NCBI GenBank assembly: GCA_028292225.1
Contig: JAQGMV010000497.1
Coordinates: 1-40,912, forward strand
Direction: 5' to 3'
Length of the DNA: 40,912 bases
From: Betaproteobacteria bacterium
Lineage (GTDB): Bacteria; Pseudomonadota; Gammaproteobacteria; Burkholderiales; SG8-41
Shown here: piece by piece, positions 1 through 40,912 of the stretch
Position numbering within the stretch: the stretch's first letter is position 1
How the letters are laid out: the number at the start of each line of letters is the position of its first letter
The notes under the pieces: model-generated
What the model saw: only the letters and a program-made list of their open reading frames with translations
Told to the model about the DNA's origin: nothing
Databases searched by the model: none
Translations under genes and position numbers: made by a program

Positions 1-1
1 C

Positions 2-184
2 TTTGCCTTCCGCGACGACGCGGTACAGGATGTCACGGTCGGTGATGACGCCCTTGAGCTCGTCCGCGGTCCCGATCGGCAGCGCGCTGACGTCGAGCTC
101 GCCCATGAGCGATGCCGCGTCCTGCACGGTCGCGTCGGCATCGATGAACTCGACATGCTTCGCCATGAGGTCGCTGACTTTCAC
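2..184 (-). CDS. CBS-domain protein, N-terminal part (cut by window edge)
   Basis: The first 61 residues begin VKVSDLMAKHVEFIDADATV and run through 'ALPIGTADELKGVITDRDIL', the usual beta-alpha-beta pattern of a CBS motif. CBS pairs bind adenosine nucleotides and regulate enzymes or transporters; that is family knowledge. The start is a GTG at 182-184 preceded by AGGAGAG, a good ribosome binding site. The gene follows the SLC13-type transporter by only 12 bases on the same strand, so the two are probably co-transcribed and the CBS protein may regulate the carrier. The C-terminus lies outside the window, so any second CBS motif cannot be seen. Confidence 0.85.
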   Translation of the reverse strand, partial: MKVSDLMAKHVEFIDADATVQDAASLMGELDVSALPIGTADELKGVITDRDILYRVVAEGK

Positions 185-196
185 CGCTCTCTCCTG

Positions 197-1981
197 TTAA
201 CGCGCGGCGAGCGGCCAGACTGCCGCTATTAGAGGGACACCCGCGATGATGATAAAAACAGACAGCGGAAGCCCGAGCTTCCAGTAATCGCTGAACTTGT
301 AACCGCCGGGGCCCATCACGAGCGTATTGCACTGATGTCCGAAGGGCGTGAGGAAGTCGCACGCGGCGCCGACAGCGACCGCCATCAGAAACGGATCGGG
401 GTTGAGCCCGAGCCGGCTCGCAAGCCCGGCGCCGATGGGCGCGACCATGAGCACGGTCGCAGCGTTGTTGAGGAACGGCGTCACCGCCATCGCCGCGACC
501 AGCATCATTCCCATCGCGACGATCGGCGGCATTCCTCCGGCGGCGACATGCAGCCAGCCCGCCATGAGATCGGTCGCTCCGGTGGTGCGCACGGCCTCGC
601 TCACCGGAATCAGGGCCGCGAGCAGGATCAGGATCGGCCACTCGATAGCCTCGTAGGCCTCACGCAGCGTGAGCGATTTGGTGAGCACGAGCGCTACTGC
701 GGCCGAGAAGAAAGCCACCGCGATCGGCAGGACCTTGAATGCGACCGCGGCGATCGCGGCGAGCAGGATGATGAGCGGAATCCACCGCCGGCGGCCGCGG
801 CCCAGGCCCACATCACGCGCAGCGAGCGGGAGTATGCCGAGCGCCTGGAGCGTGTCGGGCATCAGGTCGAAGCGGCCCTGCACGACGATGACGTCACCGG
901 CCTGGAACCTCACCGAGCGCAGCCGCTGCGTGATGCGCTCGCCGCTGCGACTGATCGCGAGCACGTTGGCGTCGTAGCGCTTTCTCACGTCGATTTCGAT
1001 CAGGTTCGCGCCGACGAGCGGGGAGTCGGCCGTCACCACCCCCTCGACTACGCCGACGGTGTCGCCGTCTCCCGCCGCGCTGGCGTCCTCCGCCTTGCCG
1101 CCAAGCTCGAGGTTGCCGAGCGCAACGACTTTCTCCAGTGCGGCCGGCTCGCCTTCGAGCAACAGCACGTCGCCCGCGCGCAGCCTCAGCGCAGCACTCG
1201 GCCTGTAGCGCCGGAAACGCTCGCGGACGATGGTCGTCAGCTTGACCTGCCCTTCTCCGAGCGCTTCGACCTCACTGGCGGTCTTGTCGACAAGCATCGA
1301 ATTTTCCCGGATGCGCGCTTCGACGACGTAATTCTCGATGTTGATCGCGGCGTCGATCGACACGCCTGCGCGCCGGTCTTTCGGCAGCAGGCGGTACGCG
1401 AACGTGAGATAGAGCAGCCCGACCACCGAGATGCCGAGCCCCACCGGCGCGTAGTCGAACATCTCGAAGGGTTTCCCGAGTATGTCCTGCCGGACCCGCG
1501 AGACGATGATGTTGGGCGAAGTGCCCACCAGCGTAATCAGCCCGCCCATGAGCGATCCGAACGAGAGCGGCATGAGGAGCTGCGAAGGCGACGTGCCCGA
1601 GCGCTTTGCGAACTGCAGCGCCACCGGCATCAGGATCGCAAGCGCGCCGACGTTCTTGATGAACGTGGAGAAGACGATCACCGCCAGCACCAGCACGAAG
1701 ACCTGCGACTGCGTCGACTTGAGGTACGGCGCGAGCGGCCTGATGGCCAGATCGGTGATTCCCGACCGGGCGATGGCTGCGCTCACGACGAGCGCTGCGG
1801 CGACGATGATCACCACGTCGTCGCTGAAACCGACAAATGCTTCTTTCGCCGGCACGATGCCGACGAACACCGAGGTCACGAGCGCGAGCAACGCCACGAC
1901 GTCGTAGCGTATTTTCCCCCACACGAACAGCGCCATCATGGCGGCGACGATGGCGAAGGTCAGTCCCTGCGGGAGCGTCAT
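197..1981 (-). CDS. SLC13/DASS-type permease with two TrkA-C (RCK_C) domains
   Basis: The 594-residue protein has a hydrophobic N-terminal half (about residues 5-200), a soluble middle (about 205-385) and a hydrophobic C-terminal half. This is the architecture of SLC13-family permeases carrying paired TrkA-C domains. GTSPN at 153-157 and a matching segment near the end (LNNAATVLMVAP and GHQCNTLV) are the paired re-entrant/sodium-site signatures of the DASS fold. The soluble insert contains two repeats of the pattern 'LRAGDVLLLEG' / 'FQAGDVIVVQG', typical of TrkA-C. It is an inner-membrane transporter, probably for dicarboxylate, sulfate or a similar anion; the substrate cannot be assigned from sequence. 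The CBS gene directly downstream suggests nucleotide-linked control. Confidence 0.9.
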   Translation of the reverse strand: MTLPQGLTFAIVAAMMALFVWGKIRYDVVALLALVTSVFVGIVPAKEAFVGFSDDVVIIVAAALVVSAAIARSGITDLAIRPLAPYLKSTQSQVFVLVLAVIVFSTFIKNVGALAILMPVALQFAKRSGTSPSQLLMPLSFGSLMGGLITLVGTSPNIIVSRVRQDILGKPFEMFDYAPVGLGISVVGLLYLTFAYRLLPKDRRAGVSIDAAINIENYVVEARIRENSMLVDKTASEVEALGEGQVKLTTIVRERFRRYRPSAALRLRAGDVLLLEGEPAALEKVVALGNLELGGKAEDASAAGDGDTVGVVEGVVTADSPLVGANLIEIDVRKRYDANVLAISRSGERITQRLRSVRFQAGDVIVVQGRFDLMPDTLQALGILPLAARDVGLGRGRRRWIPLIILLAAIAAVAFKVLPIAVAFFSAAVALVLTKSLTLREAYEAIEWPILILLAALIPVSEAVRTTGATDLMAGWLHVAAGGMPPIVAMGMMLVAAMAVTPFLNNAATVLMVAPIGAGLASRLGLNPDPFLMAVAVGAACDFLTPFGHQCNTLVMGPGGYKFSDYWKLGLPLSVFIIIAGVPLIAAVWPLAAR

Positions 1982-2060
1982 GAACGTTGCGTTGGATATC
2001 GTCGGTCAGGGTATGGACCGACCACTAAGCAACCGCTATGCCGCTGCCGCGGCATGCCGC

Positions 2061-2188
2061 CGGTGTACGACAAAGAGGGAAACTGCCGCGGCGATGAAGC
2101 CAGGCGGGCACAAAACGCCCGCAGCCGCGGTTCGGTGTACGCCAAAGGGGGAAACCAAGGTTTCCCCCTTTGAACCTCCCTTCCTTTA
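2061..2188. repeat. Palindrome/direct-repeat element, family B (copy 1)
   Basis: A 23-base unit beginning CGGTGTACG occurs at 2061-2083 and again at 2133-2155, with 21 of 23 bases identical. The second copy runs into a perfect palindrome with 14-base arms (2143-2156 and 2159-2172) around a central AA, core GGGAAACCAAGGTTTCCC. Between the units lies a small hairpin (GCGGGC at 2104-2109 pairing with GCCCGC at 2117-2122). A related copy is found at 32077-32135. The element sits between the nitrile hydratase genes and the SLC13 permease. Confidence 0.75.
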
Positions 2189-2200
2189 AGCTCCCCGCCG

Positions 2201-2225
2201 GAAATCGGGGTCTGTCCCCGATTTC
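2201..2225. repeat. REP-like palindrome, family A
   Basis: Ten-base complementary arms flank the centre TCTGT; the core is GGGGTCTGTCCCC with AT-rich shoulders. It lies just past the stop codon of the nitrile hydratase alpha gene. The same palindrome recurs at 15768-15827, 23681-23769 and 28300-28355, which makes it an interspersed family in this genome. Confidence 0.85.
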
Positions 2226-2229
2226 GCGG

Positions 2230-2937
2230 CTAGCTCGCGGCGTTCACGCGCGGGATAGTGACGCCGACGAGCGTATCCCGGGTCAGCATATCCGCGAGCT
2301 GCTCATCGCTCCAGCCTTCGGTGCCTTCGGGACGCATCGGGATGACGACGTAACGCATGTCGGCGTTGGAGTCGTGCACGCGAACCGTGACGCTTTCGGG
2401 AAGGACGGTCCCGAATTCCTTGAGCACCGCCCGGGGCTCGAACACCACGCGCGAGCGATAGTTGCGGCTCTTGTACCAGGTCGGGGGCATGCCGAGCAGC
2501 GCTCGCGGGTAGCACGAGCACAGGGTACACACGATCACGTTGTGCACGTCTGGCGTGTTCTCGACCGCGATGAGGCGGTCGACCTCGAGATCGATGCCCA
2601 TCTCGGCGCACGCCGCCTTGCCGTCGTCGAGCAGGCGCTGCCTGAACGCCGGATCGGTCCAGGCTCGCGCGACCAGCTTCGAGCCGCGATACGGAAAATC
2701 CTCTTCGAAGACTTCCATGCGGCGCCTCACCTGCTCCGCGGTGATCACCCCTTTCTCCTCGAGCAGTTCCTGCATCGCACGGCTCATGATCTCGAACTCG
2801 CTCGGCGGGCCGTCGTCGTGCTCGTTGATCGGCGCATGGTCGTCATGATCGTGGTCGTGATCGCCGTGGTCGTGGGTGCGGCCTGCGCGCTCTTTCAGCT
2901 TCTTGTCGGCGTAGTAGTCGTATTTGTATTCGCTCAT
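2230..2937 (-). CDS. Nitrile hydratase alpha subunit, cobalt type
   Basis: The 235-residue protein carries the metal-binding claw C137-T-L-C140-S-C142 inside 'VIVCTLCSCYPRALLG'. In this family Thr after the first Cys marks Co(III) enzymes and Ser marks Fe(III) enzymes. The preceding 'ENTPDVHN' and following 'PPTWYK' are typical of nitrile hydratase rather than of thiocyanate hydrolase gamma. The enzyme hydrates nitriles to amides in the cytoplasm as an alpha/beta complex. Residues 22-40 form an unusual His/Asp-rich stretch with seven histidines. The gene is third in a minus-strand operon after the two beta-half genes. No activator or cobalt transporter gene lies next to it in this window. Confidence 0.93.
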   Translation of the reverse strand: MSEYKYDYYADKKLKERAGRTHDHGDHDHDHDDHAPINEHDDGPPSEFEIMSRAMQELLEEKGVITAEQVRRRMEVFEEDFPYRGSKLVARAWTDPAFRQRLLDDGKAACAEMGIDLEVDRLIAVENTPDVHNVIVCTLCSCYPRALLGMPPTWYKSRNYRSRVVFEPRAVLKEFGTVLPESVTVRVHDSNADMRYVVIPMRPEGTEGWSDEQLADMLTRDTLVGVTIPRVNAAS

Positions 2938-2967
2938 TTCGCTTGTCTCGTCAGCCTGGAATGTAAA

Positions 2968-2984
2968 CCGGGGTCAGACCCCCG
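2968..2984. repeat. Short GGGGTCAGACCCC palindrome, variant of family A
   Basis: The palindrome GGGGTCAGACCCC at 2970-2982 resembles the core of family A but has a different centre and lacks the AAATC shoulders. The TGA stop codon of the nitrile hydratase beta C-half gene (2974-2976) lies within it. It occupies most of the 36-base gap before the alpha gene. Confidence 0.6.
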
Positions 2985-3315
2985 CCCTTTCCAGCCAGTG
3001 CTCGAAGATTTCCATTTCGATGATGTCGCGGTCCGGGCCGCGATACTCCGGCCACACTTCCTTCTGCGTGAAGCGCACTCGATACAGGACCTTTTTCGGC
3101 TCGCCGTCGAAGCCGTAGGCGAGCTCTTCCGGATTCGGGAAAACGCCGCAGACTCTTTCGATCACGCCTGCCTTGCCGCGGATGTAGCACGGCGTGCGGC
3201 GGTGCCCCGGCGGAAATGCGCGCTTGACCACGACCGCGTCGCCGACATTGAAACGCCGGCCCGGCGCGGGCGTATAGGTCGAAGGCAATGGCGCGCTGGT
3301 CTGCGCCGCGTTCAT
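2974..3315 (-). CDS. Nitrile hydratase beta subunit, C-terminal half (separate gene)
   Basis: The 113-residue protein matches the SH3-like C-terminal domain of nitrile hydratase beta: 'RRFNVGDAVVVK', then 'PPGHRRTPCYIRGKAGVI', then 'VLYRVRFTQKEVWPEY' and a final 'EIFEHWLERAGV'. The Arg in 'YIRGK' corresponds to the second conserved beta arginine that contacts the modified cysteines. The start is the ATG at 3313-3315, which overlaps the TGA of the N-half gene in an ATGA arrangement, so translation is probably coupled. A split beta is also known in thiocyanate hydrolase (scnB, scnA, scnC order) and in toyocamycin nitrile hydratase. The motifs here look closer to nitrile hydratase. Confidence 0.85.
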   Translation of the reverse strand: MNAAQTSAPLPSTYTPAPGRRFNVGDAVVVKRAFPPGHRRTPCYIRGKAGVIERVCGVFPNPEELAYGFDGEPKKVLYRVRFTQKEVWPEYRGPDRDIIEMEIFEHWLERAGV

Positions 3316-3671
3316 CGGCTGGCGCCTTTTTTCAGCGGCGACTCCATCTCGTCCGGCACGTTGAAGCGTGCGCGGATCTGCTCCATCTTCGCCTTCAGCT
3401 CGTGCTCGGTGATCAGCCCTTTCTCGATCAGGACCGTGCGCAGCGCCGAAGTCGTGATCTCGAAATACGCGAGCTCCGAATAGCGCGAGCCGAGGTCCTC
3501 CGCCGCGCGGCGCAGCTCGTCGGTGCGCATGATCTTGTTCCGCTGCAGCGTCGAGCGCAGCCCGTTCGCCTGCCGCTCCCAGAACTTCATGCCGTGATCG
3601 AGGGTGTCTACAGGGCCCGCTTCCGCGCCGCCGATGTCCTGCGGACCCTGGTTGGGATGTGTGCCGCTCAT
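3312..3671 (-). CDS. Nitrile hydratase beta subunit, N-terminal half (separate gene)
   Basis: The 119-residue protein aligns with the helical N-terminal domain of nitrile hydratase beta. It has 'PQDIGG' near the start (family IHDVGG), 'FWERQANGL' (family DWERLAFGL), 'ELRRAAEDL' at the position of the first conserved active-site Arg, and 'VLIEKGLITEHEL'. It ends before the SH3-like domain, which is encoded by the next gene. AAGGAG precedes the ATG at 3669-3671. It is probably the first well-supported gene of the nitrile hydratase operon. The beta-homologous activator P14K also resembles this region, but the intact IGG motif favours a structural subunit. Confidence 0.82.
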   Translation of the reverse strand: MSGTHPNQGPQDIGGAEAGPVDTLDHGMKFWERQANGLRSTLQRNKIMRTDELRRAAEDLGSRYSELAYFEITTSALRTVLIEKGLITEHELKAKMEQIRARFNVPDEMESPLKKGASR

Positions 3672-3889
3672 GCTGCGTACTCCTTTTCGAATGCCGCATG
3701 GCTGTGCGGCTTGAGCTCCCCGGCGAAGTTGCCAGCGATCGATGCCGAAGTCAAACTCGGCCAGTCATTCACGGGAGCATGGACCCAGCGGCCCGCGAAC
3801 TCACGCACCCCCTTCCGCAGCACGTCTTTCCTGCCGGTCCCGGCCGCTGCACAGCCGGCGTAACGGCCACACATCCCACTGCGGTGCAA
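3668..3889 (-). CDS. Possible small protein upstream of nitrile hydratase (unrecognised)
   Basis: A 73-codon reading frame ends in an ATGA overlap with the beta N-half gene, the same coupling seen between the two beta halves. Its last codons contain the AAGGAG that serves the next gene. The C-terminal part reads 'NFAGELKPHSHAAFEKEYAA'. I recognise no family. Third-position GC looks lower than in neighbouring genes, the start is uncertain (several ATG/GTG choices), and it could be untranslated leader. It is listed only because of the overlap geometry. Confidence 0.25.
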   Translation of the reverse strand: MHRSGMCGRYAGCAAAGTGRKDVLRKGVREFAGRWVHAPVNDWPSLTSASIAGNFAGELKPHSHAAFEKEYAA

Positions 3890-4108
3890 GCGGCCCCGCC
3901 ACGAAAAACCCGTGCCTTAAGGCCAATTGCTGCCGTACGCAGGCTTCGCCGATAATCGGTGTGCAACAAAGTACGTCTAAAACCGAATAAACCTCCGCCA
4001 AGCTCGTGCCTCAGTCTCGACTGACTCGACCGCGCCCAGAAAGGACTGGACAGTGAAAATCCTCGTGGATTCGACTCGCGATCTCGCGCGAGCCGGGGGC
4101 CGCGCCTG
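3890..4108. other. Divergent intergenic region between nitrile hydratase and ThDP operon
   Basis: This stretch separates two divergently read operons and must hold their promoters. I could not identify a convincing -35/-10 pair or operator. A candidate 18-codon leader frame occupies its right end and is listed separately. Counting from the first well-supported minus-strand gene, the gap without a firm gene is about 440 bases (3672-4108). Confidence 0.5.
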
Positions 4109-4109
4109 A
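4053..4109 (+). other. Possible 18-codon leader peptide before the ThDP gene
   Basis: A GTG at 4053 with AAAGGA eight bases upstream opens a frame of 18 codons (VKILVDSTRDLARAGGRA). It stops at TGA 4107-4109, overlapping the ATG of the ThDP gene (TGATG). The ThDP gene has no obvious ribosome binding site of its own, so reinitiation after this leader is plausible. There is no homology evidence. Confidence 0.3.
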
Positions 4110-5938
4110 TGGCCGCGAGCAAACCGCCCTCGCCCTCGACCCGGCTCGACGGCCAGACCGTCGCCCAACTGTTGCTGCGCTACCTCGCGCTCGAAGGCGT
4201 CGATACGCTCTTCGGCATTCCCGGCGCCGCAGTCATGCACCTGCTCGCCGAGCTCAAGAACCAGCGCAGCACGTTCCGCTACGTCATCGCACGCCAGGAG
4301 ACCGGCGCGGCCTATATCGCCGACGGTTACGCCCGCGTGTCAGGCAGGCTCGGCGTCGTATTGGTCACGTCCGGTCCCGGCGCGACCAACGCGCTGACCG
4401 GCACCATGAACGCGCAAAACTCCGGCGTGCCGCTGCTCACGATCACAGGCGAGGTCGCCGAGCAGTACTTCGGCATGGGCTACCTCCAGGAAGGCACCGA
4501 CGCCAACCTGAACATCGACGCGGTGTACGGCAACGCTTCCGGGTATTCGGTCATCGTTACCAACGCGAGTAATTTCCAGACCCTGTTCACCCAGGCGCTC
4601 AGGGACGCCCTCGGCCTGCCGCACCGCGCCGCTCACATCAGCCTGCCCGACGACGTCGCCGCCACGCCGGTTCCCTCGGTCCGCTTTCCGAATGCGCCCC
4701 ACAACTACCGCACGCGTCCGCACGGCGCGGACCCGCACCAGGCGCAGCTCGCTTTCCAGCGGCTCGCCGGGGTCGCACGCCCGCTGATTTTCCTCGGCAG
4801 CGGAGTCCGGGAAGTGCTGTACGGGGAAAGGCTCGCCGCCTTCACCCGCATGGTCGAGCACTTCGCGATCCCCGTCATGACTACGCCTGACGCCAAAGCG
4901 GTCTTCCCCGAGTCGCACCCGATGTCGCTGCGCTGCTTCGGGATGGCGTACTGCGAATGGGCCAAGGACTACCTGCTGCCGAGCCGCGTCGACCCGGCGC
5001 TTCCCGACGGCTACGACGCGCTCCTCGTGCTCGGCACCGGGCTCGGCGGTTTCTCCACCAACAAATGGGATCCGGCGCTCCAGCCGCGGCAGTCGCTCGT
5101 GCAGGTCGACCTCGACCAGACGGTCATCGGGCGCGTGTTTCCGCTCGACTTCGGCGTGGTCGCCGAGCTCGGCGCATTCATCGACGAGCTGTGCCGCGCC
5201 GCGCACGCGGTCCCCCCCGACGCGGTCGCGGTCGAGACACGGCGTGAGTTCATCGCGCGAATCAGGCAGCGCTCCCCCTATCTCGACCCGCAGAACCGCA
5301 ATTCGACGAGCTCGCCTATCCTGCCGCAGGCGGTGATGAAGTGCATCAGCGATACGCTGCCTGCGGGCTCGAACATCTTCGTCGATTCCGGCAACTGCGT
5401 CGGCTTCGCGCTCCACTACCTCGCGGTCGATCCGCCGACTCGCGTGTTCAGCGCGCTGACGATGGGCCCGATGGGTTTTGCCGTCGGCGCGGTCATCGGC
5501 GCCAAGCTCGCCGCGCCCGACGCGGTGTGCCTCGCGATCGCCGGTGACGGCGCGTTCCTCATGCACGGGAACGAGGTCTCGACCGCCGAAGCAAACAATG
5601 CGGGCGCGATCTGGGTCGTCCTGGACAACAACGATCTCGCGATGGTCAGCCAGGGCATGAACCGGTTCTTTCCCGACAAGAGCGGCGTCTGGAACGACTA
5701 CTACGCGCTCGGCAAACCGGACATCGCGCAGTTCGCCCGGTCGCTCGGCGCCGATGCCTATGAGGTTTTGAGTGTCGCAGACATGCAGCACGCGCTCGGC
5801 GCGGCGATCAACGCATCCCGGATCAACGGCAAACCGCAGGTGATCGCGGTGCACATCGACCCGAAGCAGATCCCGCCCTATTACCAGGACATCAAACCGC
5901 CTTTGCAGGGAGCTCCCGATGGCCAGCCCGACCTCTGA
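4109..5938 (+). CDS. Thiamine-diphosphate-dependent enzyme, acetolactate-synthase-like
   Basis: The 609-residue protein has the three-domain ThDP layout. The N-terminal Pyr domain contains 'FGIPGAAVMHLL' and 'RQETGAAYIADGYAR', with Glu64 as the cofactor-activating glutamate. A middle domain spans about 200-370. The C-terminal PP domain has 'IAGDGAFLMHGNEVSTAEANNAGAIWVVLDNND' split by the GDG motif (479-481) and NN (507-508) that bind Mg-ThDP. Family members decarboxylate 2-oxo acids or ligate the resulting carbanion to a second carbonyl. Substrate is unknown. It is the first gene of a three-gene operon with an FAD amine-oxidase-like and a FabH-like gene, and overlaps the next gene by 20 bases. 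That context argues against a housekeeping ilvB. Confidence 0.9.
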   Translation: MAASKPPSPSTRLDGQTVAQLLLRYLALEGVDTLFGIPGAAVMHLLAELKNQRSTFRYVIARQETGAAYIADGYARVSGRLGVVLVTSGPGATNALTGTMNAQNSGVPLLTITGEVAEQYFGMGYLQEGTDANLNIDAVYGNASGYSVIVTNASNFQTLFTQALRDALGLPHRAAHISLPDDVAATPVPSVRFPNAPHNYRTRPHGADPHQAQLAFQRLAGVARPLIFLGSGVREVLYGERLAAFTRMVEHFAIPVMTTPDAKAVFPESHPMSLRCFGMAYCEWAKDYLLPSRVDPALPDGYDALLVLGTGLGGFSTNKWDPALQPRQSLVQVDLDQTVIGRVFPLDFGVVAELGAFIDELCRAAHAVPPDAVAVETRREFIARIRQRSPYLDPQNRNSTSSPILPQAVMKCISDTLPAGSNIFVDSGNCVGFALHYLAVDPPTRVFSALTMGPMGFAVGAVIGAKLAAPDAVCLAIAGDGAFLMHGNEVSTAEANNAGAIWVVLDNNDLAMVSQGMNRFFPDKSGVWNDYYALGKPDIAQFARSLGADAYEVLSVADMQHALGAAINASRINGKPQVIAVHIDPKQIPPYYQDIKPPLQGAPDGQPDL

Positions 5939-7577
5939 CGACATCCTCGACGTTGCAATCGTCGGCGCCGGCGTTTCCGGCGTGTACAGCGGGTGGCGCA
6001 TCCTGCGTGACGGCCGCGGCCACACCTTCGAAGGCGCCGCGCCGAAAATCACCGTTTTCGAAGGGAGCGACCGCATCGGCGGCCGCCTGCTGAGCCTCAC
6101 CCCGCCGGGAATGCCGAACACCCGCTGCGAGCTGGGCGGCATGCGCTACATGTCGCGCCACGTGCTGGTGAGCTGGCTCGTGCAGAGCTTTGGTTTTGCG
6201 ACCGAGCCGATGCCGGTCGGAGACCCGGCGAACATCCTCTTCCTGCGCGGCCACCAGGTGCGGCTGTCGGACCTCAACACCCCGTCCCTGCTGCCGTACA
6301 ACTTCACGCCGATCGAGGAGCGCGTGGTCGAGGACCCCGATAACGCCCTCCTCCTCTACGCGCTCCAGCAGATCGTGCCCAATTCGCTCGCGATCACCTA
6401 CGACCAACTGCTCGAGGAGATGCAGACCGCGACCTTCGACGGCACGCCTTTGCACGAGCAGGGTTTCTGGAACGTGATCGCTCGCGTGCTGAGCCCCGAT
6501 GCGTACTGGTTCGTGCGCGACACGAGCGGCTACGATTGCCTGGTCTCCAACTGGAGCGCGGCCGACGCGATTCCTTTCATCCTCGCCGACTTCGGCCAGG
6601 GCGTGACCTACAGCCGCTTTCCCGACGGATACGACCAGCTTCCGCAGCGTCTCGCGCAGGAATTCAAAGCCGACGGCGGAACGATCAAACTCAACACTCG
6701 GCTCAAATCGTTCGACAGTTCGAAGCTGCCGGACGGCACCGACGGCGTCGTGATGAAGCTCTCCGACGGTGCGACGGTCTACGCGCGCAATCTGGTGCTC
6801 GCCATGCCGAGGCGCTCGCTCGAGCTCATCGAGCCGACCGGCGCCGTTCTCGACCCGCGTCACACCGACGTGCGCGACCTCATCGAATCGGTCATGCCGA
6901 TTCCGCTCTTCAAGATTTTCCTGTGCTACGACTACCCGTGGTGGAAAGCGATCGGCGTGAAGACCGGGCGCTCGCTCACCGACATGCCGATCAGGCAGTG
7001 CTATTACTGGGGTGTCGAGCCCAGGTCGCCGATCATGGACGGCAACTCGTGCCTGCTCGCGTCCTACGACGACGATCTCAGCGTCACCTTCTGGGCGGGC
7101 CTGCGAGCGAAGACCGCAACAACCCCGCTGTATGAAGCGCGGAAAACCTGCACCGGCGAGCTCGCGCCTTCCGAGGGCTGGGCCGATCACCGCGCGCCCA
7201 GGGCGATGGTCGAGGAAGCGCACCGCCAGATCCAGCAGATGCACGGCGTCACCTACGCCCCCAAGCCTTACGATGCCGCGTACCGCGACTGGACCGAAGA
7301 TCCGTACGGCGGCGGCGTCAATTTCTGGCAGATCCACGCGAAGAGCTGGGAAGTGATCCCTTTGATCATCAATCCGCGCAAAGGGATACCGGTCTACATC
7401 TGCGGCGAAGCGTATTCTCACGAGCAGGGCTGGGTCGAAGGCGCGCTGCAGACCGCCGAGATCATGCTACAGACCTACTTCAAGCTGGCCCCGCCGCCCC
7501 CGATCCAGTCCCCTGCGCCCCCAAAGGCGTCCGGCCGCCGCACCCCGACTGTGACCGTGGTGGCGAAAAACGCATGA
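5919..7577 (+). CDS. FAD-dependent amine oxidase-like oxidoreductase
   Basis: The 552-residue protein has an N-terminal Rossmann motif 'VAIVGAGVSG' (G16, G18, G21) followed by 'FEGSDRIGGRL' at about 47-57. These are the FAD-binding signature of the flavin amine oxidoreductase family (monoamine and L-amino-acid oxidases). Near the C-terminus 'PVYICGEAYSHEQGWVEGAL' matches the conserved flavin-contacting segment. AGGGAG precedes the ATG, which lies inside the end of the ThDP gene. Its stop overlaps the next start as ATGA. Such enzymes oxidise an amine or amino acid to an imine/2-oxo acid, a plausible substrate supply for the ThDP partner; that link is inference. The tail after about residue 525 is Pro/Ala-rich and probably disordered. 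Confidence 0.88.
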   Translation: MASPTSDDILDVAIVGAGVSGVYSGWRILRDGRGHTFEGAAPKITVFEGSDRIGGRLLSLTPPGMPNTRCELGGMRYMSRHVLVSWLVQSFGFATEPMPVGDPANILFLRGHQVRLSDLNTPSLLPYNFTPIEERVVEDPDNALLLYALQQIVPNSLAITYDQLLEEMQTATFDGTPLHEQGFWNVIARVLSPDAYWFVRDTSGYDCLVSNWSAADAIPFILADFGQGVTYSRFPDGYDQLPQRLAQEFKADGGTIKLNTRLKSFDSSKLPDGTDGVVMKLSDGATVYARNLVLAMPRRSLELIEPTGAVLDPRHTDVRDLIESVMPIPLFKIFLCYDYPWWKAIGVKTGRSLTDMPIRQCYYWGVEPRSPIMDGNSCLLASYDDDLSVTFWAGLRAKTATTPLYEARKTCTGELAPSEGWADHRAPRAMVEEAHRQIQQMHGVTYAPKPYDAAYRDWTEDPYGGGVNFWQIHAKSWEVIPLIINPRKGIPVYICGEAYSHEQGWVEGALQTAEIMLQTYFKLAPPPPIQSPAPPKASGRRTPTVTVVAKNA

Positions 7578-8650
7578 GCGGTGACGGCGCGGCGCAGCGC
7601 GTCGGGATCGTCGGCCGCGGCTACGCGATGCCGCCGACGATACGGACCAACGACGATCCCATATTCGACTGGCTGAAAAAGAACGACCCGGGCTACGAGC
7701 AACTCTTCTACGGCTACGGCACGCGTCGCGTCCTGAAGCCTGACGAATCCATCGTCACCTGCATGCAGAGCGCGGCGCAAAGCGCGCTCGACATGGCGAA
7801 GCTGGACGCGGGAGACGTCGATCTGCTGCTGGGCTTCGTCTCGGTCAGCGATTACGAGATGCCGAACGGTCTGTCGCAACTGCACCAGTTGATGGGACTG
7901 TCCCCGCGCTGCTGGATCATTCCGCTGAACGTCGAGTATTCGAACTTCAACGCCGGCCTCGTGATCGCCGATGCGATGATTCGCGCGGGCCAGGTGCGCA
8001 ACGCGCTCGTCGTGTGCGGCGGCAACTGGTCGCGTTATGTGAACTACCATCTGGGGCCTTCGGTGAGCGCCGCCGACGGCGCAGGCGCGGCGGTGGTCGC
8101 CCGAACCGATGACAGCTCGACCTTCCGGGTCGTCGACTTCGAGACGATCACCGAGACGATGGTGCCCGCGAGCGGCGGGACGCCTGCCTATCCCGCCTAC
8201 GGCAATATGTACATCGGCACCGACGCGATCCCGGTCCCGCCGCCGGTGCCGTTTCCGGACCGGGATACCGGCGACGCGCTTCCCGATCAGCAGGTCTACA
8301 CGCAGCGCTACTTCCACATCACGGCCCGGGGCATGGCCGAATTCGGCGGTTTCGGCGTCACCGCGCCGATCGAGGTGGTACAGCGACTCCTGACCCGCAA
8401 CGCGCTCCCGCCGAGCGCAGTCACGATCACCGCGCATCAGACGAGCCGCAAGCTCCTCGACGCGTGGAACACTTCGATTCAGCCGAAGCTTTTCTTCGAC
8501 ACCCTTTCCACCTTCGCGAACATGACGCTCGCGAGCATCCCGGTGAACTTCGCCTTCGGGTACGAGCAGTTCAGGACCGATCATCTCGTGCTGCTGGGCA
8601 TCGGACCCGAATTGCACACGAATGCGGTGTTATTGAGAAGGCTTGGCTAG
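7574..8650 (+). CDS. FabH-fold (KAS III-like) protein lacking the catalytic cysteine
   Basis: The 358-residue protein follows beta-ketoacyl-ACP synthase III throughout. It has 'LLLGFVSVSDYEMP' near the first nucleophile half, 'SAADGAGAAVVA' at 165-176, the active-site His288 in 'ITAHQTSRKL' and Asn316 in 'FANMTLASIP'. At the position of the nucleophilic Cys (family 'AACSGF'), the sequence is 'VEYSNF' and the aligned residue is Tyr122 (codon TAT at 7937-7939). It therefore cannot form the usual acyl-cysteine. It may be a partner subunit like PqsB, or catalyse acyl transfer or another reaction without a thioester on Cys. It is the last gene of the operon, joined to the oxidase gene by ATGA. Confidence 0.87.
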   Translation: MSGDGAAQRVGIVGRGYAMPPTIRTNDDPIFDWLKKNDPGYEQLFYGYGTRRVLKPDESIVTCMQSAAQSALDMAKLDAGDVDLLLGFVSVSDYEMPNGLSQLHQLMGLSPRCWIIPLNVEYSNFNAGLVIADAMIRAGQVRNALVVCGGNWSRYVNYHLGPSVSAADGAGAAVVARTDDSSTFRVVDFETITETMVPASGGTPAYPAYGNMYIGTDAIPVPPPVPFPDRDTGDALPDQQVYTQRYFHITARGMAEFGGFGVTAPIEVVQRLLTRNALPPSAVTITAHQTSRKLLDAWNTSIQPKLFFDTLSTFANMTLASIPVNFAFGYEQFRTDHLVLLGIGPELHTNAVLLRRLG

Positions 8651-8682
8651 GCGCTTCAATGCCGCTTTCTCCAGGGCGAGAC

Positions 8683-8707
8683 TTACCCGACGTGGTAAAT
8701 TTTTTTT
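8683..8707 (+). terminator. Weak candidate terminator after the FabH-like gene
   Basis: A short stem TTACC (8683-8687) pairs with GGTAA (8694-8698) around a six-base loop and is followed by eight T residues. The stem is only five pairs, so termination would be weak. The T-run also lies just upstream of the sigma-54-like element and could be part of that promoter region instead. Confidence 0.35.
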
Positions 8708-8709
8708 GC

Positions 8710-8725
8710 TGGCACGGCAATTGCA
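8710..8725 (+). promoter_or_regulatory. Sigma-54 (RpoN) type -24/-12 promoter
   Basis: TGGCACG at 8710-8716, four bases, then TTGCA at 8721-8725 match the sigma-54 consensus TGGCACG-N4-TTGCW at every fixed position, with the correct GG-to-GC spacing. Transcription would start near 8736, which leaves a very short leader before the ATG at 8747 and excludes the in-frame GTG at 8732. No enhancer-binding site was identified. Confidence 0.65.
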
Positions 8726-8746
8726 GAATCGGTGGTATTGTGCCCT

Positions 8747-9910
8747 ATGCTTCATGATTTCCTCACCGAGAACCGCAGCGACTTGATCGACCGATGCAGG
8801 TCGAAAGTCGCTCTCAGGACTACGCCCAGAGCGAGCCACATCGAGCTGGAACACGGTATACCGCTATTTCTCGACCAGCTCATCAAAACACTCCGGATCG
8901 AGCAGACCCTCGAGCCCCTGCGTAGCCGCAGAATTTCGGGTCCGTCGGGCGGCGGCAGGCCGGTGTCATCGGAGATCGGCGACACCGCCACACAGCACGG
9001 GCGGGAGCTCCTGCAGCAGGGTTTCACGATCGACCAGGTCGTTCACGATTACGGCGATCTGTGCCAGGCGATCACCGATCTGGCATTTGAGCGCGGGACG
9101 CCGATCGCGATCGACGAGTTTCGAACGCTCAACCGTTGCCTCGACAACGGAATTGCAGACGCCGTCACCGAATTTTCCTACCAGCGTGAATCGCTGCTCG
9201 GGGATAGAGCAGTCCAGGCATTGAACGAGCGCCTGGGGTTTCTCGCGCACGAGCTGCGCAACCACCTGAACACCGCCACTCTCGCACTGACCGCCATCAA
9301 ATCGGGCAACGTCGGGCACGGCGGGGCGACGGGCGCTGTGCTCGACCGCAGCCTCGTCGCACTGCGCAACCTGGTCGATCGATCGCTCGCCGACGTGCGC
9401 GTGGTCGCCGGCATGCCCGCGCGGCACGAGCTCCTCTCGGTTGCAGACTTCATTGCGGACATTCAGATCTCCGCAACGCTGGAGGCAAAGACCAGAGAAT
9501 GCGGATTCAACGTCGCTGCCGTCGACCCGAAGCTCGCGGTCGACGCCGACCGGGACCTGCTCTTCTCGGCAGTGGGAAACCTGCTCCAGAACGCGTTCAA
9601 GTTCACGCACTATCACACCGATGTCGCGTTGAACGCCTACGCTGCTGCGGATCGCATCCTGATCGAGGTCGAAGACAATTGCGGCGGCCTTCCACCCGGC
9701 GACGCCGAACACATGTTCGAGGCGTTCGCGCAGGTCGGCAACGATAAATCGGGGCTCGGACTCGGACTCTCGATCTGCCGGAGGAGCGTCGAAGCGAACG
9801 AAGGGGTGCTCAGCGTCCGCAACGTCCCCGGCTCGGGTTGCATCTTCACGATCGACCTGCCGCGGCACGCGCTTCCGGACCCTTCCCCGGCGCCGGACAC
9901 GACAGCCTAG
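8747..9910 (+). CDS. Sensor histidine kinase, cytoplasmic, N-terminal RsbRD-like domain
   Basis: The 387-residue protein begins MLHDFLTENRSDLIDRCRSK, a typical opening of cytoplasmic kinases with an RsbRD/RsbU-like helical sensor domain (about 1-145). The kinase core has the H-box 'FLAHELRNHLN' with His168, the N-box 'NLLQNAFKF' (278-286), the G1 box 'EDNCGGLP' (309-316) and the G2 box 'GLGLGLSICRR' (337-346). There is no transmembrane segment and no fused receiver. No response regulator gene is adjacent, so it is an orphan kinase. I chose the ATG at 8747 over the GTG at 8732 because it fits the family start and the predicted sigma-54 transcript. Its stop shares the bases CTAG with the convergent cyclase gene. 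Confidence 0.9.
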   Translation: MLHDFLTENRSDLIDRCRSKVALRTTPRASHIELEHGIPLFLDQLIKTLRIEQTLEPLRSRRISGPSGGGRPVSSEIGDTATQHGRELLQQGFTIDQVVHDYGDLCQAITDLAFERGTPIAIDEFRTLNRCLDNGIADAVTEFSYQRESLLGDRAVQALNERLGFLAHELRNHLNTATLALTAIKSGNVGHGGATGAVLDRSLVALRNLVDRSLADVRVVAGMPARHELLSVADFIADIQISATLEAKTRECGFNVAAVDPKLAVDADRDLLFSAVGNLLQNAFKFTHYHTDVALNAYAAADRILIEVEDNCGGLPPGDAEHMFEAFAQVGNDKSGLGLGLSICRRSVEANEGVLSVRNVPGSGCIFTIDLPRHALPDPSPAPDTTA

Positions 9911-12900
9911 GCCTCGAACCTCCTGTCGAGATCCGCGACCCTCGCCTTTGCCCCCCAGCGCGTATAAGCCTCACGCGCCTGCGCGTAAGCCTCATTCCAC
10001 CCGTTATCCCCCGCTTCACCTAGCGCACCCGCGCGAAGCTCGTGCGCCAGCGCTTCATGTTGCACGTATCCCGCCGCGGCGGCTGACTTCGCCGCCGCGC
10101 CGTAGGGGAGCATCGCTTGCGCCGTCAGCCCCTCCGTAACCCCAAGCTCCGCTTCGACCAGCAAAGCCTTGTGCTCGAAGTTCGCCGCGCACAGCGTTGC
10201 CCATCCGCGTAGCTGCTGCAGCCGTTCCCGTGCGCTGTCCACGAGCGCTTTGCGCGCGTCGTCCTGCACCTCCCGCGCGCGGGCGAGCAGCGCAAGACCA
10301 TGGAAGAATGACAGCTCGAACTCCCCCGTCTGGCCGGCGAAAGCGGGCAGCAGCGCCTGCGCCTTGCCGGCGAATTCGAGCGCGGCGGCGTAGTCGCGGG
10401 AGTAGTAATGCAGCCGCAACTTCGAGATGAAGTAGAAGCCGATCTGGTTGTAGTGATCGCTCGCGCAGATCGAAGCGATGTCGCGGGTTTCGTCGTGCTC
10501 GGCATCGGACAGGCTGAGCGGGTCTTCGGTCAGTCCCGCGAGGGCTTTCGCGAACTGCAGCTCGTGCACGCAGTGAAAAGCGGCATTGATCACGCGCCTG
10601 CCGTTCTTCGAGAGATGGGTTCGGGCGACTTCGATCACTTCGGCCAACGGCCGTCCTGCGGTCGCGAGCTGCACGACGTGGGCGGACAGGTTGAAGCAGC
10701 CGTAGAGGACGTCGCCCAATTCGAACGCGCGGTCGGCCGCCTCCAGGCTCATGTCGAACGCGCGCGCCAGCGGATACAGCCAGTGCTGATTGAACCAGGT
10801 GTAGATGAACGACGCGGGGCCGAGCAGGGTCTTGCCGTTGCGCGCGTCGAGCGCGAGGGCGAGCTCGGCGAATTCGCACGCCGTGCGGGTGTCCCCGGTG
10901 ACCGCGCGATAGACGATCGAATGCATCGCGTAAACCACCGGCGCGGCGGGACCGTTGCCGTGCTCGAGCGTGAGGGTCATGCAGCGCAGCGCCATCAACG
11001 CGAAAAGCTCGGCTTGCAGGCTCTGGTGCGCGAACGGCATGGTCCGCAGCAGAACGCCGATCACGGCGCCGACGGTCTCGTCAGCAAGCGGCGCGTGCTC
11101 GAGCAACTCACGCGGCGCGCGCCCTTTGAGCTGCGCCTGGATGCGCCCGAGCTCCGCCCCGATCAGCGGAACGATATTGGCGGACGCTTTCGGAAGCACC
11201 ACGCCGAGCAGGCTCAAAGCTTCGAGCCCCTGCTCCACCGACGCTTTGCCCAGGCCCATGCTGAACGTGCGCGTCGAGCTCTTCTCGAGGTAACCGACCG
11301 CTTTGGGCACGATGCCCGCGCGCGCCCAGTGGTGCGCGAGCACCGCATACATCTCCGGCCGCTCGTCGCCGTGGGCACGCTCGTGCCACTTCGCGACGCC
11401 GTGGTGGAGTTGCCTGCGCTGCGAGAAGAGCATCAGGTTGTAAGCGACTTCGCGCGTGATCACGTGCTTGAACGAGTAGGCGCGCTCGGGCCCGGGCGAG
11501 TCGAGCACGGTGAGATCGGCCCGCAGCAGCGACTCGAGCGCGGCGTCGAGGGTCGCCAAATCGGCCGGCACCGGATGCACGTCGCGCAGCACGCTTACCG
11601 GGAACGCAGCGCCGATGACGCTCGCCACCTTGATTGCGAGCTGCGCCTGCGGCCCGAGCCGGTCGATGCGTGCGGTCACCGCGCCCTGGACCGTCTCCGG
11701 ATACTCGAGGGCCGAGGCGTCCACGCCTCGGGCGACCACGCAAATGCCGTCGACGACTTCGACGACGTCCGCGTCACGCAGCGCGAAGCCGAGCTCCTCG
11801 GCGAAGAAGGGGTGCCCGCTCGCGCGCGAGCGGATCGCCTCGTCGACTTCGGGCGCCAGCGATGCCGCCCCGAGGCGGCTGCAGACGAGCGCCACCGTTT
11901 CTTCCGCGGAGAGCGGAGCGAGCCGCAGGGTCGTGCACGCGGGGCTGTCCTGCAGCGCTTGGAGCTCGACCGGGGCGGGGTCGGGTACCGGCCGCGTCGT
12001 GATGACGAGTTCGAGCGCCGCAACGCGCCGGCTCACCTCCAGCGCGAGCGACCACGACGACGCATCGAACCAGTGCGCGTCTTCGAGCACCACACACGTC
12101 GGACGGGCGAGCGCCGCTTTTTCGAGCGCCGCGACCAGAAGCTCGCACGTCGCATTCGCGCGCATCGCACCGCTCAACTCGGCGGTTTGCGCAGTCTCGG
12201 CGAAGCCGAGCGCCAGCACCGCTTCGAGCAGAGGCGCGTGCGCGACGAACTCAGGCCCGAGCGCAATGGCGGCCTGCAGGCGCCTCGCTTCCCCCTGCCG
12301 CATATCCGAAATGCCCAGCAGCGACGCGAACACACGGCGCCACGCGAAGAACGGCGTGCCGGCTTCGATCGCATCGGCAGCACCGTGGATGACGCCGACG
12401 CCTGCCCCAGCGGCAAGCCGCTCCAGCTCTTCGACGAGGCACGATTTGCCCATGCCCGCGTCGGCGACCAGGAGCAGCGTGCCGGGCGGCTCGCGGCGGG
12501 CGCAGCGCTCGATCGCGCGCGCGATGGCGGCTCTCTCGTGCGCACGCCCCACGATCGAGCGCTCCTTGCGCAACGGCGCGTCGCGCAATCGCACCGGGCG
12601 CGCAACGGCGACCGGCGCCGCCTTGCCTTTGAGCGACATCGCGGGCAGATCGGCGAACTCTACACGCGCGAGAGCGTTGTCGCGCGTCGCGGCGTCGCAC
12701 AGGATGCGGTGTCCGACCTGCATCTGCGCCGCCGCTTCCATCAGCCGCGCCGCCACGTTCATGACGTCGCCCACCACCGCGTATTCGCGCCGCACGTCGG
12801 AACCCACGACGCCGCAGAAACAGCGGCCGGTCGTGAGCCCGATCGCGGCCCCGTCGAGCGCGTCGACGAGCTCGAGCGCCGCGCGCACGCCGCGTGCGGT

Positions 12901-13899
12901 GTCGTCTTCGTGCGAGCCCGGCGGCAGTCCGAAGACGATGACGAGCACGACCCCCTTGTCGTCGATCACGAGCTCTTTTAGGAACGCGTCGTAGCGGCGG
13001 ACGATCGGACAGGTGCGTTCGAGCACCGATTGCAGCCGGCTCGCGGCGTCCGGCGCGGTGTGATCGAAATCGGGAACCTGTGCAAAAAGCGAAGTCACCT
13101 GGCGCAGCTCGCCGAGCCAGTCGCGGTGGCCGGCGGCAAGGCGGGCGCGCACCGGCCCCGGCACGAAACCTTCGAGCTTCGCGAGTGCATCCGAGGTCCA
13201 GTCCAGCTCAGCTCGCGGGGCGGGCGGCGCAGGCTCGACATCGAAAAGGCGCCAGCAGCCCTCGCCCGCGCTCACCGCTTCGGCCCGGCTCTCGAGCACC
13301 GACCACGCGCCTGCGGTGAGCACGACGTGTCCGGGCTGCGCGCACGCCTGCGCCTGCGCGAGGTCGTTCACCGGAACGCCGCCGACCACGAAGTGCCACG
13401 AGTCGCCGCTGTGCAGCTGCGCCGCGTTCACCCGGCCATGCGCCACCGCGATGCGCAGGCTCAGCGTGTCGCCGGCGCCCGCATCGTAGCCGTGCAGCTC
13501 GCGCTGGATCGCGAGCGCGCAGCCGGCTGCGCGCTGGAGGGCGAGCCGTCCGCCGCTTTCGTCCGCCGGCCACAGCGCGATCAGGGCATCGCCTGCAAAC
13601 TTGAGCGGCTCTCCGCCGTGGAACGCGACGATGGCGAGCAGCCTGCCGAAGTAATCGTTGAGCAGCCGCGAGAGCGCTTCGGTCCCCGCAGCGCCCCGCC
13701 CTGCGAGCTTCGATGACAACGGGGTAAAGCCCGAGATGTCGGCGAAAAGCACGGCGGCTTCCAGCGTCGCGGGGCACGATGCCCTGAAAGGCGCCTCGGT
13801 GTCGCGCGCCCACCTCTGCACGTGCGCCGGCGCATAGCTCGCCCGCTCGGCCGCGATCCCGTCGCGCAAGACCGTCACTTCAGGTGGAAACGAAGACAT
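9907..13899 (-). CDS. Soluble adenylyl cyclase-like protein: two cyclase domains, NTPase, helical repeats
   Basis: The 1330-residue protein has the layout of ADCY10-type cyclases. Cyclase domain 1 (about 45-205) holds both metal aspartates, Asp54 in 'LFADISGFTPL' and Asp104 in 'FAGDALIALW'. Cyclase domain 2 (about 265-430) has 'VIVFGLPPG' and 'CGVVGSDVRREYAVVGDVMNVAARL' but lacks the first metal Asp ('SLFAQVPDF'). Known members form one active site at the interface of the two domains. An NTPase module follows with Walker A 'ADAGMGKS' (479-486) and a Walker B-like 'CVVLEDAHWFD' near 608. A long helical TPR-like region makes up the rest. No membrane segment is present. It probably makes cAMP; activity and trigger are unproven. 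Confidence 0.88.
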   Translation of the reverse strand: MSSFPPEVTVLRDGIAAERASYAPAHVQRWARDTEAPFRASCPATLEAAVLFADISGFTPLSSKLAGRGAAGTEALSRLLNDYFGRLLAIVAFHGGEPLKFAGDALIALWPADESGGRLALQRAAGCALAIQRELHGYDAGAGDTLSLRIAVAHGRVNAAQLHSGDSWHFVVGGVPVNDLAQAQACAQPGHVVLTAGAWSVLESRAEAVSAGEGCWRLFDVEPAPPAPRAELDWTSDALAKLEGFVPGPVRARLAAGHRDWLGELRQVTSLFAQVPDFDHTAPDAASRLQSVLERTCPIVRRYDAFLKELVIDDKGVVLVIVFGLPPGSHEDDTARGVRAALELVDALDGAAIGLTTGRCFCGVVGSDVRREYAVVGDVMNVAARLMEAAAQMQVGHRILCDAATRDNALARVEFADLPAMSLKGKAAPVAVARPVRLRDAPLRKERSIVGRAHERAAIARAIERCARREPPGTLLLVADAGMGKSCLVEELERLAAGAGVGVIHGAADAIEAGTPFFAWRRVFASLLGISDMRQGEARRLQAAIALGPEFVAHAPLLEAVLALGFAETAQTAELSGAMRANATCELLVAALEKAALARPTCVVLEDAHWFDASSWSLALEVSRRVAALELVITTRPVPDPAPVELQALQDSPACTTLRLAPLSAEETVALVCSRLGAASLAPEVDEAIRSRASGHPFFAEELGFALRDADVVEVVDGICVVARGVDASALEYPETVQGAVTARIDRLGPQAQLAIKVASVIGAAFPVSVLRDVHPVPADLATLDAALESLLRADLTVLDSPGPERAYSFKHVITREVAYNLMLFSQRRQLHHGVAKWHERAHGDERPEMYAVLAHHWARAGIVPKAVGYLEKSSTRTFSMGLGKASVEQGLEALSLLGVVLPKASANIVPLIGAELGRIQAQLKGRAPRELLEHAPLADETVGAVIGVLLRTMPFAHQSLQAELFALMALRCMTLTLEHGNGPAAPVVYAMHSIVYRAVTGDTRTACEFAELALALDARNGKTLLGPASFIYTWFNQHWLYPLARAFDMSLEAADRAFELGDVLYGCFNLSAHVVQLATAGRPLAEVIEVARTHLSKNGRRVINAAFHCVHELQFAKALAGLTEDPLSLSDAEHDETRDIASICASDHYNQIGFYFISKLRLHYYSRDYAAALEFAGKAQALLPAFAGQTGEFELSFFHGLALLARAREVQDDARKALVDSARERLQQLRGWATLCAANFEHKALLVEAELGVTEGLTAQAMLPYGAAAKSAAAAGYVQHEALAHELRAGALGEAGDNGWNEAYAQAREAYTRWGAKARVADLDRRFEA

Positions 13900-13977
13900 G
13901 ATGACCGGATGACCCGCCAGAGGAAGTGCTCAGTGTACAGCGCGCGCCCGGCACGCAACGAGCATGGGACATGACAA

Positions 13978-14940
13978 ATGACACCGTCGATCGATCCCTC
14001 GCGCGCCGCGCGGCGCGCACGGCGCGAGGAGCGCCGCGAGAAGCAGCGCGCGCAGAATGTGGTGCGGGCAGCCAGCATGCACGTGGCGCGGCTCGAGTAC
14101 GAAAAGGCGCACCCGACGGGCCCTGCTCCTGCGGTGCGGGAGTCGCCGCGCAAGCGCCCCGATGCCCGGCTGGAGACCCACGTCGGGTGCTCGGGATGGT
14201 TCTACTGGCACTGGCGCGACAGCTTCTACCCCGAAGGCCATCCGGGCAGCGCGTGGTTCGACTACTACGCGAGCCGGTTCAGGACGGTCGAGCTCAACGC
14301 GCCGTTCTATTCATGGCCCACGCCCGCCACGGTCGCGACGTGGAAGCGCCAGATCGGAAGGCGCCGCTTTACCTATGCCATCAAGGTGAACGAGCTCATC
14401 ACGCACACGCGGCGGTTCTCCCGCACCGATACCCTGGTCAGGGATTTCGGATTCATCGCCGACCTGCTGGGCCCGAGCTTCGGGTGCTTTCTGTTCCAGT
14501 TGCCGCCGAGCCTGCACTACTCCGCAGCGCTGCTCGCGCGCATCGTCAGACAGCTCGATCCGCACCGCCGCAATGTCGTCGAGTTCCGCCATGGGAGCTG
14601 GTGGAACGAAAAGGTGTACAAAGCGCTCGCGGACGTGGGCGCGATCTTCTGCTCGACCAGCGGCCCGCGGCTTCCCGACGAGCTGGTGAAGACCGCCGAC
14701 GACGTCTACATCCGGTTTCACGGCACGAAGCGCTGGTATCGCCACGACTACACGAAGGAAGAGCTTGCGGTGTGGACCGGGCGCATCAGGCGCAGCGGCG
14801 CAGGAAAAGTCTGGGCGTATTTCAACAACGACCGCGACTGCAACGCGATCAAAAACGCACGCGAGCTGCTGCGGCAGTTGAAAGCGCCTGCGGTCGCGGA
14901 CGAGGCGCCTGCGCTACGGCCTCGCGGTCAGCGCGACTGA
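13978..14940 (+). CDS. DUF72 (YecE-like) domain protein
   Basis: The 320-residue protein contains the DUF72 signature 'HVGCSGWFYWHW' at about residue 64, then 'WFDYYASRFRTVELNAPFYSWP', 'FTYAIKVNELITHTRRF' and a C-terminal 'VYIRFHGTKRWYRHDY' and 'VWAYFNNDRDCNAIKNA'. The family has a TIM-barrel-like fold and no settled function. The first 60 residues are an Arg/Glu-rich basic extension (RRARREERREKQRAQ) not typical of the family. The start at 13978 is the first ATG after an in-frame gap and leaves that extension included. A start further in, such as Met34, is possible. The end overlaps the convergent small gene by 13 bases. Confidence 0.85.
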   Translation: MTPSIDPSRAARRARREERREKQRAQNVVRAASMHVARLEYEKAHPTGPAPAVRESPRKRPDARLETHVGCSGWFYWHWRDSFYPEGHPGSAWFDYYASRFRTVELNAPFYSWPTPATVATWKRQIGRRRFTYAIKVNELITHTRRFSRTDTLVRDFGFIADLLGPSFGCFLFQLPPSLHYSAALLARIVRQLDPHRRNVVEFRHGSWWNEKVYKALADVGAIFCSTSGPRLPDELVKTADDVYIRFHGTKRWYRHDYTKEELAVWTGRIRRSGAGKVWAYFNNDRDCNAIKNARELLRQLKAPAVADEAPALRPRGQRD

Positions 14941-15128
14941 TCCTGTGCCCGGGAGAGGTACTCGCGGCCGAGCGCGGTCAATTGCAGCCCGCCTTCGACG
15001 AGCCTGATCGCGAGCCCTTCCTCGACGAGCCGGTCGGCGACCGGTGCAGGAAGATCGGGTTTTACCAGCGCATCGGTGTCGAGCTGTCTCAGCCACTCCA
15101 GCTCGTCGGTGCTCAGCTTGGACTCCAT
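14928..15128 (-). CDS. Small winged-helix-like hypothetical protein
   Basis: From the ATG at 15126-15128 the product is 66 residues: MESKLSTDELEWLRQLDTDA followed by 'LPAPVADRLVEEGLAIRLVEGGLQLTALGREYL'. The pattern of helix, short helix and 'GGLQLTALGREYL' resembles a small winged-helix fragment, but I do not recognise a named family. An upstream in-frame ATG at 15203 would add 25 residues of low-complexity Pro/Gln/Lys-rich sequence, so I prefer the shorter start. It overlaps the end of the DUF72 gene convergently. Confidence 0.6.
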   Translation of the reverse strand: MESKLSTDELEWLRQLDTDALVKPDLPAPVADRLVEEGLAIRLVEGGLQLTALGREYLSRAQDQSR

Positions 15129-15248
15129 TGCGGGCCTCGGTTGTTTTTTCGGCTTACCGGAAGACGCGGGCTGACAGGCCTGCGCCCCCGGCGGACACTG
15201 CATCCTCGCGGACGGGATGCAATATCGTTGCCTGCGCGGGTCCGGAGG

Positions 15249-15671
15249 CTACTCTGCCGCCCGGGCGGCCGGAATCGTGTCGGTGGAAGCGGCCGCGACT
15301 CGTTTCGCTTCCGGCGCGGATTCGATCTGGCTCGCGGCCCATATGCCCCAGAGGAGGCCCCCGAGCATGACGACCGGGTTGGCGATTCCGAGCAGAAGTG
15401 CGACCGAGCGGGCCGACAATGGATTACTGACGACCGCGTTGGTGCGCTGGAGCTCCACGCGCTGCTCCGGATCGAGCGGCACGGCTTCGAGCAGGTTGCC
15501 GACGACGCCCTTGTAGAGGATCTGGTCGGCGCGTGGTGAGGCAGGACGGGTCCCGGCCTCGGCGGCGGCGTCGAGACCGGCGTTTTCATCGCATACGCCG
15601 ACTTGCGCCAAAGCGCCCTGCGCCCCGAAGCACAGGGTGGCGCACAGCGCAAACGACAGCAGTGACTTCAT
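15249..15671 (-). CDS. Small exported or membrane hypothetical protein
   Basis: The 140-residue protein starts MKSLLSFALCATLCFGAQGA and continues LAQVGVC, a clear signal peptide probably cleaved after 'ALA'. A second hydrophobic segment 'SVALLLGIANPVVMLGGLLWGIWA' at about 89-112 looks like one transmembrane helix near the C-terminus. Between them 'ILYKGVVGNLLEAVPLDPEQRVELQRTNAVV' is amphipathic. No family is recognised. The layout suggests a small inner-membrane protein with a short periplasmic domain. Confidence 0.7.
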   Translation of the reverse strand: MKSLLSFALCATLCFGAQGALAQVGVCDENAGLDAAAEAGTRPASPRADQILYKGVVGNLLEAVPLDPEQRVELQRTNAVVSNPLSARSVALLLGIANPVVMLGGLLWGIWAASQIESAPEAKRVAAASTDTIPAARAAE

Positions 15672-15767
15672 GATTTGCGCCTTCGTCTGACCGGAATATC
15701 CAGCCATCGTAAATAACGGCCGCCTGCGACTCGCCTGAACCCGAGTGTGGGACGAAGTGAGACAAAA

Positions 15768-15827
15768 GCCCGAAATCGGGGACAGACCCCGATTTGTCGA
15801 AATCGGGGTCTGTCCCCGATTTCGGGC
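15768..15827. repeat. Inverted pair of family A palindromes (BIME-like)
   Basis: Two family A palindromes lie in opposite orientation, at 15772-15795 (centre ACAGA) and 15799-15823 (centre TCTGT). Together they form a perfect inverted repeat with 28-base arms (15768-15795 and 15800-15827) around four bases. The element is intergenic, between divergent genes, 60 bases upstream of the first Bug-type gene. Confidence 0.85.
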
Positions 15828-15888
15828 GCTCCATGTGGCATGATTTTGCGGATAAGACTTGGACGTCGCGTTACCCAAGGAGGATGAA

Positions 15889-16917
15889 ATGGCACGCACC
15901 CGCTCGCCTGCGCTTCCCCGCTTTTCCAGCGTTGCATCCCTGCCCGGTCGCGCCCGTCTGGTCGCCCTTGCGGGTGCCCTGACGGCGCTCGTTCCCGCGG
16001 CCCACACGGCCTCCGCCATACCCGGATTGCCCAACAAACCGGTCGTCATCATCGTGCCGAATGCCGCGGGCGGGCCTTCCGACCTCCTCGGCAGGCTGAT
16101 CGCGCCCAAGCTCGGCGAAGCGGTCAGACAGAACGTCATCGTCGACAACCGCCCGAGCAACAACGGCGTGCTCGCCGGAGAGCTCGCGTCGCGAGGCGCA
16201 GCCGACGGGTCACTGCTCACCGTCGGCAATACCGGCACCCACGCGATCAACGCCACGCTGTACAAGCGTCTGTCGTACGACCCGGTGAAAGACTTCGTTC
16301 CGATCACCGGCGTCATGTCCGGCGGGCTCGTCGCGGTCGCCAATCCGACGCTTCCCGCCAACTCGATCAGGGAGCTCGTGGCCTACGCGAAGAAAGCACC
16401 GGGCAAGGTCGTCATCGCGATCGCCGGCGCGACAGGAGAGATCGCCACCAACGCGCTCAAGCAGCAGGCCGGAATCGACATGACGAACGTCAACTACAAA
16501 GGCGGCGCGCCGGCGGTTGCCGCGATACTCTCCAACGAGTCGCATCTCACGCTGACCAACTACTCGAGCGTTTCGGGCCATGTGACGGCGGGCAAGCTGA
16601 AGCTGATCGGCGTCACCAGCGCCAAGCGCGACGCGCTGCTGCCGAACGTGCCGACTTTCGCGGAGAGCGGGCTCGAAGGCTATGAAGTCGAAATGTGGTA
16701 CGGATTTTTCGCGCCGGTCAAAACACCGCCGGCCATCGTGCAGTCGTATTACCGGGAGATCACGCGCATCGCCGGGTCACCGGACGTTCGCGATAAGCTC
16801 GTCGCTGGAGGATACGATGTCATCCTGAGCACGCCCGAGCAGTTCGGAGCGAGGGTCAAAGGGGATTATGAGAAATTCCGGAAGATCATTCTCGATAACC
16901 ACATGCAGATCGACTAA
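15889..16917 (+). CDS. Bug/TctC-family tripartite tricarboxylate-type substrate-binding protein
   Basis: The 342-residue protein starts at the ATG preceded by AAGGAGGATGAA, an excellent ribosome binding site. A signal peptide of about 45 residues ends near 'AAHTASA'. The mature part shows the Bug fold: 'KPVVIIVPNAAGGPSDLLGRLIAPKLGE', '[28 protein letters not shown]', '[13 protein letters not shown]' and 'LPNVPTFAESGLEGYEV'. Family members bind carboxylates in the periplasm. No TctA/TctB membrane partners lie nearby, which is common for these orphan receptors in Burkholderiales. It may serve the neighbouring molybdoenzyme locus, but this is only proximity. Confidence 0.92.
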   Translation: MARTRSPALPRFSSVASLPGRARLVALAGALTALVPAAHTASAIPGLPNKPVVIIVPNAAGGPSDLLGRLIAPKLGEAVRQNVIVDNRPSNNGVLAGELASRGAADGSLLTVGNTGTHAINATLYKRLSYDPVKDFVPITGVMSGGLVAVANPTLPANSIRELVAYAKKAPGKVVIAIAGATGEIATNALKQQAGIDMTNVNYKGGAPAVAAILSNESHLTLTNYSSVSGHVTAGKLKLIGVTSAKRDALLPNVPTFAESGLEGYEVEMWYGFFAPVKTPPAIVQSYYREITRIAGSPDVRDKLVAGGYDVILSTPEQFGARVKGDYEKFRKIILDNHMQID

Positions 16918-16921
16918 CGGC

Positions 16922-17006
16922 CAATGACGAAGGCGGAATGATGAATGATGAATTAAAACTGCCGGCCGCCCGACATTCCGCATTCATCATTCATCGTTCC
17001 TCATTG
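16922..17006. repeat. Imperfect inverted repeat (ATGATGAAT-rich)
   Basis: The 33-base arm at 16922-16954 pairs with 16974-17006 at 26 of 33 positions around a 19-base centre. The arms are built from ATGATGAATGATGAAT-like sequence. The element fills the gap between the Bug-type gene and the molybdoenzyme gene and would form a long hairpin in a read-through transcript. Confidence 0.75.
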
Positions 17007-17013
17007 AAATAAC

Positions 17014-19311
17014 ATGCTGACTTCAACACACTGGGGCGTGTACGACGTGCACGTCGAGAACGGCGAGATCGCGCGGGTCACGCCGTTCGAGCACGATCCG
17101 GATCCCTCGCCCATCGGCCAGTCGCTGCTCGGCACCGTCACCGGTCCGGCGCGTGTGCGCAGGCCCGCGGTGCGCAAGAGCTGGCTCGAGCGCGGCGCGG
17201 GCGCGTCCACTGAAAAACGCGGCTGCGAGCCTTTCGTCGAAGTGAGCTGGGACGAGGCGCTCGAGCTCGTCTCGAAAGAGTTGAAGCGCGTCACCACCCG
17301 GTTCGGCAACAGCTCGATCTTCGCGGGCTCGTACGGCTGGTCGAGCGCGGGGCGGTTCCACCACGCGCAAAGCCAGGTGCACCGCTTCATGAATTCGATC
17401 GGCGGCTATGTCGCGCACGTCGGCACTTACAGCCTCGGCGCGGCCCGTACCCTGCTCCCGCGCATCCTCACGGACATGGATGCGATGCGCGCGCAGCACA
17501 CCCCGTGGGTCGAGCTCGAGAAGCACTGCCAGTTCATGGTCGCGTTCGGCGGGATACCGTCGAAGAACGCACAGGTGAACGGCGGCGGCGCGAGCCGGCA
17601 CGAGACCCGGCCTGCGCTCAAACGCCTCGCGGCTGCGGGCGTCAGATTCGTGAACATCTCTCCGCTGCGCCACGATCTCGGCGACGCGCCGGGCGCGGAG
17701 TGGATTCCGATCCGTCCGAATACCGACGCCGCTTTCATGCTCGCGATCGCGCACACGCTCATTGCCGAAGGCCTGCATGACCGCGCTTTCCTCGCTCGCT
17801 ACTGCGTCGGCTTCGACGAGCTCAGTCGTTACGTGATGGGCGAGCACGACGGCGTCGCAAAAAGCGCCGAATGGGCGTCGACGATCTGCGAGGTCGCGGC
17901 AGCGACGATACTGACGCTCGCGCGTCGCATGGCCGCGAACCGCACGGTCGTCAACGTCGCGTGGGCCCTCCAGCGCGGCGACCACGGCGAGCAGCCGTAC
18001 TGGCTCGGCATCACGCTCGCGTGCCTGCTCGGGCAGGTCGGGACAAAAGGCGGCGGTTTCGCGCTCGCGTACGGGCCGGTGAACGCCGAAGGCGCGAACG
18101 GCAGCACGTTCTCGGGCCCGGTCCTGCCGCAGGGACAGAACGCGGTGAAGACGCCGATCCCTGTCGCGCGCATTGCGGACATGCTCGAAAACCCGGGCGC
18201 CGAATACGACTTCAACGGGAAGCGCTGCACCTATCCCGACATCAGGTTGATCTACTGGGCCGGCGGCAATCCGTTTCACCACCATCAGGACCTCAACCGC
18301 TTCATCGGCGCATGGCGCAAGCCCGAGACGATCGTGGTGAACGAGCAGTACTGGAACGCCAACGCGAAAATGGCCGACATCGTGTTGCCCGCCACCACGA
18401 TGCTCGAGCGCGACGACATCGGTTCGGCTTCGCGCGACCGCTACATGATCGCGATGAAGCGCGCCATTCCGCCAGTGGGAGAGTCGCGCGACGACTACGA
18501 AATCTTCACCGCGCTCAGCGAGCGGCTCGGCACGAAGGAAACGTTCACCGAAGGCCGCTCGAGCGCGGCGTGGCTGCGCCACCTCTACGATGTTTCGCGC
18601 GAGCGCGCGCAGAAATTCGACATCCGCCTCCCGCCGTTCGAAGCGTTCTGGTCGGAAGGCCTGGTCGAGCTGCCGCTGCCGGACGAGCCCGCGGTGATGA
18701 TGAAGGCGTATCGCGACGATCCCGATGCAAACAGGCTGCCGACCCCTTCGGGCAAGATCGAAATCTTCTCGTCGACGATTCATTCTTTCGGCTACGACGA
18801 CTGCCGCGGTCATCCCGCATGGTACGAGCCTCGAGAGTGGCTCGGCTCCCCGCTCGCGAAGCGCTATCCGCTGCACCTCATCTCGCACCAGCCTTCGACG
18901 CGGCTGCACAGCCAGTACGACCACGGCAGCGTGAGCCTCGCGTCCAAAATCCAGGGACGCGAAGCGCTGACGATGCACCCGGTGGATGCGGCCGCGCGCG
19001 CCATCGAAGCCGGCGAAGTCGTTCGCGTCTATAACGATCGCGGGGCGTGCCTCGCCGGCGTCATCGTCGACGACGCGGTGCGTCCCGGCGTGGTCGTGCT
19101 GCCGACCGGCGCGTGGTACGACCCTCTCGTGCCCGGCGAGATCGGCACGCTGGACAAGCACGGCAACCCGAACGTGCTGACGCTCGATAAAGGCACCTCG
19201 AAGCTCACGCAGGGGTGCAGCGCGCATACGTGCCTCGTGGAAGTCGAGAAGTTCGAAGGCGCGCTGCCGCCCGTCACGGCTTTCGACTTGCCACAGTTCG
19301 TGAAGCGGTGA
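17014..19311 (+). CDS. Molybdopterin-dependent oxidoreductase, biotin sulfoxide/DMSO reductase family
   Basis: The 765-residue protein belongs to the BisC/TorA/DorA group. It begins 'STHWGVYDVHVENGEI' without an N-terminal Cys cluster, so no [4Fe-4S] site is expected. 'FAGSYGWSSAGRFHHAQSQVHRF' contains the Mo-coordinating Ser (Ser111, aligned with Ser147 of Rhodobacter DMSO reductase). Later segments 'GAEWIPIRPNTDAAFMLAI', 'YWAGGNPFHHHQD' and the C-terminal MoCo-binding domain with 'LHLISHQPSTRLHSQYD' fit the family. There is no Tat signal, so it should be cytoplasmic like BisC. It presumably reduces a sulfoxide or N-oxide. The next Bug-type gene starts two bases after its stop. Confidence 0.92.
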   Translation: MLTSTHWGVYDVHVENGEIARVTPFEHDPDPSPIGQSLLGTVTGPARVRRPAVRKSWLERGAGASTEKRGCEPFVEVSWDEALELVSKELKRVTTRFGNSSIFAGSYGWSSAGRFHHAQSQVHRFMNSIGGYVAHVGTYSLGAARTLLPRILTDMDAMRAQHTPWVELEKHCQFMVAFGGIPSKNAQVNGGGASRHETRPALKRLAAAGVRFVNISPLRHDLGDAPGAEWIPIRPNTDAAFMLAIAHTLIAEGLHDRAFLARYCVGFDELSRYVMGEHDGVAKSAEWASTICEVAAATILTLARRMAANRTVVNVAWALQRGDHGEQPYWLGITLACLLGQVGTKGGGFALAYGPVNAEGANGSTFSGPVLPQGQNAVKTPIPVARIADMLENPGAEYDFNGKRCTYPDIRLIYWAGGNPFHHHQDLNRFIGAWRKPETIVVNEQYWNANAKMADIVLPATTMLERDDIGSASRDRYMIAMKRAIPPVGESRDDYEIFTALSERLGTKETFTEGRSSAAWLRHLYDVSRERAQKFDIRLPPFEAFWSEGLVELPLPDEPAVMMKAYRDDPDANRLPTPSGKIEIFSSTIHSFGYDDCRGHPAWYEPREWLGSPLAKRYPLHLISHQPSTRLHSQYDHGSVSLASKIQGREALTMHPVDAAARAIEAGEVVRVYNDRGACLAGVIVDDAVRPGVVVLPTGAWYDPLVPGEIGTLDKHGNPNVLTLDKGTSKLTQGCSAHTCLVEVEKFEGALPPVTAFDLPQFVKR

Positions 19312-19313
19312 CG

Positions 19314-20378
19314 ATGGACGCCCCGGGACGCGCGAACTCCTCACACCGCAGAGCCACCCCCATCCCCCTCAGGGGGAGGGTTAGGGTGGGGGCGGGGGCG
19401 GATTTCGGTTTGTGCCGTGTTGCGACAGCGGTCGCAGCCGCTCTGATCAGCAACGGGGCCTTCGCCGCCGCCACTTCCGACACTTATCCCTCGCGCCCGA
19501 TCCGGCTCATCGTCTCCTTCGCGCCGGGCGGCAGCGTCGACGGGGTCGCGCGGCTCATCGGCCGGAAGCTCACCGAAAGCTGGGGTCAGCAGGTGGTGAT
19601 CGACAATCGCCCCGGCGCAGGCGGGAACCTCAGCGCCGAGCTTGCGGCACGCGCGGCGCCCGACGGCTATACGCTGTACATGAGCAGCGCGTCACTCGTC
19701 GTGAACCCGAGCCTGTACCGCAAGGTCGCTTACGATCCGGTGCGTGATTTCGCCCCGATCACGCTGCTCGCCGCGGTGCCGAACGTGCTGGTCGCACACC
19801 CTTCGGTGCCTGCGAAGAACGTCGCGGATCTCGTCGCCCTGGCGAAGAAGTCGCCGGGCAGAATCAATTACGCATCGACCGGCAGCGGAAGCTCGGGCCA
19901 TCTCACGATGGAGCTTTTCAGGAGCATGGCGAGGGTGGACCTCATGCACATCCCTTACAAAACGGCGGGACAGGCACAGGTCGATCTCGTCGCCGGGCAG
20001 GTGTCGCTGTGGTTTCCGACGATTCCCGGCGCACTGCCGTTCATCAAGGCCGGGAAGATCAACGCGCTTGCGGTGTCGGGCGCTGCGCGTTCGGCGGCGC
20101 TGCCGGACGTGCCGACCGTCGCCGAGTCCGGCATCCGCGGTTTCGAGGCGACGACGTGGTACCCCGTGCTCGCACCTGCCGCGACGCCCGCCGAGATCGT
20201 CACCAGGATCAACCGCCAGCTCGTCGCGATCGTGAAGACGCCGCAAGTGCGCGACCAGCTCATGCAAGCCGGTGTGGAGCCCATCGGCTCGACCCCGTCG
20301 GAGCTCGCGGCTCACATACGAGCCGAGCTCCCGAAATGGGCGAAAGTCGTGAAGACTGCGGGCGTGCGGCTGGACTGA
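19314..20378 (+). CDS. Bug/TctC-family substrate-binding protein with repeat-derived N-terminus
   Basis: The protein is 354 residues from the ATG at 19314. The mature part is standard Bug: 'RPIRLIVSFAPGGSVDGVARLIGRKL', 'VIDNRPGAGGNLSAELAARAAPDGYTL', 'VAYDPVRDFAPITLLA', 'LPDVPTVAESGIRGFEATTW'. The signal-peptide core is 'VATAVAAALISNGAFAAA'. Before it lies an atypical stretch (TPIPLRGRVRVGAGA) encoded by a GC-rich repeat. The true start could be a TTG/GTG just before the hydrophobic core (about 19410). An upstream frame reaching into the molybdoenzyme gene was rejected. It begins two bases after the molybdoenzyme stop, so the two are probably co-transcribed. Confidence 0.85.
   Translation: MDAPGRANSSHRRATPIPLRGRVRVGAGADFGLCRVATAVAAALISNGAFAAATSDTYPSRPIRLIVSFAPGGSVDGVARLIGRKLTESWGQQVVIDNRPGAGGNLSAELAARAAPDGYTLYMSSASLVVNPSLYRKVAYDPVRDFAPITLLAAVPNVLVAHPSVPAKNVADLVALAKKSPGRINYASTGSGSSGHLTMELFRSMARVDLMHIPYKTAGQAQVDLVAGQVSLWFPTIPGALPFIKAGKINALAVSGAARSAALPDVPTVAESGIRGFEATTWYPVLAPAATPAEIVTRINRQLVAIVKTPQVRDQLMQAGVEPIGSTPSELAAHIRAELPKWAKVVKTAGVRLD
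19359..19401. repeat. GC-rich repeat inside the start region of the Bug-type gene
   Basis: A purine-rich stretch containing CCCCTCAGGGGGAGGGTTAG, followed by GGGTGGGGGCGGGGGCGG, looks like a well-known type of interspersed repeat that usually lies between genes. Here it is in frame with the N-terminus and reads TPIPLRGRVRVGAGA. CCCCCTCAGGGGG forms a small palindrome. Confidence 0.55.
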
Positions 20379-20403
20379 TGTGCCTCAGGACAATAAAAGC
20401 ATT

Positions 20404-20555
20404 CACCACGAGGGACACGAAGGGCACGAAGGTCTCACGCTAGTTGGTTCCTTCCTTGGCTTCCTTCGTATGGAGGCTTTTGACTTCCTTCGCGTCCTTC
20501 GCGTTGAAGCTTTTGACTTGATTTTCCTTCGTGCCCCTTCGTGTCCTTCGTGGTT
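20404..20555. repeat. Large inverted repeat with CACGAAGG-type arms
   Basis: The left arm at 20404-20432 (containing GGACACGAAGGGCACGAAGG) is nearly complementary to the right arm at 20526-20555. The interior carries further CTTCCTTCG-type direct repeats. It lies between a Bug-type gene and the convergent NTF2-like gene and overlaps the latter's stop codon. No reading frame in it looks coding. It is either a non-autonomous element or a strong transcription barrier. Confidence 0.75.
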
Positions 20556-21012
20556 ATGTTGTTTTTATTCCGCCGAGCTGCATCAGCATCCCGAGCTCGT
20601 CGCGGTTGACCCACTCCTCCGCGATCTTCCCGTCCTCGAACCTGAACTGAACCATCGCGGTCCAGTCGAGCGCCTGTTCTTCGCAGACCGCCACTTCGCC
20701 TGCGCGGCTCCTGAAGGTGTGCGGTCGTACGCGGGTGCGATGCGCGATGCGCACCGACACCCGGTCGCCTTCGGCAATGACTCCGGCGACTTCGGATGAA
20801 AACGACACGAAATCGGCGAGGGTCGCGGTGAGCCGCGTCATCGCCGCGGCCAGCCCGATCACGTCGAACCCGGGACGGTGCAGCACGGCGTCCTCTCGTA
20901 TAAGCTCCGGCATCAGATCGATGCGCTTGCCGTCGAGCACCTCGCGAAAATATCTTTTGACGACTTCCTTGTTGTGTGCTTCCCGCGTTGTCGCGCCCGA
21001 TGCTTCGCCCAT
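20554..21012 (-). CDS. NTF2-like / SnoaL-type polyketide-cyclase-fold protein
   Basis: The 152-residue protein reads 'HNKEVVKRYFREVLDGKRIDLMPELIREDAVLHRPG' then 'VSFSSEVAGVIAEGDRVSVRIAHRTRV' and 'MVQFRFEDGKIAEEWVNRDELGMLMQLG'. This is the standard pattern of SnoaL/ester-cyclase members of the NTF2-like superfamily. These are small cone-shaped enzymes or binding proteins of very varied function, so none is assigned. The TAA stop codon and the final Lys-Thr-Thr lie at the edge of the inverted repeat at 20404-20555. Confidence 0.85.
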   Translation of the reverse strand: MGEASGATTREAHNKEVVKRYFREVLDGKRIDLMPELIREDAVLHRPGFDVIGLAAAMTRLTATLADFVSFSSEVAGVIAEGDRVSVRIAHRTRVRPHTFRSRAGEVAVCEEQALDWTAMVQFRFEDGKIAEEWVNRDELGMLMQLGGIKTT

Positions 21013-21032
21013 GATCCGCCGCTCTCCCGTCG

Positions 21033-21374
21033 ATGCCGAGTATTGAAATCATTCTAGTGGTTTTACTCGCGGGCCTCGCGTGGCTCTGGCTCGACAGCCT
21101 GAAGGTCCGCGAAGCCGCAGTGAAGGCCGCGCGTGCGGCATGCGAATCCGAGGGGCTCCTGCTGCTCGATGACACCGTTGCGATTGCGAGCGTGAAGCTC
21201 GGCCGCGACGGGGACGGGCATCTTAAGCTGCAGCGCACTTACGATTTCGAATACAGCGACACTGGTGACAACCGGCGCAATGGCAGCGTCGTCCTGCTCG
21301 GGCGGCGCGTCGTGCTCTTCAATGTCGGTGTGCGCGAGCCGGCTATCGTGCGGGTGTTGCCGCCGGACTCTTAG
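21033..21374 (+). CDS. DUF3301 family small membrane-anchored protein
   Basis: The 113-residue protein has one N-terminal transmembrane helix (IEIILVVLLAGLAWLWL). It then has the DUF3301 pattern 'REAAVKAARAACESEGLLLLDDTVAIASVKLGRD' and 'KLQRTYDFEYSDTGDNRRNGSVVLLGRRVV'. The function is unknown; the family is common in beta- and gammaproteobacteria. Its 3' end overlaps the convergent universal stress gene by 32 bases. Confidence 0.85.
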   Translation: MPSIEIILVVLLAGLAWLWLDSLKVREAAVKAARAACESEGLLLLDDTVAIASVKLGRDGDGHLKLQRTYDFEYSDTGDNRRNGSVVLLGRRVVLFNVGVREPAIVRVLPPDS

Positions 21375-21816
21375 ACCGCACCAGAAGAACCGGCGTCGTC
21401 GCTTCGTGCAGCACGCGCTCGGCATCGCTGCCGAGCAGCAGCTTCGAGATCCCGCGCCGGCCGTGCGTGCCCATGCAGATCACATCCGCCCCCCAGTCTT
21501 TCGCTTCACGCACGATGAAGTCCGAGACGTGGTGGCCGTGGGTTTCGACGAGGGCCTCTTCGACCTCGATCCCGGCGCGCGCCGCGACCGCCGCGGATTC
21601 GTCGAGCACCTTCCGGCCGCCCTCCTTGAGCGCTGCGATCATCGCGGCCAGGTCGACCACCGCATAGGCGTCGACCGCCGGCATCACCGAGAGCTCGTCG
21701 ACTACGTTGAGCAGCCTCAGTCGCGCGCCCAGGGATTTTGCGAGGCCCACCGCGTGCTGCAGCCCGAGCTGAGAGGTCGGGCTGCCGTCTACCGGTACGA
21801 GTATCCGCTTGTACAT
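21343..21816 (-). CDS. Universal stress protein, UspA family
   Basis: The 157-residue protein starts MYKRILVPVDGSPTSQLGLQ, with Asp of 'PVDGS' contacting ATP. It ends in 'CMGTHGRRGISKLLLGSDAERVLHEATTPVLLV', which contains the G-x2-G-x9-G-S ATP-binding motif. It is a single-domain, ATP-binding type Usp. The start has a weak upstream purine run. It follows a secreted-protein gene on the same strand by 27 bases and overlaps the DUF3301 gene convergently. Confidence 0.93.
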   Translation of the reverse strand: MYKRILVPVDGSPTSQLGLQHAVGLAKSLGARLRLLNVVDELSVMPAVDAYAVVDLAAMIAALKEGGRKVLDESAAVAARAGIEVEEALVETHGHHVSDFIVREAKDWGADVICMGTHGRRGISKLLLGSDAERVLHEATTPVLLVRSKSPAATPAR

Positions 21817-21843
21817 GCCGCCTCCGATGATCCGTGTTGACGC

Positions 21844-22287
21844 CTAACGTACCGGCGTGTCGACGCCGAGCTTGCCCGGCCACGCGAAAGTCAGAGTCTG
21901 CAGCCCTTTACCGACCGCGGTCTTGCGGGTCTGGGTGCTGCCTTCGTAGGTCGCTTCGACGACGTAGGTACCGCCCGGGAGCTTCGCCATGAATATCGGG
22001 CCCTGCGCCTGATCGATCAGGACGCTCTTGCCTCCCGCCGTCTTGATCGCAACCAGAACGTCCGAGATGAACGCGCCTCCCTTCAGGGCGAAGACGAGCT
22101 TCAGGTTGAATTGTTTCTCGATCGCTTTGAGCGCCGCGCGCTCCTCTTCACCGACGCCGCCGGTGACATAGACGATCGTGCCGGTCTTCTCGATCACGTC
22201 GGCCGTCGCGGCCGCGCGCAGCGCCGCCGGGCTCGCTGCGAAGGCGAGAACGATGCAGGCGAGCATCAGGCGAAAGAATGCAGTCAT
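21844..22287 (-). CDS. Secreted carboxypeptidase-regulatory-like small protein
   Basis: The 147-residue protein has a signal peptide (MTAFFRLMLACIVLAFAASP, cleaved near 'ALRAA'). The second half, 'SVLIDQAQGPIFMAKLPGGTYVVEATYEGSTQTRKTAVG', is the beta-sandwich pattern of carboxypeptidase-regulatory-like domains. The N-terminal part includes 'YVTGGVGEEERAALKAIEKQFNLKLVFAL', seen in small periplasmic proteins of betaproteobacteria. The role is unknown. It lies 27 bases upstream of the universal stress gene and may share its transcript. Confidence 0.75.
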   Translation of the reverse strand: MTAFFRLMLACIVLAFAASPAALRAAATADVIEKTGTIVYVTGGVGEEERAALKAIEKQFNLKLVFALKGGAFISDVLVAIKTAGGKSVLIDQAQGPIFMAKLPGGTYVVEATYEGSTQTRKTAVGKGLQTLTFAWPGKLGVDTPVR

Positions 22288-22413
22288 GGCCGCCTCCGAT
22301 GGAACAGTGATCCCTCGAAGATGCGGACGGCCGCCGCGCGGAGAAAGGGCCCGCGCACAATAAGCGCAGGAAAGCGTAAAAAATCCGACGTTTTTGGAAA
22401 TCGTATACGCGTT

Positions 22414-22495
22414 CGGCCGTTCGTCCTTCGACTTCGCCGTTCATCCTCCGTTCGTCGTGAGCGTAGCGATAGCGAAGGCTAAGGATGAACGGCCG
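22414..22495. repeat. Inverted repeat with CGGCCGTTC arms
   Basis: CGGCCGTTCGTCCTT at 22414-22428 pairs with the sequence at 22481-22495 with one mismatch. The interior contains CGTTCATCC and CGTTCGTCG sub-repeats and an AGCGTAGCGATAGCGAAGG segment. It resembles the widespread 'GTTCGTCCTTCGAC...GAACGG' type of intergenic repeat. It lies just beyond the stop codon of the enolase-superfamily gene. Confidence 0.7.
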
Positions 22496-22506
22496 GCGCG
22501 CCGTCC

Positions 22507-23667
22507 TCACACGTAGCTCGGCCCCTCGATCACCGGATGCTTCACCAGAAACTCCTCATCCACCTCCACGCCGATCCCCGGCGCTTCCAGCGGTGCGACG
22601 CAACCGTCCTTGCCGACGCTGTAAGGCGTCGTGGTCAGGCTGTCGCGGAAGTGGTTGTTGCGCGAGACGTCGCCTTCGAAATAACCGCCGTTGTCGATCG
22701 CGGCCAGAAAGTGTATCGACGCGGCCATGTTGAGCCCGGTCATCGAGGAATGCGGATTGATCCTGAGCTTATAGGCGGAGGCCATCGCTGCGATTCGCAG
22801 CGCTTCGGTGATGCCTCCGGTCTTGGACAGGTCAGGCTGCACGATCGTGATCGAGCCGTCTTCGAGCAGGCGGTTGAACTCGAAGCGCGTGTAGTGATTC
22901 TCGCCGGCTGCGAGGGGCACCCGGCTGAAGCTCGCGGCGAGCTCGTAACTGCGATAGTCGTGCGGAGGGAAAGGCTCTTCGAGCCAGCCGACACCGAGCG
23001 CCTCCATCGCCGGGAGCGCAGCCCTCGCGTCCTCCACGCTGTACCCGATGTTCGCATCGGTCAGGATGACGAGCTCGTCGCCGTACGCCTTGCGTATCGC
23101 CCGGATGCGCTCGACGTCGCGGCGCGGAGTGTCCCCCACGCGCAGCTTGACCGCCTTGTAGCCGGCTTCGACGTGCGGCGCCGCCTCCTGCACGAGGGCG
23201 GCGGGATCCTGGTAGCCGAGCGAGACGCCGCCGGCATACGCCGGGATGCGCTGCGCGCTGCCTCCGAGCAGCCGATACAGCGGCCAACCGACCGCTTTGC
23301 CGCGGATGTCCCACAGCGCCATGTCGATGCCGCTCATCGCGAGGCACGTGCCTGCGCCCATGCCGTGGCTCGCGAGCTGTTTCTGATAGATGACGTTCCA
23401 CACGCCGGTCACGTCCGCGGCGCTGCGGCCCATCACGAGCTGTCGCAACGTGGTGTTGATCAGGTGTGCGACGGCGCCGGGCGCGCGGCCGTGATGCGAT
23501 TCGCCGTAGCCGACCAGACCGCCGGCGGTCTTGACCTTCACGATCACCGCGTCGCGCTTCACCACCCGGCCGACGCCGAGGCTGATGCTGTCCTCCGGTT
23601 TTACCGGAAACGAGGTCGGATACGCTTTGATCTCGACGATGTCGAGATCACTCGGTTCAGTCGTCAT
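22507..23667 (-). CDS. Enolase-superfamily enzyme, mandelate racemase/muconate lactonizing type
   Basis: The 386-residue protein has the capping domain then the barrel. 'AVKLRVG' gives Lys174-x-Arg176 at the usual K-x-K position. Metal ligands are Asp204 ('LTDANIGYS'), Glu230 ('WLEEPF') and Glu256 ('AAGENHY'). The His306 base ('INPHSS') pairs with Asp279 ('QPDLSKTGG'). These residues place it in the mandelate racemase subgroup, whose members dehydrate or racemise acid sugars and related carboxylates. The substrate is open. It is downstream of the CoA-transferase and CMD genes on the same strand, separated by a triple palindrome array. Confidence 0.92.
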   Translation of the reverse strand: MTTEPSDLDIVEIKAYPTSFPVKPEDSISLGVGRVVKRDAVIVKVKTAGGLVGYGESHHGRAPGAVAHLINTTLRQLVMGRSAADVTGVWNVIYQKQLASHGMGAGTCLAMSGIDMALWDIRGKAVGWPLYRLLGGSAQRIPAYAGGVSLGYQDPAALVQEAAPHVEAGYKAVKLRVGDTPRRDVERIRAIRKAYGDELVILTDANIGYSVEDARAALPAMEALGVGWLEEPFPPHDYRSYELAASFSRVPLAAGENHYTRFEFNRLLEDGSITIVQPDLSKTGGITEALRIAAMASAYKLRINPHSSMTGLNMAASIHFLAAIDNGGYFEGDVSRNNHFRDSLTTTPYSVGKDGCVAPLEAPGIGVEVDEEFLVKHPVIEGPSYV

Positions 23668-23680
23668 GCTCCTCCTCCTA

Positions 23681-23769
23681 AATCGGGGACAGACCCCGAT
23701 TATTCCAACCGGGAATCGGGGTCTGTCCCCGATTCTTTTATCGGGAAATCGGGGTCTGTCCCCGATTTC
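23681..23769. repeat. Array of three family A palindromes
   Basis: Copies lie at 23681-23701 (centre ACAGA), 23713-23735 and 23745-23769 (both centre TCTGT). They fill the 100-base gap between the CoA-transferase and mandelate-racemase-like genes. The last copy touches the stop codon of the CoA-transferase (23768-23770). Confidence 0.85.
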
Positions 23770-25180
23770 AAGGCCACGCGGGGCGGTGGTGGCCTCGCGG
23801 AACCGCGGGCCGCGTCCACCGCGGCGGGGTCTCCGACATCTGCACGACCGGCGCGAGATGCGTCAGGCGTCCGATGGGGGAATCGTGGTGTGCCAGCAGC
23901 GACTGCAGCTCGTCTGCGGGGAGCTCCGCGGGAAGCTGCGAGTACTGCGCAGGCTCGAGCAGGCCGTGCTCGCGTATCCAGTGTCCGGCGCTCGCGAGGG
24001 ACGTTCTCACCAGCCAGCTCCCGCCTTCGCGCGCGCGACGTGCAAGCGCGATCATCGCGCCGTAGGCGAGCAGGTAACCGGCGATGTAATCCTGCGCCGA
24101 GACCGGCATGAACGCGGGGCGCTGCCCTTCTCCCTGATAAGCCATGCCGTTCGCGGACTGCACCACGGTGTCGTAGCCGCGGCGCCCACGCCACGGGCCT
24201 TCGTGGCCCCACGCGCTCAAGGTGACGTACACCACGCCGGGACGCATGCCGGCAATGGCCTCGGGCGAAAGACCGCGGCCCGCGAGCGCTCCCGGCCGGT
24301 ACGACTGGGAGAACACGTCGCAGGTGCGGATGAGCTCGCGCATGGCCGCCGCCTCGGGCGCATTGCGAAGGTCGAGATGTGCGGAAAGCTTGCCGATTCC
24401 GGTGTCGAAATCGGACGGCCCCGAATCAGCGAGATCTTCACGCGTGATTCGAAGCACGTCGGCGCCGTGCTCGGCGAGTGTGCGCGCGCACGTCGGGCCC
24501 GCGAGCACCCGGGTGAGATCGAGCACGCGAACATTCGAGAGCGGACGCTCTCCGGCCGGAAGCGGGCGCGGCGGCGCATCGCCGATCCTGATCACCTCGA
24601 AAAGCGGCAGCTTCGCGACCGTCTGCGCCTGCGGCAGCACGCGCCATTCGGCTTCGCTGCGAACGAAGCCGCCGGCGCCTCCCGCTTCGAAGATCGCATT
24701 TTCGAGCTCGACCCCGTCCCATTTCGCCACGGCCGCGGCGACCGCGTCGCGCTTCGCCGGCGCGCCCAGGACGCTGAGGTTCGCGTCGCGAAGATTGAAG
24801 AAGTTGCAGTGCAGATACATCCAGCGGCCGTTGCGCAGTTGATAGAAGCCGGTGATTTTTTCCGGATCCTGCGCGGGCCGCTCGCCGTTGATCTTCAGAT
24901 AGCGCGAGCTGCGTAGCGCCGCCGCCGCGGCTCGGGCATTCACGCGCACGCGCTGCTGCTTACCGCTTTTGATCTTCCACAGATCGGCTGCAGCCAGTCC
25001 CGTCGCGGCGAGCACCGCGGTTCCCGGCGTGACGACGTCGTAACGCGTCGGGAATACCGGTCCGTGCCCGTCGATGTCGACCGACTGCGCCGCCGACGCC
25101 GGCAGTCCGGCGAGCTCGACGAGCTTCGCGAGCGAAGCTTCGGCCGTGCGCGGCCCTGCGGTTGCGTAGATATCGTCCAT
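23768..25180 (-). CDS. CoA-transferase family III (CaiB/BaiF), long form
   Basis: The 470-residue protein has a normal CaiB N-terminal signature 'VRVLDLTRVLAGPTCARTLAEHGADVLRI' only at about 217-245, followed by 'VYVTLSAWGHEGPW' and 'GYDTVVQSANGMA'. Asp364 in 'SAQDYIAGYL' is the likely catalytic aspartate. The first 215 residues look like the distal part of another CaiB unit, a layout seen in one subfamily of about this length. GGGAGGAA precedes the ATG. Such enzymes move CoA between carboxylic acids. It starts 22 bases after the CMD gene; the C-terminus (PRGHHRPAWP) may be shaped by the adjoining repeat. Confidence 0.88.
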   Translation of the reverse strand: MDDIYATAGPRTAEASLAKLVELAGLPASAAQSVDIDGHGPVFPTRYDVVTPGTAVLAATGLAAADLWKIKSGKQQRVRVNARAAAAALRSSRYLKINGERPAQDPEKITGFYQLRNGRWMYLHCNFFNLRDANLSVLGAPAKRDAVAAAVAKWDGVELENAIFEAGGAGGFVRSEAEWRVLPQAQTVAKLPLFEVIRIGDAPPRPLPAGERPLSNVRVLDLTRVLAGPTCARTLAEHGADVLRITREDLADSGPSDFDTGIGKLSAHLDLRNAPEAAAMRELIRTCDVFSQSYRPGALAGRGLSPEAIAGMRPGVVYVTLSAWGHEGPWRGRRGYDTVVQSANGMAYQGEGQRPAFMPVSAQDYIAGYLLAYGAMIALARRAREGGSWLVRTSLASAGHWIREHGLLEPAQYSQLPAELPADELQSLLAHHDSPIGRLTHLAPVVQMSETPPRWTRPAVPRGHHRPAWP

Positions 25181-25202
25181 GATCGTTCCTCCCTTGCCGC
25201 TT

Positions 25203-26054
25203 TTATTCAGCCGGCAGCGGTAGCTGCGACTCCGTGATTTCGCTCAAGAGTCCCTGCTCTTCGAGCGCGTGCTCGAGGATCGTCACGAATCGCACGAAGC
25301 GCGGCATCCCCGCGTAAATCGTCGATTGCAGTATGACTTCCAGGACCTCGCGTCCCGACGCGCCGTGCTGAAGCGCATTGCGGATGTGGTTCTCCGCCTG
25401 GTGGAACTCGCCTGCGACGAAGAGCTCACCGACGATGCACAGTATGCGCGTGCGATCGTCGAGCACCCCGCGCGAATACATGCCGGCGTAGATGTAGTCG
25501 AGCCACAGCTTGTTGAAATGCTGATCGATGCGATCCAGGCGTGCGACGCTCTCCAGGTGATGAGTCGGCTGCAGCCGCAGCCCCGGGCTCAGGCTGCGCC
25601 AGCCGTATTTATCGAGCAGCGCTTCGCGGCGCGGCACGTGCTCCGCAGGCGTTTTCCACGCCGCGCGCTCGCGCTCTTGCGATCGCTCGGGTCCTCCGGT
25701 CGGAAGCTGCGTGCTCGTGATCTCTTCCATACGCCCGAGCGCCCCCAGGACGCGCTTGAGCTCGCGCGCACCGCGCTTCGCTTTCGGATAGCCGAAGTAG
25801 ACCGTGGTCTGGAGTATGACTTCGAGGATCTCGCGAGGCGCCACGCCCTGCTCGAGCGCCGTCCGGATGTGGGCGCCGAGCTCCTCCATCTCATCCATCG
25901 CGACGAACTCGCCCACCAGGACGAGGCAACGCGTGCGCTCGTCGAGTATGCCGCGCCTGAACATGCCGCCGTGGGTGAAATCGTGCAGGAGCTTCGCGTA
26001 GTGCGGGTCCAGCTCGCTCGCCCAGCTCAGGTCGTCCAGCCCTGCCTCGTCCAT
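25203..26054 (-). CDS. Carboxymuconolactone decarboxylase (CMD)-family protein, two fused domains
   Basis: The 283-residue protein contains two CMD domains. The first has 'LDERTRCLVLVGEFVAMDEMEELGAHIRTALEQGVAPREILEVILQTTVYFGYP'. The second has 'LDDRTRILCIVGELFVAGEFHQAENHIRNALQHGASGREVLEVILQSTIYAGMP'. Each keeps the E...H...A...G...EI..VI.Q pattern; neither has the CxxC of AhpD peroxidases. This suggests a decarboxylase/hydrolase-type role in ring-cleavage or related catabolism. GGGAGG precedes the ATG. It is the first gene of the minus-strand catabolic operon and is divergent from the acyl-CoA synthetase. Confidence 0.9.
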   Translation of the reverse strand: MDEAGLDDLSWASELDPHYAKLLHDFTHGGMFRRGILDERTRCLVLVGEFVAMDEMEELGAHIRTALEQGVAPREILEVILQTTVYFGYPKAKRGARELKRVLGALGRMEEITSTQLPTGGPERSQERERAAWKTPAEHVPRREALLDKYGWRSLSPGLRLQPTHHLESVARLDRIDQHFNKLWLDYIYAGMYSRGVLDDRTRILCIVGELFVAGEFHQAENHIRNALQHGASGREVLEVILQSTIYAGMPRFVRFVTILEHALEEQGLLSEITESQLPLPAE

Positions 26055-26133
26055 GTCAGCCTCCCATCGAGGCTGATGATATTACTAGACGCGCAGCGAG
26101 CCTGAGGTGCGAAAGCGGCTATCGTTCGCGTCG

Positions 26134-26139
26134 TATAAT
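26134..26139 (+). promoter_or_regulatory. Candidate -10 element TATAAT
   Basis: A perfect TATAAT lies 34 bases before the synthetase start codon in the CMD/synthetase divergent region. No good -35 hexamer is seen 16-18 bases upstream, so an activator may be needed or the match may be chance. Confidence 0.4.
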
Positions 26140-26172
26140 TCACGCGCAAAAACGTCAGGAAGATTCTCCGCC

Positions 26173-28293
26173 ATGTGGACCACAGAGCAGTTGCAGTCGA
26201 TCGACAAGATGCTCAACCCGCGCTCGATCGCCGTCGTGGGCGCATCGCCCAAAGGCGGTTACGGCACACGCCTGCTCAACGCCGTGCTGCGCTCGAAGGA
26301 GCGCGTGCGGGTCTATCCGGTGAATCCCAATTACGACGAGATTGCGGGCGTCAAAACCTACCGCAGCATCGCCGATCTGCCCGAAGCGCCGGACCTGATG
26401 GGGATCGTGGTGCCGTACCGGAAGGTGCTCGGCGTGCTGAAGGAATCCCACGACAAAGGCGCGCGATCCGCGCTCGTCATCTCCGCCGGTTTCGCCGAAC
26501 GCGGTACCGACTCGGGGTCCGATCTGCAAAAGCAGGTCGGCGCCTACGCGCGTGAATCGGGGCTTCGCGTCGCGGGCCCCAACTGCCTCGGCCTCGCGAA
26601 TGTGCGCGACGACATCTGGGCGACTGCGTCGTCGCGCACGCTCGGCGGGCTCACCGGGCACATCGCTCTCGTGTGCCAGAGTGGGGCAACCGCTTTCGGG
26701 CCCTTCCTGCTGCGCGCGGTCGATTCGGGCATCGGGCTCTCGCACATCATCTCGACGGGCAACGAAGCCGACCTCGATTTCTCCGATTTCGCGCGCTATC
26801 TGGTCGACGACCCCGGCACGAGAGTCATCGCAGGTTTCGTCGAAGGCTTCAAGGACGTGCGCAAATTCATCGCGGTCGCGCAGCTCGCAGCCGAGCGCGG
26901 CAAGCCGATCGTGCTCATCAAGATCGGCCGGTCGGAGTCCGGCGCACAGGCCGCGCGATCGCACACCGCAGCGCTCACCGGCGCCGACGAGCTCTACGAC
27001 GCGGTCTTCAAACAATACGGCGTGATCCGCGTGCAGGACTACGACGAGCTCCTCGAAGTGAGCCAGCTCCTCGCGAACTCGCACAAGCCGAAGAAGCGCG
27101 GCGTCGCGGTGGTGTCGCACTCCGGCGGGATCAGCTCGCTCACTGCGGACATGCTCGGGCTCGCGGGCCTCGAGCTTCCTGCGCTGAGCGCGCGCGCGCG
27201 CGACGGCATCAACGGCATACTCAAGGACTTCGGCTGGGCAGCGAATCCCGCAGACGTGACAGGCTTCGCGCGTAAAGACGAGTTCGTCCAGATCATCGAC
27301 TACATGATCGAAGAGCCCGAGGTCGGCACGCTGGTCGTGGCGAGCGCGGGCGCCGGCAACCAGCCCGATCATGTCATCGCGTTACGCGACCGCACCGACA
27401 AGAACGTGGCGTTTTTCTACACTGCGAGCCGCAACGACAGGTCGCTCGAGAAGCTCAAGAAAGCGAACATCCCGATCTTCTATTCGCCCGACAAGCTGGC
27501 AAGCGGATTAAAGAGCCTCAATGACTATCACGCATGGCTCGACGAGCGCGCCGCCAGGGGCCGCGTCGAGGCGCCTTCGGTTACCGAGGCGCAGCGGCAG
27601 GCGATCGGGAAGCTGCGCGCGCTCGGCCGCGAGTCACTGTCGGAAAGCGAAAGCAAGCAGTTGATCGCCGCGTGGGGAGTGCCCGCCGGCCGCGAGATCC
27701 AGGTGTACTCGCAAGGCGCCGCGGTCGAGGCCGCGCAGCGCATCGGATACCCGGTCGCGCTCAAAGTCGATTCAGCCGACATCCTGCACAAGACCGAAGC
27801 CGGAGTCGTAAGGCTAGGCCTCGCGAACGAGGACCAAGTGCGCGCAGCGTACGAGGAGATCGTCTCGAACGCGACGCGATACGCGCCTGGCGCTTCGATC
27901 GGCGCGGTGTCGGTGCAGGAAATGGTCGCCGGCGGGGTCGAAGTCATCGTCGGTATCAAATACGACGCTCAGCTCGGTCCGATGCTCGTCTTCGGCAGCG
28001 GCGGGATCATGGTGGAAGTGTTCGGCGACGTGGCGACGCGCCACTGCCCGGTCAGCCGCGGCGAAGCGCTCCAGATGATCGGCGAGATCAAGGGATCGAA
28101 GCTGCTGCGCGGTTTCCGGGGCAGGCCCGCTGCGGACATCGACGCGCTCGCGGACACTCTCGTGCGGATGTCGCACATGGCCGTGCAGCTCGAAGGCGAG
28201 CTCGCAGAGATCGACGTAAACCCGCTGATGGTGCTGCCTGCCGGTCAGGGCGTGAAAGCGGTCGACGCGCTGGTCCTGCTGCGTCCCGCCTGA
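26173..28293 (+). CDS. Acyl-CoA synthetase, ADP-forming (NDP-forming) type
   Basis: The 706-residue protein is a fused alpha-beta acyl-CoA synthetase. The CoA-binding domain begins 'NPRSIAVVGASPKGGYGTRLLNAVL' (16-40). The ligase domain contains 'RSHTAALTGADELYDAVFKQYGV' with the likely phosphohistidine His264. The C-terminal ATP-grasp domain starts near 488 with 'VALKVDSADILHKTEAGVVRLGL'. It converts an acid, ATP and CoA to acyl-CoA, ADP and phosphate, reversibly. The substrate is unknown. I chose Met at 26173 because it begins the conserved domain and has AGGAAG upstream. An in-frame upstream start at 26107 would overlap the TATAAT. It probably works with the divergent CoA-transferase/CMD block. 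Confidence 0.92.
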   Translation: MWTTEQLQSIDKMLNPRSIAVVGASPKGGYGTRLLNAVLRSKERVRVYPVNPNYDEIAGVKTYRSIADLPEAPDLMGIVVPYRKVLGVLKESHDKGARSALVISAGFAERGTDSGSDLQKQVGAYARESGLRVAGPNCLGLANVRDDIWATASSRTLGGLTGHIALVCQSGATAFGPFLLRAVDSGIGLSHIISTGNEADLDFSDFARYLVDDPGTRVIAGFVEGFKDVRKFIAVAQLAAERGKPIVLIKIGRSESGAQAARSHTAALTGADELYDAVFKQYGVIRVQDYDELLEVSQLLANSHKPKKRGVAVVSHSGGISSLTADMLGLAGLELPALSARARDGINGILKDFGWAANPADVTGFARKDEFVQIIDYMIEEPEVGTLVVASAGAGNQPDHVIALRDRTDKNVAFFYTASRNDRSLEKLKKANIPIFYSPDKLASGLKSLNDYHAWLDERAARGRVEAPSVTEAQRQAIGKLRALGRESLSESESKQLIAAWGVPAGREIQVYSQGAAVEAAQRIGYPVALKVDSADILHKTEAGVVRLGLANEDQVRAAYEEIVSNATRYAPGASIGAVSVQEMVAGGVEVIVGIKYDAQLGPMLVFGSGGIMVEVFGDVATRHCPVSRGEALQMIGEIKGSKLLRGFRGRPAADIDALADTLVRMSHMAVQLEGELAEIDVNPLMVLPAGQGVKAVDALVLLRPA

Positions 28294-28299
28294 CCCTAC

Positions 28300-28355
28300 G
28301 AAATCGGGGACAGACCCCGATTTCCGTGCTGCGGAAATCGGGTCTGTCCCCGATT
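28300..28355. repeat. Inverted pair of family A palindromes
   Basis: Copies at 28300-28324 (centre ACAGA) and 28334-28355 (centre TCTGT, one G missing from the left G-run) lie in opposite orientation. They follow the synthetase stop codon and precede the convergent DUF1328 gene. Confidence 0.85.
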
Positions 28356-28386
28356 AAAGCCGGGGCTCGAAGCCGCGGTCGCAGGT

Positions 28387-28554
28387 CTACCGCCCCCGCC
28401 CTCGCATGCCGCCGAGCAGCGACACGACGAACAGCACGAGGAAGATGAAGAACAGGACTTTCGCGATTCCGGCGGCGCCGGCCGCGAGTCCGCCGAACCC
28501 GAACAGGGCCGCAACCAGCGCGATCACGAAGAACACGAGTGCGTAGTGCAACAT
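28387..28554 (-). CDS. DUF1328 small membrane protein (YtjA-like)
   Basis: The 55-residue product starts [20 protein letters not shown] and continues [29 protein letters not shown]. It has two hydrophobic helices linked by a Gly/Ala turn, the complete DUF1328 pattern. It is an inner-membrane protein of unknown function, often stress-induced in relatives. GAGGAG precedes the ATG. It is transcribed divergently from the third Bug-type gene. Confidence 0.9.
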
Positions 28555-28654
28555 GATGATCTCCTCAAATTGTCGTCCGTTCCTCGGACATGCCTTTCCT
28601 GTTGCAACCGGTGTGCCGGATTGCGGTGGCCGTCTGAAATCCAGGAGTTTTTCG

Positions 28655-29626
28655 ATGAAGCGATACCTTCTGACGGCCTGCCTGCTCGCGGCAGTGCACG
28701 CCGCGCACGCGCAGTCTCCCGCACCGCAATATCCCGTAAAGCCGATGCGCATCATCGTGCCCGTGGCCGCGGGCGGTAACGTCGACATCGTCGCGCGCAC
28801 GCTCGCGCAGAAGTTCGGCGAGAGCTTCGGGCACGCGGTGATCGTGGACAACCGTCCGAGCGCGAGCAGCCTCGTCGGGACCCAGCTCGTGGCGAAATCG
28901 CCGCCGGACGGCTATACCCTGCTCGCGATCGCCAACACCTTCGCTTCGGCGCCGGGCATCGTCGGCAATCCCGGCTACGATCCGGTGAAAGACTTCGTCG
29001 GCGTCTCGCAGACCGCGCGCATACCGATGGTGCTCGTCGTCAATCCCGGTCTCCCGGTGCGCTCGGTGCAGGAGCTGATCGGGCTCGCGAAAAAACGCCC
29101 CGGCGAGATTTCCTACGCCTCGTCGGGGACCGGATCGACAGGCCACATCGCCGCCGAGATGTTCTCGCGCCAGGCCGGAATCCGGATGCTGCACGTGCCG
29201 TACAAAGGTAATGCGCAGTCGCTCGTCGACCTCGTCGGCGGGCAGGTGATGGTCATGTTCGACCAGCTCAGCACGTCGAGCCCTCACATCAGGGCGTCCA
29301 AGCTGCGGCCGCTCGGCGTGACCACGCGCACGCGAGCGCCGCTGTTTCCGGAGATTCCGACGATCGACGAAGCCGGGGTGCACGGCTTCGAAGACGTCAC
29401 TTTCAACGGTCTCATGGCGCCTGCAGGCACGCCGAACGCGATACTCACCCGGGTCCACGCCGAAGTCGCAAAAGCGGTAAAGCTCGCCGACGTGCGCAAG
29501 CGCTTCGACGACCAGGCGATAGAGCTCGCGGCGAGCCCGACGCCGGAAGCATTCACCGCATACATCAAAGCGGAAGCGGCCAAGTACGCCAGGCTCGCCA
29601 AGGACGCCGGCATCAGGGCTGATTGA
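28655..29626 (+). CDS. Bug/TctC-family substrate-binding protein
   Basis: The 323-residue protein starts at the ATG at 28655 behind AGGAG. Its signal peptide [20 protein letters not shown] is probably cleaved after 'AHA'. The mature part has '[28 protein letters not shown]', '[29 protein letters not shown]', '[13 protein letters not shown]', '[21 protein letters not shown]' and '[20 protein letters not shown]'. It is a periplasmic receptor of the tripartite tricarboxylate transporter class with no membrane partner nearby. Ligand unknown. Confidence 0.92.
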
Positions 29627-29632
29627 GCGCTG

Positions 29633-29703
29633 CCGGCGTTAGCGCTGGTGCACGGCTTGCTATGGTCATGCACCGGCGCATTAGCGCTGGGACATGCTTG
29701 CTA
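29633..29703. repeat. Two-copy tandem repeat before the cNMP-SLC13 gene
   Basis: A roughly 30-base unit (CCGGCG..TTAGCGCTGG..CA.GCTTGCTA) occurs at 29633-29662 and again at 29673-29703, 40 bases apart. A smaller inverted pair GGTGCA/TGCACC lies in the first unit. It sits in the likely promoter region of the next gene and could be an operator, but no regulator is identified. Confidence 0.5.
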
Positions 29704-29737
29704 AACTCCGGCACCGCAACGAAAAGACCACGAAAAC

Positions 29738-32047
29738 GTGCAGGTTGACGACATCCGCGCGCAGGAGCTGCGACAGGCGGCCGAAGCGCTGGCAGCAGTT
29801 CCCCTCTTCGCAGGCTTAAGTCCCGTAGACCGCGCCAAGCTCGCGGGCGTGCTCGAAGAGCGCTGGCTCGACGCAGGCACTGTCGTCTTCGAAGCCGGCA
29901 CCGAAGCCGACGCGATGTACATCCTGCGCGAAGGCGTCGCCGAAAGGCGCGTCTCGGGCTCGCCGATCGACGTGGTCTACCCTCCGGCGATCTTCGGCGA
30001 GCTCGCGCTGATCACCGATGCGCCGCGCTCCGCCACTGTCGTCGCGATCACGCCGATCCGCTTGTGGGTGCTGCCTCGCTCGCGCTTCGTGCCGCTCCTG
30101 CGCGCCGAGCCCGAGCTGATGCTGCATCTGTCGGCAGCGGTCGGCATGGACCTCTTTCGCACGCGGCGCGCGCTCGGGGATCTGCAAAGCGAGCTCGACG
30201 CGTGGCTCGACGAGCGCCTCGCCGATTTGAGCGAGGACGAGCGCGAGCTCGTGGAAGCCGCAGCTTATTTCGAGCGGCCGCCGCTGCGCGTGCTTCAGCG
30301 GCTGGCGCCGATGGAGCCTGCGCTGGCGAGCCTGCAGGCGCTCGAGGACAAGCCGGGCGTTCCGGGCCGGATATCCGCGCTGTGGCGCCGCGACGAGCAC
30401 GGCCTCTACGTGCCGCCGGCGATTCGCAGCGCCCTGCGCCGCCGGGTGCGGGCGGAGCGTCGCGAGCGCGCGCTGCAGACGCGGCTGTGCGCGCTCGCGC
30501 GCCAGCTCGAGAGCGAACGCTATCTCGAGGACGCGGTGCTGACCTACGCCGCGGCGGGTGCGGACTCGGACGTGCGGCGGCTCAAAGGCGCTGCAGCCGC
30601 TCCCGCCACGATTGCCCCCGAGAAAGCGAGCGCAGCGCCTGCGACCTCATCGCGCCTGCGCCGTCTGGCCCCGGTACTCTGGGCGTTGCTCGCGCTCAGC
30701 CCCCTGCTCTTCTGGACCGCAGCGCCGCCCGAAGGCCTCAGCGTCGCGGGATGGCGAATGCTGCTCACCGTCATCTCGGCAGCGGTGCTCTTCGCTTCCG
30801 AGATACTTCCGGAAGCGGTGATCGCGCTCGCGCTGCTCGCGGTGTGGGTCGTCACCGGTATCGCGCAACCGCGGCTCGCGCTCGACGGTTTCGCGTCACA
30901 GGCGTGGGTGCTCGTCCTCGCCGTGCTCGCAGTCGGGGTCGCGGTCGGCAATTCGGGACTGCTGTATCGCGTGGCGCTCGTCGCGCTGGGGCGCAAACCC
31001 GCGAGCTTCGCATCGCGCTGCATAACCCTTGCGCTCGTCGGCACCGCGGTCACGCCGACGCTGCCGAATGCCACGAGCCGGATGGCGCTCGCCGCGCCGC
31101 TCGTGCGCGAAGTCGCGGCGGCGCTCGGCTTCACGCCCGGCAGCCGCGCTGCGACGGGCCTGGCGCTGGCAGCGCTGATCGGATTCGGGCAGATGTCGGG
31201 GCTCTTCCTGACCGGATCGTCGGTCGGACTGCTGCTCCACGGATTGTTGCCGGATACGGCTCGCGAGGACTTCGGATTCACCGGCTGGTTCCTCGCAGCA
31301 TTGCCCTTGCACCTCGTGCTGTTCGCCACTTCGATGGCCGCGGTAGTGGTGCTGTACAAACCCGGCGAGACGCTTTCGGATGCGACTCACCGTCTCGCGC
31401 TCCAGCATGAAGTGCTCGGGCCGATACGCCGCGACGAGCTCTGGTGTCTGGGCGTGCTGATCGCACTCATCGCAGGCTTCCTCACCGAGCCTTGGCACGG
31501 CGTGCACGGCGCGTGGCTCGGCGTCGGCGCGCTCGTCGTGCTCGCGACGGCAGGACGCCTCGACGCCAACATGCTGCGCACCGGTGTGAACTGGAATTTC
31601 CTGGTGTTCTTCGGCGTGATCACGAGCCTCGCCACGGTCTTCGGCGCACTCAAGATCGACGCGTGGCTCGCAGCGAGCCTGAGCGGTCCCGTGGCGCTCC
31701 TCGGCGGCAACGCACTCGTGTTCTGCATTGCGCTGACGCTGTTCGGATACGCGCTGGCGTTCGTCGTCAGATGGCAGGCGGCCGCGCCTTTACTCGCGCT
31801 GGTCGCGATGCCCGTCGCAGGCGCGGTCGGCGTGCACCCGTTCCTCGTCGCGCTGATCTCGCTCGTGTCGACGCAGGTGTGGTTCCTGCCCTCGCAGAGC
31901 ACGGTCTATCTCGCGCTCTATCACGGCTCCGGCGAGCTTTTCACGCACCAGGGCGTGCGCAAGCTCGCGTGGGCATGGGGCGCTCTGGTGCTGCTGTCGA
32001 TCTCCGCCGCCGTACCCGTCTGGAAATGGATGGGGTTGATTCATTGA
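29738..32047 (+). CDS. SLC13-like transporter fused to an N-terminal cyclic-nucleotide-binding domain
   Basis: The 769-residue protein starts at GTG. Residues 20-135 form a cNMP-binding domain with the phosphate-binding cassette 'FGELALITDAPRSATV' (Phe86-Gly-Glu88, Arg97, Thr100), a canonical cAMP/cGMP-type site. A charged helical linker (about 150-290) resembles a regulatory region. From about 308 to the end there are about a dozen hydrophobic segments. 'LVGTAVTPTLPNATSRMALAAPLV' and 'FFGVITSLATVFGALKIDAWLAA' match SLC13/DASS permeases. It is probably an inner-membrane carrier gated or tuned by a cyclic nucleotide. The C-terminus MGLIH and its stop lie inside a perfect hairpin. Confidence 0.88.
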   Translation: MQVDDIRAQELRQAAEALAAVPLFAGLSPVDRAKLAGVLEERWLDAGTVVFEAGTEADAMYILREGVAERRVSGSPIDVVYPPAIFGELALITDAPRSATVVAITPIRLWVLPRSRFVPLLRAEPELMLHLSAAVGMDLFRTRRALGDLQSELDAWLDERLADLSEDERELVEAAAYFERPPLRVLQRLAPMEPALASLQALEDKPGVPGRISALWRRDEHGLYVPPAIRSALRRRVRAERRERALQTRLCALARQLESERYLEDAVLTYAAAGADSDVRRLKGAAAAPATIAPEKASAAPATSSRLRRLAPVLWALLALSPLLFWTAAPPEGLSVAGWRMLLTVISAAVLFASEILPEAVIALALLAVWVVTGIAQPRLALDGFASQAWVLVLAVLAVGVAVGNSGLLYRVALVALGRKPASFASRCITLALVGTAVTPTLPNATSRMALAAPLVREVAAALGFTPGSRAATGLALAALIGFGQMSGLFLTGSSVGLLLHGLLPDTAREDFGFTGWFLAALPLHLVLFATSMAAVVVLYKPGETLSDATHRLALQHEVLGPIRRDELWCLGVLIALIAGFLTEPWHGVHGAWLGVGALVVLATAGRLDANMLRTGVNWNFLVFFGVITSLATVFGALKIDAWLAASLSGPVALLGGNALVFCIALTLFGYALAFVVRWQAAAPLLALVAMPVAGAVGVHPFLVALISLVSTQVWFLPSQSTVYLALYHGSGELFTHQGVRKLAWAWGALVLLSISAAVPVWKWMGLIH

Positions 32048-32077
32048 GCTGCGCAAGCGCAGCTCAATGAATCAACC
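32034..32077. repeat. Perfect 21-base inverted repeat spanning the stop codon
   Basis: Arms at 32034-32054 and 32057-32077 are perfectly complementary around AA; the inner stem is GAGCTGCGC-AA-GCGCAGCTC. The TGA stop of the transporter (32045-32047) is inside the left arm. There is no T-tract after it, so it is not a standard rho-independent terminator. Confidence 0.85.
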
Positions 32078-32135
32078 GGTAAACGCCAACGAGGGAAACC
32101 AAGGTTTCCCTCCTTGACCTCGTTTTCCTTACGGC
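32077..32135. repeat. Palindrome element, family B (copy 2)
   Basis: This copy matches 2133-2188 over most of its length. Both run CGGT..ACGCCAA.G.GGGAAACC, then AAGGTTTCCC, then a C/T-rich tail ending TTCCTT. The palindrome here has 10-base arms (32091-32100 and 32103-32112) around AA. It directly follows the 21-base hairpin and ends just before the DHH gene stop. Confidence 0.7.
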
Positions 32136-32139
32136 TGGC

Positions 32140-33066
32140 TCAGCCGTCGGAGTTGATCTTGGCCGTGAGTTCGAGGAGCACCGCTGCGGCTTCGGTGTTC
32201 GAAACCTGGCACGTGCCGGCGTTCTCGTGACCGCCGCCGCCGTACTTGAGCATCAGGTCGCCGATGTTGGTTTTCGACATGCGGTTCAGGATCGACTTTC
32301 CGGTCGCGAAGACGGTGTTCTGCTGCTTCAGGCCCCACAGCACGTGGATCGAGATGTTGGTCTGCGGGAACAGCGCGTAGATCATGAAGCGGTTGCCTGC
32401 GTAGATCACCTCTTCGCGGCGAAGATCGAGCACGACGAGGTTGCGGTACACCTTCGAGCAGCGCTGGAGCTGCGCCATGAACTTTTCCTGGTGCTCGAAA
32501 TACATGTCCGAGCGTTCCCTGACGTCGGCGAGCTTCATGATCTCGTCGATGTTGTGGTTCTTGCAGTAATCGATCAGGTCCATCATGAGCTGGTAGTTCG
32601 AGATCCTGAACTCGCGGAAGCGGCCGAGGCCGGTGCGCGAATCCATGAGGTAATTCAGGAGCACCCAGTCTTTCGGGTGCAGGATCTCCTCGCGCGAAAA
32701 CTGCGCCGAGTCTGCCTTGTCGACCGCGGCCATCATGTCGTCCCAGGTTTTGGGGAACACCTTGTGCGCGCCGTAGTGCTCGTACACCACGCGCGCGGCC
32801 GAAGCGGCATGCGGATCGATGACGTAGTTGGACGATACGCCCGTGTTGCGGACGGTCTCGGACGAGTGGTGGTCGAAAATCAGGTGGGCGCCGGGCACGT
32901 ACGGCAGGTTGGTGGTGATGTCGCGGGGGCCGATGTCGATCTTGCCGTCCTGCATGTCTTTGGGATGCACGAACTTGATCTCGTCGATCATGTTCAGGTG
33001 CTTGAGCAGAACCGCGCATACCAGACCATCGAAATCGCTGCGTGTAACCAGCCGGAATTTGTCCAT
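32140..33066 (-). CDS. DHH-family phosphoesterase (exopolyphosphatase/nanoRNase-like)
   Basis: The 308-residue protein has 'TRSDFDGLVCAVLL' (metal-binding DFD), 'LIFDHHSSE' (the DHH motif) and the DHHA1 signature 'KYGGGGHENAGTCQV' near the end. These are the hallmarks of DHH/DHHA1 phosphoesterases, which need Mn2+ or Mg2+ and hydrolyse short oligonucleotides, cyclic dinucleotide products, polyphosphate or related phosphoesters. Which of these applies is open. It lies downstream of exonuclease III on the same strand, with 147 bases between them holding two small hairpins (33103-33118 and 33130-33159). Confidence 0.9.
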   Translation of the reverse strand: MDKFRLVTRSDFDGLVCAVLLKHLNMIDEIKFVHPKDMQDGKIDIGPRDITTNLPYVPGAHLIFDHHSSETVRNTGVSSNYVIDPHAASAARVVYEHYGAHKVFPKTWDDMMAAVDKADSAQFSREEILHPKDWVLLNYLMDSRTGLGRFREFRISNYQLMMDLIDYCKNHNIDEIMKLADVRERSDMYFEHQEKFMAQLQRCSKVYRNLVVLDLRREEVIYAGNRFMIYALFPQTNISIHVLWGLKQQNTVFATGKSILNRMSKTNIGDLMLKYGGGGHENAGTCQVSNTEAAAVLLELTAKINSDG

Positions 33067-33213
33067 GAGCCCCCCTACGGATGTTGAGTTATCGGCCTGC
33101 AGGCGTGGGACCCCACGCGGCGCTGTAGACCCGCACCCGTCTGATATCGGCGGTGCGGGCGGGGACTTTAGAGGGAAATTACAGGCCGCCCCGAGATCCG
33201 GGCGGCCGCGCGG

Positions 33214-33960
33214 TCAGGCGAATGTCGCGACGACCGGTCCGTGGTCGCTCGTCCCGACGTCTCGCAGTATGGCGCACCCGGTCGCGCGCGCGGCGAGCGC
33301 CGGCGACGCCAGGACGTAATCGAGGCGCCAGCCGATGTTGCGAGCGCGCATGCTGCGCCACGGCGCCCACCACGTATAGAGCTCGGCATTGTCGGGCTCG
33401 AGCGCGCGCGCGACGTCGACGAGCTGCCCGCCGAGCAGATCCTCGAAGAGGGCCCGCTCTTCAGGGCGCTGCCCGATGACGCCCGGCTTGCGCTCGCGCG
33501 GATGCACGTCCATTTCGGTGCGTGTGATGTTGATGTCGCCGCAGAGGACGACTTCCCGCCCCTCCCCGTGCAACTGCTTCGCCCACGCGGCGAGCCGCTC
33601 CATGAAGGCGATCTTGGCCGCGTAATCCTTGCCGCCGTTGGGCACATAGACCGACGCGAAAACCCGGTTGCCGCACAAAGCCTGGACGATGCGCGACTCC
33701 ATGTCGAATTCAGGATGGCTGAACTCGGGCGGGGTGTCGAAGAGGTCTTTCCTGATGTGCAGCGACACGCCTGAATACGCCTTCGCCCCGCCGTGCCAGA
33801 ACGCGTGGTAGTCGGAGAGCTTGCACTGCTCCGGGATCTGCTCCGGAGACGCCTTGAGCTCCTGCAGGCACACCACGTCCGGCCGGTCGCGCTCGATCCA
33901 TTCGCAGAGCTGCGCCTGCCGGGCGCGTATTCCGTTGACGTTCCACGTTGCGATTTTCAT
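33214..33960 (-). CDS. xthA: Exodeoxyribonuclease III
   Basis: The 248-residue protein starts MKIATWNVNGIRARQAQLCE, with Asn7 and Glu34 ('CLQELKA') in the metal site. It has 'FASVYVPNGG', 'LCGDINITRTEMDVHP' and the terminal 'TSDHGPVVATF' with the catalytic Asp-His pair. It is a complete AP endonuclease/3'-5' exonuclease of the ExoIII family, acting in base-excision repair. Length is normal. Its start faces the terminator of the OmpA gene. Confidence 0.95.
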   Translation of the reverse strand: MKIATWNVNGIRARQAQLCEWIERDRPDVVCLQELKASPEQIPEQCKLSDYHAFWHGGAKAYSGVSLHIRKDLFDTPPEFSHPEFDMESRIVQALCGNRVFASVYVPNGGKDYAAKIAFMERLAAWAKQLHGEGREVVLCGDINITRTEMDVHPRERKPGVIGQRPEERALFEDLLGGQLVDVARALEPDNAELYTWWAPWRSMRARNIGWRLDYVLASPALAARATGCAILRDVGTSDHGPVVATFA

Positions 33961-33977
33961 GTCGTGCAGGATAACGC

Positions 33978-34011
33978 AAAAGAAAAACGGCCAGCTTGGC
34001 GCCGGCCGTTT
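33978..34011 (-). terminator. Rho-independent terminator after the OmpA-family gene
   Basis: On the minus strand AAACGGCC and GGCCGTTT (34011-34004 and 33992-33985) form a stem, with inner GC pairing, followed by TTTTTCTTTT. It lies about 30 bases beyond the OmpA-family stop and closes the cyclase-OmpA transcript. Confidence 0.8.
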
Positions 34012-34041
34012 CCGCTTGCGGCTCCCGCCGCGGGGTGACGC

Positions 34042-34587
34042 TTAGATGGGCTTGCGCACGAGCTCGACGCGGCGGTTCACGGCTGCGTCGGGATTTTTCG
34101 GATCCTTCAGGTCCGCGGTGCCGCGGCCGACCGGTGCAAGCGCCTTGCCGTCGACGCCGTAGGCGGCAACCAGGTGTTTGACGACTGCTTCGGCACGTTT
34201 GGCCGAAAGCGCCTGGTTCAGGGTGTCCGAACCGCGCGGGTCGGCGTGGCCTTCGATCACGATCTCTTTCTGGCCGAGCTTGCCGTTACGCGAGGCGAGC
34301 GCCTTGCCGAGGCCTTCGAGCTGGGCCTTGGCTTCGGGCGTCAGGTCGGACGAGCCGGTCGCGAATTTGATGTCCATGCCGATCGAGCGCTCGCTGCTCG
34401 GGCGTACGGCCATGCACATGTACTGGGTGTTCTCGCACGCGGCTTCCGGGAACAGAAACTCCTGGACCTGGGCGGCCTGCGTGGCGGAGCGCCCGATCAT
34501 GAGCGTCTCACGGTCGTTTCCGAAAGCAGGCGCGGTGGAGACTGCGACGAGCAGAGCGGCAAAGGCTACGGTGTGTTGCTTTTTCAT
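34042..34587 (-). CDS. OmpA-family peptidoglycan-associated protein
   Basis: The 181-residue protein has a signal peptide (MKKQHTVAFAALLVAVSTAP, cleaved near 'AFG'). Its C-terminal OmpA domain includes 'IKFATGSSDLTPEAKAQLEGLGKAL', 'IVIEGHADPRGSDTLNQALSAKRAEAV' and 'NRRVELV'. The 'GHADPRG' Asp and the 'NRRVEL' Arg are the peptidoglycan-binding positions. No lipobox is present, so it is probably soluble in the periplasm or associated with the outer membrane by other means. AAGGAG precedes the ATG. It is co-directional with the FHA-cyclase gene, 23 bases downstream. Confidence 0.92.
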   Translation of the reverse strand: MKKQHTVAFAALLVAVSTAPAFGNDRETLMIGRSATQAAQVQEFLFPEAACENTQYMCMAVRPSSERSIGMDIKFATGSSDLTPEAKAQLEGLGKALASRNGKLGQKEIVIEGHADPRGSDTLNQALSAKRAEAVVKHLVAAYGVDGKALAPVGRGTADLKDPKNPDAAVNRRVELVRKPI

Positions 34588-34610
34588 GATGAGCTCCTTC
34601 AGGTGGATGA

Positions 34611-35630
34611 TTAACCGGCAATGGCTGTGGGTCGGTGTTCGCTACGGGCATGCGTTCTGAAAACGGTCACCGGCGCGTCAGGGCCGGATACGACGGTCAC
34701 TTCGGATTGGATCGCGGTGGAGCCGGCGCCTCTCGCGCGGCTCCGCGAGCTCGATGCACCGATCTCGCAGCGGTAGTGGACGAGATCGCGCGGATTGCCC
34801 ACCGCGCCCACGCCGACCGAAATCGTGCCGTGGCTCGCCAGGTGATGGGCTTCGCGCTTCAGGTGCTGCTCGGCGCCTTTCTCGTCGGCGACGAAAGTAC
34901 CGTTGCTGCTGTGGTCGGTGATCACGAAATGGTCGCGCTGGACGTCGATCGTGGCGTGTCTGCGCGACGCCCATGCGCTGGCGATCACCAGCCCGCAGGT
35001 CGCGTCACGTCCGATCAGCACCGGGCCGCTCGAGGCGTCGAGGCGCAGGACGGTGTCCTTGTAGGTCAGCACGACGGCGGCGGGGCCTTCCGCAGGCCTC
35101 GCGCTCGACTGAACGACCGTGGTCACGTTCTCGCGGTCGCCGATGACCCGATAGATCTCGACCCATTCGGGCCGGCCTTTGACGCTCGTGGTGTCGAGCA
35201 GGCGCACCGTCGCGCGCTGCGCGGGCTGGAGGGTGTCGACACATTCGCGGGTCATGAGGATCTCGTCGGGTCCCGAGCGCGCGAGTACGCGTGCGGCCAC
35301 GTTGACGGTGTCGCCGAAAACGTCGTCGCCGGTCTCGATCACGGCGCCGAAGTGCAGTCCGATCTTGATGCGAAGCACACCGCCGCGAAGCGCGAGCTGG
35401 ATGATGCTGGCCGCGCGATACGCGTCCTCGACGCTGCGGAAGGTGATCATGGCGCCGTCGCCGATCGTCTTGATCAGCCTGCCGCCGTTGCGCCTCGCGG
35501 CTTCGGCGATCAGCTTCAGACAACGCGCGCCGAGCTTGTGCGCTTCGGCGTCGCCCAGGTCACGGTAGACACTGCTGCTGTCGCAGATGTCCGTGAACAT
35601 TACAGCGAGACTGTCACATTTCATTGTCAT
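34611..35630 (-). CDS. Class III adenylate/guanylate cyclase with C-terminal FHA domain
   Basis: The 339-residue protein begins with a cyclase domain: 'LAVMFTDICDSSSVYRDLGD' (metal Asp14) and 'LIKTIGDGAMITF' (metal Asp58), then 'KIGLHFGAVIETGDDVFGDTVNVAARV'. An FHA domain at about 203-270 shows 'VLIGRDATCGLVI', 'SRRHATI' and 'DHSSNGTFV', the phosphothreonine-binding set. There is no membrane segment. The cyclase fold probably makes a cyclic nucleotide under control of a phosphopeptide partner; no kinase gene for FHA signalling is in the window. AGGGGG precedes the first ATG; a second ATG two codons on is possible. The next gene encodes an OmpA-family protein. Confidence 0.9.
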   Translation of the reverse strand: MTMKCDSLAVMFTDICDSSSVYRDLGDAEAHKLGARCLKLIAEAARRNGGRLIKTIGDGAMITFRSVEDAYRAASIIQLALRGGVLRIKIGLHFGAVIETGDDVFGDTVNVAARVLARSGPDEILMTRECVDTLQPAQRATVRLLDTTSVKGRPEWVEIYRVIGDRENVTTVVQSSARPAEGPAAVVLTYKDTVLRLDASSGPVLIGRDATCGLVIASAWASRRHATIDVQRDHFVITDHSSNGTFVADEKGAEQHLKREAHHLASHGTISVGVGAVGNPRDLVHYRCEIGASSSRSRARGAGSTAIQSEVTVVSGPDAPVTVFRTHARSEHRPTAIAG

Positions 35631-35781
35631 GCTGCCCCCTAGGCTTTGCTTCTCGCATCAACGTGACCGAAAGTAACCTGCACGGCAGGCGCTGCCGTAT
35701 GAAATCCATCACGCATTCAACGTCATAAGGACGAGCGGGCGAAAACAGCAGACGGGCGGCACTTTGAGGCCCGCGCGGCGC

Positions 35782-35810
35782 TTGGGCTCTGTGCGCAATG
35801 CCATTAAAAT
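35782..35810 (+). promoter_or_regulatory. Candidate sigma-70 promoter for the lipoprotein gene
   Basis: TTGGGC (35782-35787) and TAAAAT (35805-35810) are spaced by 17 bases. The -10 matches at five of six positions; the -35 matches only TTG. Transcription would begin near 35817, before the GAGGAG of the lipoprotein gene. Confidence 0.45.
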
Positions 35811-35833
35811 GTCGCGAAGCCGAGGAGCCTTAT

Positions 35834-36382
35834 GTGAAAAACATAATATTTGTCACACTTGCAGCGCCCCTGATCGTCGGATGCGCACAGCTGTTGCCGC
35901 GATTCAGCGCCCCCGGCCAGACCGAGAGCGCGGTGACTGAGCTTCCGACCGCCTCCGCAGCGCAGAGCGCCGGCGCCGCGAAAGCCCTCCCGCCGGCCTC
36001 ACCTCCCGAGAAAATGCAGCTTCGGCCGAGCGACGGGCTGGAAGTCGCGCGGCTCCTCGAGCGCGACGACATCATGCCCGATCTGAGCGCAGGGGACGAC
36101 GAGTTCCGGCGCGAGCAGTCGAAAGCGCTGCGCGGCGACAGGAACGCGGCGATGCACGTCGCACGCATGTACGGGGAGGGTTCCAACGGCGTGGCTCGCG
36201 ACGAGCGGCGCATGGTGCAGTGGCTCAAGCACGCGTCGGTGCTGGACCACGGCGGCGCCAGCTATCAGCTCTATCTCTATTATCTCGCCCGCGGCCTCGA
36301 CCGTGACGCCGTCCGCTACGAGCGGCGGGCGCTGAGACAGGGTTACACGATCCCGGCGCGGCTGGACAATCGACGGGGCTGA
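35834..36382 (+). CDS. Lipoprotein with Sel1-like repeat
   Basis: From the GTG at 35834 (GAGGAG upstream) the 182-residue protein begins with a lipoprotein signal ending 'APLIVGC', where the Cys would be lipidated. The region after it is Ala/Pro-rich and probably flexible. 'SKALRGDRNAAMHVARMYGEGSNGVARDERRMVQWLKHAS' followed by 'SYQLYLYYLARGLDRDAVRYERRAL' resembles one or two Sel1-like helix pairs. It is probably a protein-interaction module anchored in the envelope. Starting at 35798 would place a charged stretch before the signal and is less likely. Confidence 0.75.
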   Translation: MKNIIFVTLAAPLIVGCAQLLPRFSAPGQTESAVTELPTASAAQSAGAAKALPPASPPEKMQLRPSDGLEVARLLERDDIMPDLSAGDDEFRREQSKALRGDRNAAMHVARMYGEGSNGVARDERRMVQWLKHASVLDHGGASYQLYLYYLARGLDRDAVRYERRALRQGYTIPARLDNRRG

Positions 36383-36434
36383 CGGTACGCAGATTGCGTC
36401 GATCGGCGCGTCATCGCCGGTCCCCGGGGGCTTC

Positions 36435-36707
36435 ATGCGCATTTTCGTGCGATTTCTGACACCTTTGCTCCTCCCGCTCGCCGCAGCCTGCACCACGCCG
36501 GCACAGCGCACGGCGCAAGCCGAGGCGGATTACGGCCCCCGCTGCGAAAAACTCGGCTTGGCCAAGGACAGCGAGCAATGGCGCGCGTGCGTGGAGAACG
36601 CGGACATGAACGCCGCGCTCGCGACCCAGCGCTCCTACGACCGCGAATTCCTGAGGAAGCACGACTGCATCGACCCGAAGTTCGGCTGCGGCGGCCCGCC
36701 CCGATAG
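36435..36707 (+). CDS. Small lipoprotein, hypothetical
   Basis: The 90-residue protein has a lipoprotein signal (MRIFVRFLTPLLLPLAAAC) with the lipobox 'LAAAC'. The mature part has four more cysteines ('PRCEKLG', 'RACVEN', 'HDCIDPKFGCGG'), which could form two disulfides. The pattern 'YGPRCEKLGLAKDSEQWRACVE' is found in small betaproteobacterial lipoproteins of unknown role. It follows the Sel1-type lipoprotein by 52 bases on the same strand. Confidence 0.75.
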   Translation: MRIFVRFLTPLLLPLAAACTTPAQRTAQAEADYGPRCEKLGLAKDSEQWRACVENADMNAALATQRSYDREFLRKHDCIDPKFGCGGPPR

Positions 36708-36734
36708 ACCGGACGCCGGAGCGCCGGCCCCCGC

Positions 36735-37601
36735 TCAGGCGGTCTTCCCGAAACCGTAAAGCGCTTCGGGATTGAGGACGAGGATCTGCTCCCGCGTCGC
36801 CTCGTCCGGCGCCCACTCGCTCAGCAGGTCGAACAGCACCGCGTCGTCAGGCGGGATCTTCGGCGTCGGGTGCGGCCAGTCGCTCCCCCATACCGCGCGT
36901 TCCGGCGCGGCTTTGACGAACGCCTGCGCCACCGGAGTCGCCTCGGGATACGCCGGCGGACCGACCTTTGTGTTCAGATACGCGCCTGAAATCTTCACCC
37001 ACGCGCGCCGCGTGTCGATGAGCTCGCGAATCACCGCATAGGACGGATGCTCGAGCCCGGCGAGCCCGAGCTTGCCCAGGTGGTCGAAGACGACCGGCGT
37101 GGGCAGCCGGCGCAGCATCCCGGCGCTGTCGACGACCTGATCCGGCTCCATGTTGAGCTGCACGTGCCAGCCGAATTCCGCGATGCGCCTGGCGAGCGGC
37201 TCGATCATGTCGATCGAAGTGACTGCGGTTTTCGGGCTGCCGACCGTGAAGCGCAGCCCGCGGATACCGCCGTCGTGGAGCTTCTTCAGCTCGCGCTCGG
37301 TGATCTCGGGCCGCACCACCGCCACGCCCCGCGCGTTGTCGATGCCGAGCTCGGCGATCGCGGCCAGCGTCACGCTGTTGTCGATACCGTAATTGCGAGG
37401 GGTCACGATCACCACGCGCGACACCCCGATGCGCTGCTGGAGCAGGCGGTAGTCGGCTACGGTGGCATGCGCCGGCCTCTCGACCGCCGGCGCGTAACGC
37501 GGGTCGTAGATGTGAATGTGGCAATCCGCGGCATTCGCGGGGGCTTTGAGCTTCGGGGCTTCAGTGCCGGAAGAATTCGGCACGGCGTGGACGGTCGTCA
37601 C
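36735..37601 (-). CDS. Amidohydrolase-family TIM-barrel hydrolase (2-pyrone-4,6-dicarboxylate lactonase-like)
   Basis: From the GTG at 37601 (CAGGAG upstream) the protein is 288 residues. 'ADCHIHIYDPRYA' is the metal-binding HxH at the start of the barrel. 'GWHVQLNMEPDQV' and 'PVVFDHLGKLG' follow, and 'AVWGSDWPHPTPK' carries the terminal Asp. This set fits Amidohydro_2 enzymes such as LigI, which hydrolyse lactones in aromatic catabolism. The actual substrate is not shown. It is the last gene of a minus-strand block containing three CitE-like genes, which supports a catabolic role. Confidence 0.87.
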   Translation of the reverse strand: MTTVHAVPNSSGTEAPKLKAPANAADCHIHIYDPRYAPAVERPAHATVADYRLLQQRIGVSRVVIVTPRNYGIDNSVTLAAIAELGIDNARGVAVVRPEITERELKKLHDGGIRGLRFTVGSPKTAVTSIDMIEPLARRIAEFGWHVQLNMEPDQVVDSAGMLRRLPTPVVFDHLGKLGLAGLEHPSYAVIRELIDTRRAWVKISGAYLNTKVGPPAYPEATPVAQAFVKAAPERAVWGSDWPHPTPKIPPDDAVLFDLLSEWAPDEATREQILVLNPEALYGFGKTA

Positions 37602-37671
37602 TTGCGGGTGCTCCTGTGAGTGGGTACTCGGCGCAGGCAGCTCCGTGATGCGATCGAGCCGCTCGAGCCCA

Positions 37672-38574
37672 TCAGCCTGCGCGCTCGAGCGCCTCGCGCT
37701 TTTGCGCGTCGCGCGCTGCACACGCTTCGGCGGTCGCGATGACGACGATCGCCCACTCGTCCACGGGCACGTCGATCATCCGGCCGTCCAGCGGCACCGC
37801 GGCCGTTCCCGCTTCGAGGCCGGCCGCAAAAGCTTCGCGCACGCGGTGGTTGTAGTGCACCAGCTCCGGTGTCGGTGTAAAAGCGGCATTCACCGGCGCC
37901 ACCCAGCCCGGGTGCGGGCACAGGACCCCTTTCATACCGCTGTTCCTCGCTCGGGTCGCCATCTTCTCGATCTCCGCCGGCGAGCCGTCGGTCGGCTGCA
38001 GCACGCTCATCGGATACGCCATGCCGATCGCACCGACCTTTGCCGCAGTCGCTTCCACGGCGAGGCGGCCCCGCGCGTAGACGAAAGGGTCGTATTCGGG
38101 GTCGGGCTCGATTCCGAGGCTCGCGGCAAGATCGGGCTCGTCGAGCCCCGCCTGCGAGATCCGCGGGCTCGCTGCGAGTATTTCGCGGATGTTCCACACC
38201 GCGCGCGCCGACTCGAGCAGCACGATGAAGGTCAGCGAACCGGGCTCGATTCCCCGCTCGCGTTCGAGCGCACCTGTGATCGCTTCGGCGTCTGCGACAT
38301 CGCTCGCAGACTCCACTTGCGGCAGGACGATCCCGGCAAGCCCCGGCCATACCGAAGCGTCGAGGCCCGCTTTCAGGTTTGCTTTGTCGATCCGGACGAA
38401 CACCTCCGCCGCGCCTCTCGCGGCTGCCGCGATCGCCGCCTTCATTCGCGGCTGCGCACACGGGGAAGAACCCTCGAGGTCGAGCGCGATCGCATCGGCG
38501 CCGTGACGCCATGCATTGTTTATCGCATCGGCGTCGCCGATGGGCACGAGGAGGTTGGAGCGGCGGATGAGCAT
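37672..38574 (-). CDS. HpcH/HpaI aldolase/citrate lyase beta-like protein (paralog 1)
   Basis: The protein is 300 residues from the ATG at 38574. It begins 'RRSNLLVPIGDADAINNAWRHGADAIALDLEGS' and continues 'PQVESASDVADAEAI', 'FIVLLESARAVWNIREIL' and 'AIGMAYPMSV' and 'GMKGVLCPHPGWVAPVNAAF', all hallmarks of CitE-like lyases. Family members cleave or form malyl-, citramalyl- or citryl-CoA bonds using Mg2+. The upstream in-frame extension is encoded by a tandem repeat and was excluded. It is one of three neighbouring paralogs. Confidence 0.87.
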   Translation of the reverse strand: MLIRRSNLLVPIGDADAINNAWRHGADAIALDLEGSSPCAQPRMKAAIAAAARGAAEVFVRIDKANLKAGLDASVWPGLAGIVLPQVESASDVADAEAITGALERERGIEPGSLTFIVLLESARAVWNIREILAASPRISQAGLDEPDLAASLGIEPDPEYDPFVYARGRLAVEATAAKVGAIGMAYPMSVLQPTDGSPAEIEKMATRARNSGMKGVLCPHPGWVAPVNAAFTPTPELVHYNHRVREAFAAGLEAGTAAVPLDGRMIDVPVDEWAIVVIATAEACAARDAQKREALERAG

Positions 38575-38582
38575 ACGGGGCA

Positions 38583-38619
38583 ATGTCGAGTGTTGAGTGT
38601 TGGGTGTTGAGTGTTCAGC
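38583..38619. repeat. Tandem GTGTTGAGT repeat
   Basis: About four degenerate units of GTGTTGAGT/GTGTTGGGT lie just upstream of paralog 1. They create an in-frame extension reading repeated Ser-Thr-Pro/Gln-type codons that should not be taken as protein. Confidence 0.65.
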
Positions 38620-38634
38620 CGAGGCCGAAACGAA

Positions 38635-38711
38635 TGTCATCGCAAGGAGCCGGCATGGGCGACGTGGCCTGTCTGAGCTCGCCGAAGGTCACTGTGTTCC
38701 TCGCAATGACG
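38635..38711. repeat. Inverted repeat of the GTCATTGCGAGG type
   Basis: TGTCATCGCAAGGA at the left end pairs with TCCTCGCAATGACG at the right end with few mismatches. This resembles the widespread 'CGTCATTGCGAGGAGC' intergenic repeat. It lies between paralogs 1 and 2 of the CitE-like genes. Confidence 0.65.
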
Positions 38712-38757
38712 ATTCCACCGATCATAGTCAGCGCCGCGCACACGCGGGGGCCACCCG

Positions 38758-39708
38758 CTATTTTTTTTCTGTGCCCTGCTGCACCCTCGCGACTGCCTCT
38801 TCCTTTTCCTTGTTGCGAGCGGCACAAAGCGCCGCCCAATCGAGCAGCTCGCGCGCGCGCTCGGCTTCGTAGCGATCGATCACGCGGCCTTCGATTTCGA
38901 TCCACGTCTCGCTCGTGCCTTCGAGCATCGCGTATTCCTCGAGCACCGACTTCGCGTCGTGCACATCGTCTCCGGTCGGCGTGAGCCCGACATTGTGGCC
39001 GTCGACCACCGCCGGATTGAGGCCGCCGCCGCCGAGCCGCAGGCCGCATCGGCGCGCCGCTTCGGCCTGACGCAGGGCGCGGTTCGGGTCGCTCACGCTG
39101 CCGGTCGTGTTCGCGACGAAAGGCGCAGTGCGCACCCCGAGGCCCAGCGTGCGCGCCGCGAGCTCGGCTTCGCCTCTCGGATAGACGAACTGGTCGAAGT
39201 CGACGAACATCTCGACGCCGAGGTCACGCGACAGGTCGTAGCCGCCCGTGGTCGCGCCGAATTCCCGCACGCGCGGGCTCGCGCGAGCGATCGCCAAGAC
39301 GTTCGCCACCCCGACCGCGGTCTCTATGCTGGCGTCGATCTCGATCGTTCCGGGCTCGATGCCGCGCTCTTTTTCGAGTCGCGTGATGATCTCGTCGAGC
39401 TGCCGGACTTCGCTCGCGTGCTCGGTCTTCGGGTATTTGATGCGCTTCAACCCCGGCCACACGACCGCTTCGGTGTCTTCGACCATGTGGTCGTGGTTGA
39501 TCCGGGTGAACGCTTCGGCTCCGCCTTTGGACACGTTGGGTATCGCGTCCTTCACCAGACTTCGCGCATGCGCCTTCAGGTGCTGCGGCACCGAGTCCTC
39601 GAGGTCGATCACGACGAAGTCGCACCCGCGGCGCCACGCGTTGTCGACGAACCTCGGCGTGACGACCGGCATGGTCAGGCCCGAGCGGCGTACTTTTCGT
39701 TCAGCCAT
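38758..39708 (-). CDS. HpcH/HpaI aldolase/citrate lyase beta-like protein (paralog 2)
   Basis: The protein is 316 residues from the ATG at 39708 (GAGGAC upstream). It reads 'VVTPRFVDNAWRRGCDFVVIDLEDSVPQ', 'EAFTRINHDHM' (substrate Arg), 'IEIDASIETAVGVANVLAIARA' (metal Glu) and 'GGYDLSRDLGVEMFVDFDQFVYPRGE' (metal Asp). It is the most complete CitE-like protein of the three. Its start overlaps the end of paralog 3 by eight bases, so the two are translationally linked. The gene ends in a poly-A run encoding Lys-Lys. Confidence 0.9.
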   Translation of the reverse strand: MAERKVRRSGLTMPVVTPRFVDNAWRRGCDFVVIDLEDSVPQHLKAHARSLVKDAIPNVSKGGAEAFTRINHDHMVEDTEAVVWPGLKRIKYPKTEHASEVRQLDEIITRLEKERGIEPGTIEIDASIETAVGVANVLAIARASPRVREFGATTGGYDLSRDLGVEMFVDFDQFVYPRGEAELAARTLGLGVRTAPFVANTTGSVSDPNRALRQAEAARRCGLRLGGGGLNPAVVDGHNVGLTPTGDDVHDAKSVLEEYAMLEGTSETWIEIEGRVIDRYEAERARELLDWAALCAARNKEKEEAVARVQQGTEKK

Positions 39709-40450
39709 GGGAAGCCGTCCTCGCCGTGCTCGCATACGCTCGATTCAGTGGCTCGACCTGAGACCTTTTGACGCACATCGTGCCCTGGAAGCCGATCGCA
39801 CGGCCTCGACGCGCGGCCTCAAAGGTGTTCTCCGGGGTCGCGAGCAGTCCGCGATCCGGCGCGCGCCACCACGCGCCGATCGGCGTGACGCCGGCCGCGC
39901 CGGCGACGATGATGAGGCGCTGCATGAGATAAGGCATGAGATGGATCTCGTCGGAAGGCTCGGGACGCAAATCCATGACGAGATCGGCGCGGCCGAGCGT
40001 CACGCCCCAGACCCGTTCGCTCGCGCGGGCGATCTCGTAGGCTTCGTGATTCCCCTGCGCGGTTTCGAGCGCGGGGACGATCTTCACCGTGCCCTTCGCG
40101 AGACCCCGCTCTTTCTCCAGCCGACCCAGCAGCGCGGAGATCTCCGTAATCTGCTGCGGCTTTTCGGCGCGCGAGACGACGATGCCCGAAAGCCCGGGCC
40201 ATGCACACGCTGCAAGGTCGGCCCCGGCGGCGTGCGGATCGATCTGGGCGAACACCTCGCCGCCCGCACCGCTCACGGTTGCGAGCGCATTACGCACGCG
40301 CTCGCGCGCAGCGGGCTTGTCTTTATCCACGACGAATTCGACGAGGTCGAGCACGATCACATCCGCGCCGGCTTTTGCCGCGTGGTCGATCTCCGCAGGC
40401 TTGGACATGGGCACGATGAGCCACGACCGGCGGGGTTTTTCAGCAGGCAT
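39701..40450 (-). CDS. HpcH/HpaI aldolase/citrate lyase beta-like protein (paralog 3, short)
   Basis: The 249-residue protein reads 'RRSWLIVPMSKPAEIDHAAKAGADVIVLDLVEFVVDKDK', 'GEVFAQIDPHAA', 'VKIVPALETAQGNHEAYEIARASERVWGVTLGRADLVMDL' and 'IGFQGTMCVKRSQVEPLNRAY'. The last segment is the usual CitE-like substrate-binding end. At the position of the substrate Arg ('FARID' in relatives) it has 'FAQID', so the residue is Gln here. This may change or weaken activity. It is the most upstream of the three paralogs and overlaps paralog 2. Confidence 0.87.
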   Translation of the reverse strand: MPAEKPRRSWLIVPMSKPAEIDHAAKAGADVIVLDLVEFVVDKDKPAARERVRNALATVSGAGGEVFAQIDPHAAGADLAACAWPGLSGIVVSRAEKPQQITEISALLGRLEKERGLAKGTVKIVPALETAQGNHEAYEIARASERVWGVTLGRADLVMDLRPEPSDEIHLMPYLMQRLIIVAGAAGVTPIGAWWRAPDRGLLATPENTFEAARRGRAIGFQGTMCVKRSQVEPLNRAYASTARTASHG

Positions 40451-40529
40451 ACGCTTGTAGTCGATCCGTTTTGATGATGTTCCGGCAGGCGCGGGGTGAA
40501 CGTTCGCGCATCGTGACCGGTGACGAATC

Positions 40530-40912
40530 TTACATCCGTCTGACCGCTTTCAACCGTTGCGACGCGTCTCCGGCCAGGTGCGTCCAGATGATGGCATCCC
40601 GAACCAGCTTGTCCGCCATCGCGTTCATGAGGCCGGCGTTCGCCCCATGAATGTCGAGGTTCAGCCCCGTCACGCGCTGGATCACGGTCATCGAATAGTT
40701 CATGACGAGAACCGCGTTCACACCTTGCAGCCGGTTGTCCATCTCCCACGCGGTTCGCATGACGAACGAGCGCAGCGCCTCGGTGAGCGCGAACATCTCG
40801 TTCAACTTGAGCTGCACGAGCTGGTGGTCGTACCCGCGCTTGCCGCCGCGGGTGTGCGACTTCGCGAGCTGCATCGCCTGCTCGCAGGCCGCGTCGCAGA
40901 CCCCGAGCGCGT
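40530..40912 (-). CDS. Acyl-CoA dehydrogenase, C-terminal part (cut by window edge)
   Basis: The visible 126 residues read 'ALGVCDAACEQAMQLAKSHTRGGKRGYDHQLVQLKLNEM' in outline, then 'MNYSMTVIQRVTGLNLDIHGANAGLMNAMADKLVRDAIIWTHLAGDASQRLKAV'. This is the helical C-terminal domain of acyl-CoA dehydrogenases, which binds FAD at the subunit interface. The catalytic base region is partly outside the window. It lies upstream of the CitE-like genes on the same strand, consistent with CoA-ester catabolism. The 79-base gap to paralog 3 holds no clear terminator. Confidence 0.82.
   Translation of the reverse strand, partial: ALGVCDAACEQAMQLAKSHTRGGKRGYDHQLVQLKLNEMFALTEALRSFVMRTAWEMDNRLQGVNAVLVMNYSMTVIQRVTGLNLDIHGANAGLMNAMADKLVRDAIIWTHLAGDASQRLKAVRRM

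Follow-up and report, generated by a model that had tools for sequence, protein, structure and literature searches.

We tentatively propose, at somewhat less than an even chance, that the window (the whole stretch of 40,912 nucleotides analysed here) carries a horizontally moving cassette of four genes that produces a small molecule starting from an amino acid and brings along its own sensor or regulator. The data suggest a metabolite or chemical-signal system not described before. The features are as follows.

197-1981, strand opposite to the trio: transporter-type gene (Pfam CitMHS, Na_sulph_symp)
4109-5938, forward: ThDP-dependent enzyme, 609 aa (Pfam TPP_enzyme N/M/C; family alignment of 19 copies)
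5919-7577, forward: FAD L-amino acid oxidase (LAAO), 552 aa (Pfam Amino_oxidase; alignment of 20 copies)
7574-8650, forward: KASIII/FabH-fold protein lacking the catalytic Cys, 358 aa (predicted fold, alignment)
7937-7939, forward: codon of Tyr122, which occupies the position of the nucleophilic Cys of FabH (aligned to Cys114 of the genome's own FabH)
8435-8437, forward: codon of His288, catalytic His retained (alignment)
8519-8521, forward: codon of Asn316, catalytic Asn retained (alignment)
9907-13899, reverse: fourth gene, 1330 aa, with two class III cyclase domains, an AAA_16 ATPase and a helical-repeat C-terminus (Pfam)
9910-11322, reverse: all-helical domain (residues 860-1330) at the C-terminus of the fourth protein, with a putative role in sensing or docking

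Distribution and linkage of the four genes

A sequence-only reading of this DNA had described three overlapping forward-strand genes for a ThDP enzyme, an FAD amine oxidase and a FabH-like protein, and this is borne out by the open reading frames, by the overlaps (20 nt between ThDP and LAAO, 5919-5938; 4 nt, ATGA, between LAAO and FabH, 7574-7577) and by Pfam (E-values of 8e-39, 1e-21 and 2e-28 for TPP_enzyme N, M and C, 4e-32 for Amino_oxidase and 2e-12 for ACP_syn_III). The conserved co-occurrence in the same order, for which that reading had recommended a search, does exist: ThDP, LAAO and FabH follow one another on one strand in 20 of the 28 distinct loci with a FabH-like copy, in alpha-, beta- and gammaproteobacteria, Acidobacteriota and Bacteroidota, with intergenic gaps of -20 to +162 nt (ThDP-LAAO) and -32 to +22 nt (LAAO-FabH). 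The distances within the four families correlate with one another (r 0.918-0.985, 18 loci, 0 of 2000 permutations as high), and on this and the 20 loci we rejected chance adjacency; the trio is conserved and co-inherited as one unit. What the three-gene description left out is a fourth conserved member (9907-13899, reverse strand), a relative of which adjoins FabH in all 19 trio loci whose contig continues. Named isolates carrying the cassette belong to Rhizobium, Granulicella, Flavisolibacter, Cnuella and Yoonia.

The other eight FabH-like loci are incomplete or differently ordered. Six loci (L024-L029) have ThDP and FabH with no LAAO relative and no adjoining fourth gene, so the ThDP-FabH pair can dispense with both. 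At the Flammeovirga locus the ThDP gene lies ca. 7 kb away on the other strand, and the ATPase beside FabH (43 bits to the C-terminus profile) is no orthologue of the fourth protein; at another locus (L030) there was no ThDP match. The cassette is rare and patchy, being present in 2 of 100 relatives, the window genome counted in. In a search started from the ThDP enzyme, 2 of 72,556 plasmid records reached E<=1e-60, and each of the two is a trio or trio-related record. Relatives of the LAAO occur in 13 plasmid records of which only 2 are trio or trio-related, so that LAAO alone is no marker. Photobacterium sp. GJ3 has an LAAO of 43% identity, near which there is no FabH match and the sole ThDP match is weak and partial (22%). 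The viral contigs searched contained no relative.

With simple ORF picking no family besides the four recurs across loci, the neighbours vary from locus to locus, and no tailoring, export or resistance gene is recurrent. The earlier statement that no carrier, resistance or export gene flanks the trio is partly right: the window has a transporter-type gene at 197-1981, but none recurs with the trio. Nitrile hydratase genes are also found in the neighbourhood. We rejected the histidine kinase gene at 8732-9910 as a fifth member: a locus of the same genus (L006) has no such gene between FabH and the fourth gene, nor is it recurrent.

The encoded proteins

The ThDP enzyme has the features of acetolactate synthase-like proteins, i.e., three TPP domains together with E64, which we take to be the catalytic Glu region, and G479-D480-G481, presumably the GDG cofactor motif, E64 and this motif being invariant in 19 aligned copies. 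It scores 249 bits against the NCBIfam model of biosynthetic acetolactate synthase, whose cut-off is 538.35. Membership of the scytonemin ScyA family was discarded (200.5 bits vs. 1020; ScyA-related, 208.4 vs. 1000). The nearest solved relative is BbmA (PDB 8x3x), with E 1e-89, or 1e-124 when the family profile is used.

The window LAAO, predicted to oxidise L-amino acids, matches an ancestral L-amino acid oxidase (8jhe, E 7e-124). Taking the site residues of HTAncLAAO2 as named in PMC10517122, with an inferred numbering offset of 2, the counterparts of R67, L320, K322, Y383 and W520 are invariant in 20 aligned copies, and two others differ in the window protein (W482 is Val467 and W220 is Phe220). 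The violacein enzyme VioA was considered and set aside (NCBIfam, 77.3 bits vs. a cut-off of 600).

The third protein is predicted to adopt the KASIII (thiolase-like) fold (pLDDT 88, pTM 0.88), and matches FabH and PqsD chains with E-values down to 8e-26. The Cys-His-Asn triad of KASIII/FabH condensing enzymes is incomplete: the nucleophilic Cys is replaced by Phe or Tyr in all 28 copies, with His kept in 25 of 26 (it is Tyr in the copy at L016) and Asn in 26 of 26. For this alignment proteins were started at the nearest start codon upstream of the match, shorter starts being set later for L004, L023 and L031. The score against the fabH model is 74.4 bits (cut-off 292.1). As the catalytic Cys is absent, ordinary Claisen condensation via an acyl-enzyme is not expected, and the residues of this protein set it apart from normal FabH enzymes that condense.

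The fourth protein shares with human soluble adenylyl cyclase (ADCY10) the cyclase-ATPase-repeat layout of the latter, and matches both of its cyclase domains in order (E 5e-32). It differs in being bacterial, in its linkage to a biosynthetic trio and in that its front module is swapped in relatives: by Pfam, a cyclase pair in the window is replaced elsewhere by a SAM-cyclase and in both Acidobacteriota by a protein kinase, with a related C-terminus. The window protein has a C1-C2 pair with the metal Asp and the C2 Asn-Arg, and is a candidate cAMP-forming cyclase. Among the 15 cyclase-pair copies the metal Asp is always present and the C2 Asn is found in nine; in the other six, all from Rhodobacteraceae, Ile takes its place, which may leave their cyclase inactive.

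In all 11 trio genomes or records, the window ATPase-repeat core finds its strongest match, by a wide margin, in the linked protein (325-564 bits), other proteins reaching at most 118 bits in the 14 genomes or records searched, and in the reciprocal search with a kinase-type fourth protein the linked copy ranks first in eight of eight genomes. Likewise, with the C-terminus profile complete linked copies score 608-689 bits, and unlinked paralogues from the fetched loci no more than 199. Related cyclase-ATPases from six genomes of the same family are 37-42% identical over the matched core, with matches ending near residue 897, and no trio gene was present in the stretches read. Among cyclase-pair copies the conservation of the C-terminus barely exceeds that of the middle region (41 vs. 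39%, 39 vs. 39% and 32 vs. 30%), and a clear difference is seen only in proteins with another output (46 vs. 30% in L016, 39 vs. 24% in L008). Its structural matches are weak, and the putative role as ligand domain rests on the type of fold.

Possible pathway and alternative explanations

Judging from the protein families, the LAAO would turn a hydrophobic or aromatic L-amino acid into a 2-oxo acid, H2O2 and NH3, and the ThDP enzyme would probably act second. For what follows we infer that the His/Asn pair kept in the KASIII-fold protein may decarboxylate a beta-keto acid, or direct its transfer or rearrangement, and that the C-terminal helical repeats of the fourth protein may bind the product, or dock on the pathway, and so switch the exchangeable module (of adenylyl-cyclase type in the window, a protein kinase in two Acidobacteriota). 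Substrate, product and sensing role are all conjectural. The order of oxidation, ThDP step and FabH-fold step had been proposed before; it fits what is known of the families and the carbazole precedent, and the part that has to be revised is the third protein, which lacks the catalytic Cys.

A bolder version, which we consider rather unlikely, is a new signalling unit in which the oxidase/ThDP/Cys-less-KASIII synthase would produce an amino-acid-derived signal of hydroxyketone type and the adjoining ATPase-repeat protein would be its dedicated receptor. The conserved C-terminal ligand domain would have been given different outputs (adenylyl cyclase pair, SAM-cyclase, protein kinase) as the cassette crossed phyla, and the Cys-less KASIII would represent a class of enzymes able to decarboxylate or transfer beta-keto acids with no acyl-enzyme being formed.

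If the proposal of a four-gene cassette is right, this would be a compact synthase-plus-sensor cassette with a new route from amino acid to small molecule, a natural test of what a KASIII fold can do once its nucleophile is lost, and a modular protein family (including a bacterial relative of human soluble adenylyl cyclase) tying a metabolite to cAMP/kinase signalling. Even the modest reading is of a widely spread biosynthetic cassette with no named pathway in the open literature searched; there we found no described pathway with exactly this trio, as had been stated.

A plausible though somewhat less probable competitor is an ordinary specialised-metabolite cluster. The product of the trio would then be an antimicrobial, pigment or volatile, and the fourth protein would act as a conventional regulator sensing ATP or cell state and not the product, in the way that NOD-TPR regulators like AfsR control antibiotics. 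The linkage data (19 of 19 neighbours, 11 of 11 best matches, the distance correlation) fit it too, and PMC10936776 describes AfsR-type NOD-TPR regulators in which DNA-binding, NOD and TPR domains are joined in one protein, likewise an ATPase plus TPR tied to small-molecule genes. However, none of the six fourth proteins scanned with Pfam has a DNA-binding domain, their outputs are of cyclase or kinase type, and no tailoring, export or resistance gene accompanies the trio repeatedly.

It is improbable that the operon is a catabolic or housekeeping route breaking down an amino acid, with the fourth gene tuning it to carbon supply. LAAO and ThDP enzymes do have catabolic roles too, and nitrile hydratase genes and a citrate-type transporter gene lie near the window trio, but the rarity of the cassette (2 of 100 relatives, including the window genome), its variable neighbours and the lack of an evident role for a Cys-less KASIII speak against it.

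A carbazole-type alkaloid pathway, such as those of carquinostatin or neocarazostatin, is very improbable despite an identical order of reaction types: PMC7466098 gives deamination, ThDP carboligation and a KASIII-like step for CqsB7/B3/B1, an order that the chemistry of the cassette follows. In the carbazole clusters (CqsB7/B3/B1/B2; NzsH/J/I) the first enzyme is an aminotransferase and not an oxidase, whereas the cassette has a Cys-less KASIII and an ATPase-cyclase/kinase partner. Moreover, since no family beyond the four recurs, neither a carrier protein nor a CqsB2-type cyclase is seen to be conserved, as judged by gene recurrence. An anti-phage defence island around the nucleotide cyclase is equally far-fetched: the PADLOC PycC models do pick up the cyclase domain (46 bits at best, E 9e-13) and the cassette appears mobile, but the metabolic trio is conserved, none of its enzymes has a match in PADLOC at E<=0.001 and no effector-like gene recurs, and the partial PycC match did not suffice for Pycsar membership.

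Comparison with known systems

A ThDP enzyme is reportedly present in the xenocyloin pathway, in which we know of no LAAO. Its ketosynthase-fold enzyme has acylating activity, according to portions of PMC4578411. Two aryl 2-oxo acids are coupled by ScyA, the ThDP enzyme of scytonemin synthesis (PMC9822442), and the enzyme of the cassette falls far below the cut-off for ScyA. FabH-like proteins with altered triads are also found in PqsBC of alkylquinolone synthesis, a signal pathway, where PMC4807248 describes PqsB as without all three residues; PqsC keeps Cys and His and the two form a heterodimer, whereas the cassette has lost Cys, keeps His/Asn and has one FabH-like gene per locus. Unlike AfsR, the fourth protein has no DNA-binding domain that we could see, and its outputs are cyclase or kinase. 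In the open-access literature we found no account of the function and gene context of BbmA, and PMC12247030 does not mention BbmA, CsmA, KAS, NzsH, xenocyloin or "phenylpyruv". The imidazolium alkaloids (bacillimidazole, discolin) are a possible lead, guessed from the name BbmA alone.

The cassette and its distribution

The three open reading frames and both overlaps of the sequence-only reading are present in the sequence as it had described them:

4109-5938 (+), ThDP enzyme
5919-7577 (+), L-amino acid oxidase (LAAO), overlapping the ThDP gene by 20 nt
7574-8650 (+), KASIII/FabH-fold protein, overlapping the LAAO gene by 4 nt

By Pfam, the ThDP enzyme has all three TPP domains, the second protein belongs to the amine oxidase family and the third is of KASIII type. 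Searched against PDB sequences, the ThDP enzyme came closest to BbmA (E 1e-89) and the oxidase to 8jhe, an L-amino acid oxidase of reconstructed ancestral type (E 7e-124). The KASIII matches of the third protein were weak (best 2e-15, residues 12-180), and its predicted structure, built with 23 family sequences (pLDDT 88, pTM 0.88), matched KASIII structures.

An alignment of four FabH sequences was used to scan 84,980 species, each represented by one genome, and relatives were encoded by 25 of the 46 pattern matches. One of these (L007) lies on the same contig as L006, a same-genus locus found among the window genome's relatives. Adding the window, L006 itself and two loci on plasmids, L004 (Rhizobium jaguaris) and L005 (Flammeovirga kamogawensis), brings the total to 28 distinct loci, a number that is likely too low because the scan relied on exact peptide patterns. 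Co-occurrence of the three genes in this order, the check proposed with the first reading, was found in 20 of the 28 (window, L004, L006, L008-L023 and L031), always ThDP, LAAO, FabH on one strand. Going by record titles, these organisms are betaproteobacteria, Rhizobiaceae and Rhodobacteraceae (alphaproteobacteria), Nevskia (gammaproteobacteria), Granulicella and Terriglobia (Acidobacteriota), and Flavisolibacter and Cnuella (Bacteroidota).

At L005, LAAO and FabH adjoin in this order and the ThDP gene is ca. 7 kb away on the opposite strand, where it has another FAD oxidase, distinct from the first, as its partner (pair at 16216-19592, -). L030, from a Solirubrobacterales bin, has LAAO followed by a FabH frame that stops early, at 241 aa; within its 11 kb nothing matched ThDP at E<=1e-6. 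Similarity continues past the early end of this FabH-like copy (8001-8937), which may be a decayed gene or reflect an assembly error. The cassette is uncommon in genomes related to the window's: 2 of 100 carry it, counting the one from which the window comes. Since that genome consists of 544 contigs, with 93.56% completeness and 4.65% contamination, misbinning of the window contig is possible in principle; the same cassette is found in the same-genus genome of L006, where the three proteins are 87-89% identical to the window's.

Six loci (L024-L029: Microvirga, two Dictyobacter, Mumia, Nocardioides and Bailinhaonella) had no LAAO relative at E<=1e-10 anywhere in their genomes; in L029 a more distantly related gene of the Amino_oxidase family lies on the opposite strand, ca. 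2.3 kb upstream of FabH. ThDP directly precedes FabH in five of the six, and L027 has a weak ThDP match (28%) on the opposite strand. The FabH-like proteins of these loci form a second clade, and their ThDP partner is less closely related. An isopropylmalate-synthase-like gene lies immediately ahead of ThDP in L028 and an alpha/beta-hydrolase downstream of FabH in L025.

A KASIII-fold protein without the nucleophile

Aligned to the window genome's own FabH (Cys114, His247, Asn277), the FabH-like copies have Phe (22 of 28) or Tyr (6 of 28) at the nucleophile position. The catalytic His is retained in 25 of 26 copies (Tyr in L016) and the Asn in 26 of 26, both sites being absent from the frames read in L030 and L031. 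In FabH itself the acyl group is taken up by Cys, and His and Asn act in decarboxylation (PMC4807248); retention of this pair suggests that the protein decarboxylates a beta-keto acid.

Counterparts of the HTAncLAAO2 site residues (PMC10517122) R67, L320, K322, Y383 and W520 are R76, L330, K332, Y383 and W505 in the window by the 8jhe alignment, with chain and paper numbering inferred to differ by 2. All five are invariant in 20 aligned copies; in the window, W482 is replaced by V467 and W220 by F220. As these counterparts are kept, the substrate is likely a hydrophobic or aromatic amino acid. Coupling of aryl 2-oxo acids is described for the ThDP enzymes NzsH, CqsB3 and ScyA (PMC9822442, PMC7466098), and the KASIII-like CqsB1 next condenses the alpha-hydroxy-beta-keto acid (PMC7466098). 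ThDP coupling of two 2-oxo acids yields a beta-keto acid, which the His/Asn pair of the KASIII-fold protein would decarboxylate. An artificial cascade has joined an LAAO with NzsH (PMC9822442); the window encodes a natural pairing of the same two enzyme kinds. No described pathway with the trio was found in the literature searched, mostly open-access, in agreement with the first reading. The route logic is already known; what is unusual is a KASIII clade without the Cys and the modular ATPase that accompanies it.

A fourth gene with exchangeable output modules

Two further genes follow the trio:

8732-9910 (+), HATPase gene of histidine-kinase type, with no HisKA domain matched
9907-13899 (-), fourth gene, 1330 aa, with a cyclase pair, an AAA_16 ATPase and a helical-repeat C-terminus (860-1330)

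A relative of the fourth protein lies beside FabH in all 19 trio loci with sequence past FabH (the contig of L031 ends inside it), convergent with FabH in 16 and on the same strand in three (L008, L009, L016). In the window the HATPase gene separates FabH from the fourth gene; it is missing from this position in L006. Beyond the four cassette families no gene family recurred in more than three loci, barring reverse-frame ORF clusters inside the same genes, in a survey that picked ORFs by length and with rough gene calls on GC-rich loci. Pfam scans of six neighbours gave cyclase and AAA_16 (window, L004), SAM, cyclase and AAA_16 (L016), protein kinase and AAA_16 (L008, L009), and kinase, AAA_16, GAF and SpoIIE in the 1724-aa Flammeovirga ATPase (L005). 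A match to human ADCY10 spans both cyclase domains of the window (E 5e-32). Both metal Asp are retained in 15 of 15 cyclase-pair copies and the C2 Asn in nine, with Ile in six, all Rhodobacteraceae.

The window's ATPase-repeat core was searched in 14 genomes or records, 11 of which hold the trio and an orthologous fourth gene. The linked protein was the best match in all 11 (325-564 bits across nearly the whole core), all other matches reached at most 118 bits, and the Flammeovirga plasmid and Microvirga genome gave none. In the reverse search with the kinase-type core of L008, the linked copy ranked first in 8 of 8 genomes.

Against L016, L008, L015, L018 and L010, respectively, identity to the window is 46, 39, 41, 39 and 32% in the C-terminus, 19, 22, 35, 37 and 28% in the ATPase region and 30, 24, 39, 39 and 30% in the middle region. 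The C-terminus is therefore conspicuously conserved only against copies with another output module (L016, L008); against cyclase-pair copies, C-terminus and middle are conserved to about the same degree. A C-terminus profile, which includes most complete linked copies (L004 and L013 are outside, though close relatives are inside), scores complete linked copies at 608-689 bits, unlinked paralogues among the fetched loci at no more than 199 and Flammeovirga at 43. The domain is predicted to be all-helical (pLDDT 95.5, pTM 0.92), and the repeat proteins that it matches, including Rap pheromone receptors (E 0.007), do so only weakly (best E 8e-4). It may be a receptor for what the trio makes or a surface on which one of the trio's proteins docks; either role would account for its staying with the trio.

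Six genomes of the window's family (L065-L070) have a related cyclase-ATPase of 1350-1390 aa (one copy cut by a contig end), with no trio gene in the surrounding sequence that was read; five of the six have a large ORF (at least 735 aa, one cut) immediately ahead of it.

Linkage and co-inheritance

Starting from ThDP (E<=1e-60), two of 72,556 plasmid records matched, those of L004 and L005; in the family of locus L010 (E<=1e-90), two of 394 genomes did, L010's own and G411, whose fourth-gene score equals that of L013. The LAAO query (E<=1e-40) matched 13 plasmid records, of which the L004 and L005 records are two, so LAAO is a widespread family. Across the 18 loci that encode the complete set of four (L006 was omitted, its fourth gene being cut at the contig end), pairwise distances correlate between the four families in all six comparisons (r = 0.918-0.985, values raised by the close kinship of several loci), and in each the value was reached in none of 2000 permutations. 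L016 is betaproteobacterial, yet its FabH shares 63% identity with the Granulicella protein and 46% with the window's, which points to transfer between phyla.

Nitrile hydratase genes near the cassette

Upstream of the trio lie nitrile hydratase genes:

2230-3699 (-), alpha and beta subunits
3312-3671, N-terminal part of the beta subunit
within 2974-3699, C-terminal part of the beta subunit

The alpha subunit scores above the cut-off (265.6 against 249.85 bits), and the beta subunit is apparently encoded in two parts, by ORFs that overlap in different frames; a split of this kind is found in thiocyanate hydrolase. The pairing in the window is repeated on contig 398 of the same genome (L064), where a second gene resembling the nitrile hydratase alpha subunit (55% identical) and a 1507-aa protein paralogous to the C-terminus of the fourth are no more than 12 kb apart.
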